A DNA stretch of 64,000 nucleotides from Thauera sp. (GTDB lineage: Bacteria; Pseudomonadota; Gammaproteobacteria; Burkholderiales; Rhodocyclaceae). The translations under genes were made by a program, and so were the position numbers. Shown here piece by piece: positions 1 to 64,000 of this stretch. Location of the stretch: the NCBI GenBank assembly GCA_024235615.1, contig JACKMB010000003.1, positions 62,001-126,000 on the forward strand, read 5' to 3'. Each line of letters opens with the position of its first letter. Position 1 is the stretch's first letter. The notes below the pieces were generated by a model. The model was not told the DNA's origin, did not search any database, and worked only from the letters and a program-made list of their open reading frames with translations.

Positions 1-449
1 GCCACATCCTGCGCTTCATCGAGTTCATGGACGTGGGCGCCTCCAACGGCTGGAAGATGGACGAGGTGCTGCCCTCGCGCGAGGTCGTCGCCCGCATCGA
101 CCGCCTCTTCCCGCTCGAACCGGTCGACCCCAACTACGAGGGCGAGGTCGCCGAGCGCTGGCGCTACAAGGACGGTGCCGGCGAGATCGGGGTGATCTCT
201 TCGGTCACGCAGGCCTTCTGCTCGAGCTGCACCCGCATCCGCCTGTCCACCGAAGGCCAGCTCTACACCTGCCTGTTCGCCCAGCAGGGGCACGACCTGC
301 GCGCGCTGCTGCGCGAGGGTGCCGACGACGCCCGCATCGACGCCGCGATCGCGCAGGTGTGGCAGGGGCGCGAGGACCGCTACTCCGAGATCCGCACCGC
401 CGAGACCGCCGCGCTGCGCAAGATCGAGATGTCCTACATCGGCGGCTGA
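1..449 (+). CDS. moaA: GTP 3',8-cyclase MoaA, C-terminal part (start outside window)
   Basis: Radical-SAM enzyme that turns GTP into 3',8-cyclo-7,8-dihydro-GTP in the first step of molybdenum cofactor synthesis. Only about the last 148 residues are present; the reading frame is open from base 3. The C-terminal 4Fe-4S ligand pattern of MoaA is intact: C-S-S-C, then 13 residues, then C ([14 protein letters not shown] followed by LYTC). The GTP-binding RxR inside that stretch (RIRLS) is also present. The N-terminal radical-SAM CxxxCxxC lies upstream of the window. The protein ends with a Gly-Gly tail (SYIGG), as MoaA typically does. The next gene is convergent. Confidence 0.94.
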
Positions 450-483
450 AGCGGCCGCCGATGCAGGCTCCGCCGCCAGCGCC

Positions 484-1101
484 TCAATCGTCGCGCATCG
501 CCTCCAGCTCGAAGCGCAGTTCCACCGCATCGCCCACCATGCCGCGGCTGATGCCGTAGTCCATGCCCCAGCGGCTGCGCTCGATGGTCGTGCGCGCCGA
601 GATGCCGAGCGTGTGCTTGCGGTGGCCGAAGGGATAGGTCGCGGCCTTGTTCAGCGTCACGTCGAGCACCACCGGATGGGTCTGCCCGAGCAGGGTCAGG
701 CGCCCGGCGAGCCTGCCCTCCAGGCGCCCGTCACGCTCCCCGCCCGGCTCGAAGGCGGTGGCCTCGAAGACGATCTCGGGATGCTTCTTGGCGTCGAGGA
801 AGTCGCTGTCGCGCACGTGGCGATCGCGCGCCTCGTGGTTGCTGAACACGCTGTCGGCTGCCACCACCACCCGACCCGACTTCAGCGTGCGTGCAGCCTC
901 GTCGTACTCGAAGCGTCCGCTCGCCTTGAGGAACATGCCGATGATGTCCGCGTAGCCGATGTGGTCGACCTGGAAGCCGATGGCGAAATGATCGGGGTCG
1001 ATCGTATAGCTGCGCGGCTCCGCCCACGCCGGGGCGGCGCCGAGCACGCCCGCGAGCGCGGTCGCGGCGAGCGTGCGGGAAATACATCTGCGCGATTCCA
1101 T
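484..1101 (-). CDS. YceI-family periplasmic protein
   Basis: A 205-residue secreted protein of the YceI family, a lipocalin-like beta barrel that binds polyisoprenoid or amphiphilic ligands. The start was placed at the ATG after GGAGGAAGCAAG because it gives a clean Sec signal peptide (MESRRCISRTLAATALAGVL, cleavage near AWA-E). A longer in-frame start would put 47 unstructured residues in front. Family signatures are seen in order: YTIDPDHFAIGFQVDHIGY near the mature N terminus, a central SVFSNHEARDRHVRDSDFLD block (compare DTNHAERDKHLRSADFFD in E. coli YceI), and a C-terminal WGMDYGISRGMVGDAVELR strand. The ligand is unknown. It looks monocistronic. Confidence 0.92.
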   Translation of the reverse strand: MESRRCISRTLAATALAGVLGAAPAWAEPRSYTIDPDHFAIGFQVDHIGYADIIGMFLKASGRFEYDEAARTLKSGRVVVAADSVFSNHEARDRHVRDSDFLDAKKHPEIVFEATAFEPGGERDGRLEGRLAGRLTLLGQTHPVVLDVTLNKAATYPFGHRKHTLGISARTTIERSRWGMDYGISRGMVGDAVELRFELEAMRDD

Positions 1102-1204
1102 CTTGCTTCCTCCTCCAGGGGTTTGCGGGCCGGGCACCCATAGCGCGACGACAAATGCCGGCGCTCGAACGCCGCGTGTGAACGCTTGGGCAGCGCGCGC
1201 GCGC

Positions 1205-1939
1205 TCAGGTTCGCGGGCGGCTGCGGTACAGCCAGCGCACATCGACCGCGAAGGACCACGCCAGCAGCGCCAGCGCCAGCGCCAGCAGCATCGTCGCCAG
1301 CGCGCCAGCGATCACCGGCAGCAGGCACACCAGCAGGCTCGCGACCTGCCACACGCACACCAGCTTGCGCCGCCGGCTCTCCGGCAGCGGCCGCTCCAGC
1401 CAGGGCCAGGGCTGCATCGCGGCGACGAAGGCATAGCGCATCGCCCCGATCGCCAGCACCCAGGGCCCTGCCTTGCCCATCGCCAGCAGATGCACGCACA
1501 GGACCAGGATCAGGAAGGCGTCGAGCTCCATGTCGAAGCGCGCGCCGAAGTCGCTCTCGCAATGCCAGCGCCGCGCTACCCAGCCATCCACGCCGTCGAG
1601 CAGCAGGGCGATCGCGGCGAGCACTGCGACCGCCACGGCGTGCTCGCCCACCCATCCCGGCGCTGCGAGCGCGCCGGCAAGCGCGGCCACCAGCAGCGCG
1701 CGCCCGAGCGTGACGCAGTTGGCCGGACCGAGCCCGCCGCGCGATTCGCGGCGGAAGCGGAGGATCAGTGCGGAGATGGCGAGCAAGACGGCGCCCGCCG
1801 CCCATGCGGCGCCAGCCGGCAACGCCAGCGTGGTGATCGCCAGCGCGAGGAGCGCGACGAGGCCGCCAAAGCCGCCGGCCAGTTCCAGCCAGAGGCGGGG
1901 AAGTCCGCCGCGCCGAACGCAAGATCCGCCCTGCTCCAT
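1205..1939 (-). CDS. CDP-alcohol phosphatidyltransferase family protein
   Basis: Integral membrane enzyme of the CDP-alcohol phosphotransferase fold, which moves a phosphoalcohol from a CDP-linked donor to an acceptor alcohol. The full signature DG(x2)AR(x8)G(x3)D(x3)D is present (DGWVARR, then G and two Asp in DFGARFDMELDA), so it should be active. About six hydrophobic segments surround it, and the motif follows the first two helices as in the family. The 244-residue length assumes the ATG about 11 nt after AAGGG; another ATG 9 nt upstream lies too close to that Shine-Dalgarno. The substrate cannot be read from sequence. It is divergent from the dehydrogenase/PTPS/glycosyltransferase run and is probably part of the same locus. 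Confidence 0.85.
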   Translation of the reverse strand: MEQGGSCVRRGGLPRLWLELAGGFGGLVALLALAITTLALPAGAAWAAGAVLLAISALILRFRRESRGGLGPANCVTLGRALLVAALAGALAAPGWVGEHAVAVAVLAAIALLLDGVDGWVARRWHCESDFGARFDMELDAFLILVLCVHLLAMGKAGPWVLAIGAMRYAFVAAMQPWPWLERPLPESRRRKLVCVWQVASLLVCLLPVIAGALATMLLALALALLAWSFAVDVRWLYRSRPRT

Positions 1940-2152
1940 CGCCTTCATGTCCCTTCGTCCGTCACGCACGCCGCTCTCAGCGCCGCAGGAGCGGCGTCGG
2001 CCGCGAATCGGGTCGCACGGATCTCGACGCGCATGCTGCCGATCCACGGCCACATCCGCGCCTGCCGGCGCGCCTACAGGGGCTGCGGCGCCCTGCTACC
2101 ATGCCTGCTTCGATCATCCGCTGCGCGAAAGGGTTCGCACAAGGAGCGCCGC

Positions 2153-3151
2153 ATGTCCGCCCCCAACCTCGCCTTCTGGACCGTCCGCCCGGGCTGCGGC
2201 GAACTGCGCCCGGCGCCGCTGCCGCCGCCCGGCGCGGGCGAGGTCCTCGTGCGCAACCTCTACGGCGCAGTCAGCCGCGGCACCGAGGGCCTGGTCTTTC
2301 GCGGCGAGGTGCCCGAGAGCGAATACCAGCGCATGCGCGCACCCTTTCAGGAAGGCGATTTCCCCGGTCCGCTCAAGTACGGCTACATCGGCGTCGGCGT
2401 GGTGGAGGACGGTGTCGGCGACGCCGCCGCCGCACTGCGCGGCCGCACGGTGTTCTGCCTGCACCCGCACCAGCAGCGCTACGTGGTGCCCGCCGACGCC
2501 GTCGTTCCCTTGCCCGAAGGCGTGCCCGCCGCGCGCGCGGTGCTGGCCGCCAACCTCGAGACCGCGATCAACGCCTGCTGGGACGGCGCTCCTGCGGTGG
2601 GCGACCGCGTCGCGGTGGTCGGCGCCGGCGTGCTCGGCAGCCTGGTCGCCTGGCTGTGCGCGCGCATCCCCGGCGTCGAGCTCGAACTGATCGACACCGA
2701 TCCAGGCCGCGCACGCCTTGCCGAGGCGCTCGGCCTGGTTCACCGCCTGCCGGACCAGGCCCGCGGCGACTGCGACCTCGTCTTCCACGCCAGCGGCAAC
2801 CCCGCCGGCCTGGTGCGCGCGCTCGAGCTCGCCGGCCAGGACGCCACCGTGGTGGAGATGAGCTGGTACGGTCGCCGCAGTGCCGAGCTGCCGCTTGGCG
2901 CCGCCTTCCACGCGCGCCGCCTGCGCCTGCAGTCCAGCCAGGTCGGCCGCCTGCCGCCGCAGCGCAGCCCGCGCTGGGATTACCGCCGCCGCATGGAACT
3001 CGCGCTCGCCCTGCTCGTCGATCCACGGATGGACGCGCTGATCAGCGGCGAGACCGACTTCACCGACCTGCCCGCGCTGATGCAGCGCCTCGCCGACGCT
3101 CCCGCCGGGGCGCTGTGCGAGCGCATCCGCTATGACGGTCCCACCCCCTGA
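2153..3151 (+). CDS. Zinc-type medium-chain dehydrogenase/oxidoreductase
   Basis: A 332-residue MDR-superfamily NAD(P)-dependent oxidoreductase. The start follows AAGGAG with 6 nt spacing; a long open frame upstream is not coding. The N-terminal GroES-like part contains SRGTEGLVFRGEVP and GYIGVGVVEDG. The Rossmann part has the glycine motif VAVVGAGVLGSLVAWL followed by an acidic strand end (LELIDTD), which favours NAD. The catalytic-zinc Cys of classical alcohol dehydrogenases is replaced (AVSRGTEG instead of xCGTD), so zinc catalysis is doubtful. The late QSSQVGRLPP block is typical of MDR relatives in bacteriochlorophyll and pterin-linked clusters. It is the first gene of a five-gene run; 30 nt separate it from the PTPS-like gene. 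Confidence 0.85.
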   Translation: MSAPNLAFWTVRPGCGELRPAPLPPPGAGEVLVRNLYGAVSRGTEGLVFRGEVPESEYQRMRAPFQEGDFPGPLKYGYIGVGVVEDGVGDAAAALRGRTVFCLHPHQQRYVVPADAVVPLPEGVPAARAVLAANLETAINACWDGAPAVGDRVAVVGAGVLGSLVAWLCARIPGVELELIDTDPGRARLAEALGLVHRLPDQARGDCDLVFHASGNPAGLVRALELAGQDATVVEMSWYGRRSAELPLGAAFHARRLRLQSSQVGRLPPQRSPRWDYRRRMELALALLVDPRMDALISGETDFTDLPALMQRLADAPAGALCERIRYDGPTP

Positions 3152-3181
3152 GATCCAACCCAGCATCGATCCGGAGCCCCC

Positions 3182-3580
3182 ATGTACAGCCTCACCGTCC
3201 GCGAACACATCATGATCGCCCACAGCTTCCGCGGCGAGATCTTCGGCCCGGCGCAGAAGATGCACGGCGCGACCTACCTGGTCGATGCCTGCTTCCAGCG
3301 CAGCGAGCTCGACGCCGACGGCCTGGTGGTCGACATCGGCCTCGCCGCCGAGACGCTGAAGGCGGTGCTCGCCGAGTTCAACTTCCGCAACCTCGACGAG
3401 CTCGAGGAGTTCCGTGGCCGCAACACCACCACCGAGTTCATGGCCAGGGTGGTCTTCGACCGCCTCGCGGCGGCGATCCGCGCCGGCCGCATCGGCCCCG
3501 GGGCAAAGGGGCTCGAGCGGCTGAAGGTGAGCCTGCACGAGTCGCACGTCGCCTGGGCGAGCTACGAGGGCACGCTGTGA
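3182..3580 (+). CDS. Divergent 6-pyruvoyl-tetrahydropterin synthase/QueD-fold protein
   Basis: A 132-residue T-fold protein of the PTPS/QueD family, whose classical members convert 7,8-dihydroneopterin triphosphate to pyruvoyl- or carboxy-tetrahydropterin. The fold signatures are recognisable: AHSF near residue 14, MHGATY near 28, an NTTTEF block near 83 (PTxE equivalent), and HES near 120. Key residues differ from the canonical enzyme. The third zinc ligand of HGH is Ala30, the catalytic Cys four residues before HG is Ala24, and the LDH catalytic His is Glu73. It probably performs a different reaction or only binds a pterin-like ligand. It sits between the dehydrogenase and the glycosyltransferase on the same strand. 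Confidence 0.82.
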
Positions 3581-3662
3581 GCGGACACCATCTCGCCGCC
3601 CGCGGCGGCGGTTCGCGCCGCGCAGGGCCCTGTCGCCGGCGCGGCGGACCAGGGCACACGCG

Positions 3663-4724
3663 ATGAGCCACCGGCTCGATTTCATCGTCCCCGGCGACCC
3701 CGCCCAACGCACTGGCGGCTATCTCTACGATGCCCGCATCGTCGAGGAACTGCGCCGCCTCGGCTGGACGGTCGACGTCCATGGCCTGCCCGGACGCTTC
3801 CCCGACGCCGACCCCACGGCGCGCGACGCCCTGCACGCCACCCTCGCCGCACTGCCCGCCGGCCGGCGCGTGGTGATCGATGGGCTCGCGCTCGGCGGCC
3901 TGCCCGAGGTCGCGATCGAGCATGCCGGGCGGCTACCGCTGGTCGCCCTGGTCCACCACCCGCTGGCCGACGAACGCGGCCTCGACCCGGTGTTGCGGCG
4001 CTGCCTGCTGGCGAGCGAACGCGCCGCGCTCGCCGCCGTGCGCATGGCGATCACCACCAGCGCCTTCACCGCGCGCCGGCTGCTCGACTTCGGCGTGCGC
4101 GCCGAGCGCATCCGCTGGGTCGAGCCGGGCACGGCACCGCTGCCACTCTCCGCCGCGGACGGTGAACCGCCCCACCTGCTGTGCGTCGCCAGCCTCACCC
4201 CGCGCAAGGGCCAGGACGTGCTCGTGCGCGCGCTCGAACGCGTGCGCGCGCTGCCCTGGCAGTGCACGCTGATCGGCAGCGCCAGCCGCGACCCCGGCTA
4301 CGCCGACGAGATTGCCGGGCTCGTCCGCCGCGCCGGCCTGGAGGACCGCATCCGGGTCGCCGGCGAATGCGCGGACGCAGCCCTGCTCGAAGCCTACGCT
4401 GCCGCCGATCTCTTCGTGCTGCCCTCGCACTACGAGGGCTACGGCATGGTGGTCGCCGAGGCGATCGCCGCCGGGCTGCCGGTGCTCGCCACCAGCGGCG
4501 GCGCGCTCGCCGCCACCCTGCCACCCGGCGCCGGGGTGCACGTCCCGCCCGGCGACGTCGATGCGCTCGCCGGGACGCTCGCCGAGCTGATCGGCGACCG
4601 CAGCCGGCGCCTGTGCCTGCGCGACGGCGCCCGCCTCGCCCGCGCCAGCCTGCGCAGCTGGACGCAGGCTGGCGAGGCTTTCGCCGCCGCCCTCGCCGCG
4701 CTCGCGCCGGCACCCGCAGCGTGA
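3663..4724 (+). CDS. Glycosyltransferase family 4 (GT-B fold)
   Basis: A 353-residue cytoplasmic retaining glycosyltransferase. The C-terminal nucleotide-sugar domain has SLTPRKGQDVLVRAL, then the family EX7E pair in EGYGMVVAEAIAAGLPVLA (about residues 260-280). The N-terminal acceptor domain starts with the glycine-rich loop TGGYLYD, as in GT4 enzymes. Donor and acceptor are unknown. The gene begins 82 nt after the PTPS-like gene and is followed 16 nt later by a methyltransferase, so one transcript is likely. A pterin or pyrimidine acceptor is an inference from the neighbourhood; a lipid-linked acceptor is equally possible given the membrane proteins in the locus. Confidence 0.9.
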   Translation: MSHRLDFIVPGDPAQRTGGYLYDARIVEELRRLGWTVDVHGLPGRFPDADPTARDALHATLAALPAGRRVVIDGLALGGLPEVAIEHAGRLPLVALVHHPLADERGLDPVLRRCLLASERAALAAVRMAITTSAFTARRLLDFGVRAERIRWVEPGTAPLPLSAADGEPPHLLCVASLTPRKGQDVLVRALERVRALPWQCTLIGSASRDPGYADEIAGLVRRAGLEDRIRVAGECADAALLEAYAAADLFVLPSHYEGYGMVVAEAIAAGLPVLATSGGALAATLPPGAGVHVPPGDVDALAGTLAELIGDRSRRLCLRDGARLARASLRSWTQAGEAFAAALAALAPAPAA

Positions 4725-4740
4725 TCCCCCCGGAACCGAC

Positions 4741-5682
4741 ATGCAGTCCCGCCCCGACACCGCCATGCCCCACCCCGACGCCTGTTTCGATGCAGACTGG
4801 CTCGCCCTGCGCGCCGCCGCCGACCGCGCTGCGCGGGCACCCCGGCTGGAGACCCTCGCCGCCGCCTGGCTGCGTGGCCGGCAGCAGCAGAACCCGCAGG
4901 CCCCGCTCCGCCTGGTCGACCTCGGCTGCGGCAGCGGTGCCAACCCGCGCCACCTGGCGCCACGCCTGCCCGGTCCGCAGCAGTGGACGCTGCTCGACCA
5001 CGACGCCGGTCTTCTGCGGCGCGCCCGCACCCTCTGCGCGGACCTGCGCGACGCCGGGGGCGTGAGGCTGCAGGTTGACACCCGCTGCTTGGATCTGAGC
5101 GCACTCGCCGCGTCTTCGCTGGCGAACGCTGACCTCGTGTGCGCCTCCGCCCTGCTCGACCTGATGTCGGCAGACTGGCTGGGGCGCCTCGCCGATGCAT
5201 GCGCGCACAACGGCTGTGCGCTGCTGATCACGCTGAGCGTCGACGGCACCTGGCGCTTCCTGCCCCAGGCTCCCGGGGCGCCCGCAGACCCCGACGACGC
5301 CTTCATCCGCGATGCCTTCAACGCCCACCAGCGCCGCGACAAGGGCCTCGGTGCCGCGCTCGGCCCGACCGCCGCGCCCGCACTCGCCGAGCTGCTCGTG
5401 GCGCGCGGCTTCGCGGTCGAGCGCGCCGCCAGCCCGTGGCGGCTGGAGCTCGCCGACCCCGCACAGGCCGCGCTCGCGCGCGCGCTCATCGACGGCTGGC
5501 GCGACGCCGCGACGGCGCAGTGCCCGCAAGCCGCCGCGCGCATCAATGCCTGGCACCAGCGCCGCAGCGCGCAGTGCGACGGCAGGGGGAGCGGGCAGCT
5601 CGAAGTCGGCCATCTCGACCTCTTCGCCTGCCCGCCGACCACCGCCCTGCGCCCCGACCGCCCCGCCTCTCCTGGGCAATGA
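4741..5682 (+). CDS. Class I SAM-dependent methyltransferase
   Basis: A 313-residue Rossmann-fold methyltransferase. Motif I is LVDLGCGSGANPRHLAPRL (about residues 58-76). It is followed by the acidic ribose-binding strand LLDHDAGLL, and motif IV is NADLVCASALLDLMSADWL. The C-terminal 120 residues are less conserved and probably form a substrate lid. The substrate is unknown. A second in-frame ATG eight codons in (MPHPDACFD) is a possible alternative start. Its stop codon overlaps the start of the next gene by 4 nt (ATGA), which argues for translational coupling and a shared pathway. Confidence 0.88.
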   Translation: MQSRPDTAMPHPDACFDADWLALRAAADRAARAPRLETLAAAWLRGRQQQNPQAPLRLVDLGCGSGANPRHLAPRLPGPQQWTLLDHDAGLLRRARTLCADLRDAGGVRLQVDTRCLDLSALAASSLANADLVCASALLDLMSADWLGRLADACAHNGCALLITLSVDGTWRFLPQAPGAPADPDDAFIRDAFNAHQRRDKGLGAALGPTAAPALAELLVARGFAVERAASPWRLELADPAQAALARALIDGWRDAATAQCPQAAARINAWHQRRSAQCDGRGSGQLEVGHLDLFACPPTTALRPDRPASPGQ

Positions 5683-6659
5683 GCACCGAACCCCGGCGCA
5701 CGCGGCGCCTGCTGCCCATCCTGCGCGCGCTTGCGAGCCTGGCCCTGCTCGCCGGCGTGCTGTGGTGGATCGACCCGCGTGCCCTCGCCGCCGCCTTCGC
5801 CGCACCCGCACCCGGATGGCTGGCGCTCGCGCTCGTGATCGGCGTGCTGCAGACCGCCTTGTCGGCATGGCGCTGGCGGCTCACCGCCACCCGCCTCGGC
5901 GTACCGCTCGGCTTCGGCCACGCGCTGCGCGAGTACTACCTGGCGAGCTTTCTCAACCAGGTCCTGCCCGGTGGCGTGATGGGCGACGCCGCGCGCGCCT
6001 GGCGCCACGGCCGTCTGCCGGGTACGGCCAGCGCCGCGGCCTGGCAGGCGGTGGTGATCGAGCGCGGCTCGGGCCAGCTCGCGCTGCTGCTGGTGGTGAT
6101 CGCGAGCGTGCTCGCCTCCCCCACCGTGCAGGCTGTGCCGGCACGCCTGGCAGAAGCCGTCGACGCCCGAGGGCTGCCTTGGGTGGGCACGCTCGCCGCG
6201 CTGGTGCTCGTCGCGACGGCGCTCGCACGCCGCGCCCGGGAGGTCCTGCGCAGCCTGGCCCGCGCCCTTGGGCTGGCGCTCCTCGCGCGCGCAGTGCTGC
6301 TGCGCCAGCTGCTCGCCTCGCTGCTGATCGTGGCCAGCTACGTCGCGGTGTGGCTGTGCTGCATGCGCATGATCGGCCTCGTCACGCCACCGGCGCAGGC
6401 CGCCGCGCTGGTGCCCTGGGTGCTGCTGGCGATGGCGATCCCGCTGTCGGTGGGAGGCTGGGGCATCCGCGAAGGGGCTGCAGCGCTGGTGTGGCAGGCT
6501 GCCGGGCTGGACGCCGCCGAAGGTGTGGCGGCGTCCGTGTGTTATGGGCTGGTCGTGCTGCTGTCGACCCTGCCGGGTGCGTTCGTGCTGCAACGCCACA
6601 AGCCCGATGCGCGATCCGCCCCCGAGGCAACGCCTACTTGCCGGGCGGACGGGCCTTGA
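5679..6659 (+). CDS. Lysylphosphatidylglycerol-synthase TM region / flippase-like membrane protein (UPF0104)
   Basis: A 326-residue polytopic inner-membrane protein of the LPG_synthase_TM family (MprF N-terminal flippase fold). Typical blocks are LREYYLASFLNQVLPGGVMGD (residues about 84-104), RAWRHGR, VVIERGSGQLALL, and a late IPLSVGGWGIREGAAAL; this is the PxxxGGxGxREG signature of the family. There are about eight hydrophobic helices. The start overlaps the methyltransferase stop as ATGA. In this context it could move a lipid-linked or polar product across the membrane. The 3' end overlaps the convergent AraC-type regulator gene by 26 nt. Confidence 0.88.
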   Translation: MSTEPRRTRRLLPILRALASLALLAGVLWWIDPRALAAAFAAPAPGWLALALVIGVLQTALSAWRWRLTATRLGVPLGFGHALREYYLASFLNQVLPGGVMGDAARAWRHGRLPGTASAAAWQAVVIERGSGQLALLLVVIASVLASPTVQAVPARLAEAVDARGLPWVGTLAALVLVATALARRAREVLRSLARALGLALLARAVLLRQLLASLLIVASYVAVWLCCMRMIGLVTPPAQAAALVPWVLLAMAIPLSVGGWGIREGAAALVWQAAGLDAAEGVAASVCYGLVVLLSTLPGAFVLQRHKPDARSAPEATPTCRADGP

Positions 6660-7575
6660 GGCTCTCCGAGGGCAGGACGCCGAAGCTCGACTTGTAGAGC
6701 TCGGCGAAACGGCCGAGATGGGTGAAGCCGTAGTCGAGCGCCACGGCCGTCACGCTCGCCACGCGCACGGCAGGGTCCATCAAGGTCGCGTACACGTGCT
6801 CGAGCTTCTTGCGTCGGATGTAGCTGCGCGGCGACATCCGCGCCTGGTCCTTGAATACCTGGTAGAGCGAGCGCTGGCTCAACCCGGCGAACTGGGCGAG
6901 CTGCTCGACGCTGATGTCCTGCTTGATGCGCGCCTCGATGTGCCGCTCGAGGCGCTCGAACAGCCGCACCTGGCCACAGATCTGCGAGGTCGGCTGGTTG
7001 CGCTGCAGGGTGAACAGCAGCTTGTTGGCGATAGCATGGGCGTAGTGCATGAAAAGCTGCGCGCGCACCGCCCCGCTGGCACCTTCACTCGCAACCAGGC
7101 GCAGCAGCGTGATCAGATGATCGAGCTCGTCGCGCGAGCAAGGGCTGCGATTGAAACGCACGCACTCGGCCAGCTGGAGCCAGCCGCACTCCGAACACGC
7201 CTCGCGCAGGATCGACTCGGGGACGAGCACGCTCCACAGCTCGCTGTCGGACGAATAGCGCAGCTCGGGAACTGCACTGGTACCGAGTAGGATCTGGCCG
7301 GGTTCGAGCTCGATCTCGGCCTCGCCCTCGCCAGTGCGCAGGAAGGCACGCCCACTCACCAGCACCAGCGCCTCGTACTGCTCGCCCGCGTTCAGCGGCG
7401 CCTCGTCCGACGCAATCTCGGCGGCGAGCCGGCACAGGTCGAGGTGCTGGACGCTCGCAGGCCGTGACACTCCCCCAAGCTGGGAGACCGGCTCTCGCCC
7501 GGCCGCACGCTCGATTGCGGCAATCGGCGCCGGGGCATGCGGTCGTTGCGAATTGGACGACAGGTCGATCGGCAT
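6634..7575 (-). CDS. AraC/XylS-family transcriptional regulator
   Basis: A 313-residue regulator with an N-terminal AraC_binding_2-like sensor domain (about 1-200) and a C-terminal double helix-turn-helix (about 215-310: SVEQLAQFAGLSQRSLYQVF and later VTAVALDYGFTHLGRFAELY). The ending FGVLPSESLK matches the FGxxPSxxLR tail of AraC proteins. The start at MPIDLSS has GGAG 6 nt upstream; an upstream in-frame codon would add 17 unlikely residues. The organisation resembles FeaR/XylS-type activators that sense small aromatic or organic ligands. It sits between the biosynthetic run and the RibD-C/RibA genes, so it is a candidate regulator of that locus. Confidence 0.9.
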   Translation of the reverse strand: MPIDLSSNSQRPHAPAPIAAIERAAGREPVSQLGGVSRPASVQHLDLCRLAAEIASDEAPLNAGEQYEALVLVSGRAFLRTGEGEAEIELEPGQILLGTSAVPELRYSSDSELWSVLVPESILREACSECGWLQLAECVRFNRSPCSRDELDHLITLLRLVASEGASGAVRAQLFMHYAHAIANKLLFTLQRNQPTSQICGQVRLFERLERHIEARIKQDISVEQLAQFAGLSQRSLYQVFKDQARMSPRSYIRRKKLEHVYATLMDPAVRVASVTAVALDYGFTHLGRFAELYKSSFGVLPSESLKARPPGK

Positions 7576-7706
7576 CCTCACTCCAGTGAATCGGCGAGCC
7601 GGCTGAAGCGTGCACCCGTCGCCCACTCGCCGCGGAGCGCCGGTCGTCTCGCGGCGGCGCCGAACGACTCAGCGTCGCACGGAAATGGTTACGAAAACGT
7701 GATTCA

Positions 7707-8636
7707 TTATAGCATCCGTTTGTCGAGGTTGAAGTGTTTTGTCGTTACATTTCTAGTTTCTCGAGATTTTACTTGCTGAAACCGTCCGTGTGCGCCATCG
7801 AAGTCGAGATCGAACAAGGTGTCGCCGCCGCAGCGGAACTGCCTGCACACCGGGCGCAGCGCCTCGTCGAGCGCGTCGATCGGCGGCAGCACCAGCCCTG
7901 GCCGCCCCGAACCGATCAGCAGCGGCGCGACCAGCAGGTGCAGCCGATCGATCGCTCCCGCCTGCACGAAGCGCGACACCGTGAGTCCGCCCCCCTCCAC
8001 GAGCACCCGCCTGCATCCCGCGCCGGCCAGCCATTCCAGCACCGCAGCCGGCGCGAACCCTGACTCCGTCCGCGGCAGGCCCACGCGGACGAGCCGATCC
8101 GGGAGCCTCGCGCAGGCCGGCGCCAGATCCTCGCCAAGCAGATGCACCGTCGGCGCTGCACCGTCGTGGAACAGATTCGCCTCCGCCCGCGCCCGCCCGC
8201 GCGGGTCGAGCACCACGCGCACCGGGTTGCGCCCGGCCACGTGGCGCACCGTCAGCAGTGGATTGTCGGCATTCACCGTGCCCACCCCCACCACCACCGC
8301 ATCCACCAGCGCCCGCAGCCGGTGCAGGTGAGTGCGCGCCTCGAGGCAGTTGATGTAGTGCGAGGCCCCGCTCGCGGTGGCGATGCGCCCATCCAGGCTC
8401 TGCCCCAGCTGGGCGATCGCGAGCCGGCCCGGCGTGGCCACCCAGGGCAGGAAGAGATCGAGCAGCGCCGCGGTGTCGGCGCGCAAGGCGTGCGCGCACT
8501 TCCAGGCCCCCCCGGGCGCGATCTCGACGCTCACGCCCTCGACCGTGAAACTTATCGCGCCGGCGCCGGCCCAATCCGCATCACGGGCTTGCAGGATGCA
8601 GGCCCAGCCCCAATCTGGTACAAGTTCGTCCGCCAT
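7707..8636 (-). CDS. RibD C-terminal-type pyrimidine reductase (dihydrofolate reductase superfamily)
   Basis: A 309-residue NADPH-dependent reductase related to the RibD C-terminal domain and ArfC, which reduce the ribosyl chain of 2,5-diamino-6-ribosylamino-pyrimidinone phosphate. Signatures are the QLGQSLDGRIATASG block (about 77-91), LRALVDAVVVGVGTVNADNP (107-126), and VLVEGGGLTVSRFVQAGAID (about 216-235). No deaminase domain (HAE/PCxxC) is present; instead about 70 residues of unrecognised sequence precede the reductase fold. The start has AAGGAAGG a few nt upstream. It is divergent from the GTP cyclohydrolase II gene. The last 20 residues are basic and AT-rich in coding, which may be an extension into spacer. 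Confidence 0.88.
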   Translation of the reverse strand: MADELVPDWGWACILQARDADWAGAGAISFTVEGVSVEIAPGGAWKCAHALRADTAALLDLFLPWVATPGRLAIAQLGQSLDGRIATASGASHYINCLEARTHLHRLRALVDAVVVGVGTVNADNPLLTVRHVAGRNPVRVVLDPRGRARAEANLFHDGAAPTVHLLGEDLAPACARLPDRLVRVGLPRTESGFAPAAVLEWLAGAGCRRVLVEGGGLTVSRFVQAGAIDRLHLLVAPLLIGSGRPGLVLPPIDALDEALRPVCRQFRCGGDTLFDLDFDGAHGRFQQVKSRETRNVTTKHFNLDKRML

Positions 8637-8733
8637 CCATCCTTCCTTGAAAAATCGTCTTCACTCGCGTCTGCCGGCCTGCAAAGCGCCTGGTGCAGGG
8701 TCGAGCCCCGACACCCCAAACGGAGAAAAACAA
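8637..8733. promoter_or_regulatory. Divergent promoter region between RibD-C-like and RibA-like genes
   Basis: A 97-nt gap between two outward-facing genes that both belong to pyrimidine/flavin-type chemistry. It must hold both promoters if both genes are transcribed from here. No clear sigma-70 box pair or FMN-riboswitch (RFN) fold could be picked out by eye, so position-level claims are not made. The Shine-Dalgarno sites at each edge (AAGGAAGG leftward, CGGAG rightward) are clear. Confidence 0.4.
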
Positions 8734-9891
8734 ATGCGCCAAGCCGAGCGTGCCCTCTTCGACCTGCGCCGCGGACTTTCGATCCTCATGCGCGACCACG
8801 AGCGCGCCTTCGTCGTGTGCGCGGTCGAAGGCCTGGTCGATGCCGCCGCGGGCGCGATGCAGGCGCTGGCCGGCTCGCCCGCTCGCCTGGTGCTGAGCAA
8901 GCACCGCCTCGCCGCGATCGGCCACCCCAGCGCCGCACCAGCCGTTGCAATCGCCCTCTCGCCCCTTCCCGACGCTGCCGGACTGCGCGCGCTCGCCTGG
9001 CAACGCGGCGCCAGCCTGCCCGCCGGCGCCAATCTACGCGACGGCGGCCTGGTCGAAAGTGCCGCCCTGCGCCTGCTCGGCCGCGCACAGCTGGTTCCGG
9101 CAGCGCTGGTCTGCGAAGTCGGCGCCGAGCAGGCCGCCACAATCGCCACCGCGGTCGCGAGCGGCGATCTGCTCGCGGTGGACGCGGCCGAGGCCATGCG
9201 CCTGTGCGAGAGCGGCCCGGGCCGGCTCGCCCGCATCAGCGAGGCGCGCGTGCCGCTGGCCGAGGCCGAGAACAGCCGCTTCGTGCTCTTCCGCGAGGCC
9301 GACGGCGTGCACGAGCACGTCGCCATCGTGATCGGCGAGCGCGCCGGCTGGCCCGAGGACGTCCCGGTGCGACTGCACTCGTCCTGCCTCACCGGCGATC
9401 TCTTCGGCAGCCTGCGCTGCGACTGCGGGGAGCAGCTGCGTCGCGGCGTTGCGGCCATCCACGCGCTCGGCGGCGGCGTGCTGCTGTATCTGTCGCAAGA
9501 GGGCCGCGGCATCGGCCTGGCCAACAAGCTGCGCGCCTACGGCCTGCAGGACGAAGGCCTGGACACGATCGACGCCGACCAGGTGATCGGATTCTCCAAG
9601 GACGAGCGCGACTTCCGCATCGCCCACGAGATGCTCGACGAGCTCGGCATCGACCGCATCCTGCTGCTCACCAACAACCCGAGCAAGGTCGCCGCGCTGC
9701 AGAAGGCCGGCATCCACGTCGTCGGCCGGCGCGCGATCTATGGCGAGGTCACCGAGCAGAACCAGCGCTATCTCAAGACCAAGGCCAGCCGCCACGGGCA
9801 CTGGCTGAACGATCTGCTCAACGAGCAGGGTGAGCCCGGTGACGACGAGCCCGCATGCCTGCCCGCCGCGGACGCCGCGCACCGCGCCTGA
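8734..9891 (+). CDS. GTP cyclohydrolase II (RibA-type) with degenerate RibB-like N-terminal half
   Basis: A 385-residue protein. The C-terminal half (about 175-365) is a full GTP cyclohydrolase II: zinc ligands C218, C229 and C231 in HSSCLTGDLFGSLRCDCGEQ, then GRGIGLANKLRAYGLQD and the LLTNNPSKVAAL block. It opens GTP to 2,5-diamino-6-ribosylamino-pyrimidinone phosphate, formate and pyrophosphate. The N-terminal half keeps echoes of DHBP synthase (LVPAALVCEVG resembles the PAGVICEIM stretch of RibB). It lacks recognisable RibB catalytic signatures, so that half is probably inactive. It starts after CGGAG. It need not be the housekeeping RibA; its neighbours suggest a dedicated copy. Confidence 0.9.
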   Translation: MRQAERALFDLRRGLSILMRDHERAFVVCAVEGLVDAAAGAMQALAGSPARLVLSKHRLAAIGHPSAAPAVAIALSPLPDAAGLRALAWQRGASLPAGANLRDGGLVESAALRLLGRAQLVPAALVCEVGAEQAATIATAVASGDLLAVDAAEAMRLCESGPGRLARISEARVPLAEAENSRFVLFREADGVHEHVAIVIGERAGWPEDVPVRLHSSCLTGDLFGSLRCDCGEQLRRGVAAIHALGGGVLLYLSQEGRGIGLANKLRAYGLQDEGLDTIDADQVIGFSKDERDFRIAHEMLDELGIDRILLLTNNPSKVAALQKAGIHVVGRRAIYGEVTEQNQRYLKTKASRHGHWLNDLLNEQGEPGDDEPACLPAADAAHRA

Positions 9892-9923
9892 GGCGAGGCC
9901 TGCCGCCCGGCGATGCTGCGCGC

Positions 9924-10754
9924 TCAGCCGCGGTGATCGGGCGGCGGACTCCGCTCGACGAGCCCCTCCAGATCGAAGTCGCGTGCATCCTCGATGATGC
10001 GCGCGAGCCTAGTCGCGAAGTGTTCCACCAGGCGCTCGCCGAGCGCGGCGTCCGCCAGGCGCGGATCGCCGCAGGCACCCGACGGGTGCAGGTCCTGTGC
10101 CATCCAGGCGAAGCCGGCCTCACCCTCGGGGCCGAGCACGCGCCCCTCGGCCGCCATGCGCACCCCGATCGACTCGAAGCGATCGATCGCCTCGCGCCTC
10201 ACCTTGTGCGGCGCCAGATGCAGCATCAGCGCGGTCTCGAGCGCCCCGCCGTGCAGGCCGTGGCGCAGCTCTTCGGCCGGCAGCGCGTCCGGCGGCGGCG
10301 GGAAGCGGAAGGAGTGCGCGCGCACCACCAGCATGCGCTGCGCCGCGCGCAGCTCGAGCGCGGCCAGATCCACCAGCGCCTTGTTGCCGCCATGGGTGTT
10401 GAACAGCACCAGACGGCGCACCCCCGCCCGCGCGACGCCGGCGCCGATCTCCACCAGGCTCGCCAGCGCGGTGCTCGCGCCGAGCGCGAGCGTGCCGGCA
10501 AAGCCGCTGTGTTCCAGGCTGCAGCCCGGCACGAAGGGCGGCAGCACGCACAGCGGCAGCCCCGGGCGCAGCTTCGGCACGGCGGCCTCGAGCAGGCCGA
10601 GGGCGATGTCGAGGTCGGTCGACAGCGGCAGGTGTTCGCCATGCTGCTCGATCGCGGCGAGCGGCAGCAGCACGACCGCATCGGCGCGGGCGAGCGCGGC
10701 GATGCGGCTCGGGGTCAGGTCCTGCCACCAGGGCAGCGCGGGCGTGAGGTTCAT
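9924..10754 (-). CDS. Creatininase-family amidohydrolase (MftE/ArfB-like)
   Basis: A 276-residue metal-dependent hydrolase of the creatininase fold, which includes creatininase, the mycofactocin peptidase MftE and the archaeal FAPy deformylase ArfB. Metal and catalytic residues are visible: E36 and H38 in AAIEQHGEHLPLSTD, D47 in the same block, H121 in LFNTHGGNK, and HGGALETALML around E173. The start at MNLTPALPW was chosen because the upstream 69 in-frame codons are Arg/Gly-rich non-coding sequence. It is convergent with RibA with a 32-nt gap. The pairing with a GTP-opening enzyme and a RibD-type reductase makes an ArfB-like deformylase role attractive, but this is inference. Confidence 0.88.
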   Translation of the reverse strand: MNLTPALPWWQDLTPSRIAALARADAVVLLPLAAIEQHGEHLPLSTDLDIALGLLEAAVPKLRPGLPLCVLPPFVPGCSLEHSGFAGTLALGASTALASLVEIGAGVARAGVRRLVLFNTHGGNKALVDLAALELRAAQRMLVVRAHSFRFPPPPDALPAEELRHGLHGGALETALMLHLAPHKVRREAIDRFESIGVRMAAEGRVLGPEGEAGFAWMAQDLHPSGACGDPRLADAALGERLVEHFATRLARIIEDARDFDLEGLVERSPPPDHRG

Positions 10755-10927
10755 GGCGGTCGGGATCTCGGCGGGGGGCGACTGATCCGGATCATAGCCG
10801 CAGTCGGGGCCAGCCCGTGGGCGCAGGGCGCCGCAGCCTGGTGCCCGGCGCGTGCGGGGCGCCGGTCCGCCACCTCGCGCCGCCCGGCGCGTGCCGCACG
10901 CAGCGGAACGCTCGCGTGAGCGCACGA

Positions 10928-12778
10928 ATGCGCACCCTCGTCCTCGGCAGGCTCGTGCCACTGTTCGTGCCGCTGTTCGTACTCAACGCCTTGCTGGTGT
11001 TCGGCAACGCCTGGCCGACGCTGTGGCCGCGGCCGGCGCTGGCGGTCTCGATCGAGCTCGCCTTCGCCGTCGCCGCACTGGTGCTGCTCGCCGGCTGGCG
11101 CGGACGTATCCCACCCGGCCTCGTGCGCGTACTCGCAGCGCTGGCCACGCTGTGGATCGTGCTGCGCTACGTGCAGGTCACCGTGCCCGCGCTGTTCGGC
11201 CGCCCGCTCAACCTCTACTGGGACCTGCCCCACCTTGGCGCCGTCCTCGACATGGGCGGCGACGGACCGGGCGCGAAGATCCTGCTCGCGCTCGCGCTCG
11301 GCGCCCTCGTCGTGCTGGCCCTGTATGGCGTGGTGTCGGCCTGCGTGCGCGCGCTCGCGCACGGCGCTGCGGAAGCGGGCGCGCGGGCGCTGCTCGGCGG
11401 CGTGGCGGGCGCGGCGATCCTGTTGTGGGCGCTGGCGCCGTGGGTCGGGCCCGCCCCCTCATCCGTCACCTCATCGGCCTTCGCGCGGCCGGTCGCCCCG
11501 CTGGCCCTCGAGCAGATCCGCTTCCTGAGCGCGGCACTCGCCGCCGACGCCGCCGACCGGCTCGGCGCCGACCCCGACTTCCGCGGCGACCTCGCGGCGC
11601 TGCGCGGCGCCGACGTCCTGATCCTGTTCGCCGAGGCCTACGGCGCAGTCACTTTCGATCGACCACCGATTGCTGCGGCGCTCACCGACGCACGCGAGCA
11701 GTTCGCCACCGCGATCGCCACCAGCGGCCGCCGGGCCGTCTCCGGCCGCGTGGTCTCGCCGACCTTCGGCGGCGCCTCCTGGCTGGCGCACGCCGCCGTG
11801 CTCGCCGGCGTCGACACCCGCGACCCGGCGGACTACGCGCTGCTGCTCACCACCGACCGTCCCACCCTCGTCCGCCACTTCGCCGCCCACGGCTACCGCA
11901 CCGTCGGCTGGATGCCGGGACTGCAGCGCCCGTGGCCGGAGGGCCGCTTCTACGGTTTCGACCGCATCGCCGACGCCGACAGCGCGGGCTACGCCGGCCT
12001 GCCCTTCGGCTTCTGGCGCATTCCTGACCAGGCCTCGATGGCGCGCATCCATTTCGACGAGCTCGGCGGGCGCTTCGGCGAGGCTGCCGGGGACTTTGGC
12101 GGGGCTGCCGGGGACATTGGCGGGGCCGGCGGGGGCATCGGCGGGGCCGGCGAGGGCGTCGGCGGGGCCGGCGGTGCGCCAAAGCGCGGCTCCAGCCCGG
12201 GATCGTCGCCGGCTCTTGCGGACGACACCGGCCCCGGCGCACCCACGTATCGTCCGGGAATGCCCGCCGAGACCGCGGCCAAGCGTCGCGCGCCGCGGCT
12301 GGTCGTTTTTCCGACCGTCACCACGCACGCCCCCTTCGCGGCGATTCCGCCCTTGCGCGAGGACTGGTCGCGCTTGCTGCGCGCCGACGCCTTTCACCGG
12401 GAGGAGGTGGACGCCGCGGAGGGACAGCCGGTGTCCTGGACCGAGCCGCTACCCGCCTATCTGGCCTCGATGCGCTACCAGTTCGGCTGGCTCGCCGACT
12501 ACCTCGCCCGCCACGCCGCACAGGACCTCGTGATGATCGTGATCGGCGACCACCAGCCGGTCGGCACCGTCAGCGGCCCGGATCAGCCCTGGGACGTTCC
12601 GGTGCATGTGATCGCCTCCGACCCCGCCCTGCTCGCCCGCTTCGAGGCCGCCGGCTTCATCGCCGGCCTCACCCCGCCGCAACAGCCGCTCGGCCCGATG
12701 CACGTACTCACGCAGCTCCTGGCAAACGCCTTCTCGAGTCCGCCTCGCGACACCCCACGCCGCAACGCCCCCCCGTAA
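10928..12778 (+). CDS. Membrane-anchored sulfatase/alkaline-phosphatase-fold protein (LtaS-like)
   Basis: A 616-residue protein. The first about 190 residues hold four or five hydrophobic helices; the rest is a periplasmic alkaline-phosphatase-superfamily domain of the lipoteichoic-acid-synthase/phosphoethanolamine-transferase type. Seen elements are ILFAEAYGAVTFD (metal-site Glu), SPTFGGASWLAHAAVLAG (probable Ser/Thr nucleophile region), FPTVTTHAPFAAIPP, and IGDHQPVG (Asp-His metal ligands). Such proteins transfer or remove phospho-head groups outside the inner membrane. A Gly/Ala heptad repeat of about 34 residues interrupts the domain. A GTG four codons upstream is an alternative start. 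It faces away from the creatininase gene and closes the locus. Confidence 0.8.
   Translation: MRTLVLGRLVPLFVPLFVLNALLVFGNAWPTLWPRPALAVSIELAFAVAALVLLAGWRGRIPPGLVRVLAALATLWIVLRYVQVTVPALFGRPLNLYWDLPHLGAVLDMGGDGPGAKILLALALGALVVLALYGVVSACVRALAHGAAEAGARALLGGVAGAAILLWALAPWVGPAPSSVTSSAFARPVAPLALEQIRFLSAALAADAADRLGADPDFRGDLAALRGADVLILFAEAYGAVTFDRPPIAAALTDAREQFATAIATSGRRAVSGRVVSPTFGGASWLAHAAVLAGVDTRDPADYALLLTTDRPTLVRHFAAHGYRTVGWMPGLQRPWPEGRFYGFDRIADADSAGYAGLPFGFWRIPDQASMARIHFDELGGRFGEAAGDFGGAAGDIGGAGGGIGGAGEGVGGAGGAPKRGSSPGSSPALADDTGPGAPTYRPGMPAETAAKRRAPRLVVFPTVTTHAPFAAIPPLREDWSRLLRADAFHREEVDAAEGQPVSWTEPLPAYLASMRYQFGWLADYLARHAAQDLVMIVIGDHQPVGTVSGPDQPWDVPVHVIASDPALLARFEAAGFIAGLTPPQQPLGPMHVLTQLLANAFSSPPRDTPRRNAPP
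12077..12178 (+). repeat. In-frame 21-bp tandem repeat inside the sulfatase-fold gene
   Basis: About 4.9 copies of a 21-bp unit encode the heptads GEAAGDF, GGAAGDI, GGAGGGI, GGAGEGV and GGAGGA. Copies differ by a few bases and all keep the reading frame. The insert probably forms a flexible surface loop. Because the unit is a multiple of three, copy number could change without breaking the protein. Confidence 0.85.
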
Positions 12779-12789
12779 GCGGCGCGAGG

Positions 12790-13545
12790 GCCCTGTAGGA
12801 GCGCCGGCAGGCGCGAAAGCGGCGGTGGCTCGCGGAACGCGCGTCATTTTCCGCACAGCCGGATTCGCAGCTGCCGCAGCTCCTACAGGAAGCCCGGAAC
12901 GCGTGGCGGTTCGTGTAGGAGCGCCGGCAGGCGCGAACGCGGCGGTGGCGTCCGGAACGCGCGTCATTTGCCGCACCGCCGGATTCGCAGCTGCCGCAGC
13001 TCCTACAGGCGGTCCGGAACGCGTGGGGGTTCATGTAGGAGCGCCGGCAGGCGCGAAGGCGGCGGTGGCTCGCGGAACGCGCGTCATTTTCCGCACCGCC
13101 GGATTCGCAGCTGCCGCAGCTCCTACAGGCGGTCCGGAACGCGTGGTGGTTCATGTAGGAGCGCCGGCAGGCGCGAAGGCCGCGATGGTTCACGGAACGC
13201 GCGTCATTTGCCGCACCCCCGGATTCGCCGCTGCCGCAGCTCCTACAGGAAGCCCGGAACGCGTGGCGGTTTGTGTAGGAGCGCCGGCAGGCGCGAACGC
13301 GGCGGTGGCGTCCGGAACGCACGTCATTTGCCGCACCGCCGGATTCGCCGCTGCCGCAGCTACTACAGGAGGCCCAGAACGCGTGGTGGTTTGTGTAGGA
13401 GCAAAGGCGGCGGTGGAGTCCGGAACGCGTGGCGGTTTGTGTCGGAGCGCCGGCAGGCGCGAAAGCGGCGTCGATGACCTGTGACAACGTCGCCCCTGCA
13501 CCGCCACATTCGCGGCTGCCGCCGCTCCTACAGGGGCGGCAGCGT
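12790..13545. repeat. REP/BIME-like tandem array, 120-bp period
   Basis: No gene is supported here. GTAG-headed hairpin units (GTAGGAG, then stem GCGCC-GGCA-GGCGC, then GAA) recur at exactly 120-bp spacing near 12794, 12914, 13034, 13154 and 13274, with degenerate copies near 13394 and 13440. Between them, in the opposite orientation, lie variant hairpins ending in GCTCCTACA. The spacer text (GCGGAACGCGCGTCATTT and relatives) is also repeated, so the whole 120-bp dimer was amplified. Open frames crossing the array are artefacts of its periodicity. Confidence 0.9.
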
Positions 13546-13571
13546 GGCAGGTGCGGCGGGGGTGTGGCGGC

Positions 13572-13856
13572 TCATTCGTCGCGGTCCGGCGGGACGATGC
13601 GGTACAGGAGGGTGTCGCACTTGGCGCACGACACGATGCGGCGCTCGTCCTTGCCGTGGGTGAGGCCCTCGTCCTTGAACTCGGTCGACTCGCAGGCGGA
13701 GCAGCGCGGCTCGGTCTGGTTGTTGGCGTAGAGGTAGGCGTTGAGCTCGGGGAGCGCACGCTTGCGCTGCTCCATGCGGTGATATTTCCGCAGGATCAGC
13801 CACATGGCGAAGAAGACCACCATGATGAAAAGGATCGGCAGGGGAAAGTCGGCCAT
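13572..13856 (-). CDS. Small membrane protein with C-terminal zinc ribbon
   Basis: A 94-residue protein of unknown function. Residues about 5-23 form one transmembrane helix (LPILFIMVVFFAMWLILRKY). A basic linker follows, then a cytoplasmic zinc-ribbon-like pair of knuckles, CSAC (residues 52-55) and CAKC (about 77-80). The C terminus is acidic (PPDRDE). The codon pattern and intact cysteines support a real gene. It lies upstream of rmuC on the same strand complement, separated by 65 nt, but no shared function is evident. Confidence 0.7.
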   Translation of the reverse strand: MADFPLPILFIMVVFFAMWLILRKYHRMEQRKRALPELNAYLYANNQTEPRCSACESTEFKDEGLTHGKDERRIVSCAKCDTLLYRIVPPDRDE

Positions 13857-13921
13857 CGGTGCGGGGGTCCCGGGGTTGTGGATCGGAGGGTGGGGGAAGG
13901 CGGAACGACGTCGTCCGCGCG

Positions 13922-15262
13922 CTAGAACGGGTCCGACGATACGGAGGACGCCGCCGGCAATCCCTGTCCCGCATCAAATCGGGCAGGCGATCCTCCGCGC
14001 CTCCCTGCGACCGTGGCAGGCCCGCGGGGATTCCCCGCCACCGTAAATTTCCCCGGGCCGCCCTCCTCGTTCCCCTCGCCCCCCTCATCCTCCTCGTCGA
14101 GCTGCACCGACTCGATGCGGCGGAAATGCGCGCTGATCTTGCGGCTGGACGTATGCACCTCCTGCACGTCGCGACTGGCCTGCTCGATGTGGCGGGCGAG
14201 CGCGGCCATGCGTTCGTCGAAGCGCTGGAAGTCCTTCGCGAGCTTGCCGAGAGCGTCCTGGATGACGTGGATCTGCTTGCGCGTCTCGACGTCCTTCATC
14301 ACCGCGCGTGCGGTGTTGAGCACCGCCATCAGCGTGGTCGGCGACACGATCCACACGCGCTTGTGCTGCGCGTAGGCGACGACCTCGGGGTGGTAGGCGT
14401 GCAGCTCGGCGAACACCGCCTCGGCGGGCAGGAACATCACCGCGCCGTCGGCGGTGCTGCCGGGCAGGATGTACTTGGCGGAGATCGCATCGACATGGCG
14501 CTTGACGTCGGCGCGAAAGGCCTGCTGTGCGGCGCGGCGGTCGAGCTCGGCGAGCGCGTCGTCGAACATGCGGTGGTAGTTCTCGAGCGGGAACTTGGCA
14601 TCGACGGCGACGTTGCCGGTGGGCGCCGGCAGGGTGAGCAGGCAGTCGACCCGGGTGCCGTTGGGCAGCACCTGCTGGAAGGCGAAGGCCTCGGGCGGCA
14701 GCATGTTGCGCACCAGGTTCTCGAGCTGGACCTCGCCGAAGGCGCCGCGCGCGCGCTTGTCGCCGAGCAGCTCCTGCAGGCTCACGACGTTGGTGGTGAG
14801 GCCGTCGATCTTCTTCTGCGCCTCGTCGATCGTCGCCAGGCGCGCCATCACGCTGGCGAAGGTCTCGTTGGTCTTGCGGAAGCCCTCGTCGAGGCGCTGG
14901 TTGACCTGGCCGGAGAGCGTGTCCAGCCGCCCGTCCACGCTCTGGGTGAGCGCCTGCATGCCGCGCGACAGCTGCAGCGAGGCGGACGTGAGCCCGCGCT
15001 GCAGCAGCTCGCGGTCTGCGCGCGCGTGCTCGCCGATGCGGTCGGTCTGGCGGCTGAGGCCGTCGTGGAGGTCGATCAGCAGCTCGCGATGGCGCGCGGC
15101 GAGGCGCTGCTCCATCAGGTCGCCGAGGTCGTCGGCCAGGCGCTCGCGCAGGCGGCGCTCGGCGCCGCCGCCGCGCAGCAGCTGCCAGGCCTGCAGGACC
15201 AGCACCGCGAGCAGCAGACCGGCGAGCAGCCACTCGGCCGGCGTCAGTTGCAAGGCTGCCAT
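13922..15262 (-). CDS. rmuC: DNA recombination protein RmuC
   Basis: A 446-residue member of the RmuC family, which limits inversions at short inverted repeats and resembles a nuclease. An N-terminal membrane anchor (WLLAGLLLAVLVLQAWQLL) is followed by a long coiled coil (about 30-200). The conserved C-terminal domain has GAFGEVQLENLVRNMLP, VDAKFPLENYHRM and AEAVFAELHAYHPEVV. The VDAKFP strand contains the D-x-K of a PD-(D/E)XK-like core. The start lies 5 nt after the stop of the upstream permease gene, so the two are probably co-transcribed. A start six codons further upstream would overlap that stop. Confidence 0.92.
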   Translation of the reverse strand: MAALQLTPAEWLLAGLLLAVLVLQAWQLLRGGGAERRLRERLADDLGDLMEQRLAARHRELLIDLHDGLSRQTDRIGEHARADRELLQRGLTSASLQLSRGMQALTQSVDGRLDTLSGQVNQRLDEGFRKTNETFASVMARLATIDEAQKKIDGLTTNVVSLQELLGDKRARGAFGEVQLENLVRNMLPPEAFAFQQVLPNGTRVDCLLTLPAPTGNVAVDAKFPLENYHRMFDDALAELDRRAAQQAFRADVKRHVDAISAKYILPGSTADGAVMFLPAEAVFAELHAYHPEVVAYAQHKRVWIVSPTTLMAVLNTARAVMKDVETRKQIHVIQDALGKLAKDFQRFDERMAALARHIEQASRDVQEVHTSSRKISAHFRRIESVQLDEEDEGGEGNEEGGPGKFTVAGNPRGPATVAGRRGGSPARFDAGQGLPAASSVSSDPF

Positions 15263-15266
15263 GCCT

Positions 15267-17765
15267 TCAGCCCAGCGCACGCAGGCTGGCCAGCGGTGGC
15301 CGGCTCAGCAGGGTACGCGTGCCCAGCCAGCCCCCTGCGACCACCCCCACCGCGCCCAACACAACCCCAACCAGCACCGGCGCCAGCGCCGGCACGTAAG
15401 GCATGCGGAAGACCTGCTCGGCCAGCACCCAGCCGATCGCGCTCGCGCCCACGCCCGCGAGCACGCCGGCGACCCCGCCCAGCACGAGGAATTCGGCGAA
15501 CAAGGCCTGGCGCACCTGGCGGTTGCGCGCGCCCAGGGTGCGCAGCATGGCGAGCTCGTAGTCGCGCTCGTCATGCGTCGACTGCAGCGCGGCATAAAGC
15601 ACGACCAGGCCGGCGAGCACCGCGAAGCCGAACACGAACTGCACGATCACGATCAGCTTGTCGGTCATCGACTGCACCTGCGCGATCACCGCGGCGGTGT
15701 CGATCACGGTGAGGTTGGGGAACTCGCCGACCAGCCTGGTGGTGAAGTCGTGGCGCGCAGGCGGCAGGTGGAAGCTGGTGATCAGCGTCGCGGGGAAATC
15801 CTCCAGCACGCCGGGCGAGGCGATGAAGAAGAAGTTCACCCGCATCGAGTCCCAGTCGAGCTTGCGCACGCTGGTGATCGGCGCCTCGACGCGGCGGCCG
15901 CCGATCTCGAACGTCACACGGTCGCCCACCGCGAGCCCGAAGGTCTTCGCCAGCCCCGCCTCGACGGAGAACTGCGCCTGCGCCGCAGCCGCGTGCCAGC
16001 GCCCGGTCTCGACGACGTTGCCCGGCGGCAGCGCGGCGCCGTAGGACAGGTTGAACTCGCGCTCGGCCAGGCGCCGCGTGCGCTCGTCCTCGTACGCCGA
16101 CGGGTCGACCGGCTTGCCGTCGATCGCCACCATGCGGCCGCGGATCATCGGCTGGATGGGCGGCACCGGCAGGCCCTCGGCCGCGAACAGCGCGGCGATG
16201 CCCGCGCGCTGGTCGGGCTGGATGTTGATCACGAAGCGGTTGGGCGCGTCGGGCGGCGCCATCCGCCGCCAGTTGTCGAGGAGGTCGGCGCGCACCAGGG
16301 TGAGCAGCAGCAGCGCGGTCATGCCCAGGCCGAGCGCGGCGGCCTGGATCACGCTGCTGCCCATGCGGCGGCCGAGCGCGGCGATGCCGTAGCGCCAGCC
16401 GCCACCGCGCAGGCTGCCCTGGCCCTTGAGCCGCCCGGCGAGCCTGAGCACGCCCCAGGCGGCGAGCGCGAACACGCCGAGCGCCACCGCGAAGCCCGCC
16501 GCCACCATGGCGCCGAGGCGCGCGTCGGCGGCGATCCAGAAGATCAGGCCGAGCAGCGCCGCCAGCCCGAGCCCCCAGGCCGCGCCCGAGACCGGCTCGG
16601 CAAACTCGAACTCGCGCCGCAGCACGCGCAGGGTGCTGACCTTGCCCAGGCGCAGCAGCTGCGGCAGCACGAAGCCGGCGAGCAGCGCCATGCCGACCAC
16701 CAGGCCATGGGCGAGCGGCAGCGGCGAGGGCGCGGGGAGCTCGGTGGCGAGCAGCTCGCGCAGGCCGCCCGCCAGCCCCCACTGCACCGTCCAGCCGAGC
16801 GCGGTCCCGAGCAGCGCGGCAGCCAGCCCGAAGAGCAGGAACTCGCCGACCACGATGCCCAGCACCTGCGCCTGACGGGCTCCAAGCACGCGCATCACCG
16901 CGCAGCCGTCGAGGTGGCGCGCCATGAAGCGGCGCGCCGACAGGCCCACCGCCACCGCGGCGAGGATCACCGCGAGCAGTGCGGCCAGGCGCAGGAAGCG
17001 CTGTGCCTGGTCGAGCGCGGCGCGCACCTCGGGGCGGGCGTTATCCACCGTCTCGACACGCTGGCCGCGGCCCAGGTTGGCGCGCGCCCATTTCTCGTAG
17101 GTCTCCACCGCCTGCGGCGTTCCGGCCACGTGCAGCCGCCAGGTGGCGCGGCTGCCCTCGGCGATCAGGCCGGTGGCGTCGAGGTCCTTCAGGTTGAAGA
17201 TCGCGCGCGGCAGCAGGCTGAAGAAGTTGGCGCCGCGGTCGGCCTCGAAGCTGACCATGGCGCCGACGCGGAACTCGAGCTCGCCCAGGCCCACCTTGTC
17301 GCCGGCCTTCACGCCCAGCTCGGCGAACAGGCGCTCGTCCAGCCACACCTCGCCCGACGCAGGCGCACGGCCCGCGGGAGCGTCGGGCTGGTTGGGGCCC
17401 GGCGCCAGACGGATGGTGCCGCGCAGCGGGTAGCCGTCCTCCACCACCTTGACGCCACCGAGCGCCGCGCCCTCGGCGGTGCTCGCCATGCTGGTGAACA
17501 GCACCGTCTTCGCGGTCTGCAGGCCGCGGCTGCGCGCCTCGTCGATGAAGCGGTCGGGCCACGGCTTGTCGGCGCGCAGCAGCAGGTCGCCGCCGAGCAG
17601 CTGGTTGGCCTCGCGGTCGAGCGCGCGCCCGACGCGGTCGGCGAGAAAGCCCACGCTGGTCAGGCTGGCCACCGCGATCACGATCGCCAGCCCGAGCAGG
17701 TGCAGCTCGCCCGCACGCAGGTCGCGCAGCATCATGCGCAGGGCGAGACGCAGGTTTCGCATCAT
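15267..17765 (-). CDS. ABC transporter permease, FtsX/YbbP type
   Basis: An 832-residue inner-membrane protein with two FtsX-like permease modules separated by large periplasmic MacB-PCD-like domains, as in E. coli YbbP. The N-terminal helix is preceded by MMRNLRLALRMMLRDLRAGE. Later helix groups surround LRLAALLAVILAAVAVG and the last three helices (QFVFGFAVLAGLVVLYAALQ and following). The QSTHDERDYELAMLRTLGARN loop is a typical FtsX coupling helix. The partner ATPase (YbbA-like) would normally be next to it but is absent; its 5' neighbour, 10 nt away, is an M20 amidohydrolase. YbbAP systems are implicated in outer-membrane lipid or lipoprotein handling; the substrate here is unknown. Confidence 0.88.
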   Translation of the reverse strand: MMRNLRLALRMMLRDLRAGELHLLGLAIVIAVASLTSVGFLADRVGRALDREANQLLGGDLLLRADKPWPDRFIDEARSRGLQTAKTVLFTSMASTAEGAALGGVKVVEDGYPLRGTIRLAPGPNQPDAPAGRAPASGEVWLDERLFAELGVKAGDKVGLGELEFRVGAMVSFEADRGANFFSLLPRAIFNLKDLDATGLIAEGSRATWRLHVAGTPQAVETYEKWARANLGRGQRVETVDNARPEVRAALDQAQRFLRLAALLAVILAAVAVGLSARRFMARHLDGCAVMRVLGARQAQVLGIVVGEFLLFGLAAALLGTALGWTVQWGLAGGLRELLATELPAPSPLPLAHGLVVGMALLAGFVLPQLLRLGKVSTLRVLRREFEFAEPVSGAAWGLGLAALLGLIFWIAADARLGAMVAAGFAVALGVFALAAWGVLRLAGRLKGQGSLRGGGWRYGIAALGRRMGSSVIQAAALGLGMTALLLLTLVRADLLDNWRRMAPPDAPNRFVINIQPDQRAGIAALFAAEGLPVPPIQPMIRGRMVAIDGKPVDPSAYEDERTRRLAEREFNLSYGAALPPGNVVETGRWHAAAAQAQFSVEAGLAKTFGLAVGDRVTFEIGGRRVEAPITSVRKLDWDSMRVNFFFIASPGVLEDFPATLITSFHLPPARHDFTTRLVGEFPNLTVIDTAAVIAQVQSMTDKLIVIVQFVFGFAVLAGLVVLYAALQSTHDERDYELAMLRTLGARNRQVRQALFAEFLVLGGVAGVLAGVGASAIGWVLAEQVFRMPYVPALAPVLVGVVLGAVGVVAGGWLGTRTLLSRPPLASLRALG

Positions 17766-17775
17766 GCCGCCGACC

Positions 17776-18948
17776 TCAGCGCGCCGCGCCCAGCAGGCGC
17801 TGCACCAGCGCGCACCAGTAGGCCACGCCCGCCGGCAGCACCTCGTCGTTGAAGTCGTAGTTGGGGTTGTGCAGCATGCAGCCGCCCTCACCCGGGCCGT
17901 TGCCGACCCACACATAGGCGCCCGGCTTCTCGAGGAGGAAATAGGCGAAGTCCTCCGCGCCCATGCTCGGGCGGCGGTCGGTGAACACGCGCTCCGGCCC
18001 CGCCACCGCGCGCGCGGCCTCGGCGCACAGCGCGGCTTCCGCGGCGGTGTTGATGGTCGGGGGGTAGCCGCGACGGAACTGGAAGTCGACCTCGACGCCG
18101 TGGCTCTGCGCGATGCCCTCGGCCACCTGACGCAGGCCGCGCTCGAGACGGTCGCGCACCTCGGCGGAGAAGGTGCGCACCGTGCCGCACAGCTCGGCGC
18201 GGTCGGGGATCACGTTGTAGGCCTCGCCGGCGTGGAACTGCGTCACCGACACCACGCCGGCGTCGATCGGGTCGAGCACGCGGCTGACCAGAGTCTGCGC
18301 CGCCTGCACGAAGGCGGCGCCCGCCACTACCGGGTCCACGCCCAGGTGCGGCATCGCGGCATGCGCGCCGACGCCGGTGAAGCGGATGTCGAAGCGGTCG
18401 GCGCTCGCCATCACCGGCCCGCTGTGGATGGCGAAGGTCCCCGCCTCCATGCCTGGCCAGTTGTGCATGCCGAACACCGCCTCCATCGGGAAGCGCTCGA
18501 AGAGGCCGTCGGCGATCATCGCCGGCGCGCCGCCCTCGCCCTCCTCGGCGGGCTGGAAGATCAGGTAGACCGTGCCGTCGAAGTCGCGCCGCGCGGCGAG
18601 CGCCTCGGCCGCGCCGAGCAGCATGGTGGTGTGGCCGTCGTGGCCGCAGGCGTGCATGCAGCCGTGCACGGTCGATTTGTGCGCGAACTCGTTGCGCTCG
18701 GTGATCGGCAGCGCGTCCATGTCGGCGCGCAGGCCGATCGCGCGCAGGCCGCGGCGGCCGCGCACCACGCCGACCACGCCGGTGCCGCCGACGCCGCGGT
18801 GGGTCTCGATGCCGAGCGCCTCAAGGTGGCGCGCGACCAGCTCGGCGGTGCGGTGCTCCTCGAAGGCGAGCTCGGGGTGGGCGTGGATGTCGCGGCGGAT
18901 CGCGGTCAGCTTGCCCTGCAGGGGGCGGACGCTTTCGATGAGGCTCAT
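17776..18948 (-). CDS. M20-family amidohydrolase (hippurate/N-acyl amino acid hydrolase type)
   Basis: A 390-residue cytoplasmic di-metal amidohydrolase. The metal-site block HACGHDGHTTMLLGAAEAL has C101 and H103. PAEEGEGGAPAMI gives the catalytic Glu135 and metal Glu136. GVGAHAAMPHLGVDPV is the dimerisation-domain His block, and MGAEDFAYFL near the C terminus is typical. The Cys ligand and overall length place it with HipO/IAA-amino-acid hydrolases rather than DapE or ArgE. The substrate is not predictable. It is first in a tight run with the permease and rmuC (10 and 4 nt spacers). Its promoter should lie in the REP-containing gap upstream. Confidence 0.92.
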   Translation of the reverse strand: MSLIESVRPLQGKLTAIRRDIHAHPELAFEEHRTAELVARHLEALGIETHRGVGGTGVVGVVRGRRGLRAIGLRADMDALPITERNEFAHKSTVHGCMHACGHDGHTTMLLGAAEALAARRDFDGTVYLIFQPAEEGEGGAPAMIADGLFERFPMEAVFGMHNWPGMEAGTFAIHSGPVMASADRFDIRFTGVGAHAAMPHLGVDPVVAGAAFVQAAQTLVSRVLDPIDAGVVSVTQFHAGEAYNVIPDRAELCGTVRTFSAEVRDRLERGLRQVAEGIAQSHGVEVDFQFRRGYPPTINTAAEAALCAEAARAVAGPERVFTDRRPSMGAEDFAYFLLEKPGAYVWVGNGPGEGGCMLHNPNYDFNDEVLPAGVAYWCALVQRLLGAAR

Positions 18949-19059
18949 GGCTGCACCGTGTTGTTGTGGTTTGTTGCGGGTGTCCGAGTGTAGTACAGGC
19001 GGAGGGAGGGTGACCCTTCGGCCGTGGAAGCAGGCGTGCCGAAACGCGGGGCGATTGCT

Positions 19060-19240
19060 GTACGGCCCTTTTCGCGGCTGCCGCCGCTCCTACAGAACAC
19101 CATCCCGGCTCCGTGGTTCGCAGGTGCGCCCGAAGGCGCGAAAACATACCGTCCCGGCTCGGCGGACTGCCGGGGCTCCGAAATGCGTGAAAACATATCG
19201 TCCCCGCCCGGCGGATTGTAGGAGCGCCGGCAGGCGCGAA
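19060..19240. repeat. REP-like hairpins in the spacer left of the ISL3 element
   Basis: One inverted hairpin of the GCGGC type (GGCTGCCGCCGCTCCTACAG, about 19077-19096) and one of the GCGCC type near 19219-19240. They are separated by spacer text repeated nearby (GCCGGGGCTCCG). The second copy is directly followed by the IS target duplication. The rest of the gap from 18949 holds no gene I can support. Confidence 0.75.
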
Positions 19241-19247
19241 AACAGAC

Positions 19248-20695
19248 GGCTCTATGCCCTTTCCAGTGGAAATTGACTCAACAACAAACATGACGGTAGC
19301 GCCCGTATTCGCGGGGGGTCGCCGGCACCATGGGGTTCTTCGGTAGATGTTCGAGCTTGGACATGCGCAGGTAGGCGATGGCGATGAAGTTGTCGAGGTT
19401 GCGGAAGCCTCGGGCGGCGGTCTTCGTCTGCTGAAGCTGCCCGTTCATCGCCTCGACGTAGGCGTTGCTGCGCCCGTCGAGCATGCCGCGAAGCACGCCG
19501 CCCAGATGCTCCTTGATCGTGGCGCCGAGTCGCTTGAAGGGCTCCAGGCGCGAGCGCCGGGCCCAACTCACCCACTTCATCAACGCCCCGCGGGCGACCT
19601 CTTGGCAGTTGCTCGCAGCCGCCTCGCGATAGACAAGCCGCAAGCCCTGCTTCATCCGCCATGCGCGCGCACTCTTGAGGCCCGAGCGCTGCAGCCAGTT
19701 CATCGCGTTGCACTGCGCCGGGGTCCAGTGCGGCGGGTTCTTGCGCATGGCCCACAGCAATTGGCGCAGCGTCTTCTTGTTGCCCGTGCCCGCCGCGGCG
19801 CGGATCGCGGCCGCCGAGCTGCGCATCTCCTCGCGGCGTACCTCGTCCATGGCCGCATTGGCCAGGGCGACGACGTGGAAGCGGTCGTAGGAGACCTGGG
19901 CTTTGGGCAGCGACCGGGCGATCCCCTTGGCGTAGGCCGCGCTCATGTCGATGCAGGCGTGCTCGATGCGGTCTGGCTCGCCACCGTGCGCGCGCAGGTC
20001 CTGGGCAAAGGCTTGCAGCGTTGTGTGGTCTCGCCCCGGCGTGGCGAACAGCAGGCGCTTGGCGTCCAGGTCATGCACCACGGTGATGTATTCGTGCCCC
20101 CGCTTGACGCTGGTCTCGTCGATGCCGACGTAGCGCACGGCAGACATGTCATCCCGAGCCCGCGCACCGTGAACGTAGTGGCGGATCCGACCCCACAGCC
20201 GCTTGGGCGCGACCCGCATCTGGGCAGCAGCCTGGCGCACGGGCAACTCTCTGCACAGGGACAGACCCAGTGCCTCGAACAGCAGCGTGAAACCGCTGCC
20301 CTCGCGTGCCCACGGCACCGGCAGCTGCGTGGTCTTGCCACAGCCCGAGCACTGCACGCGGGGGATGTCGGCATGGAGCCACGCCTCGAACTGAAAAAAG
20401 TCCAGGTGACGCCAGCTGCGCCGCACTCGATCGTGGACCGGCTGATGCACGGCACCACACGCCGGACAGGGCTCGCGCTTGCCGGTGTGCTCGACTTCGA
20501 AGTCGATCCGCCGCTTGGCCGTGTCGAGCTCGACCTTGGCGACGTGCCAGGGCGGCTGCAGACCCAGTGCGGTCGTGAAGAGGGCTTCGATCGGAGAACT
20601 CATGGTGGGCGCAGTCACGGTCAGGATCGGGGCGTTGTACCACCGATCACACTGTTTGTTGTTGAGTCAATTTCCACTGGAAAGGGCATAGAGCC
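19248..20695 (-). mobile_element. ISL3-family insertion sequence, complete, 1,448 bp
   Basis: Terminal inverted repeats of 43 bp are identical as far as compared. Both ends start GGCTCTATGCCC and run to 19290 on the left and from 20653 on the right. They are flanked by a perfect 8-bp direct repeat AAACAGAC (19240-19247 and 20696-20703), the duplication length expected for ISL3. One transposase gene fills the element. Perfect ends and duplication indicate a recent insertion, here into REP-rich spacer between the M20 gene and dbpA. Confidence 0.96.
19278..20603 (-). CDS. ISL3-family transposase
   Basis: A 441-residue DDE transposase. The N-terminal zinc-binding region has CPACG (about residues 45-49) and CSGCGK (about 86-91). 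The DDE domain starts at YVGIDETSVKRGHEY (first Asp), then CIDMSAAYAKGI (second Asp). The Glu lies in the SNAYVEAMNGQLQQ stretch, which is typical of ISL3 (transposase_ISL3, DDE_Tnp_ISL3). The ATG start (MSSPIEALF) was preferred over an in-frame GTG five codons upstream. The gene is complete and looks functional. Confidence 0.95.
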   Translation of the reverse strand: MSSPIEALFTTALGLQPPWHVAKVELDTAKRRIDFEVEHTGKREPCPACGAVHQPVHDRVRRSWRHLDFFQFEAWLHADIPRVQCSGCGKTTQLPVPWAREGSGFTLLFEALGLSLCRELPVRQAAAQMRVAPKRLWGRIRHYVHGARARDDMSAVRYVGIDETSVKRGHEYITVVHDLDAKRLLFATPGRDHTTLQAFAQDLRAHGGEPDRIEHACIDMSAAYAKGIARSLPKAQVSYDRFHVVALANAAMDEVRREEMRSSAAAIRAAAGTGNKKTLRQLLWAMRKNPPHWTPAQCNAMNWLQRSGLKSARAWRMKQGLRLVYREAAASNCQEVARGALMKWVSWARRSRLEPFKRLGATIKEHLGGVLRGMLDGRSNAYVEAMNGQLQQTKTAARGFRNLDNFIAIAYLRMSKLEHLPKNPMVPATPREYGRYRHVCC

Positions 20696-20703
20696 AAACA
20701 GAC

Positions 20704-20860
20704 CGTCCCCGCTCGGCGGATTGCCGGGGCTCCGGAATGCACGAAAACTCATCGTCTCGGCTCGGCGGCTTGTAGGAGCGCCGGCAGGCGCGAAAAAATG
20801 TCGTCCCCGCTCGGCGCACTGTAGGAGCGCCGGCAGGCGCGAACAAGGCTGCAAAGGCGC
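20704..20860. repeat. REP-like hairpins right of the ISL3 element
   Basis: Two GCGCC-type hairpins in the same orientation (near 20772-20795 and 20820-20843) are embedded in repeated spacer text (CCCCGCTCGGCG). This is the continuation of the array split by the IS. The gap up to dbpA otherwise shows no gene; the 150 nt before dbpA presumably carry its promoter. Confidence 0.75.
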
Positions 20861-21040
20861 GATGCCGTCTGACTCCCGCGTTGCCCTGCTCGCACTTGCC
20901 AACGCGCCGACAGAACGCCATCTTGACCTCGGCGAGTCTGAAGCGCGAATCCGCCCGAAGTTCCCACCCCCGGGACAAGCCGATTCACTCCGCCGCAAAG
21001 TTTTCAGCGGCGGCGCTCGAATCAGGCCTGATAATTGCGC

Positions 21041-22504
21041 ATGAGCGAAATTCCTGACGACACCTCCGGGCGCCCTACCGGCGCACCCGACGCGGCCGTG
21101 GCTCCACCCCCTGCCACCGGGCTCGCCCTGCCCTTCGACCACCTGCCCCTGCCTGCGGCCATGCTGGACACCCTGCGCCAGCTCGACTACCGCACCATGA
21201 CCCCGATCCAGGCCGCCAGCCTGCCGCTGGCGCTCGCCGGGCACGACCTCATCGCCCAGGCCAAGACCGGCAGTGGCAAGACCGCGGCCTTCGGCTTGCC
21301 GCTGCTCGCCCGGCTCGACGTGCGCAAGCTCGCCGTGCAGGCCATGGTGCTGTGCCCCACCCGCGAGCTGGCCGACCAGGTCACGCAGGAGATCCGCCGC
21401 CTGGCGCGCTTCGAGGCCAACATCAAGGTGCTGGCGCTGTGCGGCGGCACGCCGATGCGCCCGCAGCGCGACAGCCTGGAGCACGGCGCCCACGTCGTGG
21501 TCGGCACGCCCGGACGCATCATGGACCACCTCGAGCGCGGCAGCCTGAAGCTCGACGCGCTGAACACCCTGGTGCTGGACGAGGCGGACCGCATGCTGGA
21601 CATGGGCTTCCACGACGACATCGCCTTCGTCGCCGGGCGCTGCCCGTCGAAACGCCAAACCCTGCTGTTCTCGGCCACCTACCCCGAGGGCATCGCCCGC
21701 CTGGCCGCGCGCTTCCTGCGCCAGCCGCAGGAGGTGAAGCTGCCCGAACAGCACGCGCACGACAAGATCCGCCAGCGCTTCTACGAGATCGAGCACCCGG
21801 CGCGCCTGCAGGCGGTCGCGAAGCTGCTGCGCCACTACCGCCCGGTGAGCACGCTGGCCTTCTGCAACACCCGCCAGCAGTGCCGCGACCTGGTCGAGCT
21901 GCTGCGCGCCCAGGGCTTCGCCGCGCTTGCCCTCAACGGCGAGATGGAGCAGCGCGAGCGCGACCAGGTGCTGATCCAGTTCGCCAACCGCAGCTGCTCG
22001 GTGCTGGTCGCGACCGACGTCGCGGCGCGCGGGCTCGACATCGCCCAGCTCGAGGCGGTGATCAACGTCGACGTCACCCCCGACCCCGAGATCCACATCC
22101 ACCGCATCGGCCGCACCGGCCGCGGCGAAGACGACGGCTGGGCGCTGAACCTGTGCAGCAGCGCCGACAAGCGCCGCGTCGCGAGCATCGCGCAGAGGAT
22201 GGGCTTCGAGCCCGAGTGGCATGCGCTCGACGAGCTGGAGGAAGACGCGAGCGAGCCGCTGCAGGCGCCGATGACGACGCTGCTGATTCTGGGCGGACGC
22301 AAGGACAAGATCCGCCCGGCGGACGTGCTCGGTGCGCTGACCGGCGAGGCCGGGTTCAGCCGCGAGCAGGTCGGCAAGATCACCGTCACCGATCAGAACA
22401 CCTACGTGGCGGTCGAGCGCACGATCGCGCGCGAGGCGGTGCGCCGGCTGTCGGCGGGCAAGCTCAAGGGCAAGAAGGTGAAGGTGCGCGCACTGGAGGG
22501 CTGA
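21041..22504 (+). CDS. dbpA: ATP-dependent RNA helicase DbpA (DEAD box)
   Basis: A 487-residue DEAD-box helicase acting on 23S rRNA during large-subunit assembly. Core motifs in order are TPIQAASLP (Q motif), AQAKTGSGKTAAFG (I), PTRELADQV (Ia), VVGTPGRIMDHLE (Ib), VLDEADRMLDMGF (II), FSATYPEG (III), VATDVAARGLDIAQLEAVIN (V) and HRIGRTGRG (VI). The C-terminal 75 residues form the DbpA RNA-binding domain (MTTLLILGGRKDKIRPADVL ... KGKKVKVRALEG) that recognises 23S hairpin 92. The ATG start was chosen over a TTG two codons upstream. A Pro/Ala-rich 30-residue tail precedes the Q motif. Confidence 0.95.
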   Translation: MSEIPDDTSGRPTGAPDAAVAPPPATGLALPFDHLPLPAAMLDTLRQLDYRTMTPIQAASLPLALAGHDLIAQAKTGSGKTAAFGLPLLARLDVRKLAVQAMVLCPTRELADQVTQEIRRLARFEANIKVLALCGGTPMRPQRDSLEHGAHVVVGTPGRIMDHLERGSLKLDALNTLVLDEADRMLDMGFHDDIAFVAGRCPSKRQTLLFSATYPEGIARLAARFLRQPQEVKLPEQHAHDKIRQRFYEIEHPARLQAVAKLLRHYRPVSTLAFCNTRQQCRDLVELLRAQGFAALALNGEMEQRERDQVLIQFANRSCSVLVATDVAARGLDIAQLEAVINVDVTPDPEIHIHRIGRTGRGEDDGWALNLCSSADKRRVASIAQRMGFEPEWHALDELEEDASEPLQAPMTTLLILGGRKDKIRPADVLGALTGEAGFSREQVGKITVTDQNTYVAVERTIAREAVRRLSAGKLKGKKVKVRALEG

Positions 22505-22673
22505 GGGTGAGGGGTGAGGCCCGAGCGGGCCGGCGGCGGTTTATCCTTGGCGCACTTCACGCCGCGCCGGAGGTCTGAAGCCGCAGCGAAGGCGAAGCCC
22601 TGCTTCAACCACCCCGCTCCAACCGCCCCGCAACTGCCCCGCTCTCACCGCATTCGACCGGATCCTCTCCACC

Positions 22674-23591
22674 TTGAAGCTCTACTACGCCGACCACTTC
22701 GTCCTGCCGCTGCCCGATGGGCACCGCTTTCCGATGGAGAAATATGCCCTGCTGCGCGCCCGCCTGCGCGCGAGCGGACTGTTCGCCGACGACGACTTCC
22801 GCGTCCCCGACGCGGCCAGCGACACCGAGATCCTGCGCGCCCACGACGCCGGCTACCTGCGGCGCGTCGCCGGAGGCACGCTAGACGCGGCCGAAGTGCG
22901 GCGCATCGGCTTTCCGTGGACCGAGGCGATGGTCGAGCGCTCGCGGCGCTCGGCGGGCGCCACGCTCGCCGCCTGCCGCAGCGCGCTCGCTCGCGAAGGC
23001 GGCAGCGCCTGCGCCGCCAACCTCGCCGGCGGCACCCACCATGCGCACCGCGACTTCGGCTCGGGCTTCTGCGTGTTCAACGACGCCGCCGTCGCCGCGC
23101 TGGCGATGCGGGCCGAGGGCCGCGTCGAGCGGGTAGCCATCGTCGACTGCGACGTGCATCAGGGCGACGGCACCGCCACCATCCTCGCCGACACCCCCGA
23201 GGTGTTCACCTGCAGCCTGCACGGCGCGAAGAACTTCCCCTTCCGCAAGCAGGACAGCGACCTCGACGTCGAGCTGGCCGACGACACCGGCGACGAGGCC
23301 TACCTCACCGCGCTCGATGCCGCGCTCGACACCGTGTTTACCCGTGCCCGCCCGGAGCTGGTGATCTACCTCGCCGGCGCCGACCCCTACGCCGGCGACC
23401 GCCTCGGCCGGCTCGCACTCAGCATCGAAGGGCTGCAGGCCCGCGACGAACGCGTGCTCGGCGCCTGTCGGGCCGCCGGCGTGCCGGTCGCGGTGGCGAT
23501 GGCGGGGGGCTATGCGCAGCCGATCGAGGACACGGTGACGGTGCACTTCAACACCATCTGCACCGCGGCGCGGACGATGCGGGAGGCTTGA
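22674..23591 (+). CDS. Histone deacetylase-superfamily protein (class IV-like / acetoin-utilisation-type)
   Basis: A 305-residue zinc-dependent deacetylase fold. Active-site elements are AGGTHHAHRDFGSGFCVFND (His pair and aromatic gate), VDCDVHQGDGTATI (zinc ligands Asp and His), YLAGADPYAGDRLGRL (zinc Asp) and AMAGGYAQ. The family normally starts MKLYYxDHFxLPLPxGHRFPMxKY; that text begins here at a TTG codon, so a TTG start is likely. The first ATG would delete the conserved HFVLPLPDGHRF block. The likely substrate is an acetylated small amine or protein lysine, which sequence does not decide. It is followed 6 nt later by a DUF429 gene. Confidence 0.88.
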   Translation: MKLYYADHFVLPLPDGHRFPMEKYALLRARLRASGLFADDDFRVPDAASDTEILRAHDAGYLRRVAGGTLDAAEVRRIGFPWTEAMVERSRRSAGATLAACRSALAREGGSACAANLAGGTHHAHRDFGSGFCVFNDAAVAALAMRAEGRVERVAIVDCDVHQGDGTATILADTPEVFTCSLHGAKNFPFRKQDSDLDVELADDTGDEAYLTALDAALDTVFTRARPELVIYLAGADPYAGDRLGRLALSIEGLQARDERVLGACRAAGVPVAVAMAGGYAQPIEDTVTVHFNTICTAARTMREA

Positions 23592-23597
23592 GCGCTC

Positions 23598-24470
23598 GTG
23601 ACTTCGCTCCTCGGCATCGACTTCACCTCCGCTCCCCGCCGCGCCAAGCCGATCACCGTCGCCCACGGCCGCCTCGAAGGCGCGCGCGTCGTGCTCGATC
23701 ACATCGAGCGCTGTTCCGACTGGACGAGCTTCGAGGCGGTGCTCGCGCGCCCCGGCGCCTGGCTGGGGGCCTTCGACTTTCCCTTCGGGCTGCCGCGCGA
23801 GGCGGTGGTCGACCTGGGCTGGCCGCAGGACTGGCAGGAGCTCGTGCGCCACTGCGCCGCCATGGGCAAGCCCGCCTTCCGCGCCGCGCTCGACGCCTAC
23901 CGCGAGACCCGCCCCGCCGGCCGTCGCTACGCGCACCGCAGCACCGATCTGCCCGCGCGCTCGCACAGCCCGTTGAAGCTGGTCAACCCGCCGGTCGGCC
24001 TGATGTTCCTCGAGGGCGCGCCGCGCCTGCTCGCCGCCAGCGTCCACATTCCGGGCATGTACGCGGGCGATCCGGCTCGGGTCGCGATCGAGGCCTATCC
24101 CGGGCTGCTCGCGCGCCGCATCACGCCAGCCTCGTACAAGAGCGACGAGCGCCGCAAGCAGACACCCGAGCGCCGCGCCGCGCGTGCCGCGATCGTCGAC
24201 GCCCTCGTCCGCGGCGCCCCGTCTTCCGGCGGCCCGCAACCCGCGCCGGCGCTGCACGCCACGCCCGCACAGCGCGAGGCCCTGGTCGAGGACGCCAGCG
24301 GCGACCTGCTCGATGCCGTGCTCGCCCTGCTGCAGGCCGCTGCGGCCGCCCGCCAGGGCGCGCCGCGCTTCGGCCTGCCGGCGGACTTCGACCCGATCGA
24401 GGGCTGGATCGGTGGTTGCAGCGTGGCGTCGAACCGCCAGTGCGACGGTATCGGATCGGCTGCTCAGTGA
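23598..24470 (+). CDS. DUF429-domain protein (RNase H-like fold)
   Basis: A 290-residue protein with a DUF429-type domain, predicted to have an RNase H-like fold. The first-strand acidic motif is GIDFTSAP (residues 6-13), and the second acidic strand is AFDFPFGLPREAV, as in the family. A C-terminal acidic block lies in VEDASGDLLDAVLALLQ. Biochemical activity is unknown. The start is GTG, 6 nt after the deacetylase stop, so the pair is probably one transcript. The last 7 nt overlap the convergent nuclease-like gene. Confidence 0.75.
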   Translation: MTSLLGIDFTSAPRRAKPITVAHGRLEGARVVLDHIERCSDWTSFEAVLARPGAWLGAFDFPFGLPREAVVDLGWPQDWQELVRHCAAMGKPAFRAALDAYRETRPAGRRYAHRSTDLPARSHSPLKLVNPPVGLMFLEGAPRLLAASVHIPGMYAGDPARVAIEAYPGLLARRITPASYKSDERRKQTPERRAARAAIVDALVRGAPSSGGPQPAPALHATPAQREALVEDASGDLLDAVLALLQAAAAARQGAPRFGLPADFDPIEGWIGGCSVASNRQCDGIGSAAQ

Positions 24471-25465
24471 ATCAAGCTGCGCAGGTGGGCGGTGAGCCGC
24501 TCGCGGTTTGCGAAGGTCAGTTCGTACATGTTGCTCAGGGCCGCGGCCTGATCCTCAGCGAGATCCGGGCTGAAGACGATGAACTGGCTGCGGTCGATCC
24601 CGAGGCGCCTGCGCAGCTTCAAATACTTCTCGATATCCTGGCGAAACTCGCCGCTCTTGCACTCGACCACGATCGGCTTCGCACCGTCGAGCAGGATGAA
24701 GACATCCAGTTCGTGAAGGTCCTCGTTCTCGAAGACGATGTCGAGGTTGCGCGCAAAGGCAGCGTCACGTCGCGCCTCCTGCAACTGGACCAACGCCTTC
24801 ATCAGCACATACCACTCCACCCACTCGCCGGCGAAGAAGTCGCGTACGGGCGCGGCCTGCTGGAGCGTGACACGGACCATCTTCTCCGGCTTCTGATAGA
24901 AGTACTTGGCGAGGAAGGTGTGGTCGTACAGGCGCTTGCAGAAGGCATTGACGAACTGACCGTCCTTCTGGCTGTAGTCGGAGAGCTTGAGGCTGAAAGT
25001 CGGAACGTCTTTGCGCTGGCCCCAGCGGATCCTGGAGACGACTTCGCCGAGCAGGTCGTAATGGTCGCCGATCTCGACCGCGATCTCGTCGAAGAAGCCG
25101 GACGTCTCGACTGCTTCGGGAACCGGCTTCGCCTCGATGCGACGCTGGCGGAACCATTCGACGATCGGGGCGTGCTGGGCGGCCGCGGCGAGCGCGGAGG
25201 TGTTGTGGAGGTCGAGTTCGGCGAGTTTGCCGCCGCCCTGCGCGCCCTGGTCCGACATCACCGGCTGTGGCTCGGCATGGAGCGCCCTCAAACGCTTCAC
25301 CTCCTTGTGAAGCGTGCCGTACTGCTCGAGCAGCCTGCGCACGAAGAAGCTGGTGTCGTAGACCGGTGCCTCGGCCTTGCAGGCGGGACAGGGCGCGGTC
25401 GTTCCGGGCAGAATGTCGAGCACCTCGCCGGTCTGGCCACATTGATTACAGCGCTGGATGGGCAT
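24464..25465 (-). CDS. Zinc-ribbon and PD-(D/E)XK nuclease-like protein
   Basis: A 333-residue protein not assigned to a named family by eye. The N terminus is a zinc ribbon: C6xxC9 and C26xxC29. A helical, partly coiled segment follows (about 42-62), then an unrecognised middle. The C-terminal part has a plausible PD-(D/E)XK core: Glu217 in GEWVEWY, Asp254 in HELDVFILL, and E268-C-K270 in IVVECKSG. That arrangement resembles the DUF1887/Card1-type C-terminal nuclease (ELDVL ... ECKTG), so it should bind divalent metal and cut nucleic acid if active. The start at MPIQRCNQ is the first that makes sense; a longer frame upstream is spacer. It stands alone, without a methyltransferase or Cas gene. 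Confidence 0.7.
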   Translation of the reverse strand: MPIQRCNQCGQTGEVLDILPGTTAPCPACKAEAPVYDTSFFVRRLLEQYGTLHKEVKRLRALHAEPQPVMSDQGAQGGGKLAELDLHNTSALAAAAQHAPIVEWFRQRRIEAKPVPEAVETSGFFDEIAVEIGDHYDLLGEVVSRIRWGQRKDVPTFSLKLSDYSQKDGQFVNAFCKRLYDHTFLAKYFYQKPEKMVRVTLQQAAPVRDFFAGEWVEWYVLMKALVQLQEARRDAAFARNLDIVFENEDLHELDVFILLDGAKPIVVECKSGEFRQDIEKYLKLRRRLGIDRSQFIVFSPDLAEDQAAALSNMYELTFANRERLTAHLRSLIH

Positions 25466-25572
25466 TACGAAGGCTCCGCAGCTCCTTTCGAAAGGCGCGA
25501 TTATAGCCACGCCGCCACGAGCACCGCTGCCAACCATGACATGAACGTGGAACGATACCCACGGCATTGCCG

Positions 25573-26346
25573 ATGACCTTCCTGCTCGAAGCCCGCACCA
25601 TCGACAAGCGCTTCGGCGGCCTGCAGGCGCTCGCCGGCGTCTCGCTGTCCATCCGCAAGGGCGAGATCTACGGCCTCATCGGCCCAAACGGCGCCGGCAA
25701 GACCAGCTTCTTCAACGCGCTCACTGGCATCCACCCACCCGACGCCGGCGAGTTCCTGCTCGACGGCGCGCCCCTGCCCACGACGCGGCCGCAGGCGGTG
25801 GTAGCGCGCGGCATCGCCCGCACCTTCCAGAACATCCGCCTGTTCCGCGAGCTGAGCGTGCTGGAGAACGTCATGGCCGCGCGCCACCGCCACACCCGCG
25901 CCGGGCTGTGGAGCGTGCTCGCCGGCACCCGCGCCAGCCGCGCCGAGGAGCGCGCCTGCGCCGAGGAGGCGCACGCCCTGCTCGAATACGTCGGCATCGA
26001 CCGGCTCGCCGGCAGCCTCGCGCACAGCCTCTCCTACGGCGACCAGCGCCGCCTCGAGATCGCGCGCGCGCTCGCCACCGCACCCCGCCTGCTCGCGCTC
26101 GACGAGCCCGCCGCCGGCATGAACGCCACCGAAACCGCCGCGCTCGGCGAGCTGATCCGCCACATCCGCGCCGACGGCGTCACCGTGCTGCTGATCGAGC
26201 ACGACGTACACCTGGTGATGGGCCTGTGCGACCGCGTCGCGGTGCTCGACTTTGGCCGCAAGATCGCCGAGGACGTGCCCGCCGCCGTACAGCGTGACCA
26301 GGCCGTCATCGACGCCTACCTGGGCGGGGGCCGCCATGCCGCCTGA
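25573..26346 (+). CDS. livG: Branched-chain amino acid-type ABC transporter ATPase (LivG-like)
   Basis: A 257-residue ABC ATPase of the LivG group. Walker A is GPNGAGKTSFF (about 37-47), the Q-loop is in ARTFQNIRLF, the signature is LSYGDQRRLEIARAL, Walker B is RLLALDEPAAGMN, and the switch His is in LLIEHDVHLVMGL. The NIRLFRELSVLENV stretch and the C-terminal AYLGGG are typical of LivG. The ATG start was preferred over a TTG two codons upstream. It overlaps LivF by 11 nt. No permease (LivH/LivM) or binding protein is in the window, so the substrate (branched-chain amino acid, urea, aromatic acid or other) is open. Confidence 0.9.
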   Translation: MTFLLEARTIDKRFGGLQALAGVSLSIRKGEIYGLIGPNGAGKTSFFNALTGIHPPDAGEFLLDGAPLPTTRPQAVVARGIARTFQNIRLFRELSVLENVMAARHRHTRAGLWSVLAGTRASRAEERACAEEAHALLEYVGIDRLAGSLAHSLSYGDQRRLEIARALATAPRLLALDEPAAGMNATETAALGELIRHIRADGVTVLLIEHDVHLVMGLCDRVAVLDFGRKIAEDVPAAVQRDQAVIDAYLGGGRHAA

Positions 26347-27130
26347 GGCAACGAGCCCCCCGCTGGCGTTGCGCCGGCTGGAAGTCGCGCATGGCGGCAT
26401 TCCGGCCGTGCGCGGCATCGACCTCGAAGTGCGCGCCGGCGAGATCGTCTGCCTGATCGGCGCCAACGGCGCCGGCAAGAGCACCACGCTCAACGCCATC
26501 GCCGGCCTGCTGCCTTGCGCCGGCGGCGAGATCCACTACGCCGGCGCACGCATCGACACGCTGCCCCCGCACCGCCGCGTCGCCGCCGGCATCGCCCTCG
26601 TGCCCGAGGGGCGCGGCATCTTCGGCCGCCTCACCGTGGAAGAGAACCTGCGCTTGGGCGCGTGGACGCGCGGCAACGAGGCCGCACTCGCCGAGGATCG
26701 CGAGCGCATCTGCTCACTGCTGCCCCAGCTCGCCAGCCGCCGCGGACAACTCGCCGGCACGCTCTCGGGGGGCGAGCAGCAGATGCTCGCGGTCGGCCGC
26801 GCCCTGCTGTCGCGCCCGCGCCTGCTGCTGCTGGACGAACCCTCGATGGGCCTGGCGCCCAGGGTGGTCGAGGACATCTTCACCCTGATCGGCAAGATCG
26901 CGCGCGACGGCGTCGCCTTGCTGCTCGTGGAGCAGAACGCGCGACTGGCGCTGGAGCTGGCTGATCGCGGGTATGTGATGGAGGGCGGCCGCATCGTGCT
27001 CGCAGGCGCCGGAGGCGATCTGCTGCGGGATCCCAGAGTGCGCTCAGCCTACCTCGGCGAACGCCCGGAAGGATCATTCACGGCTTGCGCCGCTCCTGCA
27101 CAGGCCCCGGAAGCACGTTGGTTTCTGTAG
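26336..27130 (+). CDS. livF: Branched-chain amino acid-type ABC transporter ATPase (LivF-like)
   Basis: A 264-residue ABC ATPase of the LivF group. Walker A is GANGAGKSTTLNAI, the LivF block is PEGRGIFGRLTVEENL, the signature is LSGGEQQMLAVGRALL, and Walker B is LLLLDEPSMGLAP. The family end (SAYLGE) comes about 20 residues before the actual stop. The extra tail (SFTACAAPAQAPEARWFL) is encoded by a REP-like hairpin, and the stop TAG is the TAG of the next REP unit GTAGGAG. The original stop was probably lost when REP sequence was acquired or eroded. It pairs with LivG as the two ATPases of a HAAT importer. Confidence 0.9.
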   Translation: MPPEATSPPLALRRLEVAHGGIPAVRGIDLEVRAGEIVCLIGANGAGKSTTLNAIAGLLPCAGGEIHYAGARIDTLPPHRRVAAGIALVPEGRGIFGRLTVEENLRLGAWTRGNEAALAEDRERICSLLPQLASRRGQLAGTLSGGEQQMLAVGRALLSRPRLLLLDEPSMGLAPRVVEDIFTLIGKIARDGVALLLVEQNARLALELADRGYVMEGGRIVLAGAGGDLLRDPRVRSAYLGERPEGSFTACAAPAQAPEARWFL

Positions 27131-27152
27131 GAGCGCCGGCAGGCGCGAAAGC
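27083..27152. repeat. REP-like pair overlapping the 3' end of livF
   Basis: A degenerate inverted hairpin (GGCTTGCGCCGCTCCTGCAC) inside the livF reading frame is followed by a canonical GCGCC-type unit at about 27128-27150. The TAG in its GTAG head ends livF. This is the same inverted-pair layout as in the intergenic arrays. Confidence 0.8.
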
Positions 27153-27251
27153 CGCGCCTCGGAAAACCGCATCACCACCCCGCCCGTGAAGCGATAAGAT
27201 TGCGCCCCTCGCGATGCCCTGGGCGCGTCGCCTGCTCCCACCGGACCCTCG

Positions 27252-28271
27252 ATGCAAAACCTCAAGTACTTCACCTGGTCGATCGGCTTCACCGTCATCG
27301 GGCTCGTCGGCGGCTACCTGCTCGGCGGTTGGCCCGCCGCCTTCATCGTCGCCGTGCTCGCGGTGCTGGAGACCTCGCTGTCCTTCGACAACGCGGTGGT
27401 CAACGCCACCGTGCTGCGCCACATGGACGAGAAGTGGCGCCAGCGCTTCCTGCTGTGGGGGATCCTGATCGCGGTCTTCGGCATGCGCATCGTGTTCCCG
27501 CTCGCGATCGTCGGCGTGGTGGCGAGCATGGGGCCGGTCGAGGTGGTCGATCTCGCGCTCTTCAACCCCGACGAATACGCCCGCCTGCTCACCTCCGCGC
27601 ATCACGAGATCGCGGCCTTCGGCGGCGCCTTCCTGATGATGGTCTTCCTCAAGTTCTTCATCGACGAGAACAAGGACACCCACTGGCTGGCGCCGATCGA
27701 GAGCCCGCTGACCAAGCTCGGCCGCCTGGAAGCCGCGCAGATCCTGCTGACGCTGCTCGCCATCCTCGCCACCTCGGCGTGGATGGACGGCGCGGAGAAG
27801 CGCATGGAGTTCATCGTCGCCGGGGTGTGGGGCCTGATCGTCTACATCATGGCCGACGGCCTGGGCGCGATCATGGGCGGCGAGGAGGGCGAGGGAGGCA
27901 GGATGGTCGCCAAGACCGGCTTCGCGGGCTTCATGTACCTCGAGCTGCTCGATGCGTCCTTCAGCTTCGACGGCGTCATCGGCGCCTTCGCGCTCACCAC
28001 CAGCCTGCCGATCATCGCCATCGGCCTGGGCGTGGGCGCGATGTTCGTGCGCTCATTCACGCTGATGCTGGTGTATCGCGGCACCCTCGAAGCCTACCGC
28101 TACCTGGAGCACGGGGCCTTCTGGGCGATCGGCGCGCTGGCGGCGATCATGTTCATCGGCGTGCACATGCACATCCCCGAGACCTTCACCGGCCTGATCG
28201 GCGCGGTGCTGATCGGCGCGGCGTTCTGGAGCTCGCTTCGGCACAACCGTATCGCCTCGAGCGGAAGCTGA
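27252..28271 (+). CDS. DUF475/TerC-like integral membrane protein
   Basis: A 339-residue polytopic membrane protein of the DUF475 group, related to TerC-type ion or metal-resistance proteins. Two TerC-like acidic repeats are visible within helices: ETSLSFDNAVVNATVLRHM near residue 44 and ELLDASFSFDGVIGAFALTT near 233. In TerC relatives, Asp residues in such motifs are thought to bind metal. About eight to nine hydrophobic helices are present. No tellurite genes are nearby, so a Mn/Ca-type transport or membrane-protein-metalation role is only a family-level guess. The preceding gap holds REP sequence; the gene looks monocistronic. Confidence 0.85.
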   Translation: MQNLKYFTWSIGFTVIGLVGGYLLGGWPAAFIVAVLAVLETSLSFDNAVVNATVLRHMDEKWRQRFLLWGILIAVFGMRIVFPLAIVGVVASMGPVEVVDLALFNPDEYARLLTSAHHEIAAFGGAFLMMVFLKFFIDENKDTHWLAPIESPLTKLGRLEAAQILLTLLAILATSAWMDGAEKRMEFIVAGVWGLIVYIMADGLGAIMGGEEGEGGRMVAKTGFAGFMYLELLDASFSFDGVIGAFALTTSLPIIAIGLGVGAMFVRSFTLMLVYRGTLEAYRYLEHGAFWAIGALAAIMFIGVHMHIPETFTGLIGAVLIGAAFWSSLRHNRIASSGS

Positions 28272-28278
28272 ATGCGCT

Positions 28279-28318
28279 GCGCAGGCCCTGCACCGTTTTC
28301 GAGGCGCGGGGCCTGCGC
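28279..28318. terminator. Long inverted repeat between convergent genes, possible bidirectional terminator
   Basis: Perfect 10-bp arms GCGCAGGCCC (28279-28288) and GGGCCTGCGC (28309-28318) with a 20-nt loop lie just after the DUF475 gene and before the convergent hypothetical gene. The stem is very GC-rich, but neither strand has a T-run after it, so classical Rho-independent termination is uncertain. Confidence 0.4.
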
Positions 28319-28345
28319 GAGCGCTGGACGGCTCCGCCGCCTGAC

Positions 28346-28921
28346 TCAATAACCGGCGGAAGAGATCACCGTGTACAGCGTATCGAACTTGTATTCGGTA
28401 ATCGGCGCGTTCGCCGCGCGGTGATGCCCGTACTGGTAGCGCGTCTTGCTGACGTGGAAATGGCTGATCGCTCCCGTGCCGCCGTCCGCCACGCACAGGA
28501 TGACCGCAGCGGCGCCGTGCGCATCCTGGATCTTGCCCGTCGTGTCGTACTCCGAGACGACCGCCAGCCCGGCGGACTTTCGCCTGTCCCATTCCGCCCG
28601 CTGCGATGTCGCCTTGTTCGTGTCCACGTGGCCGGCGTATAGCGCGTCCCCGACCTTGAACGAAGCCATCACGCAACCGGTGAACTCGCCGCTGATGACC
28701 TCTCGACCGGCAAGCGCCGCCTCCGCGATCTTCTCGGTGCGGTAGGGCAGAAAGCGGACCGGGTGCTCGCCATTGCCCGGCGCACGCTCGAAGAACTCGA
28801 TCACCGTCGTCCCTCCGAGGGCGATCACGCGATAACACCCATCGAATGCCGGCCTGCCGGAGTTGATCAGCGTGCTGAGGCCCAGCAACTGCGTTCCCAG
28901 CTTCATCGACGTCGACAACAT
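28346..28921 (-). CDS. Hypothetical protein
   Basis: A 191-residue protein I do not recognise. The start at MLSTSMKLG follows a strong GGGAGG. There is no signal peptide and no transmembrane helix. The sequence looks globular: an N-terminal TVIEFFERAP strand, a VISGEFTGCVMASFKVGDALYAGHVDTN core, a VILCVADGGTGAISHFHVSK strand, and a conserved-looking aromatic C terminus (YKFDTLYTVISSAGY). Codon use is a little less GC-biased than its neighbours. It is convergent with the DUF475 gene and divergent from lysE. Confidence 0.6.
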   Translation of the reverse strand: MLSTSMKLGTQLLGLSTLINSGRPAFDGCYRVIALGGTTVIEFFERAPGNGEHPVRFLPYRTEKIAEAALAGREVISGEFTGCVMASFKVGDALYAGHVDTNKATSQRAEWDRRKSAGLAVVSEYDTTGKIQDAHGAAAVILCVADGGTGAISHFHVSKTRYQYGHHRAANAPITEYKFDTLYTVISSAGY

Positions 28922-29199
28922 GATCCGCTCCCTCCCGGCGATGCAATCCATTTGATCCTAGCATCGCAGTAACGGGCTCGCTGCCCCGAATTGGACGCTA
29001 TCGAGAAGGCGAACGCCACCGGCGGACCACCCGCTCGTCGCGGATCGTCTGCAGGCGTGCAGGGCCGGCGTTCTTGCGCGGGACCTGGAAAGCTCCATCG
29101 CGGCTCCGCGCTCTGCGCATGGACGCCGAGGGGTAAGATTCCCGCCAGCCGGCCCCACCGGATCGCCCTCGCCCACCCACCACGCGTACGCCCGATTCC

Positions 29200-29826
29200 A
29201 TGCTCACGCCAGACCAGCTCCTCGGTTTTCTCCTCGCCGCCGTCCTCGTCACCATCTCGCCCGGACCCGACAACCTGATGGTGCTGGGCACCGGCATGTC
29301 CAGGGGGCGCGCGAGCGGGATCGCGTTCGGGCTGGGATGCGCGCTGGGCTGCCTGAGCCACACGGCGCTCGCGGTGATCGGGGTCGGTGCGCTGATCGCG
29401 GCGTCACCGACGGCCTTCACCGCACTGAAGATCTGCGGCGGCCTCTACCTGCTATGGCTGGGCTACGGCGCGCTGCGCAGCGGTGGCGGAGCGCGGGTCG
29501 ACACCGCAGTGCAGTCCGAGCGCTCGCTCGGGGCGCTGTTCATGAAGGGCGTGATCGCCAATGCGATCAACCCCAAGGTGGTGCTCTTCTTCCTGTCCTT
29601 CCTGCCCCAGTTCGTCGCCCCCGCGCGCGGCGACGCGGCGTGGCAGATGGCGTCGCTCGGGGTGGTGTTCACCATGCAGGCGGCGCTGCTGTTCGGTCTG
29701 CTCGGATACTTCGCCGGCAGCGTCGGGCAGTGGATCAACCGCCGCCCGCGCGCCGGCCAGTGGCTCGACCGCCTCGCCGGCACGATCTTCGTCGCGCTCG
29801 GGCTGCGGCTGATCGTCACGCGCTGA
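29200..29826 (+). CDS. LysE/RhtB-family amino acid exporter
   Basis: A 208-residue inner-membrane exporter of the LysE superfamily. The N-terminal signature ISPGPDNLMVLGTGMSRGR is characteristic (compare the PGP motif of RhtB). The central block GLYLLWLGYGALRSG and the late block KGVIANAINPKVVLFFLSFLPQF follow the usual order. Six hydrophobic helices fit the family. The substrate could be any of several amino acids. A REP array starts directly after its stop codon. Confidence 0.92.
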   Translation: MLTPDQLLGFLLAAVLVTISPGPDNLMVLGTGMSRGRASGIAFGLGCALGCLSHTALAVIGVGALIAASPTAFTALKICGGLYLLWLGYGALRSGGGARVDTAVQSERSLGALFMKGVIANAINPKVVLFFLSFLPQFVAPARGDAAWQMASLGVVFTMQAALLFGLLGYFAGSVGQWINRRPRAGQWLDRLAGTIFVALGLRLIVTR

Positions 29827-29828
29827 AC

Positions 29829-30170
29829 GGCCGCGTTCGCGCCTGCCGGCGCTCCTACATGAGGCGCTGCGGTTCCTTGGCCGCGTTCGCGCCTGCCGGC
29901 GCTCCTACACGAGGCGGCGCGGTTCCTTGGCCGCGTTCGCGCCTGCCGGCGCTCCTGCATGAGGCGGCGCGGTTCCTTGGCCGCGTTCGCGCCTGCCGGC
30001 GCTCCTACATGAGGCGGCGCGGTTCCCACCGCCGCGTTCGCGCCTGCCGGCGCTCCTACATGAGGCGGCGCGGTTTCGCCGCCGTGTTCGCGGCTGCCGC
30101 CGCTCCTACGGGACGCGGGGCGGGCGGTGGTTCATGTAGGAGCGCCGGCAGGCGCGAAGACGGCGGTGGG
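29829..30170. repeat. REP-like tandem array, 50-bp period
   Basis: Five GCGCC-type hairpins in reverse orientation start near 29831, 29881, 29931, 29981 and 30032, about 50 bp apart. The interval text (TGAGGCGGCGCGGTTCC) is itself repeated. They are followed by one GCGGC-type unit in the same orientation (about 30087) and one GCGCC-type unit in the forward orientation (about 30136). The remaining gap to 30376 holds no gene I can support; it should contain the promoter of the downstream lipoprotein gene. Confidence 0.88.
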
Positions 30171-30376
30171 AGGAGCGATGCGCGTCGCGTACCCGATCGC
30201 CTCATTCAGGGCGGCCGGCGCTCGTGACGAGTCTTCGCGGGCATGCGGGTCGATCTGGCAAGGCGGCCGGACGGTGCGACGGCGTGCTGCGGATGGGCGG
30301 CCTCCGCGCTTTTGTAACAGCCCGGTCACGCTGTGCTCATAGATTCGGAAGCCTTTGTCCTCCGCCCCACGACACC

Positions 30377-32251
30377 ATGAGCCACCGTCCGCGCCACGCC
30401 CTCAAGACCTTCTCCCTGAGCCTCCTCGCCGCCGCCACGCTGGCTGCCTGCACCAGCGACGAAGACGCCACGCCGTCGCCACCGACCACCGCCCCCGAGC
30501 CCACCCCCACCTCCCTGCGCCTGGAGCGCATCGGCGGCTACGCCACCAATCTCTTCGGCAAGAGCGCCGCCGAGATCCCCGCCTACGACCCCGCCAGCAA
30601 GCGCGCCTTCGTGGTCAACGCCGACGCCGGCGCGGTCGATGTGCTGGACCTCTCCAACCCCGCCACCCCGGTCTCCGTCGGCCGGCTCGACTCGCAAGCC
30701 CTGCTCGCCGGATCGGAGATCAACAGCGTCGCCGTGCACGGCGGCCTCGTCGCGGTCGCCATCCAGGCCAGCCCCAAGACCGACAAGGGCCGGGTCGCGC
30801 TCTACCGCGCGGCGGACCTGTCGCTCGTGGGCAGCGTCGAGGTGGGCGCCCTGCCCGACATGCTCACCTTCACCCCCGACGGCAAGACCGTGCTGGTCGC
30901 CAACGAGGGCGAGCCGAACGACGACTACTCGATCGACCCCGAGGGCTCGATCAGCGTCATCGACGTCTCCACCCCCTCGGCGCCGGTCGCGCGCAGCGCC
31001 GGTTTTGCCGCCTTCAACGGCCAGGAGAAGGCCCTGCGCGCCCAGGGCGTGCGCATCTACGGCCCCGGCGCGAGCGCCGCGCAGGACTTCGAGCCCGAGT
31101 ACATCGCCGTGTCCGCCGATGGTGCCACCGCCTGGGCCACGCTGCAGGAGAACAACGCGCTCGCCCGCATCGACGTCGCCACGGCCACGGTCGAGGCGAT
31201 CCTGCCGCTCGGCGACAAGGACCACGGTCTCGATGCGAACGCGCTCGACGCCTCCGACGACGACAAGAAGGCCGTCATCCAGGCCTGGCCGGGCGTGCGC
31301 GGCCTCTACCTGCCCGACGCCATCGCGTCGTACACCCACCAGGGCCGCACCCTGCTGGTCACCGCCAACGAGGGCGACGCGCGCACCTGGGGCGAGGGTG
31401 ACGACGCCTACTGGGATGGCGACGCCAGCAAGGGCTTCGTCGAGGAGTTCCGCGTCAAGCACCTCACCAATGCCAAGGGCTGGTCCGGCCGCAAGGGCGA
31501 CGACCTGCCGCCGCAGCTCGACGCGCTCGCCGATGGCGGCCTGCTCGACCCGACGGTGTTCGCCTACTGCGGCGCGGTCGCCGGCAGCCCCGGCCAGTGC
31601 CGCGACGACGACCAACTCGGCCGCCTCAACATCACCTGGACGATGGGCTATCGCCAGGACGCCGACGGAAGGCCGATCCTCTTCGACACCGCCGGCAACG
31701 AGAACCCGGCCGGCACCCGCCTGATGTACGACACGCTCTATGCCTTCGGCGGGCGCTCGTTCTCGATCCGCGACGAGGACGGCAAGCTGGTGTGGGACTC
31801 GGGCGCCGAGATCGAGCGCTTCCTCGCCAGCGACGAATGCAAGCTCGGCGCCGCGCGCAACCTCCCCTGCGCCGACTGGTTCAACGCCAACCACGAGGAA
31901 GGCGACACGCTCGACAACCGCAGCGACAACAAGGGCCCCGAGCCCGAAGGCGTCGCGCTCGGACGCATCGGCGACAAGACCTTCGCCTTCGTCGGCCTCG
32001 AGCGCATGGGCGGCGTGCTGGTGTATGACATCACCGACCCGCAGGCGCCGACGCGGGTGGACTACCTGAACCCGCGCGAGGACTGGACCACCGAAGACCC
32101 CGCGACCGTGCTCGCGAACGTCGGCGACCTCGGCCCCGAAGGCCTGCACTTCATCCCCGCCAAGGATTCGCCCAACGCCAAGCCGCTGCTGCTGGTCGGC
32201 AACGAGGTCAGCGGCACCACGGCGGTGTACCAGCTCAACCTGAGCTACTGA
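30377..32251 (+). CDS. Choice-of-anchor I family lipoprotein (beta-propeller)
   Basis: A 624-residue exported lipoprotein. The signal peptide ends in the lipobox LAAC with Cys25, followed by a Thr/Pro-rich linker. The rest matches the choice-of-anchor I domain in style: repeated blade-like strands such as FVVNADAGAVDVLDLS, LTFTPDGKTVLVANEGEPN and YIAVSADGATAWATLQENNA. A large aromatic block follows around DYLNPREDW near the C terminus. Such proteins are often annotated with alkaline-phosphatase-like or surface-binding roles, but no catalytic residues can be named here. It may be anchored in the outer membrane. The 3' end overlaps the convergent molybdoenzyme gene by 17 nt. Confidence 0.85.
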   Translation: MSHRPRHALKTFSLSLLAAATLAACTSDEDATPSPPTTAPEPTPTSLRLERIGGYATNLFGKSAAEIPAYDPASKRAFVVNADAGAVDVLDLSNPATPVSVGRLDSQALLAGSEINSVAVHGGLVAVAIQASPKTDKGRVALYRAADLSLVGSVEVGALPDMLTFTPDGKTVLVANEGEPNDDYSIDPEGSISVIDVSTPSAPVARSAGFAAFNGQEKALRAQGVRIYGPGASAAQDFEPEYIAVSADGATAWATLQENNALARIDVATATVEAILPLGDKDHGLDANALDASDDDKKAVIQAWPGVRGLYLPDAIASYTHQGRTLLVTANEGDARTWGEGDDAYWDGDASKGFVEEFRVKHLTNAKGWSGRKGDDLPPQLDALADGGLLDPTVFAYCGAVAGSPGQCRDDDQLGRLNITWTMGYRQDADGRPILFDTAGNENPAGTRLMYDTLYAFGGRSFSIRDEDGKLVWDSGAEIERFLASDECKLGAARNLPCADWFNANHEEGDTLDNRSDNKGPEPEGVALGRIGDKTFAFVGLERMGGVLVYDITDPQAPTRVDYLNPREDWTTEDPATVLANVGDLGPEGLHFIPAKDSPNAKPLLLVGNEVSGTTAVYQLNLSY

Positions 32252-34646
32252 GCGGCTCGATCTCGCACAGCCCCGAGCGCAGGGGCTGCGAGCCGGCGAC
32301 GGGATCGACGCGGCGGTCGGAGACGAGGCGACTGTAGTTCGCTCCGTCCTCCGAGCGCGCGTCATAGCCGTCCGCGGCGCCCGCCGTGCCCGGCTGCCAC
32401 CAGCCGTACTCCACCCACACCACGCGCGCATCGAGCGCCGCATCGAAGCGCGCCTGCATGCGGATGGCGCCGTTGGCGGTGCGCACCCGCACCGGGTCGC
32501 CCTCGGCGATTCCGCGCGCACGCGCCGCGTCCGGATGCAGATGCACCGAGGGCTCGGGCGAGTGCCGGCGCAGCGAGGGCGCCTGGCGGTCCTGCCCGTG
32601 GCGGAAGTGGCGCAGCTTGGCGGTGGTCATCACCAGCGGAAACGCCGCAGAAGCGGCCCCGAACGGCGAGTCGGCCGGCTCCTCGAAGCGCGGCAGCGGC
32701 GGCTCCCCGTGCTCGAGCAGCGTCTCGGAATACAGCTCGATGCGCCCGCTCGGCGTGCGGAAGCCCTCCTCCACCTGCTTGCGATAGCGGGTAGGCGCGG
32801 GTCGCGCGAGCCCGCCCGGGTGCGCGCGCAGCGTCTCGAGCGTGAGCCCGGTGGGCGCGAGCACATGAGCCAGCCCGGCCTCCAGGTCGCCACCCCAGAA
32901 GTGCTCGCCCAAGCCCAGCCGCTGCGCGAGCGCGAACACCACCCAGGCATCCGCGCGGCTGTCGCCGAGCGGCGCGATCGCCGCCGGGCGCAGCTGCACC
33001 CAGGACTCCGCCGCCTGGCTGCCCTCGAAGCCCACGCGCAGCGCCTCGCGCTCCCACGGCGTGCAGATCGGCAGCACGATGTCGGCCAGCGCCGCGGTGG
33101 GGGTGAGCGTGAGGTCGGCGTAGACGCAGAACTCGAGCGCGGCCAGCGCCTCGGCGGCGCGTTCGGCATCCGCATGGTTGAGCAGGAAGTCGCGGCCGAA
33201 GCCGACCAGGGCGCGGATCGGGTACGGCCGCTCCTCCAGGATCGCGTCCCACAGCGCGTCCGAGCCGATGAGGCCGAGCCTGGCCGGGCCGAGCCGCGAA
33301 CGCTCGAGCCCGATGCAGCGCGCGCGCTGCGCGGCGCCGAGCAGGTCCTTGCCGCTGGCGTCGTGCGCCGGCGCGGGCGTGAACGCGACGTTGCCGCCCG
33401 GCGCATCGAAGCTGCCGGTGAGCGCCATCAGCGTGGCGATGGCGCGGTCGGTCTGGGTGGCGTTGGTGTGCTGGCACACGCCGGCCCAGCAGTAATACGA
33501 CACCGCCGGCCCGGCCTCGTGGAGCAGGCCGGCGAGCGCCTCCACCTGCGCGGGCTCGATCCAGCACAGCGCGGCAACGCGCTCGGGCGTGTAGTCGGCA
33601 CAGGCCTGCTCGAAGCGCGCGAACACGGTCTCGCAGCGCACCACCCGCCCGTCGGCCAGATGCGCATCCACACTGCCCGTCAGCACGGGCTCCGCCCCGC
33701 TGCCCGCCGACCCGCGCACACCCCGGCCACAGGCGATCCAGCCGCCATCCGCCGCGATCGCGACGAGGTCGTCGCCCCCCGCCCCCGCCGGCGGCGCGGC
33801 AAGCTCGCCCGCGCGCAGCAGGCGCCCGTCGTCGCCACGCACGAGCAGCGGCGCGTTGCTGAAATCGCGCACGAAGGCTGCGTCGAACCAGCCCCGCGCC
33901 AGCATCACCCGCGCCACCCCGAGCGCGAGCGCGCCGTCCGAACCGGGCCGCACGCGCAGCCACAGGTCGGCGTCGGCCGCGAAGCCCGCCTTGCGCGGAT
34001 CGACCACCACCACCTTCGCCCCCGCCTTGCGCGCCGCGCGGATCGCCAGCGAGTTGGCCAGCCAGGTGTCGCGCGGGTTGTGGCCCCACAGCACGATGCA
34101 GCGGCTGTGCGCGAAGTCCGGCGTGGCGATGCCGCGGCCGAAGGTGAGCTGGTGGGTGAAGTCCTTGTGCCAGTTGCAGATCTCGGTGCCGTTGGCCACG
34201 TTGGGGCTGCCGAAGGCGTTGGCCAGGCGCTCGATCCAGCGGATGTCGTCGGCGATCGGCGTGCCGCTCGGCGTCGCGATCGCGAACGCCACCGCCTCCG
34301 GCCCGGACTCCGCGCGCACCCGCAAGAGTGCCTGCGCCACCCGGCCGAGCGCCTCGTCCCACGAGATCTCGCGCCAGCCCGGTTCGGCGTCGCCCTTGGG
34401 CCGCGTGCGCAAGAGCGGGCGCAGCACGCGCTGCGGGTCGTAAACCAGCTCCGGCGCCGCCCGCCCCTTCACGCACTGCGCGCGCCCGGTGGGATGCGCC
34501 GGGTCGGGCAGCTGCGCCACCAGCCGGCCGTCCTCCACCACCATGCGCGAGCCGCAGCGCGACTTGCACAGGCCGCAGAAGCCGGGGATGGAACGGCGCG
34601 AGGCGGAGAATTCCGCCGTGGAATCGTCGGGCATGGTGGGCGGCAT
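32235..34646 (-). CDS. Molybdopterin (bis-MGD) oxidoreductase, DMSO-reductase superfamily
   Basis: An 803-residue enzyme with an N-terminal 4Fe-4S site (C24, C27, C31, C58) and the usual Molybdopterin, MGD-binding and C-terminal Molydop_binding domains. It has no Tat signal, so it is cytoplasmic. The probable metal ligand is Cys157 in NGTEICNWHKDF; a Cys ligand is shared with nitrate reductases of the Nap/Nas type, but the local sequence is unlike them. Other family blocks are LWGHNPRDTWLANS and VVVVDPRKAG, with MTTAKLRHFRHGQ late in the protein. No electron-transfer subunit is adjacent. The substrate is unknown. The ATG start (MPPTMPDD) was chosen over a TTG five codons upstream. Confidence 0.85.
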   Translation of the reverse strand: MPPTMPDDSTAEFSASRRSIPGFCGLCKSRCGSRMVVEDGRLVAQLPDPAHPTGRAQCVKGRAAPELVYDPQRVLRPLLRTRPKGDAEPGWREISWDEALGRVAQALLRVRAESGPEAVAFAIATPSGTPIADDIRWIERLANAFGSPNVANGTEICNWHKDFTHQLTFGRGIATPDFAHSRCIVLWGHNPRDTWLANSLAIRAARKAGAKVVVVDPRKAGFAADADLWLRVRPGSDGALALGVARVMLARGWFDAAFVRDFSNAPLLVRGDDGRLLRAGELAAPPAGAGGDDLVAIAADGGWIACGRGVRGSAGSGAEPVLTGSVDAHLADGRVVRCETVFARFEQACADYTPERVAALCWIEPAQVEALAGLLHEAGPAVSYYCWAGVCQHTNATQTDRAIATLMALTGSFDAPGGNVAFTPAPAHDASGKDLLGAAQRARCIGLERSRLGPARLGLIGSDALWDAILEERPYPIRALVGFGRDFLLNHADAERAAEALAALEFCVYADLTLTPTAALADIVLPICTPWEREALRVGFEGSQAAESWVQLRPAAIAPLGDSRADAWVVFALAQRLGLGEHFWGGDLEAGLAHVLAPTGLTLETLRAHPGGLARPAPTRYRKQVEEGFRTPSGRIELYSETLLEHGEPPLPRFEEPADSPFGAASAAFPLVMTTAKLRHFRHGQDRQAPSLRRHSPEPSVHLHPDAARARGIAEGDPVRVRTANGAIRMQARFDAALDARVVWVEYGWWQPGTAGAADGYDARSEDGANYSRLVSDRRVDPVAGSQPLRSGLCEIEPLSSSG

Positions 34647-34735
34647 GACGTTGTGGTCCAATCGAGGGCGAGGGGCTCGCTGGCGGGCTCTTCCATGCTA
34701 GCAGCCCGGCGCCGCACGCCAACCCGGAGATTTCC

Positions 34736-35119
34736 ATGGAACGTCTTTTCGTCTACGGCACGCTCGGCCCCGGGCGCCCAAACGAGCACGTGATGCAGAA
34801 GATCGGCGGGAGCTGGCAGCCCGCCAGCGTGCGCGGCCGCCTTGTCCACGCCGGCTGGGGATTCGAGCGCTCCGGCTTCCCCGCCCTGGTCCTCGACGAG
34901 CACGGCGACGAGATCGCCGGACACGTCTTCGTGTCGCCGAACCTCGCCGCCCACTGGCCCGCGCTGGACGCCTTCGAGGGCGAGGACTACGTGCGCGAGC
35001 TGACGAGGGCGATCCTGGCCGACGGCACCGAGGTGGAGGCCTGCGTGTATGCGCTGGCCGAGGCGAAGCGGCCCCGGTCGTCGGAGCACTCACTCGGCGG
35101 GCCGAGCCGAACGACGTGA
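34736..35119 (+). CDS. Gamma-glutamylcyclotransferase/AIG2-like protein
   Basis: A 127-residue protein of the GGCT (AIG2) fold. The N-terminal substrate loop is FVYGTLGPGRPN (YGTLxPG signature), and the catalytic Glu81 lies in LDAFEGEDYVR. Members release 5-oxoproline from gamma-glutamyl amines or peptides. The last 15 residues are Arg/Ser-rich and may run beyond the domain. The gene is divergent from the molybdoenzyme with a 90-nt gap. Confidence 0.85.
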   Translation: MERLFVYGTLGPGRPNEHVMQKIGGSWQPASVRGRLVHAGWGFERSGFPALVLDEHGDEIAGHVFVSPNLAAHWPALDAFEGEDYVRELTRAILADGTEVEACVYALAEAKRPRSSEHSLGGPSRTT

Positions 35120-35522
35120 CCCCGCCCCTATGGATCGAGGCCACCGGCGCCATCGGCATCCGCTCCAAGGCGGACCGAGCCGGTAGCACCTCCACTTACG
35201 AGGACATTGCCTGCGAGCTCGGATCCCGGGGCTCCCTCGCGTTCAAGTGCTGCCACACGTCGAGGACAATCGCACGATGAGCCGCGACTCCAAGAAGATT
35301 GACGGCCGCGGATGGGTGTGGAGGTCTGCCGGGCGGGTTGCGGCCATGAGCCGTCACTGACCGCCCAATCCGGATAGCGGCCATCCGGGCGAGGCGGTAT
35401 GCTCTCGGACTACGCGTCAGATGGGTCGCATGAGCCCACTAAGCTGTCGGTTGCTGCTACTCCAGTCTTGTTATCTTGCCTTGCGCATGGTTCCTACATC
35501 TAAACAGCACCTTCCAGGACAT
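35120..35522. other. Non-coding gap left of the first IS91-type unit
   Basis: About 400 nt with lower GC than the surroundings. No start with a convincing Shine-Dalgarno and no recognisable protein were found on either strand. No REP hairpin is present, unlike most gaps in this window, which fits a stretch of acquired or decayed DNA next to the mobile region. Confidence 0.5.
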
Positions 35523-35641
35523 GTTGAACTAAACCGCTGACGCGGTGGCCGCGAACCCAAGCGCCACCGCGTTTTTCATGACGTCTGCGACGACGACCTA
35601 CCTTGAAACCGGGGATGTCCCCGCGTTCAAGGAGAAGTGTC

Positions 35642-36490
35642 ATGAGCCCCTTACGTCAGCAGATGATCGACGCGATGGTGCTGCGCGGATTGGCACGGCG
35701 CACGCAGCAGGCCTACCTGTCGGTGGTGGCGCAGTTGGCCGCGCACTACCACTGCAGTCCCGACCGCCTCGATGCCGCGCAAGTCAAGGCCTGGCTGCTG
35801 CACCGGATCACCGAGCGACACCTGGCCTACACGACCGTGAACCAGGCCGTGTGCGCCCTGAAGTTCTTCTTCGACATCGTGCTGGGCCGCACGGCCGAGG
35901 CCATCACGATTCCCTACGCGCACACGCCGCAGCGTCAGCCGGAGATCCTCTCGCGCGAGGAACTGGCGCGACTGTTCGAGGCGGCCGCCAATCTGCGCAC
36001 GCGCACACTGTTGATGACGGCCTACGCGGCCGGACTGCGGGTGTCCGAGGTGTGCGCGCTACGCGTCGCCGACATCGACAGCGCACCGGATCGCATGTGC
36101 ATCCGGGTGGTGGCGGGCAAGGGTGGCAAGGATCGCTACACGCTGCTCAGCCCGAGCCTGCTCGAAGCGCTGCGCGTCTATTGGCGCATCTGCAAACCCC
36201 GCGTATGGCTGTTCCCTCGCGCCACCGACGCCGCCCAGCCGTTCGACATCAGCAGTGCGCAACGTGCGTACTACCGTGCCCGCGACCGGGCTGGTATCAC
36301 CAAGACGGGCGGCATCCACACGCTGCGCCACGCCTTCGCCACCCATCTGCTCGAGGCCGGCGTCGATCTGGCCACGCTCGCGAAGCTCCTGGGCCACGGC
36401 CACCTGTCGACCACGCAGCGCTACCTGCATCTGGCGCGTCCGGGTTCAGTCGCCCACGACAGCCCGCTCGATCTGCTGCGCCGGCTCTGA
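35642..36490 (+). CDS. Tyrosine recombinase of the IS91-type unit, copy 1
   Basis: A 282-residue site-specific recombinase. The SAM-like N-terminal domain (LRQQMIDAMVLRGLARRTQQ) is followed by a catalytic domain with Arg in AAGLRVSEVCALRVADI, Lys in GKGGKDRY, HTLRHAFATHLLEAG (HxxR), LLGHGHLSTTQRYLHL (His and the nucleophile Tyr). All catalytic residues are present. The start follows AAGGAGAAGTGTC. This class of accessory recombinase is known from a subgroup of IS91-type elements; its role beside the HUH enzyme is not settled. The transposase gene begins 12 nt after the stop. Confidence 0.92.
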   Translation: MSPLRQQMIDAMVLRGLARRTQQAYLSVVAQLAAHYHCSPDRLDAAQVKAWLLHRITERHLAYTTVNQAVCALKFFFDIVLGRTAEAITIPYAHTPQRQPEILSREELARLFEAAANLRTRTLLMTAYAAGLRVSEVCALRVADIDSAPDRMCIRVVAGKGGKDRYTLLSPSLLEALRVYWRICKPRVWLFPRATDAAQPFDISSAQRAYYRARDRAGITKTGGIHTLRHAFATHLLEAGVDLATLAKLLGHGHLSTTQRYLHLARPGSVAHDSPLDLLRRL

Positions 36491-36502
36491 GGCCGAGCGG
36501 CC

Positions 36503-37687
36503 ATGGACCGGCCCACGCTGGCCGGCATCCTGCGCACGCACGGCAGCACCTACCGCCGGAGCCATGCGCTGTCGCCCACCCAGGCGCGGGCCTGGCGTGC
36601 CATCGTCGACTGCCGCACCGCTGCGCTCGGCGGCGTACGTGAGCGTTGCGCAAACTGCGGCGCCGAGCGCCATGTGTGGCGTTCATGTCGCAACCGCCAT
36701 TGCCCGCAGTGCCAGACGCGAGCCAAGGAGGTCTGGCGTGCGGCGCGCCTGCGCGAAGTGCTGCCGGTGCCCTACGCGCACTGGGTGTTCACGCTGCCCC
36801 ACGCGCTCAATCCGCTGGCGATCCGGCACCCGCGCTGGCTCTACGGCGCGCTGTTCGACAGTGCGGCGGCCACCTTGCTCGAGCTCGCCGCCCACCCGCG
36901 CTGGCTGGGCGCCGTGCCCGGCTTCAGCCTCGTGCTCCACACTTGGAGCCAGGACCTGCGCATGCACCTGCATGTGCACGCCCTGATCACCTGTGGTGGG
37001 CTCGACGCCGAGGGCAGATGGCGCACACCGGTGCGCGGCCCGCGCTTCCTGTTTCCCGTCCAGGCCGCCTCGAAGGTGTTTCGCGGCAAGTTCCTGACGC
37101 GACTCGACGCGGCTCACCGCAGCGGCGAGTTGCCCGACGATCCGCACGCTGCGCCGGGTGCATGGCAAGCCCGACGCCGCGCGCTGCTGGCGCACGACTG
37201 GGTGGTCTACGCCAAGCCGCCGCCGGGCGGGCCCGCCCAAGTGCTCGACTACCTTGCCCGCTACACGCACCGCGTGGCGCTCTCGAACGACCGCCTGCTC
37301 GGCTGCGATGCGGGCCAGGTACGCCTTCGGGTGCGCGACAACGGAACCGGCGGCAAGCGTACGGTGAGCCTGCCGACCGACACCTTCATCGGACGCTTCC
37401 TGCGCCACGTGCTGCCGGCCGGCTTCAAGCGCCTGCGCCACTACGGGCTGCTTGCCTGCGGCCACAAGCGGGCCCGGCTTGCCGCCGCCCGTGCGGCACT
37501 CCAGACGCCCGCACCACAAGCGACGGTGATCGAAGCGGCCGAACACTTCCTCGCGCGCGTAAGCGGGGAGGACCCGCGATGCTGCCCGCACTGTGGAATC
37601 GGGCGTTGGCACACGGTCGAGATCGTCATGGCTCGCCGGTACGATCCGCCCGCACTGGCGCCGCGCTGTCGGGATGGGCCGCCATGA
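36503..37687 (+). CDS. IS91-family transposase (Y2 HUH), copy 1
   Basis: A 394-residue rolling-circle transposase. The N-terminal zinc knuckles are C49xxC52, then C62, C67 and C70 (CRNRHCPQCQ). The HUH metal motif is H157-V-H159 within MHLHVHALITCGG. The two catalytic tyrosines Y250 and Y254 sit in DYLARYTHRVALSN, the YxxxY motif that separates IS91 from single-Tyr ISCR enzymes. A late cluster CCPHCGIGRW adds another zinc site. It differs from copy 2 at a few residues near the N terminus (RRSHALSP against RRGHTLSP; KEVWRA against KETWRA). Confidence 0.94.
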   Translation: MDRPTLAGILRTHGSTYRRSHALSPTQARAWRAIVDCRTAALGGVRERCANCGAERHVWRSCRNRHCPQCQTRAKEVWRAARLREVLPVPYAHWVFTLPHALNPLAIRHPRWLYGALFDSAAATLLELAAHPRWLGAVPGFSLVLHTWSQDLRMHLHVHALITCGGLDAEGRWRTPVRGPRFLFPVQAASKVFRGKFLTRLDAAHRSGELPDDPHAAPGAWQARRRALLAHDWVVYAKPPPGGPAQVLDYLARYTHRVALSNDRLLGCDAGQVRLRVRDNGTGGKRTVSLPTDTFIGRFLRHVLPAGFKRLRHYGLLACGHKRARLAAARAALQTPAPQATVIEAAEHFLARVSGEDPRCCPHCGIGRWHTVEIVMARRYDPPALAPRCRDGPP

Positions 37688-38277
37688 ACACTCACGCGCC
37701 CCCATCTCAATCCTCGCTGATGCGGCTTTCGCACCGGCAGGCCGTGGCACGTTCCCAGACTGGCGAACGCGACCGACACCGCACGCCCGACGCACGCCCG
37801 GCGCTCGATTGCGGCCGATTACGGCGATCGTCGCGAACGCTGAGCCGTGACCGGCCACCCGCTGATGCCAAGATCCAGTCGCGCCCTATCCGATGTGGAT
37901 GAGCCGCGCGTAGAATCCCCAGCATCACCGCCTAAGCGGCGGTTCAGTTCAACAAGGCTTATCCCTCGCGGCAGGCGCCCGCGCACTGAACGGCGCTTGC
38001 GGCGCGAGGGATAAACCCTATTCGTTATGGATAGCTGATCATAACGGCCAGAAGGCGCCGTTCAAGGGGACTCGCCCAAAGGAGTCCTTCATGCCCTCCC
38101 GCGCTCGCGGGGAACCCGTAAGACCCCGACGGTGTAGCTCTATGGCGCTCCACTCGTCATGCTGTGTATGATGATGCACAAGACTAGACATCGAACATTT
38201 CGTGACTAGAAATCAATAACTTAGCTCGATGGGATATACGTCACCCCTGCCTTCTACAAGACGTAGCGGGAGAAAAC

Positions 38278-38649
38278 ATGACGCACACTCGTACTCTTTC
38301 CGTACTGCTTGTTACCCTGACATTCGCCGGCTGTGCATCTAATCCAAGCATAGATAGCCTCAGCTCTGTTCAGCGGGCCAGATATAGCCAGATCGAAGTC
38401 ATCAACGGCACGACTTCTCGACCTTATGGTTTGGTTGGGTCGGTGAAGGGCATTTCATGTCATCGGAATGCATATCAATCTAGACTCCTGACTTCCGATG
38501 AGGCCATGGACGGTGTCAAACTGCAGGCGGCGCAGATCGAGGCAGATGCAGTTGTCAATGTCGCCTGCCAGAAGAAGTCGGAAGTCGACTGGGGTAACAA
38601 CTGCTGGGCGTCGATTGTCTGTATTGGCGACGCTGTTAAGTTCAAGTAG
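38278..38649 (+). CDS. RcsF-like lipoprotein
   Basis: A 123-residue outer-membrane-type lipoprotein. The signal peptide ends at lipobox FAGC with Cys19. The mature part resembles RcsF, the envelope-stress sensor: VGSVKGISCHRNAY, TSDEAMDGVKLQAAQIEADA and SIVCIGDAVKF. Four cysteines (61, 97, 109, 115) have spacings close to the disulfide cysteines of E. coli RcsF (74, 109, 118, 124). No Rcs phosphorelay is expected in this lineage or seen nearby, so the partner is unknown. The start has GGGAG 5-9 nt upstream. Base composition is clearly more AT-rich than the chromosome around it, which suggests transfer. Confidence 0.72.
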   Translation: MTHTRTLSVLLVTLTFAGCASNPSIDSLSSVQRARYSQIEVINGTTSRPYGLVGSVKGISCHRNAYQSRLLTSDEAMDGVKLQAAQIEADAVVNVACQKKSEVDWGNNCWASIVCIGDAVKFK

Positions 38650-38659
38650 CGCCGGTCTA

Positions 38660-39385
38660 ATGGAACGCTGGTCGATCTACATCGACATTGAGGGTTTCAG
38701 TGCCCTGTACGGACAGGAGAACCAAGTCCTACAGGCCCTTGGGGTTCTCGCTGAAGGGATACTTTTTATTGGGCGCGAGTGCTACCCAAAGACACCGGAC
38801 CGCTTATTTGCACACCAAACCGGGGATGGCTTCATCATCGTAAGCGAGTTCGGTGCCGAAAAACTTGATCGACCGTTGGCTATTTCAATGGCGCTACTGC
38901 GGCACGTCGCAGCGTTTGGGCGGTTCGCAAAGGCCGCAATTTCCCAAGGCGAGTTCGCTGATGTGCGCGGGTGTTATCCATCTTCCGTTCGTGATGCTGC
39001 TGGCGACAACGGGCATCTTGGACTCGGAGACGGAATGATGACCCTTTTCCCGGTTATGGGAGCAGCACTTATTAAAGCATTCAAGTTGGCAGAGAACTCG
39101 CCGAGTGGTCCCCTACTGACGGTAGCAGCCACTGAAAGACACCGCATTCCTAGCGACCTCGTCGTGCGCCAAACCACAAATCCCGATGTTCTTTCCATCG
39201 ACTGGATTCACTCTCCCCTCCCGCTAGCTTACTCTCTCTCGCATGCTGCACGGCTCAACAACCCGTCCGTGGCTGACCTTGAAGGCAGGTTGCGTACTTA
39301 TTGCCATACGCAGAAACTGAAGCCCGACTGGGTGAGCAACGTGAGTACTTTGCTGGGTGTCCCCGAATGCCCAACTGCCTGCTAA
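38660..39385 (+). CDS. Class III nucleotidyl cyclase-like protein
   Basis: A 241-residue soluble protein that looks like a stand-alone class III adenylate/guanylate cyclase domain. The first metal-binding Asp lies in SIYIDIEGFSALYG near the N terminus. The second lies in FAHQTGDGFIIVSEFG, the GDGF motif of cyclases. LGDGMMTLFPVMGAALIKAF followed by LLTVAATER resembles the dimer-interface block. The purine-specifying residues cannot be assigned by eye, so product specificity is unknown and a catalytically inactive relative is possible. The start is 11 nt after the RcsF-like stop, so the two are likely co-transcribed. AT-richer than the chromosome. Confidence 0.6.
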   Translation: MERWSIYIDIEGFSALYGQENQVLQALGVLAEGILFIGRECYPKTPDRLFAHQTGDGFIIVSEFGAEKLDRPLAISMALLRHVAAFGRFAKAAISQGEFADVRGCYPSSVRDAAGDNGHLGLGDGMMTLFPVMGAALIKAFKLAENSPSGPLLTVAATERHRIPSDLVVRQTTNPDVLSIDWIHSPLPLAYSLSHAARLNNPSVADLEGRLRTYCHTQKLKPDWVSNVSTLLGVPECPTAC

Positions 39386-39459
39386 CACTTGGCTCTGCAC
39401 AAGAAACTGCGCGAAAAGGCCGCGAAGTGCCCCTGATGCACGTTAGCGGCTCATCCAGC

Positions 39460-40422
39460 ATGCGAGTCTCCCACATTGCGCTTGTGGTTACCCTTGTTCT
39501 GCTGTCGGGCACAGTGGGGTGCGTGCAGGCAAGTTGGCAAGAGTACGCGGTACCCGAGTACGGTTTCTCCGTCGTCCTTCCGGCAAAACCGCAGAGCAGA
39601 GCTGTCCCCGTCCCGGTCTCTGATGGGTCGCTGCGTGTGTATGAAGCCCTTGACCCCGATAACAGGCATTCGAAGTTCTCAGTCTTCATCGGCACGCCAC
39701 GACAGAGCGGGATCTTTGAAGCAGCAAGCATGGATGCGTTTCTCGCAAGCCACATTGCATCCATGGTTCAAAGCGCGGAGAACGGAAAACTCGTTGCTTC
39801 ACGACGCATCACATTTCGCGGTCACCCGGCGCTTGAATATGAGTTCAGGCATCAAGTTGCGGGGGTACCTTACGTGGGTCGTGGCGTAACCTTCATGGTC
39901 GATGGTGGCCACATCCGAGTCTCCTTGTGGCACCCCGCTGACGATGCCAAGGGCAAAGCCGACTACGAGCGGTTCGCTAGTTCATTTCAGCTGAAGCCCA
40001 TTGCGTTTCAAGCGGCTGATTCACCCTTTGAAGAGCGCGGCGTCAAGTTCTCCCCACCGGCCGGCTGGATAAAGAGACCAGCCCGAAACGCCGTACAGAT
40101 CGCTAGGTATGGCAACCTCACCCGATCACTGCAGGTTCTGCTCGCAGACAACGAAGCCTACACCTGCGACAATTTTCGAAGCGAACTGCAAGCCTCTGGT
40201 CGTCTCAAGGAGGTTTCAAAGTTGAGTCTTGCCGGGCGGCCATTCACCAAGTTCGTCAGCGTCGAGGACGTACCGAAGTACAACGTCCGGCTTACGACGG
40301 TGAACTACTGTTTGAACAGCTATCGTGGTGCTGCTGTCGTCGGAGGTAGCGAAGAGGAGCCAATGTTCTGGCGTTGGGCTGAGGTCTTTGAGGGCGCAGC
40401 AGCCACGCTGGTCGTGCAGTGA
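39460..40422 (+). CDS. Exported protein of unknown function (putative lipoprotein)
   Basis: A 320-residue protein starting with a signal sequence (MRVSHIALVVTLVLLSGTVG) followed by Cys, so a lipoprotein is possible although the TVGC box is not ideal. The mature part begins WQEYAVPEYGFSVVLPAKP, which resembles the start of small periplasmic domains of the PsbP/DUF1795 type. A related second repeat starts at ERGVKFSPPAGWIKRP (about residue 200). Two tandem copies of this domain are therefore likely. A start eight codons upstream is possible. It follows the cyclase-like gene by 74 nt and shares its lower GC. Confidence 0.6.
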   Translation: MRVSHIALVVTLVLLSGTVGCVQASWQEYAVPEYGFSVVLPAKPQSRAVPVPVSDGSLRVYEALDPDNRHSKFSVFIGTPRQSGIFEAASMDAFLASHIASMVQSAENGKLVASRRITFRGHPALEYEFRHQVAGVPYVGRGVTFMVDGGHIRVSLWHPADDAKGKADYERFASSFQLKPIAFQAADSPFEERGVKFSPPAGWIKRPARNAVQIARYGNLTRSLQVLLADNEAYTCDNFRSELQASGRLKEVSKLSLAGRPFTKFVSVEDVPKYNVRLTTVNYCLNSYRGAAVVGGSEEEPMFWRWAEVFEGAAATLVVQ

Positions 40423-40678
40423 TTCGGGGAACGGCGACAGTGCCATCCCACTCGATTCGTGGCATCGAAAATATTGGATCAATGAATTACGTCCGCGATG
40501 GCTCATCAAATGTAACGGGCGTCAAACTTCGGTTGCACGGTAGCGAGCAGGCAGAGCTATCGTGCCCTGCAATGCCTAAAGCTATAAGAAAAACGAAACA
40601 AAATGAGCAGGATCATCGTACTAGGCCTGTACCTCCCAAGTGCGGCTCATCGCTGTTACGCATAGAAAGGTAACTACT

Positions 40679-41101
40679 ATGAATGGAATTGTAGCGCTCA
40701 AAGCATTCTTGATATTTGCGCCAATCATGAGCCTTGGAAGTGCTTACAGCAACAAGAGTAACTACGCCGGAGATCCACTATTTGAGAGCGCGCATCTTTA
40801 CGCCCAGATTTCTCTTTCTCTAGTTGCAGTGACTGCCGCGTTGTGCTGGGTGGCTGCGTATAGAATTTCAAGCGAGAAGGCTAGATTGAGTGTTACGTTC
40901 ACAATTTGGACGCTATGGATATACGGGCCAATCTTGAACGTCGTTCTGCTACTTTTAATTCCAACATTGCTTTTCCGTCCCTTTGATGTATCCCCTGTTC
41001 TACCCGCTCTTATGGGGCAGACAATTAGAGACGTCCTCATAGATGGCGGTTTCACCTGGTATTTACTCCGAAGCAAGTACGTAAAGGTGCAGTATCGGTA
41101 A
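40679..41101 (+). CDS. Small polytopic membrane protein, DUF2569-like
   Basis: A 140-residue protein with about four hydrophobic helices (residues about 5-20, 43-60, 76-95 and 110-128). The C-terminal helix followed by WYLLRSKYVKVQY resembles the YFLRSKRVKxTF end of DUF2569 proteins. Function is unknown. The ATG follows GAAAGG. About 250 nt of non-coding DNA separates it from the exported protein upstream. It is the last cargo gene before the RIT element. Confidence 0.6.
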   Translation: MNGIVALKAFLIFAPIMSLGSAYSNKSNYAGDPLFESAHLYAQISLSLVAVTAALCWVAAYRISSEKARLSVTFTIWTLWIYGPILNVVLLLLIPTLLFRPFDVSPVLPALMGQTIRDVLIDGGFTWYLLRSKYVKVQYR

Positions 41102-41222
41102 ATACGGTCAACATGGCGCTCAAGCTCGCTCGATTCGCGCACAGCAAGCTGCACGAGAAAGCTTGCCTGTGCAGGTTGGCTGTGCTGAGCGACTGCTTTC
41201 TTGGCCTTTCAGTGACTGGAGT

Positions 41223-41276
41223 GGGTCGCTATGTAAAACTTTACATAGCGACCCCTATGCATAGCTCTCAACTATG
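41223..41276. repeat. RIT left end: 32-bp palindrome overlapping the 28-bp terminal repeat
   Basis: The palindrome has 15-bp arms, GGGTCGCTATGTAAA (41223-41237) and TTTACATAGCGACCC (41240-41254), around a 2-nt centre. Its right arm runs into the 28-bp terminal inverted repeat (41249-41276). Two inverted recombinase-binding arms around a short centre look like a tyrosine-recombinase crossover site, although the centre is shorter than the usual 6-8 bp. Confidence 0.75.
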
Positions 41277-41348
41277 CGTAGCGGCACCCCCCAGCATGGC
41301 TGTTCGCTCGGTCGACGGCCGTACTGGGGCGTGGTGTGCTTTGCATAG

Positions 41349-41970
41349 TTACAGGGTCTGTAGGAACCTCATCAGTTCGTCGCCGGCGCGGAAGCGCTTG
41401 AGCTTGATGTCAAGGGCTTCGAGCCGGGCAAGTGCCTTCTCCTTCATCTCCAGGTTGGCCTCGACGTAGCGGTGCGTCGTGTTCGTGCTCTCGTGGCCGA
41501 GCCACAGTGCGATCACGTTGAAAGGCACGCCGCTTTGCAGAAGATGCATGGCGGTCGTGTGCCTCAAGGTATGCGGGGAGATGTGCTTGGTCTTCAGGCT
41601 CGGCTGTTCTGCGCTGGCCCTGTCCACCGCCAGGGCCAGTCGCTGCGCCACGTTGCAGCGGGTCATCGGATGCCCGGATCGATTGGGCAGCAATGCCGCC
41701 GAATCACGCAGGTGCGGGTTGGCGTTTAGCCACACGCGGATGGCCGCCGCAGTGGTCTTCCACAGCGGCACCGAGCGATCCTTGCGACCCTTGCCATGCA
41801 GGTGAACGCAGGCCGCGCCGTCCAGCACCACGTCGACGACGCGCACGCCGACGATCTCCGAGACGCGCGCGCCGGTGTTGTACAGCAGGCTCAGCAGCAG
41901 GTGGTCGCGCTGCGACGTCCATTCCGTGCCAGGCTGTCCCAGCACGGCGATCATCTCCGGGCGCGTCAGG
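41349..41970 (-). pseudogene. RIT third tyrosine recombinase, C-terminal fragment
   Basis: Catalytic half of the third trio recombinase, cut off from its N-terminal half by the IS21-type element. It holds Arg in NTGARVSEIVGVRVVDV, SPHTLRHTTAMHLLQSG and LWLGHESTNTTHRYVEA, so the catalytic set is intact. Removing the insertion and one TCAGG copy joins it in frame to the upstream fragment (1,023 nt, 340 residues, junction LLGHLTRPEM). A start at MIAVLG could allow expression of the fragment, but it lacks the core-binding domain. Confidence 0.92.
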
Positions 41971-42054
41971 TGTCACTGACCGCCACAATAGAGCCACCGA
42001 TGATCGGCATATAGAAGCCACTCGAACCGGGCTCTGACGGACGTCGTTGGGGGG

Positions 42055-42843
42055 TCAAGAATCGATGTTTTTCGGGGTGCTGGCAAGAACGTTTTTCGCC
42101 CGATTCGGACCCTGTCGGGGCGCACGGTAAGAGGCCCCGTCGAGGGTGAGGCAGTAGGCGTTGTGGCGCAGGCGGTCGACGGTCGCCGAGGCGAGCAGCC
42201 GGTTGCCGGGGAAGGCCTGGTCCCACTCGGTGAAGTCGAGGTTGCTGGTGACGATGGTGGCAGCACGCTCGTAGCGCTCGGCGATGAGGTCGTGCAGATC
42301 CTCGTCGGCGGGGGCGCGAAGGGGTTTGAGGCCGAAGTCGTCGATGATGAGCACCGGCACGCGGGCCAGTTGCTGCAGCTTTCGCTCATAGGTGCCGACC
42401 GCGCGGGCGGCGTTCAGGCTGGCGAGCAACTGCGCGCAGGAGGCGAAGAGGACGTCGTGCCCCTGACGCACGGCGCAGTGCCCGAGCGCCTGCGCCAGGT
42501 GGCTCTTGCCGGTGCCGCAAGGGCCGACGATCAGCACCGGGGCGCGCTCGTCGATGTAGCGCCCGGTCGCGAGGTCATGGACCAGGGCGCGGTTGGTCGA
42601 GGGCAGGCGGTCGAACTCGAAGCCTTCGAGCGTCTTGGTGGCGCGGAAGGCTGCGCGGCGCAGCCGGGTGCCGAACTTCTTCTGCTCGCGCCGGGCGATC
42701 TCGTCCTGGATCAGCAGGGCAAGAAACTCCGTGTAGGCGAGCTTGGCGTCGATGGCCTGGCGGTTGCGGGCGTCGAGCGAATCGAGGATGCCGGAGAGGC
42801 GCAACTGCTTGAGCTGCGGCGCCAGTTCGGTGGCAGGGTTCAT
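42055..42843 (-). CDS. istB: IS21-family helper ATPase IstB
   Basis: A 262-residue AAA+ ATPase that assembles on target DNA and activates the IstA transposase. Walker A is GPCGTGKSHLAQAL (about residues 108-121), and Walker B is VPVLIIDDFGLKPL. The N-terminal helical region has the IstB pattern LKQLRLSGILDSLDARNRQA. It lies 42 nt downstream of istA. Length and motifs are normal, so it is probably functional. Confidence 0.95.
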   Translation of the reverse strand: MNPATELAPQLKQLRLSGILDSLDARNRQAIDAKLAYTEFLALLIQDEIARREQKKFGTRLRRAAFRATKTLEGFEFDRLPSTNRALVHDLATGRYIDERAPVLIVGPCGTGKSHLAQALGHCAVRQGHDVLFASCAQLLASLNAARAVGTYERKLQQLARVPVLIIDDFGLKPLRAPADEDLHDLIAERYERAATIVTSNLDFTEWDQAFPGNRLLASATVDRLRHNAYCLTLDGASYRAPRQGPNRAKNVLASTPKNIDS

Positions 42844-42885
42844 GGTGAGGCTCCTTGGGTGAAGTGGGCGCGCGCTGCGCCCGGG

Positions 42886-44433
42886 TCAGTGAAACGTGGG
42901 GCCGTCGTCTTCGAACAGCGACGCGGTGGCGCGCGCGAAGCGCGCACGGCCGGCATAGGGCTCGGGGGTGATCGTGCTCACCGGGGCGAGGTCATGACCG
43001 CCGGCGAGGATGGTCTTGACGGTGCGGTAGTGCGGGCTGTCGTGGGCGATGGCCCGCTCGCACGCGGCCTCGAGGCGTGCGGCGCCGTACTGGCCTTTGA
43101 GCGCGAGAACGCCCTGGGCGGCCCGCAGGCGCTCGCTGACGCGGTCTGAGAGCAGTTGCCCGATCAGCTGCGCGCACGCGTCTCCGATCTCGCGGGCCTG
43201 CTGCAGACACCAGCTGCGGTCGTGCGCGAAGAAGCGCTGGGCGGCCGGCGGCAGATGGTCGGAAACGGTGCGACGCTCGCCGGGGCGCCGCGCGCGAGCA
43301 TGCGTGGCGACGGGCTTGAAGTCGTGATAGACGGTGACCACGGCGTCGGTGGCCCGCAGCCACAACGCCTTGCCCACCAGCGCGAACGGCACCGAGTACA
43401 GCGCGCGCTCGAAGCTGACGTGGCAGTCGCGATGCACCGTCACCGCGTGCCAGGTGCCCAGATCCGGCGGCACCTCGGGCAGCGGCAGCAAGGTGCTGCG
43501 CTCGACCGCGAAGGTGTCGAGCGGGCGCACGCGGGTGGTGCCGTGAATGCGCAGCCCGGCTTCCTTCAACACCCACTCGCGCACCTGCGCGTTCAGATCG
43601 GCCAGATCGCGGAAGCTGCGCGTGGGCAGGAAATTGCCCTTCACGTATTTGACGCCGGCCTCGACGATGCCCTTCTTCTGCGGGTCGTGCGGCGGGCAGG
43701 CGTCGATTCGGAAGCCGTAGCCTTCGGCACACTCGGCGTAGGCGCGCTGCACCTGCGGATCGTGCATGCACGCGCGGGTGATCGCGCACTTGGCGTTATC
43801 GATGATGAGCCGCGCGGGCACGGCGCCGAACCACTCGAAGGCGCGACGGTGACAGCCGAGCCAGGTGCGCACGCTCTGGTCCCAGACGAACTCCACGTAC
43901 TGGTGACGCGAGAAACAGAGCGTCATCACGAATGCCCAGGTGCGGCGGATCTCACCCGTGGCCGGATCGACCAGGTGGGGACCGGCGCCGAAGTCCACCT
44001 GCGCGGCTTCGCCCGGCGCAAAGGTCAGGCGCACCGTCGTCTCGGGGGGCTGCTCGCGGCCGATCTGGGCGATCAGCCGGCGCACGCTGGAGTAGTGCCC
44101 GCTGAACCCGTGCTCGCGCTTGAGCGTGGTGTGGATCACCACGCCGGAGACGCCCTGCCCGAGCCACTGCTCGACCAGCGGCCGGTACGCGGCAATCGAG
44201 GACTGGGCCGTCACCGGCAGCTTCGGCTGCCCGAGCGCAGCGGCGATCTCGGCGTCCTCGGGCAAAGGACGCTCGGGATCGAGCCAACCCTGGGCGCGAG
44301 CCAGCTCGCGGAATCGGGCCGCCTTGCTGCGCCCCATCAGTTTCGAGCGCGCGATCTCGCGCTCGGAATCGCCCTGGCGCATGCGCATCAGGGCCTGGCG
44401 GTACTCGTACATCTCGATGCTCCTGCGGGCCAC
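42886..44433 (-). CDS. istA: IS21-family transposase IstA
   Basis: A 515-residue DDE transposase. The N terminus has a helix-turn-helix (MYEYRQALMRMRQGDSEREI). The integrase core has the first Asp in EAAQVDFGAGPHLVD, the second in ARLIIDNAKCAI, and Glu in QKKGIVEAGVKYVKGNF. The C-terminal IstA domain follows. Two starts are possible: GTG after AGGAGGT, or ATG seven codons later after AGGAG. The GTG was used here. It is complete. Confidence 0.94.
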   Translation of the reverse strand: MARRSIEMYEYRQALMRMRQGDSEREIARSKLMGRSKAARFRELARAQGWLDPERPLPEDAEIAAALGQPKLPVTAQSSIAAYRPLVEQWLGQGVSGVVIHTTLKREHGFSGHYSSVRRLIAQIGREQPPETTVRLTFAPGEAAQVDFGAGPHLVDPATGEIRRTWAFVMTLCFSRHQYVEFVWDQSVRTWLGCHRRAFEWFGAVPARLIIDNAKCAITRACMHDPQVQRAYAECAEGYGFRIDACPPHDPQKKGIVEAGVKYVKGNFLPTRSFRDLADLNAQVREWVLKEAGLRIHGTTRVRPLDTFAVERSTLLPLPEVPPDLGTWHAVTVHRDCHVSFERALYSVPFALVGKALWLRATDAVVTVYHDFKPVATHARARRPGERRTVSDHLPPAAQRFFAHDRSWCLQQAREIGDACAQLIGQLLSDRVSERLRAAQGVLALKGQYGAARLEAACERAIAHDSPHYRTVKTILAGGHDLAPVSTITPEPYAGRARFARATASLFEDDGPTFH

Positions 44434-44637
44434 CGCCTACCTCCTGCCGAACAAAAAGGCAGCAGGGTAGCGATGGACCGGTCAAGGTCGAGACGTCCGT
44501 CAGAGGAAAAGTGGCTCCATTACGCCGATCCGCGACTGGCTCCTATATGCCGATCACGGACTGGCCTCAATGTGCCGATCACGCGGTGGCTCCATTGTGC
44601 CGATCATCAACTGGCTCCAATGTGCCGGTCGGTGACA

Positions 44638-45043
44638 TCAGGTGACCCAGCAGCGGCCGCTCGAAGCGTTTCATCGGCACGGCCATCGCGCGCTCGACGG
44701 TATGCAGCGCCGTCACGTCGCGTCGGCCGGCGAACTTCAGGAATGCCCTCAAGGCGGTAAGCCGCAGGTTGCGACTGCGCACCGAGTTGTGCCGCTCGTG
44801 TTCCAGGTGGGCCAGGAACTTCAGGATCAACTCCGGCGTGATGTCCCCGAGTTGCATGGCGATTGGCGGCTTGCCCAGCTGCTTGGCCGCATACCCGAGG
44901 AACAAGGTCATCGCGTCGCGGTAGCAGGCCACGGTACGCGGGCTGAGTGCGCGCTGTGCGACCAGGTACTCGGTGAAGAATTGCTGCACCAGCGCCGGGA
45001 AGCTTGGCGGAGAGCCCTTTCGGTTGAGTCGCGCTTCACCCAT
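44638..45043 (-). pseudogene. RIT third tyrosine recombinase, N-terminal fragment
   Basis: The first about 135 residues of the third trio recombinase: the core-binding domain with ALVQQFFTEYLVAQRALSPR and RNLRLTALRAFLKFAGRRD. It ends at MKRFERPLLGHL where the IS21-type element enters; the fused reading then continues a few codons into the IS end. The start overlaps the second recombinase stop by 8 nt. The catalytic half lies on the far side of the insertion. Confidence 0.92.
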
Positions 45044-46001
45044 GGTTGAGCTCCGGCATGCACGACTCGAAGCGCTGGGCGGCCACCGCCATCAATTCCG
45101 GCACCGCCTGCAGGTACCAGTAGGTGTTGGTCACCATCGCGTGACCGACGTAGGTCGACAGCGACAGCATCGCCGCGTCCACGTCGATGCCCTGTTGCTG
45201 CCACAGCAGGATGCGCCTCACCACGAAGGTGTGCCTCAGATCATGGATGCGCGGTGCGTGGTGCGTACCACGGTTGATCCACCCCAGTTCGCGGCCCAGC
45301 GTGGCAAAGACGTGCTCCACCTGATGCCGGTGCATCGGCTTGCCGAACAGGCGACCCCGTGTGCCGATGAAGAACGGCGCGTCGTCGTCGCGTGAGGCGC
45401 CCGCCACGTCCCGAGTCCAGCGGTATTGGCCCAAGGCCTTGACTGTGCTCGGATGCAGCGGCACCTGGCGCGACTTGGCGAACTTCGTGCGCCGGATCGT
45501 CAGCAGGCCGCGCCTGAGATCCACGTCGTCAAGGTTCAGCGACAACGCCTCGGACAGGCGCAGTCCGCAGCTTGCAATCAGGCCGAACAGCGTCTCGTAG
45601 ACCAGGCCGCGCAGGCCGGGATTGGGGCCGAGCTGACGCGCGGCGGCCAGCAACTGCTGCACTTCCTCTTGGCTGTAGATGTGCGGCGCCTGGCGCTCGG
45701 GCAGCCGACCGAAGATCGTGTCGTCGGGTACTTCTGTGGCCGGCTCGAATTGCTGCATCCAGCGCGTGAAGGAGCGCAACTGCTTGAGCCGTCGCGCCCA
45801 GGTCCGGGGATCGACGCTTGCGTGGCTATCCAGACGCGCCCACTGGGCCATGACCTCCAGGGTCAGGGGGCCGCGATGGCGTGTACGCCGAACATACTCG
45901 GCCAAGCTACGCAGGCTGTAGGCGGCCGAACGCAGTTGGAAGCCCAGGGTACGACGCTCAGTGAGGTAGCGCTCCACGAGCGCAGTCAGTCCTATCGTCA
46001 T
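45036..46001 (-). CDS. RIT second tyrosine recombinase
   Basis: A 321-residue recombinase. The N-terminal domain is TIGLTALVERYLTERRTLGF. The catalytic set is Arg in ASCGLRLSEALSLNLDDV, Lys in RRTKFAKSRQVPL, IHDLRHTFVVRRI (HxLRH), and His plus Tyr in YVGHAMVTNTYWYLQAV. Its ATG overlaps the stop of the first recombinase by 4 nt (ATGA), and its stop overlaps the start of the third, so the trio is translationally coupled. The fragment HHAPRIHDLRHTF is typical of RIT second proteins. Confidence 0.93.
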   Translation of the reverse strand: MTIGLTALVERYLTERRTLGFQLRSAAYSLRSLAEYVRRTRHRGPLTLEVMAQWARLDSHASVDPRTWARRLKQLRSFTRWMQQFEPATEVPDDTIFGRLPERQAPHIYSQEEVQQLLAAARQLGPNPGLRGLVYETLFGLIASCGLRLSEALSLNLDDVDLRRGLLTIRRTKFAKSRQVPLHPSTVKALGQYRWTRDVAGASRDDDAPFFIGTRGRLFGKPMHRHQVEHVFATLGRELGWINRGTHHAPRIHDLRHTFVVRRILLWQQQGIDVDAAMLSLSTYVGHAMVTNTYWYLQAVPELMAVAAQRFESCMPELNHG

Positions 46002-47281
46002 GACAGCCTCCCTGTCGCGGCGGCGGCAGCGGCGGAGGTCCCGGGCCAAGGCAGGGCCACTTCGACAAGACGGCTGCCGTCGAGCTTGGCGTAGATCAGC
46101 GTCGTGTTTAGCGAGCGATGCCGCAGCACGTCGGCCACCTCCTTGAGCGAGGAACCGCCGGCCAGCAGACGGCTGGCCATCGTGTGACGCAACAGGTGCG
46201 AACGCGTATGCGCAAGACCGGCGCGCGCATAGGCTTGGCGGATGGTCTTGCGCACGAGGTCCGGCCCGATGGGTCGCTCGCGCGGCGTCATATGCCGGGC
46301 GAAGACCATCCGGTGCTGGGTCTTGGGCCGCTCGTCGCGCAGGTACAGGGCGATGGCGCGCCCTGTTGCTTCAGGCAAGGGCATTATGTCTTCACGCCGG
46401 CCCTTGGTGCGGCGCAGTGTGATCGTGCCGGCTTCCCAGTCGATGTCGTCCAGGTTCAACCGTGCGACCTCGCTGCTTCGCAGGCCCAGATCGAGCGCGC
46501 AGCGCACTATGGCGTCGGCGCGCAGCATCGACGGGCCGCTCTGGCCAAGGGCGGCTTCGAGTTGTTCGACCTCTGCCGGCTCCAGCGACTTGGGCAACGA
46601 TGCCAGCTGCCAGTTCGCCGGATAGGCCAGGGCACCAACCAGCGCATGGGTACGGTCGCCCAGCGACGCACGCCAGCGGAAGTAGCCGCGCAGGGAGGAG
46701 ACCACGGCGCCCAGACTCGACGGTGTCCTGTAGTTCTTGGCCTGCGAGGCGAAGAAGCGTCGTACGTGCTCGGCAGTGAGGACCTCGAACCGGATGTCGC
46801 CATCACCGAAGTGCTTGCGAAGAAGTGCCCCGACTAGGCGAAGCGCACCCTCGCGGGTCTTAGGGGCAAGTCCTCGGACCTGTGTCATGTACTGGTCGTA
46901 GCGACGCAGTTCCTCCCCGACTGCCGTCTCGTCCTGTGGCTTGGGCCTGATGGCACCGGCCTCGCGCAGCACGACCAGAAGGTGCGCCAATGCAGCGCGC
47001 ACGCAAGCTGGGTGACGGGCACTCGTCTTGCAGTTGCATTGGGGAAGATGGCCCTTGAGGAACTCGACCACGAGCGTCTCATCGACGTCGGCCAGACCCA
47101 GGTTGGTCTGGTGCATCCACCTCGAAAGGTGCATCACGGCCGCTTCGCAGCTGCGCACATAGCCGGCGGCGTTGCCGCGACCGAGCAGGTACTCGCGGTA
47201 TGCCGGAACATGCCGCTCCAGCTGAGTACAGCCGCGCGTGCGGACAGAGGATTCGGATCGCGAAGAAAGGGGGGATCGCAT
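45998..47281 (-). CDS. RIT first tyrosine recombinase
   Basis: A 427-residue recombinase, the longest of the trio as is usual. It has an extra N-terminal segment with a Cys/His patch (QCNCKTSARHPAC, about residues 81-93). A core-binding domain follows, then the catalytic set: Arg in DLGLRSSEVARLNLDDI, Lys in RRTKGRREDI, SHLLRHTMASRLLAGG, and His plus Tyr in VLRHRSLNTTLIYAKLD. GGAG lies 7 nt before the ATG. The Ala-rich tail (SAAAAAATGRLS) overlaps the next gene. It appears intact. Confidence 0.93.
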   Translation of the reverse strand: MRSPLSSRSESSVRTRGCTQLERHVPAYREYLLGRGNAAGYVRSCEAAVMHLSRWMHQTNLGLADVDETLVVEFLKGHLPQCNCKTSARHPACVRAALAHLLVVLREAGAIRPKPQDETAVGEELRRYDQYMTQVRGLAPKTREGALRLVGALLRKHFGDGDIRFEVLTAEHVRRFFASQAKNYRTPSSLGAVVSSLRGYFRWRASLGDRTHALVGALAYPANWQLASLPKSLEPAEVEQLEAALGQSGPSMLRADAIVRCALDLGLRSSEVARLNLDDIDWEAGTITLRRTKGRREDIMPLPEATGRAIALYLRDERPKTQHRMVFARHMTPRERPIGPDLVRKTIRQAYARAGLAHTRSHLLRHTMASRLLAGGSSLKEVADVLRHRSLNTTLIYAKLDGSRLVEVALPWPGTSAAAAAATGRLS

Positions 47282-47409
47282 GGCAGTCTCCAGGTAGTGG
47301 AGCCGCCAGTGAACCTGGGCCGCAAAACTATGTGTAGCTGCTCACGCCCGAGTGCGCAGCTTCCCCGCGTAATTGCTGATCAAATGCCATCCCGCCGGCT
47401 GCGACTAAA

Positions 47410-47437
47410 CATAGTTGAGAGCTATGCATAGGGGTCG
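47410..47437 (-). repeat. RIT right terminal inverted repeat
   Basis: 28 bp, the exact inverse of the left terminal repeat. Outside it the two RIT ends differ: the left continues into a palindrome, while here the sequence passes directly into GTTGAACTAAACC of the IS91-type unit. That unit may therefore have replaced the outer part of the RIT end. The 128 nt between the first recombinase and this repeat hold no gene. Confidence 0.88.
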
Positions 47438-47555
47438 TTGAACTAAACCGCTGACGCGGTGGCCGCGAACCCTAGCGCCACCGCGTTTTTCATGACGTCT
47501 GCGCCGACGACCTACCTTGAAACCGGGGATGTCCCCGTGTTCAAGGAGAAGTGTC

Positions 47556-48404
47556 ATGAGCCCCTTACGTCAGCAGATGATCGACGCGATGGTGCTGCGC
47601 GGATTGGCACGGCGCACGCAGCAGGCCTACCTGTCGGTGGTGGCGCAGTTGGCCGCGCACTACCACTGCAGTCCCGACCGCCTCGATGCCGCGCAGGTGA
47701 AGGCCTGGTTGCTGCACCGGATCACCGAGCGGCACCTGGCCTACACGACCGTGAACCAGGCCGTGTGCGCCCTGAAGTTCTTCTTCGACATCGTGCTGGG
47801 CCGCACGGCCGAGGCCATCACGATTCCCTACGCGCACACGCCGCAGCGTCAGCCGGAGATCCTCTCGCGCGAGGAACTGGCGCGACTGTTCGAGGCGGCC
47901 GCCAATCTGCGCACGCGCACACTGTTGATGACGGCCTACGCGGCCGGACTGCGGGTGTCCGAGGTGTGCGCGCTACGCGTCGCCGACATCGACAGCGCAC
48001 CGGATCGCATGTGCATCCGGGTGGTGGCGGGCAAGGGTGGCAAGGATCGCTACACGCTGCTCAGCCCGAGCCTGCTCGAAGCGCTGCGCGTCTATTGGCG
48101 CATCTGCAAACCCCGCGTATGGCTGTTCCCTCGCGCCACCGACGCCGCCCAGCCGTTCGACATCAGCAGTGCGCAACGTGCGTACTACCGTGCCCGCGAC
48201 CGGGCTGGTATCACCAAGACGGGCGGCATCCACACGCTGCGCCACGCCTTCGCCACCCATCTGCTCGAGGCCGGCGTCGATCTGGCCACGCTCGCGAAGC
48301 TCCTGGGCCACGGCCACCTGTCGACCACGCAGCGCTACCTGCATCTGGCGCGTCCGGGTTCAGTCGCCCACGACAGCCCGCTCGATCTGCTGCGCCGGCT
48401 CTGA
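47556..48404 (+). CDS. Tyrosine recombinase of the IS91-type unit, copy 2
   Basis: 282 residues, the same protein as in copy 1 as far as the translations show; the nucleotide differences are silent. All catalytic residues (R, K, HxxR, H, Y) are present. The start follows AAGGAGAAGTGTC. Confidence 0.92.
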   Translation: MSPLRQQMIDAMVLRGLARRTQQAYLSVVAQLAAHYHCSPDRLDAAQVKAWLLHRITERHLAYTTVNQAVCALKFFFDIVLGRTAEAITIPYAHTPQRQPEILSREELARLFEAAANLRTRTLLMTAYAAGLRVSEVCALRVADIDSAPDRMCIRVVAGKGGKDRYTLLSPSLLEALRVYWRICKPRVWLFPRATDAAQPFDISSAQRAYYRARDRAGITKTGGIHTLRHAFATHLLEAGVDLATLAKLLGHGHLSTTQRYLHLARPGSVAHDSPLDLLRRL

Positions 48405-48416
48405 GGCCGAGCGGCC

Positions 48417-49601
48417 ATGGACCGGCCCACGCTGGCCGGCATCCTGCGCACGCACGGCAGCACCTACCGCCGGGGCCATACGCTGTCGCCCACCCAGGCG
48501 CGGGCCTGGCGGGCGATCGTCGACTGCCGCACCGCCGCGCTCGGCGGCGTACGCGAGCGTTGCGCAAACTGCGGCGCCGAGCGCCATGTCTGGCGCTCGT
48601 GTCGCAACCGCCATTGCCCGCAGTGCCAGACGCGGGCCAAGGAGACCTGGCGTGCGGCGCGCCTGCGCGAGGTGCTGCCGGTGCCCTACGCGCACTGGGT
48701 GTTCACGCTGCCCCACGCGCTCAATCCGCTGGCGATCCGGCACCCGCGCTGGCTCTACGGCGCGCTGTTCGACAGTGCGGCGGCCACCTTGCTCGAGCTC
48801 GCCGCCCACCCGCGCTGGCTGGGCGCCGTGCCCGGCTTCAGCCTCGTGCTCCACACTTGGAGCCAGGACCTGCGCATGCACCTGCATGTGCACGCCCTGA
48901 TCACCTGTGGTGGGCTCGACGCCGAGGGCAGATGGCGCACACCGGTGCGCGGCCCGCGCTTCCTGTTTCCCGTCCAGGCCGCCTCGAAGGTGTTTCGCGG
49001 CAAGTTCCTGACGCGACTCGACGCGGCTCACCGCAGCGGCGAGTTGCCCGACGATCCGCACGCTGCGCCGGGTGCATGGCAAGCCCGACGCCGCGCGCTG
49101 CTGGCGCACGACTGGGTGGTCTACGCCAAGCCGCCGCCGGGCGGGCCCGCCCAAGTGCTCGACTACCTTGCCCGCTACACGCACCGCGTGGCGCTCTCGA
49201 ACGACCGCCTGCTCGGCTGCGATGCGGGCCAGGTACGCCTTCGGGTGCGCGACAACGGAACCGGCGGCAAGCGTACGGTGAGCCTGCCGACCGACACCTT
49301 CATCGGACGCTTCCTGCGCCACGTGCTGCCGGCCGGCTTCAAGCGCCTGCGCCACTACGGGCTGCTTGCCTGCGGCCACAAGCGGGCCCGGCTTGCCGCC
49401 GCCCGTGCGGCACTCCAGACGCCCGCACCACAAGCGACGGTGATCGAAGCGGCCGAACACTTCCTCGCGCGCGTAAGCGGGGAGGACCCGCGATGCTGCC
49501 CGCACTGTGGAATCGGGCGTTGGCACACGGTCGAGATCGTCATGGCTCGCCGGTACGATCCGCCCGCACTGGCGCCGCGCTGTCGGGATGGGCCGCCATG
49601 A
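48417..49601 (+). CDS. IS91-family transposase (Y2 HUH), copy 2
   Basis: A 394-residue HUH transposase with H157-V-H159 and the Y250/Y254 pair, as in copy 1. Three substitutions are seen near the N terminus: Ser20 to Gly, Ala22 to Thr, and Val77 to Thr. The rest is identical by eye. It should be functional. Confidence 0.94.
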   Translation: MDRPTLAGILRTHGSTYRRGHTLSPTQARAWRAIVDCRTAALGGVRERCANCGAERHVWRSCRNRHCPQCQTRAKETWRAARLREVLPVPYAHWVFTLPHALNPLAIRHPRWLYGALFDSAAATLLELAAHPRWLGAVPGFSLVLHTWSQDLRMHLHVHALITCGGLDAEGRWRTPVRGPRFLFPVQAASKVFRGKFLTRLDAAHRSGELPDDPHAAPGAWQARRRALLAHDWVVYAKPPPGGPAQVLDYLARYTHRVALSNDRLLGCDAGQVRLRVRDNGTGGKRTVSLPTDTFIGRFLRHVLPAGFKRLRHYGLLACGHKRARLAAARAALQTPAPQATVIEAAEHFLARVSGEDPRCCPHCGIGRWHTVEIVMARRYDPPALAPRCRDGPP

Positions 49602-50197
49602 ACACTCACGCGCCCCCATCTCAATCCTCGCTGATGCGGCTTTCGCACCGGCAGGCCGTGGCACGTTCCCAGACTGGCGAACGCGACCGACACCGCACGC
49701 CCGACGCACGCCCGGCGCTCGATTGCGGCCGATTACGGCGATCGTCGCGAACGCTGAGCCGTGACCGGCCACCCGCTGATGCCAAGATCCAGTCGCGCCC
49801 TATCCGATGTGGATGAGCCGCGCGTAGAATCCCCAGCATCACCGCCTAAGCGGCGGTTCAGTTCAACAAGGCTTATCCCTCGCGGCAGGCGCCCGCGCAC
49901 TGAACGGCGCTTGCGGCGCGAGGGATAAACCCTATTCGTTAGGGTGAATTGAGGATTCCGGCGAGCGGCCATCCCCTCCGCATGCAACCGCAGAATCGAA
50001 GGACGAAGCAGGCCGACCAAGAGCCCCTCCGCTCGAACGACGATTGCCGTTGCGCCAGCAAAGGATGTCGACGAGTCCGCAACGCCGCCACCCACGAAAA
50101 TTAGGCGTCCATCGCACGAACCCAGTCCTCCACCCGCAGCCCTGCCGACCTGGCGGCTCTGCGACAATGCCGAGCCCTGTCCCCTGCCTGTTTGCCG

Positions 50198-50443
50198 ATG
50201 ACGACCACCGAGCGGGTTTCCAAGGCCATGGCGGAGAAGTTTGCCGCCATCCCCGCGCTGACCGACACGTTCTGCGCGCAGCCTCTCGACGCTGAGCTCC
50301 GGCGGATGATCCTCCGCGTCGTCGGCGCGCAGGCAGCCGTCGCCCTTGCCGCCTGGCGCCGAGCGCGTGTGGGTGGCCGCGGCCGAGCATGCGGTGGGGC
50401 GGGTGAACGACGTGCCTGCGGATCGCGCGGAGGTGTCGAATGA
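50198..50443 (+). CDS. Hypothetical small protein, first gene of a coupled pair
   Basis: 81 residues, not recognised. The first half (TTTERVSKAMAEKFAAIPAL, then TFCAQPLDAELRRMILRVVG) looks like a genuine helical protein. The second half turns Arg/Gly-rich (RRARVGGRGRACGGAG), unlike a folded domain. Another frame over the same stretch reads GAERVWVAAAEHAVGRVNDV, which looks more protein-like, so a frameshift near 50345 is possible. The stop overlaps the start of the next gene as ATGA. Confidence 0.4.
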   Translation: MTTTERVSKAMAEKFAAIPALTDTFCAQPLDAELRRMILRVVGAQAAVALAAWRRARVGGRGRACGGAGERRACGSRGGVE

Positions 50444-50955
50444 GCCGGTTGTCGACCGAGTCGGTGGAGAAGGCCGTCGATGCCGTTCAGGCGATGGACC
50501 GCGCGCAGAAAGAACGCCTCGCCGACGAGATCTTCCGCATGCAGCCGAACATGCTGGGCTCGATCCTGGTGCTGCCCCGGCTCGGGGTGCCGATGGAGAA
50601 GGTCGAGTTTGCCGTCGGGGTGCTGCTGGTCTGCTTCCAGGCGATGAAGGAGTCCGGGCTGGCCTGGCCGGTCATCACGGAGGACGAGCAGGAGCGCCAG
50701 CTCGCGCGCTTCGTGGCGGCGACGCGCCTCGGCGAGGACATCGCCCCCTCGCTGCGCAGTCGCGCGCTTCGGCGCTACATCTCCGCGCACCCCGAGAAGT
50801 CGCTCGCCGCCTACGTGGCGAGCGATACGTCGAAGTGGCTGGGCGAGATCGCGGCCGATGAGTCCGACAAGTACGCGATGCTGGCGGTGTGGAACCTGGT
50901 GAACTGCATCGCCTTCGCCGAGCTGCCGCGGTCGAAGCGCACGAAGCCCACGTAG
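50440..50955 (+). CDS. Hypothetical protein, second gene of a coupled pair
   Basis: A 171-residue, mostly helical soluble protein that I do not recognise. Recognisable stretches are STESVEKAVDAVQAMDRAQK, a hydrophobic helix around VEFAVGVLLVCFQAMKESGL, RYISAHPEKSLAAYVASD, and a basic tail (LPRSKRTKPT). There is no signal peptide and no zinc motif. The 4-nt overlap with the upstream gene suggests coupled translation. Codon use and GC match the host chromosome, so it may be resident rather than part of the mobile region. Confidence 0.55.
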   Translation: MSRLSTESVEKAVDAVQAMDRAQKERLADEIFRMQPNMLGSILVLPRLGVPMEKVEFAVGVLLVCFQAMKESGLAWPVITEDEQERQLARFVAATRLGEDIAPSLRSRALRRYISAHPEKSLAAYVASDTSKWLGEIAADESDKYAMLAVWNLVNCIAFAELPRSKRTKPT

Positions 50956-50967
50956 GCACGTCGGAGT

Positions 50968-51165
50968 GGCCGCTTTCGCGCCTGCCGGCGCTCCTACAGC
51001 AACTGCCGCGCTTCCGGAAAGCTCATGTAGGAGCGGCGGCAGCCGCGAATTCGGCCGCTCTTCGATCGACGTGGCCGGCGCAGGGCAGCGCCGCATTCGC
51101 GCCTGCCGGCGCTCCTACATGAACCGGCGCGCTTCCGGAGGGCATGTGGAGCGGCGGCAGCCGCG
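50968..51165. repeat. REP-like hairpins upstream of the OsmC-YcaO gene
   Basis: Four hairpins: GCGCC type in reverse orientation (about 50975-50998), GCGGC type forward (about 51026-51049), GCGCC type reverse (about 51096-51120) and a shorter GCGGC type forward (about 51147-51166). Orientation alternates strictly and type alternates with it, the BIME layout. The remaining gap to 51242 should hold the promoter of the downstream gene. Confidence 0.85.
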
Positions 51166-51242
51166 AACCCGTTCGCCCCCGCGAAACCGGCGATAATGCC
51201 GGCCGACGCGTGTGCACGCCCTTTCAGGATTCCTCCCCCCTC

Positions 51243-53447
51243 ATGGAAATCAAGGTCAACTTCCTCGACAAGCTTCGCCTCGAAGCCAGGTTCGACGACT
51301 TCACGGTGGTGGCCGATCAGCCGATCCGCTACAAGGGCGACGGCTCGGCGCCGGGGCCGTTCGACTACTTCCTGGCCTCGTCCGCCTTGTGCGCGGCCTA
51401 CTTCGTGAAGCTGTACTGCGAGACCCGCAACCTCCCGACCGAGAACATCCGCCTGTCGCAGAACAACATCGTCGACCCGGAGAACCGCTACAAGCAGATC
51501 TTCAAGATCCAGGTCGAGCTGCCGGAGGACATCTCCGCCAAGGACCGCCAGGGCATCCTGCGCTCGATCGAGCGCTGCACGGTCAAGAAGGTGGTGCAGA
51601 CGGGTCCCGAGTTCGTCGTCGAGGAGGTGGGAGACCTGGATGCCGATGCCCAGGCCCTGCTGGCGCTGGATCCGGATGCCGGCACGCGCACCTATATCGC
51701 CGGCAAGGACCTGCCGCTCGAGCAGACCATCGCCAACATGTCGCGGTTTCTCGCCGACCTGGGCATCAAGATCGAGATCGCCTCGTGGCGCAACCTGGTG
51801 CCCAACGTGTGGTCGCTGCACATCCGCGATGCGCATTCGCCGATGTGCTTCACCAACGGCAAGGGCGCGAGCAAGGAGAGCGCGCTGGCCTCGGCCCTGG
51901 GCGAGTACATCGAGCGCCTCAACTGCAATCACTTCTACAACGACCAGTTCTGGGGCGAGGACATCGGCGACGCCCCCTTCGTGCATTACCCGAACGAGCG
52001 CTGGTTCAAGCCCGGCCGCAAGGATGCGCTGCCGGCCGGGCTGCTCGACGACTACTGCCTGGCGATCTACGACCCCGAGGGCGAGCTGCGCGCCTCGCAT
52101 CTGTACGACACCAACTCCGGCAACGTGGCGCGCGGCATCTGCGCGCTGCCCTATGTGCGCCAGTCCGACGGCGAGGTGGTGTATTTCCCCACCAACCTGA
52201 TCGACAACCTCTACCTCAGCAACGGCATGAGCGCCGGCAACACGCTGCCCGAGGCGCAGGTGCAGTGCCTGTCCGAGATCTTCGAGCGCGCGGTGAAGCG
52301 CGAGATCCTCGAAGGCGAGCTTGCCCTGCCCGACGTGCCGCCGGAGGTGCTGGCGAAGTATCCCGCCATCGTGGCCGGCATCCAGGGCCTGGAGGCGCAG
52401 GGCTTCCCGGTGCTGGTGAAGGATGCGTCGCTGGGCGGCAAGTACCCGGTGATGTGCGTGACCCTGATGAACCCGCGCACCGGCGGCGTGTTCGCTTCCT
52501 TCGGGGCGCATCCGAGCCTGGAGGTGGCGCTGGAGCGCAGCCTCACCGAGCTGCTGCAGGGGCGCAGCTTCGAAGGCCTCAACGACCTTCCGGCGCCGAC
52601 CTTCGAGAGCAACGCGGTGACCGAGCCGAACAACTTCGTCGAGCACTTCATCGACTCCAGCGGCGTGGTGTCGTGGCGCTTCTTCAGTGCCCGGGCCGAT
52701 CATCCCTTCGTCGAATGGGACTTCTCCGGCCACGGCGAACGATCCAACGTTGACGAGGCCGCCACCCTGTTCGGCATCCTCGAGGACATGGGCAAGGAAG
52801 CGTACATGGCGGTGTTCGACCAGCTCGGCGCCAAGGTCTGCCGCATCGTCGTGCCGGGATATTCCGAGGTCTATCCCGTCGATGACCTGATCTGGAACAA
52901 CACCAACAAGGCGCTGGCCTTCCGCGCCGACATCCTCGACCTGCACCGCCTCGACGACGAGGCCCTCGAAGCCCTGCTCGATCGCCTGGAGGAGAGCGAG
53001 CTCGACGATTACACCGACATCATCGAGCTGATCGGCATCGAGTTCGACGAGAACACCGTGTGGGGCCAGCTCACGATCCTGGAGCTGAAGCTGCTGATCC
53101 ATCTCGCCCTGCAGCAGCTCGAGGAGGCGAAGGAGCGCGTGGAGGCCTTGCTGCAATACAACGACAACACGGTCGAGCGCGTGCTGTTCTACCAGGCGCT
53201 CAACGTGGTGCTGGAGGTGATGCTGGACGACGAGCTGGAACTGGCCGACTACGAGGCCAACTTCCGCCGCATGTTCGGCGATGCGCGCATGGACGCGGTG
53301 ATCGGCTCGGTGGAAGGCAGCGTGCGCTTCCACGGCCTCACGCCGACGAGCATGAAGCTCGAGGGGCTCGACCGCCACCAGCGCCTGATCGACAGCTACC
53401 GCAAGCTGCACGAGGCGCGGGCGCGCGCGGCGGGCGTGTCCGCGTAG
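51243..53447 (+). CDS. OsmC domain/YcaO domain fusion protein
   Basis: 734 residues. Residues about 1-140 form an OsmC-like peroxidase domain with candidate Cys50 (ASSALCAAYF) and Cys112 (IERCTVKKVV). Residues about 190-560 form a YcaO domain, an ATP-dependent amide-activating fold; the ATP/Mg signature SKESALASALGEYIERL lies at about 210-226. The C terminus (about 600-734) is helical, as in E. coli YcaO. E. coli YcaO acts with RimO in ribosomal protein S12 beta-methylthiolation; other YcaO proteins make azolines or thioamides. There is no peptide precursor or TfuA/dehydrogenase nearby, which favours the housekeeping YcaO type. The start follows a C/T-rich leader without a strong Shine-Dalgarno. 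Confidence 0.9.
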   Translation: MEIKVNFLDKLRLEARFDDFTVVADQPIRYKGDGSAPGPFDYFLASSALCAAYFVKLYCETRNLPTENIRLSQNNIVDPENRYKQIFKIQVELPEDISAKDRQGILRSIERCTVKKVVQTGPEFVVEEVGDLDADAQALLALDPDAGTRTYIAGKDLPLEQTIANMSRFLADLGIKIEIASWRNLVPNVWSLHIRDAHSPMCFTNGKGASKESALASALGEYIERLNCNHFYNDQFWGEDIGDAPFVHYPNERWFKPGRKDALPAGLLDDYCLAIYDPEGELRASHLYDTNSGNVARGICALPYVRQSDGEVVYFPTNLIDNLYLSNGMSAGNTLPEAQVQCLSEIFERAVKREILEGELALPDVPPEVLAKYPAIVAGIQGLEAQGFPVLVKDASLGGKYPVMCVTLMNPRTGGVFASFGAHPSLEVALERSLTELLQGRSFEGLNDLPAPTFESNAVTEPNNFVEHFIDSSGVVSWRFFSARADHPFVEWDFSGHGERSNVDEAATLFGILEDMGKEAYMAVFDQLGAKVCRIVVPGYSEVYPVDDLIWNNTNKALAFRADILDLHRLDDEALEALLDRLEESELDDYTDIIELIGIEFDENTVWGQLTILELKLLIHLALQQLEEAKERVEALLQYNDNTVERVLFYQALNVVLEVMLDDELELADYEANFRRMFGDARMDAVIGSVEGSVRFHGLTPTSMKLEGLDRHQRLIDSYRKLHEARARAAGVSA

Positions 53448-53665
53448 GTTTGCGAGCGCGTTCCGCGCCGGTGGCGACGTGCGCTCGGTGTACCAGCTGC
53501 AGCGCCAGGGCTCGCCCGAACTCGGGCACTTCTTCGACGGGGAGTCCGCGCTCGACTGCCGCATCCACCCTTACCCCAAGCCCACCATCGCGCTGGCGGC
53601 TCCGCGCGGTGGCGGAGGTGCGGCGCGAGCAGGTGGAGGCCTTCTTCGCCGGCAACCCCCTGTAG
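53448..53665 (+). pseudogene. Possible decayed gene fragment
   Basis: A short stretch that reads like protein in two frames: VYQLQRQGSPELGHFFDGES and CRIHPYPKPTIALAAP in one, then EVRREQVEAFFAGNPL and a stop in another. A single frameshift near 53605 would join them. No start with a Shine-Dalgarno and no recognised family. It ends exactly where a REP unit begins (CTGTAGGAGCG), the stop again being the REP TAG. Confidence 0.35.
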
Positions 53666-53822
53666 GAGCGCCGGTAGGCGCGAACCCGCGCATGCTCCGA
53701 CACGGCCCGCACGGTCCGCCCCGCCGCCTTCGCGCCTTCCGGCCTCCTGCATTGAACGGCGCGCGGTGATGGTGAGCGACGCCAGCCACCTCCTGTAGGA
53801 GCGCCGGCAGGCGCGAACCCGT
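53661..53822. repeat. REP-like hairpins between the YcaO gene and fdhE
   Basis: A GCGCC-type unit (with one base changed, GCGCCGGTAGGCGC) at about 53661-53683, a degenerate inverted copy near 53725-53750, and a canonical forward unit at about 53795-53819. No other feature is seen up to the fdhE stop. Confidence 0.8.
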
Positions 53823-53855
53823 GCTCGAGCTCCGCGCCCCTTGGCGGTGATCCGC

Positions 53856-54764
53856 TTACTCCCCCGCGCCGATCAGCAGGTAATTCGGCCCGCTGCGCAC
53901 GAAGCCGGCGTCGTCTACCAGCATGTCCAGCGCCACCGAGGCGAGGTCGTCGGCGATCGGGTCGACGCGGACGTTCTTCGGCTGGACGATGAGCTTGGTG
54001 TAGCTCTCGCACGACCCGCAGGACTCCGCGCGGGCGATGCCGTCGTCGCCGTCGATCTCGTGCAGGGTGATCTTGTCGCGGTCGCCGCAGCTCACGCAGG
54101 TGGCGTGCGGGACGTGCCACTCGGTGTTGCACAGCGTGCAATGCACGTAGCGCAGGCCGGCGGTCGGGCCGTCGCTGCGGATCACGCTCACCACCGGATG
54201 ACTGCCGCACACCGGGCAGGTGCTGTGGGCTTCCATCAGCGGCAGCGCGTCGGCGTCGAGCTTGCTGGCGAGCGCGGTGAACACCACCTGCATCGCCGCG
54301 GCGACGTAGGGCAGGCGGACCATGTCGGCACCCTCGGGTTCGCCGTTGAGCAGCTTCTCGCCGAGCTTGTCGAGATCCTCGGCGCTGGTCACGAGCAGCC
54401 CGTCGAGCGTCTCGCGCGCGCCGACCGGGGCGTTCTCCAGCAGGTCGCCGACGATGTTGCGCAGGATCTCGCGCCACACCGCGGGGCGCTGGTACGAGGC
54501 CACGCTGATCGGCGGCATGCGGTGCTTGCGCGCGCGCGCGAGCACGTCTTCCGCCGGCGGGGCGATGTCCGGCGCGGCGGCCTGCAGCGCCGCGTGCTGG
54601 GCACGCGACAGGCGGCCGAGAAAGGCGAGCCACTCGCCCAGGCCGTGATGCAGCGCGAGGGCGTCGAAACGCTCGGCGCGCGCGAGGAAGACGGTGGCCG
54701 GATCGGGCAGGAGGATGGCGGCGGCTTCGCCCGAGGGCGGCAGTTGGATGGCTTGGGTGTTCAT
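53856..54764 (-). CDS. fdhE: Formate dehydrogenase accessory protein FdhE
   Basis: A 302-residue protein needed for maturation or activity of respiratory formate dehydrogenases. Four CxxC knuckles bind iron or zinc: CPVCG, CTLCN, CVSCG and CGSCE (about residues 184-270). The N-terminal half is helical. The block RYVHCTLCNTEWHVPHATC is highly characteristic of FdhE. The start is the ATG before NTQAIQLPP. No formate dehydrogenase subunit is in the window; the fdh operon may lie elsewhere. Confidence 0.93.
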   Translation of the reverse strand: MNTQAIQLPPSGEAAAILLPDPATVFLARAERFDALALHHGLGEWLAFLGRLSRAQHAALQAAAPDIAPPAEDVLARARKHRMPPISVASYQRPAVWREILRNIVGDLLENAPVGARETLDGLLVTSAEDLDKLGEKLLNGEPEGADMVRLPYVAAAMQVVFTALASKLDADALPLMEAHSTCPVCGSHPVVSVIRSDGPTAGLRYVHCTLCNTEWHVPHATCVSCGDRDKITLHEIDGDDGIARAESCGSCESYTKLIVQPKNVRVDPIADDLASVALDMLVDDAGFVRSGPNYLLIGAGE

Positions 54765-55073
54765 GGTGTCTCTGGATGGAAAGGCGCCCGCGATGATCGG
54801 CGCAGTGGAGGGGCGAATGCAAGCCGGAGATGCATGGGCCGCCCCCGCAGGAGCTCAGCGCGGCGTTGCCGGCGGTAAGGCCAGGGCTCTTCAGGGTTTG
54901 CCTGTAGGCCTGGCCCGAATCTGCGCCGCGCCAGGAAAACAATCGTATTCTGTCCGATGTGGCGCGGAGGCGGTTTTGCCGGGTGCGGGTCCTGTCCGGC
55001 TGCCCCGGAAGAAACCTGCCGGCGCCCCGAACAAGAATCGGCGATCACCCGGACAACCTGGAGGAAGACCCCC

Positions 55074-55859
55074 ATGAACGAGCCCCGAAGCGTCTCGCGC
55101 CCCGTGTCGCCGCGCGTCGCGCTCTTCGCCACCTGCCTGGTGGACGCGATGCGCCCCAGCATCGGCTTCGCCGCGCTCAAGCTGCTGCGCGACGCCGGCT
55201 GCCGGGTCGAGGTGCCGCAGGCGCAGACCTGCTGCGGCCAGCCCGCCTTCAACAGCGGCGACACCGCGCACGCGGCCACGCTCGCGCGCCATTTCATCCA
55301 GACCTTCGAGGGCTACGACTACGTGGTCGCGCCCTCGGGCTCCTGTATCGGCATGACCAGGGTGCACTACGCCGAGGCGCTCGCCGACGACCCCGCCTGG
55401 GCCGAGCGCGCGCGCCGCCTGGGCGAGCGCAGCTTCGAGCTGATGAGCTTCCTGGTCGACGTGATGGGCTACGCGCCCACGGACGTGCGGCTCGACACCA
55501 GCTTCACCTACCACGACAGCTGCTCGGGCCTGCGCGAGCTCGGCGTGCATGACCAGCCGCGCGCGCTGCTCGGCAAGGTCGCGGGGCTCACCTTGAAGCC
55601 GCTCGAGGGCAACGACGTGTGCTGCGGCTTCGGCGGCACCTTCTGCGTCAAGTATGCGGCCATCTCCAACGCGGTCGTCGGCGAGAAGGCCGAGGCCATC
55701 GAGCGCAGCGGCGCGCAGCTGCTGCTTGGCGGCGACCTCGGCTGCCTGATGAACATGGCGGGCAAGCTCAAGCGCAAGGGCTCGGGCGTGCGCGCCTTCC
55801 ACGCCGCCGAGGTGCTCGCCGGCATGGGCGGCGGGCCGGCCATCGGCGAGGAGGGCTGA
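55074..55859 (+). CDS. lutA: L-lactate oxidation iron-sulfur protein LutA (two CCG domains)
   Basis: A 261-residue protein with two cysteine-rich CCG domains. The first has CLVDAMRPSIGFAALKLL and CCGQPAFNSGD; the second has YHDSCSGLRELG and CCGFGGTFCVK. These bind an iron-sulfur centre in the LutABC complex, which oxidises L-lactate to pyruvate in the cytoplasm. The start follows GGAGGAAGACCCCC; a longer open frame upstream is not supported. LutB begins 3 nt after the stop. Confidence 0.93.
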   Translation: MNEPRSVSRPVSPRVALFATCLVDAMRPSIGFAALKLLRDAGCRVEVPQAQTCCGQPAFNSGDTAHAATLARHFIQTFEGYDYVVAPSGSCIGMTRVHYAEALADDPAWAERARRLGERSFELMSFLVDVMGYAPTDVRLDTSFTYHDSCSGLRELGVHDQPRALLGKVAGLTLKPLEGNDVCCGFGGTFCVKYAAISNAVVGEKAEAIERSGAQLLLGGDLGCLMNMAGKLKRKGSGVRAFHAAEVLAGMGGGPAIGEEG

Positions 55860-55862
55860 GTC

Positions 55863-57272
55863 ATGGAAGAAGCCACGCTGTCCTTCAAGGCGCGCGCCGA
55901 GCGCGCGCTCGCCGACCCCACGCTCAAGATCGCGATCGACCGTACCACCGGCACCGCCGAGCGCAAGCGCGCGGTGGCGATGAGCCAGTTCCCGCAGTTC
56001 GAGGCGGCGCGCGAGCGCGGCAAGCGCATCAAGGACCACGTGATCGCCAACCTCGATCACTACCTGCTCGAGTTCGAACGCAACGCGATCGCCTCGGGCG
56101 CCAAGGTGTACTGGGCCGCGACCGCCGAGGAGGCCTCGCAGATCGTCGTGCGTCTGTGCAAGGAAGCCGGCGCGAAGCGCGTCACCCGCGTCAAGTCGAT
56201 GCTGGGCGAGGAGATCGGCCTGCCGCATGCGCTCGACGAGGCCGGCATCGAGCGCGTCGAGACCGACCTCGCCGAGCACATCGTGCAGCTCGGCGGCGAC
56301 CGCCCCTCGCACATCGTGTGGCCGTCGATGCACCGCACGCGCGAGCAGGTGTCGGAGATGTTCAAGCGCCTGCACCGCGCCCCGCACCAGGAAGAGACCA
56401 TCGAGGCCATGGTCGACAGCGCGCGCCGCGAGCTGCGCGACAAGTTCCTTTCCGCGGACGTCGCCATCTCGGGCGCCAACTTCCTGCTCGCCGACACTGG
56501 CGCCACCTGCACGGTGACCAACGAGGGCAACGCCGAGCTCACCACCACGCCGCCGCGGGTGCACATCGTCACCGCCGGCATCGAGAAGCTCGTCCCCAGC
56601 ATGGGGCACGCCATCGCCATGCTGCGCCTGCTGGTGCGCTCGGCCACCGGCGCGGATGTCACCCAGTACACCACCTTCCACTGCGGGCCGAAGCAGGCGG
56701 GCGATCGCGACGGCCCGGAAGAATTCCACATCGTGCTGGTCGACAACGGCCGCAGCCGCATGCTGCGCGAGGGCATGAAGGAGATGCTGCGCTGCATCCG
56801 CTGCGGCGCCTGCATGAACCACTGCGTGGTCTTCCGCCAGCTCGGCGGCCACGTCTATGGCGGCACCTACCCGGGGCCGATGGGCGCGGTGCTCACCCCG
56901 GTGTTCGACGGCCTGGAGAAATCGCGCGACCTGCCGCACGCGTGCACGATGAACGGCAAGTGCCAGGAGGTGTGCCCGGTGGCGATCCCGCTGCCCACGC
57001 TGCTGCGCGGCTGGCGCGACCGCTCGTGGCGCGAGGGGCTGGAGCCCTCGGTGGTGCGCTTCGGGCTGGGCATCCACACCTTCGTCGCCTCGCACCCGCG
57101 GCTGTACCGCCTGGGCACGGCGATCGCGGTGCGGGTGATGCGGCTCTTCAGCCGCGGCGGCCTCGTCAAGGGGATGCCCGGGCTGGGCGCGTGGACCGCG
57201 CATCGCGAGTTCCCGGCGCCGGCCAAACGCACCTTCATGGAAATGGTCAAGGATCAGGAGAACGCCCGATGA
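55863..57272 (+). CDS. lutB: L-lactate oxidation iron-sulfur protein LutB
   Basis: A 469-residue subunit. The N-terminal LUD domain (about 70-300) contains GANFLLADTGATCTVTNEGN. Two 4Fe-4S sites follow: CIRCGACMNHC and CTMNGKCQEVC. A C-terminal DUF3390-type helical tail ends the protein. With LutA and LutC it forms the flavin-independent lactate oxidase found in Bacillus and many proteobacteria. The stop overlaps the lutC start (ATGA). No lactate permease is adjacent. Confidence 0.94.
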   Translation: MEEATLSFKARAERALADPTLKIAIDRTTGTAERKRAVAMSQFPQFEAARERGKRIKDHVIANLDHYLLEFERNAIASGAKVYWAATAEEASQIVVRLCKEAGAKRVTRVKSMLGEEIGLPHALDEAGIERVETDLAEHIVQLGGDRPSHIVWPSMHRTREQVSEMFKRLHRAPHQEETIEAMVDSARRELRDKFLSADVAISGANFLLADTGATCTVTNEGNAELTTTPPRVHIVTAGIEKLVPSMGHAIAMLRLLVRSATGADVTQYTTFHCGPKQAGDRDGPEEFHIVLVDNGRSRMLREGMKEMLRCIRCGACMNHCVVFRQLGGHVYGGTYPGPMGAVLTPVFDGLEKSRDLPHACTMNGKCQEVCPVAIPLPTLLRGWRDRSWREGLEPSVVRFGLGIHTFVASHPRLYRLGTAIAVRVMRLFSRGGLVKGMPGLGAWTAHREFPAPAKRTFMEMVKDQENAR

Positions 57273-57928
57273 GCGCGCGCGAAGCCATTCTCAACGCAGT
57301 GCGCGGCGGCCTCGGCCACCGCACGGTGGACCCCGCGGCGCTGCGCCGCGAGGCCGACGCCCTGCTCGAAGACCTGCCCGCGATCCGCCCCGGCCTGCTC
57401 GCCGACGACCTCGTCGAGGCCTTCATCGCCCGCCTGGTCACCCCCAAGGTTGCCGCCACCGCCGAGCGCATCGCCGACGCAAGCGCGCTGCCCGCCGCGG
57501 TGGCGCGCTATGTGGAAGCGCGCGGCCTGCCCGCTGCGATCGCGCTCCAGCCCGCGGCGGTGCTGCAGGCGCTCGACTGGGCAGGCTTCGAGCTGCACGA
57601 GCGCGTCGCCCCCGACGAGACCCTGGCCGTGGGCTTCGCGCGCTGGGGCATCGCCGAGACCGGCTCGCTGGTCTTCCATTCGGATGCCGAGACGCCGATC
57701 CTCGCCAACTTCCTGCCTCTGCACCACCTGGTGATGGTGCGCGCGAGCACGGTGCTGGCCTACCTCGACGACTACGCCGCCGCCACCGCCGGCCAGCGCC
57801 CGCCGCGCAACGTCAACATCATCACCGGCGCCAGCGGCACCACCGACATCGAGGGCAGCCTGGTGCTCGGTGCGCACGGGCCGCGGTATCTGCACGTGGT
57901 GATCGTCGAGGACGCTCCCGCCGCCTGA
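57269..57928 (+). CDS. lutC: Lactate utilisation protein LutC (LUD domain)
   Basis: A 219-residue LUD-domain protein. The family block is VGFARWGIAETGSLVFHSD (about residues 120-138). Later come LHHLVMVRASTVLAYLDDY, and the C-terminal TGASGTTDIEGSLVLGAHGP contains the typical SxTADIE-like motif, here SGTTDIE. It is translationally coupled to lutB and completes the operon. A REP array follows. Confidence 0.93.
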   Translation: MSAREAILNAVRGGLGHRTVDPAALRREADALLEDLPAIRPGLLADDLVEAFIARLVTPKVAATAERIADASALPAAVARYVEARGLPAAIALQPAAVLQALDWAGFELHERVAPDETLAVGFARWGIAETGSLVFHSDAETPILANFLPLHHLVMVRASTVLAYLDDYAAATAGQRPPRNVNIITGASGTTDIEGSLVLGAHGPRYLHVVIVEDAPAA

Positions 57929-57967
57929 GCGCGCCGAGCCAGGAATCCGCGCAGCGCATATTTGCAC

Positions 57968-58480
57968 GCCGTGTTCGCGCCTGCCGGCGCTCCTACAGGG
58001 GGCGCGTGCGCACACATCATGCCGCGCGTATCGCATCCCCGCTTCGCGCCGGCATGACGCCGCGACGGGTTCATGTAGGAGCGCCGGCAGGCGCGAACAC
58101 GGCGCCGCCCGCGACGCGCGTCGGTTTCCGAAACGCCCGCTTCGCGGCTGCCGCTGCTCCTACATGACGCCGCGACGGGTCTATGTAGGAGCGCCGGCAG
58201 GCGCGAACACGGCGCCGCCGCCCGCGACGCGCATCGGTTTCCGAAACGCCCGCTTCGCGGCTGCCGCTGCTCCTACAGGGCACCGCGACGGGTTTGTGTA
58301 GGAGCGCCGGCAGGCGCGAACACGCCGCCCCCGCCCGCGACGCACGTCGGTTTCCGAAACGCCCGCTTCGCGGCTGCCGCCGCTCCTACATGACGCCGCG
58401 ACGGGTCTATGTAGGAGCGCCGGCAGGCGCGAACACGCCGCCGCCCCCCGCGACGCGCGTCGGTTTCGGAAACGCCCGCC
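57968..58480. repeat. REP/BIME-like array with about 110-118-bp period
   Basis: After one reverse GCGCC unit (about 57974-57997), four near-identical dimers follow. Each has a GCGCC-type unit forward (near 58074, 58183, 58297 and 58409), and the first three are followed by a GCGGC-type unit in reverse (GGCTGCCGCTGCTCCTACA or a variant). The spacers GACGCCGCGACGGGT and CGGTTTCCGAAACGCCCGC are conserved between copies. The fourth dimer decays into the pdxH 3' end. No gene is supported in this gap. Confidence 0.9.
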
Positions 58481-58495
58481 CCTCGGCGGCCCCTG

Positions 58496-59143
58496 CTACG
58501 GCGCCAGCCGTTGCCGTGCCCAGCTGCCGTCGGGCTGCAGTCGGTAGGCGATGCGGTCGTGCAGGCGGGACGTGCGGCCCTGCCAGAACTCCCAGTAGTC
58601 CGGCAACAGGCGGTAGCCGCCCCAGTGCGGCGGGCGCGGCGGGTTGAGGCCGAATTTCAGCCCGTATTCCGCTGCCCGCGAGACGATCGTGGTGCGCCCG
58701 TCGATGACCTCGCTCTGCGGCGAGGCCCAGGCGCCGATGCGGTGGGCGAGCGGGCGGGTGGCGAAGTAGGCGTCCGACTCCTCCGCCGCAACCTTCTCGA
58801 CGCGGCCCTCGATGCGCACGACGCGCTCCATCTCGACCCAGTGGAACTGCAGCGCGGCGAAGGGGCGCGCCTCCAGCTCGCGGCCCTTGCGGCTGTGGTA
58901 GTTCGAGTACCAGACGATGCCGCGCGCGTCGCAGCCCTTGATCAGCACCGGCCGGGTCGACGGTCGGCCATCCTCGCCGACCGTGGCCACGGTCATCGCG
59001 TTGGGCTCGGGAAGCCCGCGCTCGAGCGCCTGCGACAGCCAGGTCTCGAACTGCTGCAGCGGCTCGTTCGCCGAGTCGTGCTCTTCCAGCGTGCCTTGCT
59101 CGTAGCTCTTGCGCAGATCCGACAGGGGGGCGTTCTTGCTCAT
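58496..59143 (-). CDS. pdxH: Pyridoxamine 5'-phosphate oxidase
   Basis: A 215-residue FMN enzyme that oxidises PNP and PMP to pyridoxal 5'-phosphate. FMN-binding blocks are [20 protein letters not shown] and [19 protein letters not shown]. The substrate region is [19 protein letters not shown] ([15 protein letters not shown]). The C-terminal [20 protein letters not shown] contains the RxH pair typical of PdxH. The start has GGAAAG 4 nt upstream. It is monocistronic, with REP-rich gaps on both sides. Confidence 0.95.
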
Positions 59144-59219
59144 CGTTCTTTCCAGGGGATGTTGCGGGAAGTCACAGCCTCCATTGTCGCCAAATCGTCC
59201 GCCCGCGCGTCACGTTTTT

Positions 59220-59560
59220 CCCATGTGGGAGCGGCGCAAGGCGCGAATACCGCGCCTGCCGGAGCGAGGCCGGTGCAGGCACCACCGCCGCATTCGCGCC
59301 TGCCGGCGCTCCTACATGAGCCGTCGCGGCCCCGATGTCGTGCGCGCGGTCTGGTGCGGGCACATGAACCGGCTGCCTTTTCTGCTACGCCCCTCCCGCA
59401 AGACTCCCGCCCCCCACGCGCTCCCCCTCGCACGCGACGTCTTCTCCGCGCGCGATACGCCATGTAGGAGCGCCGGCAGGCGCGAATGGGCGTTCGGAGG
59501 GTTGGCGGTGCAGGCTCGACCGCCGCATTCGCGCCTGCCGGCGCTCCTACATGGACCGTC
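59220..59560. repeat. REP-like hairpins between pdxH and the MATE gene
   Basis: A degenerate forward copy (about 59226-59248, GGAGCGGCGCAAGGCGCGAA) and three GCGCC-type units: reverse (about 59293-59316), forward (about 59464-59486) and reverse (about 59528-59551). No gene is supported in the gap from 59144 to 59586. Confidence 0.82.
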
Positions 59561-59586
59561 GCGGTTCCGAGGTCCTGCGGGCGTGT

Positions 59587-60969
59587 CTACACGGCCGCTT
59601 CGCGCACGTGGCGGCGGGAGACCGCGCGCAGCAGCGCGCCGAAGAGCAGGGTGGCGGCGAGGGTCGCGAGGACGCAGGCCTCCCAGAAGCCGGCCACCGT
59701 CGGGGCCTCGGTGCGCCAGGGGGCGTGGAAGCTGAGCCAGTAGCCGCCGGCCAGCCCGATGCCCCAGAAGCAAAAGGTGTGCACCAGCATCGGCAGCAGC
59801 GTGACCTTGTAGCCGCGCAGGGCGTGGGCGGCGACGGTCTGCAAGGCGTCGAAGCACTGGTAGAGGAGCAGCCACACGACCAGCCCGAGCGCGACCGCCT
59901 GCACCGCCGGGTCGGTGGACGAGAAGGCCACCAGCGGCTCGCGCAGCACCCACAGCAGCGCGCCCACCAGCAGCGAGAAGCCGAGGGCGAGATTCATCCC
60001 CAGCCGTGCGGTGCGGCGCGCGCGGCGCCAGTCCTGCGCGCCCGCCGACTGCCCCACCAGCACCATGGTGGCAATCGACAGCGACAGCGGCAGCATGTAG
60101 ATCATGCCGGTGAAGTTGGCGATGACGCGGTGTCCGGCCACGGTCTCGGTGCCGAGGCGGGCGGCGAGGATGGCGATCAGGGTGAAGGAGCTGATGTCGA
60201 TGAAGGTCGACACCCCCATCGGCAGGCCGAGCCGCAGCAGCTGGCCGAGCGCTTGCGCGCGCGGCGCCTGCCAGGCGTGGAAGAGGCGGTAGGGCTTGTA
60301 CGCGGGGTTGAAGACCAGGTAGGCGAGGCCGCAGCCGAGCGCGATCCAGTGCACCGTCGCGGTCGACACGCCGCAGCCGGTGCCGCCCATCGGCGCGAAG
60401 CCGAGCGCGCCGTTGGTGAGCGCCCAGGCGAGCGGGATGTGGGTAGACATGGTGATCGCGCTGATCGCCATCAGCACGCGCGGCCGCCCCACCGCGTTGT
60501 TGAAGGCGTAGAAGCTGCGATAGAGCAGCAGCGCGGGCAGACCGAAGGCGGTCGCGGCGAGGTAGTCGGCGGCCTTGGCGGCGACCGCGGGCGGCACGCT
60601 CGCCGCCTCGAGCAGGAAGCCGGGGTTGAGCAGCAGCGCGATCCCGGGGCCGGTGAGCAGCAGCGCGAGCCAGAAGCCCTGCTGCAGCGCGGGAGCGATC
60701 GCCTCCTCGCGGCCGGCGCCGACGTGGTGCGCGATGGTCGGCGAGATCGCCTGCAGCGTACCGGTCAGCAACATCACCACCGAGATGTAGTAGCTGCTGC
60801 CGATCGCCACGCCGGCGAGGTCCTCGGTGCCGTAGCGCCCGGCGATCACGGTGTCGGCCACCATCATGGTCATCGACAGCAGCTGGGCGATCAGGATCGG
60901 CCACGCCAGGTGGAGCAGTTGCCCGACGATGGCATGGGTGCCGGAAGGCGCGAGGGAGGAGGGGCTCAT
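59587..60969 (-). CDS. MATE-family multidrug efflux transporter
   Basis: A 460-residue inner-membrane exporter of the MATE family (NorM branch), driven by a Na+ or H+ gradient. Two homologous six-helix halves are visible. The first begins LLHLAWPILIAQLLSMTMMV and has DTVIAGRYGTEDLAGVAIGS. The second has LRLGLPMGVSTFIDISSFTL and the HRVIANFTGMIYMLPLSLSI block. Twelve hydrophobic helices fit the family. The substrate is unknown. About 80 nt separate it from benE, which is on the same strand upstream. Confidence 0.93.
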   Translation of the reverse strand: MSPSSLAPSGTHAIVGQLLHLAWPILIAQLLSMTMMVADTVIAGRYGTEDLAGVAIGSSYYISVVMLLTGTLQAISPTIAHHVGAGREEAIAPALQQGFWLALLLTGPGIALLLNPGFLLEAASVPPAVAAKAADYLAATAFGLPALLLYRSFYAFNNAVGRPRVLMAISAITMSTHIPLAWALTNGALGFAPMGGTGCGVSTATVHWIALGCGLAYLVFNPAYKPYRLFHAWQAPRAQALGQLLRLGLPMGVSTFIDISSFTLIAILAARLGTETVAGHRVIANFTGMIYMLPLSLSIATMVLVGQSAGAQDWRRARRTARLGMNLALGFSLLVGALLWVLREPLVAFSSTDPAVQAVALGLVVWLLLYQCFDALQTVAAHALRGYKVTLLPMLVHTFCFWGIGLAGGYWLSFHAPWRTEAPTVAGFWEACVLATLAATLLFGALLRAVSRRHVREAAV

Positions 60970-61048
60970 GAAGGGAGGGTACCGGCCGGGCCCCGGGAAG
61001 GGGCCGGCGCAGCGCAGGGCGGAAACGGGGCAGGCCTGCCCCGGAGGC

Positions 61049-62287
61049 TCAGGTGCGATTGGCGAGCGCGGTGAAGTCCTGCTTTTCCATCAGCCAGCTC
61101 ACGCCGAAGCCGGCGACCAGGCCCCAGAAGGCGGCGCCGATGTTGAACATGCCGATGTCGGCGACGGTCACGAGCAGGCTCACCAGCGCGCCCAGGGTGA
61201 AGCGGCCGCCGCCGAAGGAGGCAACGAACGCGCCCTGCAGCACGCGCAGCATGGCCAGCCCGCCGAGCACCATGATGTACTCCTTGGGGGCGGCGAGCAT
61301 CAACCCGGTGAAGGTCGGCGCCATCAGCCCGAACAGCACGCCGAAGAGGCCGAAGGTCAGCGCCGCGGTGTACTGGCGGCCGTGCTCGCCGGACGAGGTC
61401 AGCAGCGCGTTGGTCGGTCCGGTGAGGCAGGAGCTCACCGCACCGACCATGGCGCTGAAGAAGGCGCCGATCCCGGACACGAAGGCCACCGTATTCACCG
61501 GCGCGTCGTGCCTGGCGTTCTTGAGGACGGCCACGCCCTGGCCGTTCTGCACCACCAGCACGGTGATCGCCAGCGGCACGACGAGCTCGACCAGCGCCGC
61601 CACCGACCACACCGGCGCCTGCACCAGGGGCTGGGCGAAGGCGAAGCCGCCGAGCGCGCCGCCGTCGATGCGGCCGAGCAGCGCGATCGCGAGCGCGCCC
61701 ACCAGCAGCGCGCCGATGACCGGCGGCATGCGCCGCCCCAAGGCCGGGCTGGCCGACAGCAGCAGGAAGGCGGCGACCATCGGCGCGGCGATCGCCACGT
61801 CGCTCTCGAGCGCGCGCACGATGTCGAGGCCGAAGCGCAGGAAGACGCCCGCCACCATGCCCATCACGATCGGCATCGGCAGCGCGGACATCACCCGCCG
61901 CACCCAGCCGCTGGCGCCGAGCACCACCACCAGCAGGCTGGTGGCGTAGAAGGCGCCGATGACCTCGGCGAAGCTCAGGTGCTGCAGCGCGGGGCCGACC
62001 AGTACGGTGCCGGGGATGGTCCACGCGAAGCCGAGCGGCATGTGGTAGCGCCAGCTCATCGCCAGCGTGATCAGCCCGTTGATGAAGAACACGCCGAACA
62101 CCCAGGAGGCGAGCTCCGCCTCGCTGAGCCCGCCGCGGGTGCCGACCGAGAGGATGATCGCGACCGGTCCGGTGGCGGAAAAGATGAAGCCGATCAGGCC
62201 GTTGGCGAAATAGGTCAGGCCGAAGTCGTCGAGGATGCGGCGCAGCCCCGGGGCGGGGCCGGCGGGGCGTTCGAGGTGGGCGAGCAT
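61049..62287 (-). CDS. benE: Benzoate/H+ symporter family protein BenE
   Basis: A 412-residue membrane transporter of the BenE family, which imports benzoate with protons. Typical blocks are YFANGLIGFIFSATGPVAI, YHMPLGFAWTIPGTVLVGPA, LPMPIVMGMVAGVFLRFGLD and SCLTGPTNALLTSSGEHGRQ. About twelve helices are present. It diverges from a LysR gene with a 116-nt gap, so the regulator probably controls it. No aromatic degradation gene is in the window, so the actual substrate could be another aromatic acid. Confidence 0.92.
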   Translation of the reverse strand: MLAHLERPAGPAPGLRRILDDFGLTYFANGLIGFIFSATGPVAIILSVGTRGGLSEAELASWVFGVFFINGLITLAMSWRYHMPLGFAWTIPGTVLVGPALQHLSFAEVIGAFYATSLLVVVLGASGWVRRVMSALPMPIVMGMVAGVFLRFGLDIVRALESDVAIAAPMVAAFLLLSASPALGRRMPPVIGALLVGALAIALLGRIDGGALGGFAFAQPLVQAPVWSVAALVELVVPLAITVLVVQNGQGVAVLKNARHDAPVNTVAFVSGIGAFFSAMVGAVSSCLTGPTNALLTSSGEHGRQYTAALTFGLFGVLFGLMAPTFTGLMLAAPKEYIMVLGGLAMLRVLQGAFVASFGGGRFTLGALVSLLVTVADIGMFNIGAAFWGLVAGFGVSWLMEKQDFTALANRT

Positions 62288-62403
62288 GGCGTTCGAGGGG
62301 CTCGGGGCCAGGGTGTCGGGCTACGGATGATCGCTGTTTGCCGGCGACAGATAAAGACGCGCAAAACAACTACACTATTCGGTTTATACGAATAATCGCC
62401 GCC
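62288..62403. promoter_or_regulatory. Divergent benE/LysR promoter region
   Basis: A 116-nt intergenic gap between outward-facing genes. It is AT-richer than its surroundings (ACAACTACACTATTCGGTTT and neighbouring bases) and contains TATACGAATAATC shortly before the LysR start. LysR regulators usually bind a T-N11-A palindrome in such gaps; ATTCGGTTTATACGAAT (62374-62390) is an imperfect palindrome of about that size and a candidate operator. Confidence 0.5.
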
Positions 62404-63309
62404 ATGGATCGTCTGCAGGCCATGCGCCTCTTCACCCGCATCGTCGAACTCGGCAGCTTCAGCCGCGCCGCCGAGCAGCTCGGCCTGCCGCGGGCCTCGG
62501 CGACGCAGATCATCCAGCAGCTCGAGGCCCACCTCGGCGTGCGCCTGCTCGCGCGCACCACGCGCCAGGTCACCCCCACCGTGGACGGCACGGGCTACTA
62601 CCGGCGCTGCCTGCGCATCCTTGCCGACCTCGACGACGCCGAGGCCGAGTTCTCACAGGCCGCGCACCATCCGCAGGGGCGCATCCGCATCGACCTGCCG
62701 GATTCCTTCTGCCGGTTGCTGCTGATTCCGGCCCTGCCCGACTTCTACGCGCGCTATCCGCTGGTCCGCATCGAGATCAGCGTCGGCGACCGCCAGATCG
62801 ACCTGATCCGCGAGGGCGTGGATTGCGTGCTGCGCATCGGCGAGCTCGGCGACCTGCCGCTGCATGCGCGCCGGCTCGGACGCCTGCGCCAGGTGACGTG
62901 TGCGAGCGCAGGCTATCTCGCCGAGCACCCGGCGCCGGCGACCCTCGACGAGCTGGAGGCGCACTGGATGGTGGATTACGTCTCCGCGTCCACCGCGAAG
63001 TCGCTGCCGCTGGAGTTCGAGGTGGAAGGCCGCATCGAGCTGCGCAGCCTGCGTTCGCGGCTGGGGGTGAATAACGGCGGCGCCTACGTGGCCGCCTGCG
63101 CGGCCGGCTTCGGCATCGTCCAGGTTCCCGACTACCACGTGCGCGAGCCGCTGGCGCAGGGGCGCTTCGTCGAGATCCTGCCCGGGTTTCCGCCACCCGG
63201 GCTGCCGGTGCACGCGCTCTACCCGGCGGACCGGCCCTTGTCGGCGCGCGTGCGGGTGTTCATCGACTGGCTGGCGGAGCGCTTCGGCGGGGCGACGGCG
63301 GGCGACTGA
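62404..63309 (+). CDS. LysR-family transcriptional regulator
   Basis: A 301-residue regulator. The N-terminal winged helix-turn-helix is MRLFTRIVELGSFSRAAEQL followed by GLPRASATQIIQQLEAHLGV and RLLARTTRQVTPTVDG. The C-terminal periplasmic-binding-like effector domain covers about residues 90-295 (block GRIRIDLPDSFCRLLLIPAL). The start at MDRLQAM is standard; an upstream open stretch is promoter. Given the divergent layout, the likely target is benE. The effector is unknown. Confidence 0.93.
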   Translation: MDRLQAMRLFTRIVELGSFSRAAEQLGLPRASATQIIQQLEAHLGVRLLARTTRQVTPTVDGTGYYRRCLRILADLDDAEAEFSQAAHHPQGRIRIDLPDSFCRLLLIPALPDFYARYPLVRIEISVGDRQIDLIREGVDCVLRIGELGDLPLHARRLGRLRQVTCASAGYLAEHPAPATLDELEAHWMVDYVSASTAKSLPLEFEVEGRIELRSLRSRLGVNNGGAYVAACAAGFGIVQVPDYHVREPLAQGRFVEILPGFPPPGLPVHALYPADRPLSARVRVFIDWLAERFGGATAGD

Positions 63310-63532
63310 GCGAACTGGCGCGTGGCTCGGCGTGCGCCGTGTGCTCCAATGCCTCCGGGTCCGAGGAGGCGTCGGCGCTCGAGCACGCGGGCGCCCCGGG
63401 AGGGCTTCAAGTCCGCTCGCGAGCGCTTGATCCGGACCCGTTCGGGCCGGCTGCACTGGCACCGAGCGCACAACGCAGCGGTCGAGCTCCCGTGCGGTGA
63501 GGTGATCCGGAGCAGCGCTCCGGCGAGCCGAT

Positions 63533-64000
63533 TCAGCGCTTGCCCTGGCCAGCCTTGTCGAGCTGCGCCTGCAGCGCCGCGGGGATGTTGCGCGCGCCGC
63601 GGAAGTCGCTCTCCTCGACGTCCACATGGGTGAAGTCGGCGCCGGAGAGGTCGGCGTCGGCGAACTTCGCCTCGGGCAGCACCGCGCCCGACAGGCGGGT
63701 GCCGGCGAGCCGGGCCGCGGTGAAGTCCACCGCTTCCAGGTTGGCGCCGGTGAGGTCGGCCTCGGACAGGTCGGCGCCGGCGAGCTTCGAGCCGTCGAGG
63801 ATGAAGCGCAGGCCATACACCTTGCGCAGGCGGGCGCCGCTGAGGTCGGCCTCGGGCATGTGGGTGTCCTTCATGAACGCGCCGTCGAGGTTCGCGCGCG
63901 GGGCGCGGGTGCCGATCAGGAAGGCGCCGAAGAGGTTGGCGCCCTGCAGGTCGGCGTCGCTCAGGTCGGCACCGTCGAAGCGGGCGTGGAACAGGTTGGC
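63533..64000 (-). CDS. Pentapeptide-repeat protein (start outside window)
   Basis: At least 155 residues of A(D/N)LxX pentapeptide repeats, reading in from the right edge: ANLFHARFDGADLSDADLQG, then ANLFGAFLIGT, then ADLSEADLTGANLEAVDFTA and ADADLSGADFTHVDVEES. Such repeats fold as a right-handed quadrilateral beta helix. The tail (NIPAALQAQLDKAGQGKR) leaves the repeat. The frame is open to the window end, so an internal ATG (MKDTHMPEAD) is not the real start. Function is unknown; members include DNA-gyrase-binding Qnr proteins and many of no known role. The gap between this gene and the LysR gene (63310-63532) shows no gene. Confidence 0.88.
   Translation of the reverse strand, partial: ANLFHARFDGADLSDADLQGANLFGAFLIGTRAPRANLDGAFMKDTHMPEADLSGARLRKVYGLRFILDGSKLAGADLSEADLTGANLEAVDFTAARLAGTRLSGAVLPEAKFADADLSGADFTHVDVEESDFRGARNIPAALQAQLDKAGQGKR

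Follow-up and report, generated by a model that had tools for sequence, protein, structure and literature searches.

A conserved gene set in Thauera sp. that may well form a dedicated biosynthetic branch from an early riboflavin intermediate

We found that a set of genes lying at 0.5-12.8 kb of the window (the whole stretch analysed, 64,000 nucleotides of Thauera sp. DNA) is inherited together in other genomes, and we regard it as fairly likely that the locus is a dedicated biosynthetic branch from an early riboflavin intermediate. The first-pass annotation had proposed co-occurrence of these gene families as a check; this check was run here, and the genes were found to travel together in unrelated genomes. 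In the sampled loci, the core of the set is an MDR-fold dehydrogenase, a PTPS-fold protein, a GT4 glycosyltransferase, a methyltransferase and a RibD-C-type reductase, and not the RibA-creatininase pair. This co-inheritance is a direct observation, and every chemical step set out below is one that we infer. We judge the pathway to be real and, as far as we searched, undescribed, its chemistry being deduced from the sequences. No description of the cluster or of its chemistry was found in the open-licence PMC literature, which does not imply absence from print.

The genes named by the first-pass annotation were all confirmed at 0.5-12.8 kb, and a gene for a YceI-family periplasmic protein (484..1242, minus strand; PF04264, 2.6e-39), outside the range first annotated, is an additional, accessory member. 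Next to it lies the accessory gene for a CDP-alcohol phosphatidyltransferase (1205..2053, minus strand; PF01066, 2.4e-18), in which the motif DGx2ARx8Gx3Dx3D is intact. On the plus strand follow the core genes for the MDR-fold dehydrogenase (2153..3151), the PTPS-fold protein of the SCO6650 family (3212..3580, the frame being open from an ATG at 3182; PF01242, 3.6e-24), the GT4 glycosyltransferase (3663..4724; PF00534, 7.3e-30) and the class I methyltransferase (4741..5682; PF13649, 4.2e-7), and then an accessory flippase-like membrane protein (LPG_synthase_TM; 5679..6659, plus strand; PF03706, 3.1e-39). An AraC-type regulator (6634..7626, minus strand; PF12833, 7e-17) is not conserved with the set. 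The RibD-C-type reductase (7707..8636, minus strand; PF01872, 2.2e-38), which has no deaminase domain, belongs to the core and is followed by a GTP cyclohydrolase II (GCH II) of the cluster type, RibA (8734..9891, plus strand; PF00925, 1.1e-54), by a creatininase-family amidohydrolase (9924..10754, minus strand; PF02633, 1.5e-61) and by an accessory, LtaS-like membrane protein, probably of the sulfatase/alkaline-phosphatase superfamily (10928..12778, plus strand, the frame being open from a GTG at 10817). Each of 11 family models built from the cluster had one match in the 64 kb, all at 0.48-12.8 kb. No Rfam family, riboswitch or other known RNA, reached its gathering score in the first 14 kb, and promoter and terminator predictions scored no better than in shuffled sequence.

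Gene neighbourhoods were compared in two sets of loci. The first consists of strong relatives of the PTPS-fold protein in 26 other genomes out of 398 sampled from the phylum of the window; with its own genome included, the marker gene occurs in 27 of the 398 (about 7%). Another 77 genomes with weak matches (no more than 50.6 bits, whereas those kept had 134.3 bits or more) were taken as QueD-like and left out, and two stretches in this sample (L167 and L183) are shorter than 19.5 kb. The second set holds the best 80 of at least 587 matches; it leans to Halomonadaceae, and the counts include several of its loci that are truncated where the contig ends. PTPS relatives also occur in Actinobacteria and Acidobacteria. 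The counting models were built from BLAST matches to the window proteins pooled from both sets of loci, and 20 stretches of 19.5 kb from 20 carrier genomes served as controls. Beside the PTPS gene, the MDR gene was present in 26 of the 26 sampled loci and in 78 of the best 80, the GT4 gene in 25 and 80, the methyltransferase gene in 24 and 76, and the RibD-C gene in 22 and 67, respectively. RibA was in the stretch in 11 of the 26 sampled loci and the creatininase in 6 (54 of the best 80). The corresponding counts were 12 of 26 and 69 of the best 80 for the CDP-alcohol phosphatidyltransferase, 11 and 57 for the flippase-like protein, 5 and 31 for the LtaS-like protein, and 4 and 24 for YceI. 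As a control, the cluster family models gave a single weak GT4 match in the 20 control stretches.

The same association is seen at the level of whole genomes. Among 61 genomes (that of the window and 60 relatives), the MDR gene was found in 17/17 genomes with the PTPS gene versus 1/44 without it, and the RibD-C gene likewise in 17/17 versus 1/44. In one relative (G017) the gene set is divided, with the halves 45 kb apart and both retained. RibD-C is missing from 4 of the 26 sampled loci and from the actinobacterial loci L048, L052, L062, L065, L071, L073, L075 and L079. In 30 of 106 loci (the 26 sampled and the best 80 of at least 587), a single open frame encodes both GT4 and methyltransferase, two cases being confirmed by Pfam; the annotation had counted both as members, and both do belong to the conserved core. 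It had also included the AraC regulator, which we rejected as a system member, as there were only remote BLAST matches (22 and 29% identity) in 2 of the best 80 loci.

By profile, the PTPS-fold protein is a member of the SCO6650 family, matching PDB entry 3d7j (SCO6650) at 2.1e-47 over residues 1-122 with 61% identity. As read from the alignment, it is devoid of the catalytic Cys and of one zinc His: Ala stands for the catalytic Cys and for the last His of HGH in 18/18 aligned members, and the family motif is AQxxHGA (AxxxHGA in 18/18 rows). A Glu that we take to be the anchor of the aminopyrimidine ring in PTPS is retained. The MDR protein is best matched among NCBIfam models by BchC, at 48.1 bits (8.2e-13) against a cut-off of 291, and is weak in Pfam (ADH_zinc_N, 0.0071); its conserved N-terminal stretch mostly has SRGTE and KYGY at the positions of CGTD and GHE, which we assume to be the motif of the zinc enzymes. 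In an excerpt of PMC5041015, the motifs are given as CxxxHGH for PTPS-I/QueD, CxxxxxHGH for PTPS-II and ExxHGH for PTPS-III. The window protein shares the fold family of PTPS/QueD (COG0720) by profile, but its motif differs (PMC5041015, excerpt); all three motifs are missing, and assignment to PTPS-I/QueD, PTPS-II or PTPS-III was rejected.

RibA keeps the three zinc Cys (54, 65 and 67), Arg128 and Tyr105 (E. coli numbers), residues that we presume to be diagnostic of GCH II. The first-pass annotation had taken it to be part of a dedicated copy of this chemistry. Of the two findings that, together, it counted against its proposal, a single GCH II and a grouping with housekeeping RibA, the former was obtained and the latter was not. 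The cluster RibA is the sole intact GCH II found in the window genome, and its reading as an additional dedicated copy was rejected here, which suggests that RibA should also serve riboflavin and that its presence alone is no proof of diversion. In the tree, it falls outside canonical RibA in a 69-row cluster-type clade with a split support of 99/91, to which long-branch warnings apply; the group labels were assigned by us, and one row labelled as cluster (L162) is on another contig than locus L079 of the same genome. Twenty-four carriers were examined; in 8/8 of the Halomonadaceae and Methyloversatilis genomes among them, a canonical RibA is present besides the cluster RibA, whose frame is broken in the record of one of the eight (G067). 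In the carrier G069, the cluster copy gives the best GCH II match, and a second match scores 151 bits. From these groupings, GCH II has apparently entered the cluster on at least two occasions, once in a clade of Proteobacteria, Acidobacteria and Micromonospora and again in other Actinobacteria.

The annotation had likened RibA, the creatininase and RibD-C to the archaeal enzymes ArfA, ArfB and ArfC. The three gene types do adjoin in the window, yet the likeness is incomplete. Since the window RibA keeps the usual Tyr, an ArfB-like step is not clearly needed, and six genomes of the same genus have a cluster-type RibA with neither PTPS nor a matching creatininase (E <= 1e-30). Among the actinobacterial RibA loci listed, the Tyr105 position is occupied by Met or His in 9/9 of those with a creatininase and by Tyr in 5/5 of those lacking one in the locus; two of the twelve non-Tyr rows in this table (L160 and L161) are repeat fetches of genes already there. 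This pairing of Met or His with creatininase goes back to one or two evolutionary events. The Tyr form is found beside creatininase in Proteobacteria, which a simple deformylase story would not predict. The creatininase residues E, H, D, H and E, which we take to be its metal site, are invariant in 58/58 aligned rows. The best PDB chain for the window RibD-C is 6p8c, named as a diaminopyrimidine-type reductase. The bacterial RibD model of NCBIfam (109 bits) outscores the archaeal reductase model (96.5 bits), both being below cut-off, and therefore a preference of RibD-C for the aminated substrate stays a proposal.

GCH II is established to open GTP to 2-amino-4-oxopyrimidine ribotide, and RibA of the window would perform this step. 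RibD-C, with no deaminase partner in the cluster, would then reduce the ribotide, with the 2-amino group kept. The PTPS-fold protein and the MDR dehydrogenase may modify the side chain or form a second ring, and the glycosyltransferase followed by the methyltransferase would give a glycosylated, methylated pterin- or pyrimidine-like compound; this sequential action is proposed because of the families and of the shared frame in 30 loci. The CDP-alcohol transferase, the flippase-like protein, the sulfatase-superfamily enzyme and YceI could provide optional later steps leading to the envelope. In the window genome, RibA would in addition supply riboflavin.

We consider it unlikely that the locus merely serves riboflavin supply, with RibA, creatininase and RibD-C being riboflavin enzymes that lie by chance near envelope genes. 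The sole intact GCH II in the window genome fits that explanation, and the RibA-creatininase pair is kept in 4/10 same-genus RibA loci of genomes without PTPS. A formamidase of the creatininase family also takes part in making riboflavin in S. meliloti and B. abortus (PMC9478397). However, RibD-C beside RibA follows PTPS: the two adjoin in 11/11 same-genus RibA loci of PTPS-carrying genomes versus 0/10 of the others (the stretches being about 3.5 kb long, in one case 2.2 kb), in line with the whole-genome counts. The eight other carriers with a separate canonical RibA and the composition of the core in the 26 sampled loci argue against riboflavin supply as well. As the annotation had held, the ordinary riboflavin genes are located outside the cluster: RibD, RibE, RibB and RibH are encoded elsewhere in the window genome, where a ribE-ribBX-ribH group is present, and the bifunctional deaminase-reductase RibD is at C1:790855, whereas the window RibD-C protein has the RibD_C domain only.

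A possible but not probable reading is that the glycosylated product serves as a substituent or a precursor of surface glycans such as periplasmic glucans, with the CDP-alcohol transferase making a lipid carrier, the flippase-like protein turning it and the sulfatase-superfamily membrane enzyme transferring the product from it; it is a sharper form of the branch that we favour. The glucan genes mdoH or mdoG were found in the stretch in 14 of the 26 sampled loci, in 28 of the best 80 and in 0/20 controls, in at least three arrangements, which suggests an envelope product, and the annotation of a Methylosinus record places MdoH next to MDR. The CDP-alcohol transferase is in one frame with YceI in loci L030 and L070 and, by family model, with the LtaS-like domain in L080. 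On the other side, the window genome has no mdoG match and the window has neither mdoH nor mdoG, the cluster exists in Actinobacteria, mdoH could adjoin for regulatory reasons, and the CDP-alcohol transferase, flippase-like, LtaS-like and YceI genes are each missing from more than half of the 26 loci. The lipid attachment suggested by the annotation is not borne out, the accessory genes concerned being found in less than half of that sample. The LtaS-like label is weak: the window protein has no match in Pfam or NCBIfam, 12/16 aligned members of its family (the window protein not among them) match PF00884 Sulfatase at E values of up to 1 (best 8.9e-9), and in a PDB profile search the lipoteichoic acid primase 4uop came up with an E value as poor as 0.7. 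We consider it very unlikely that the product is a secreted antibiotic like toxoflavin or roseoflavin, with an azapteridine- or flavin-like structure. Toxoflavin synthesis also uses a GCH II, a RibD-type enzyme and a methyltransferase, but Pfam showed no further toxoflavin-like gene among the scanned window proteins, and the occurrence in three phyla, Halomonadaceae being frequent in the best 80 matches, looks more like general metabolism than like a strain-specific antibiotic. Expression of S. coelicolor SCO6655 does run opposite to the predicted riboflavin flux; in the table in which it appears, according to the authors, most entries go up in stationary phase and could be genes for antibiotics (PMC2853524).

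If the dedicated branch is real, it is a pathway whose marker gene occurs in about 7% of the sampled genomes of the phylum and in Actinobacteria and Acidobacteria, leading from an intermediate thought to serve riboflavin to a compound without description in the searched literature. Such a pathway would assign a role to a PTPS-fold family whose solved structure (3d7j) was deposited as an uncharacterized protein, would help to explain the additional GCH II copies in carriers and would tie pterin-like chemistry to the cell envelope. More doubtfully, the products might be widespread envelope-bound pterin- or aminopyrimidine-glycosides, made by a full route from GTP to a lipid carrier or periplasmic glucan through a zinc-free PTPS-fold step and possibly placing a redox or light-absorbing group outside the cytoplasm.

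At the start of archaeal riboflavin synthesis, ArfA opens GTP, ArfB (creatininase family) deformylates and ArfC (RibD-C-like) reduces. The window resembles this route in that a GTP-opening enzyme, a creatininase-family hydrolase and a RibD-C-type reductase adjoin; it differs in having a GCH II of a type expected to deformylate alone, and not the unrelated ArfA, and in that the set is joined to PTPS, MDR, GT4 and methyltransferase genes. Another known likeness is the SCO6650-SCO6655 neighbourhood of S. coelicolor, where SCO6650, 61% identical to the window PTPS-fold protein, is said to be without zinc and PTPS activity, and SCO6655 reportedly makes a formylated pyrimidine via a Met replacing the Tyr. 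In contrast, the window RibA, which falls in another clade, has the Tyr, and the window adds the RibD-C reductase, YceI and the LtaS-like gene. Gene order was read from the Streptomyces loci L073 and L189, where the CDP-alcohol transferase, MDR, PTPS, GT4, methyltransferase, creatininase and RibA genes follow one another in this order, with the flippase-like gene after the methyltransferase in L073. SCO6655 is listed as a GCH II (PMC2853524). The BrbF formamidase of Rhizobiales, a creatininase-family enzyme that deformylates the GCH intermediate in bacteria, is of the same family as the window creatininase, a likeness by description only, but acts in riboflavin supply and has MarR and CobW as neighbours (PMC9478397, extract). 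Sugar transfer to a pterin is known in bacteria from the pteridine glycosyltransferase of Chlorobium tepidum; there the pterin is tetrahydrobiopterin, whereas the source enzyme in the window is GCH II, and the two are likened by description only (PMC5683033, excerpt).

All genes named in the first-pass annotation were found where it had placed them. The window encodes YceI (484-1242, minus strand), a CDP-alcohol phosphatidyltransferase (1205-2053, minus), an MDR dehydrogenase (2153-3151, plus), a PTPS-fold protein (3212-3580, plus), a GT4 glycosyltransferase (3663-4724, plus), a methyltransferase (4741-5682, plus), a flippase-like protein (5679-6659, plus), an AraC regulator (6634-7626, minus), a RibD-C reductase (7707-8636, minus), RibA (8734-9891, plus), a creatininase-family protein (9924-10754, minus) and an LtaS-like enzyme (10928-12778, plus). 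Eleven cluster-derived family models each matched once in the 64 kb, all within 0.48-12.8 kb. The region 3′ of the LtaS-like gene (12708-13487) is repetitive and open on both strands, and by eye its translated repeats look like intergenic ones on contig C12 of the same genome. An ISL3-family transposase lies at 19278-20618, 6.5 kb from the cluster.

A genome scan with the window PTPS-fold protein and SCO6650 returned at least 587 relatives. The 80 best, which came from Pseudomonadota, Actinomycetota and Acidobacteriota, were retrieved. Their loci contained GT4 (80), MDR (78), methyltransferase (76), CDP-alcohol transferase (69), RibD-C (67), flippase-like (57), RibA (57), creatininase (54), LtaS-like (31) and YceI (24) genes. 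AraC, which had been counted as part of the set, was present in 2 of these best 80 loci and is removed from it. The nearest named locus by several genes among these 80 was a Thauera MAG (L013; RibA 79%, creatininase 78%, RmuC 88%), which makes Thauera or a close relative the probable source of the window, and Pseudomonadota its probable phylum. Since the best-80 set was biased to Halomonadaceae, 398 genomes were also drawn evenly from the phylum; in this second sample, the loci of the 26 strong PTPS carriers besides the window's genome showed MDR in 26, GT4 in 25, methyltransferase in 24 and RibD-C in 22 loci, with CDP-alcohol transferase in 12, flippase-like in 11, RibA in 11, creatininase in 6, LtaS-like in 5 and YceI in 4. 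As a control, 20 stretches of 19.5 kb from other places in 20 of the 26 carrier genomes gave a single cluster-family match, a weak GT4 (58.9 bits).

Whole-genome co-occurrence was scored at E <= 1e-30 for MDR, RibD-C and creatininase in the window's genome and 60 relatives, 17 of which carry PTPS. MDR was present in 17/17 PTPS-positive versus 1/44 PTPS-negative genomes (the exception, G026, is 77% complete), RibD-C in 17/17 versus 1/44 (G024, about 680 contigs) and creatininase in 15/17 versus 4/44. In G017 the cluster is split into two pieces 45 kb apart, both retained. GT4 and methyltransferase form a single open frame in 30 of the 106 loci, confirmed by Pfam in two. The PTPS gene is on 18 of 72,556 plasmid records (E <= 1e-20), and in the three large-plasmid neighbourhoods viewed (L189-L191) cluster genes adjoin it. 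The loci, controls and co-occurrence bear out the claim that these genes travel together, and the locus counts, co-occurrence and shared frames, all directly observed, define MDR-PTPS-GT4-MT-RibD-C as the core.

The proposal of an ArfA-ArfB-ArfC-like route from GTP to a glycosylated, methylated pyrimidine or pterin conjugate holds in its central idea, with its RibA, ArfB and AraC parts corrected; we infer all reactions and the product. SCO6650 of Streptomyces coelicolor is the sole PDB relative of the window PTPS-fold protein at E <= 0.001. Ala replaces the catalytic Cys and the final His of HGH in 18/18 aligned members, and His5, His19 and His110-Glu111-Ser112 are invariant in all 18; residue correspondence was taken from a separate match to known PTPS. 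We take Glu111 to be the PTPS Glu that anchors the aminopyrimidine ring. The best PDB match of the stand-alone RibD-C is 6p8c (5.3e-22), named a diaminopyrimidine-type reductase, followed by 2azn, presumably an archaeal enzyme, whose file names a uracil-type reductase; both precede bacterial RibD (8.2e-18). NCBIfam ranks them oppositely: the bacterial RibD model scores 109 bits and that of the archaeal reductase 96.5, neither reaching its cut-off. The window's genome also encodes a complete RibD (C1:790855). PTPS-I, -II and -III were rejected for the PTPS-fold protein, which has none of their motifs as listed in PMC5041015; the same paper calls the function of the PTPS-V group unclear.

RibA had been read as a dedicated copy. 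In the 112-row GCH II tree it falls, as sister to L013 RibA, in a cluster-type clade apart from canonical RibA (split 99/91); of the clade's 69 rows, 58 carry the cluster label, 10 come from same-genus genomes that lack PTPS and 1 is of another kind, and the tree tool flagged long branches, including Micromonospora, L056 and L030. This separate history stands, but the copy is not an extra one. The second of two PF00925 matches in the genome (C12; L083 6100-7188), in ribE-ribB-ribH-nusB order, is RibBX-like with a degraded GCH II domain, in which the three zinc Cys and the segment surrounding Tyr105 are missing, and resembles the RibBX proteins of PMC10012899. The search of this genome yielded no canonical short RibA; the window RibA is the sole intact GCH II found there and should therefore also supply riboflavin. 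The RibAs of ten same-genus PTPS-negative genomes nest inside the cluster-type clade, and the plainest reading is that a cluster-type RibA took over riboflavin duty in the genus; canonical RibA is retained in G025 (same genus) and G033 (same family). Beside RibA in the same-genus loci retrieved, PTPS-positive genomes have RibD-C and creatininase in 11/11 and LtaS-like in 10/11, versus 0/10, 4/10 and 0/10 in PTPS-negative ones. Among 24 carriers examined, all eight from Halomonadaceae and Methyloversatilis have cluster RibA plus canonical short RibA (the cluster copy of one, G067, is frame-broken in the record). In the carrier G069, as in the window's genome, the best GCH II match is the cluster copy, ahead of a second match. 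Canonical GCH II was not found in carriers G071, G072 and G081 (Variovorax, Xenophilus), whose only GCH II matches score about 124-138 bits or, for distant ones, 57-59 bits. Actinobacteria other than Micromonospora appear in the tree to represent a second, independent recruitment. Ahead of its GCH II domain, the window RibA has a further N-terminal domain of some 165 residues (8734-9240), which matches NCBIfam PRK08815 below its cut-off and nothing in Pfam.

For ArfB-like deformylation, the evidence is divided. Tyr is absent at E. coli position 105 (CREATININASE) in 12 of 116 GCH II rows; two are second fetches, leaving ten genes, all actinobacterial, with Met (L048, L052, L062, L071, L073, L075) or His (L065, L066, L080 and L162, the last on a different contig of the L079 genome). 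Met at this position in S. coelicolor SCO6655 reportedly halts the enzyme at the formylated pyrimidine. Creatininase accompanies a non-Tyr RibA inside the locus in 9/9 actinobacterial loci, versus 0/5 actinobacterial Tyr loci (L054, L055, L061, L063, L067). This pairing fits a deformylase role but amounts to one or two evolutionary events. Against it, Tyr and creatininase co-occur in Proteobacteria, the window included, and a search at E <= 1e-30 found no such creatininase in six same-genus PTPS-negative genomes with this RibA type (G003, G011, G014, G018, G021, G022).

Genes of periplasmic glucan synthesis, mdoH or mdoG, lie inside 14 of the 26 sampled loci and 28 of the best 80 of at least 587, versus 0 of 20 control stretches of 19.5 kb; an FkbM-type methyltransferase is in 8 of the 26 and 33 of the 80. 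The Halomonadaceae arrangement is CREAT-FkbM-MdoH-MdoG. MdoH is divergent from MDR, at most 128 bases away or overlapping as stop-to-stop frames, in L176, L177, L180, L182 and L185-L188, adjoins the CDP-alcohol transferase in L030, and is annotated next to MDR in a Methylosinus record; MdoG of L007 is certain by Pfam (1.3e-178). These genes and the FkbM-type methyltransferase recur at the cluster in several arrangements (L176-L188, L007 16198-20319, L030, L172, L191). Taken with the CDP-alcohol transferase, flippase-like, YceI and sulfatase-superfamily genes, mdoH and mdoG point to a product that would be destined for the envelope. The window's genome has no mdoG match and Actinobacteria also carry the cluster; periplasmic glucan can therefore be no more than one acceptor among others.

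SCO6650 and SCO6655 were reportedly the subject of an earlier biochemical study. No description of the whole cluster was found in open-licence literature, and subscription papers may hold one; already known are the SCO6650 protein and its solved structure. SCO6655 had been recognised as a GCH II (PMC2853524), and BrbF (PMC9478397) is a bacterial precedent for a creatininase-family deformylase.
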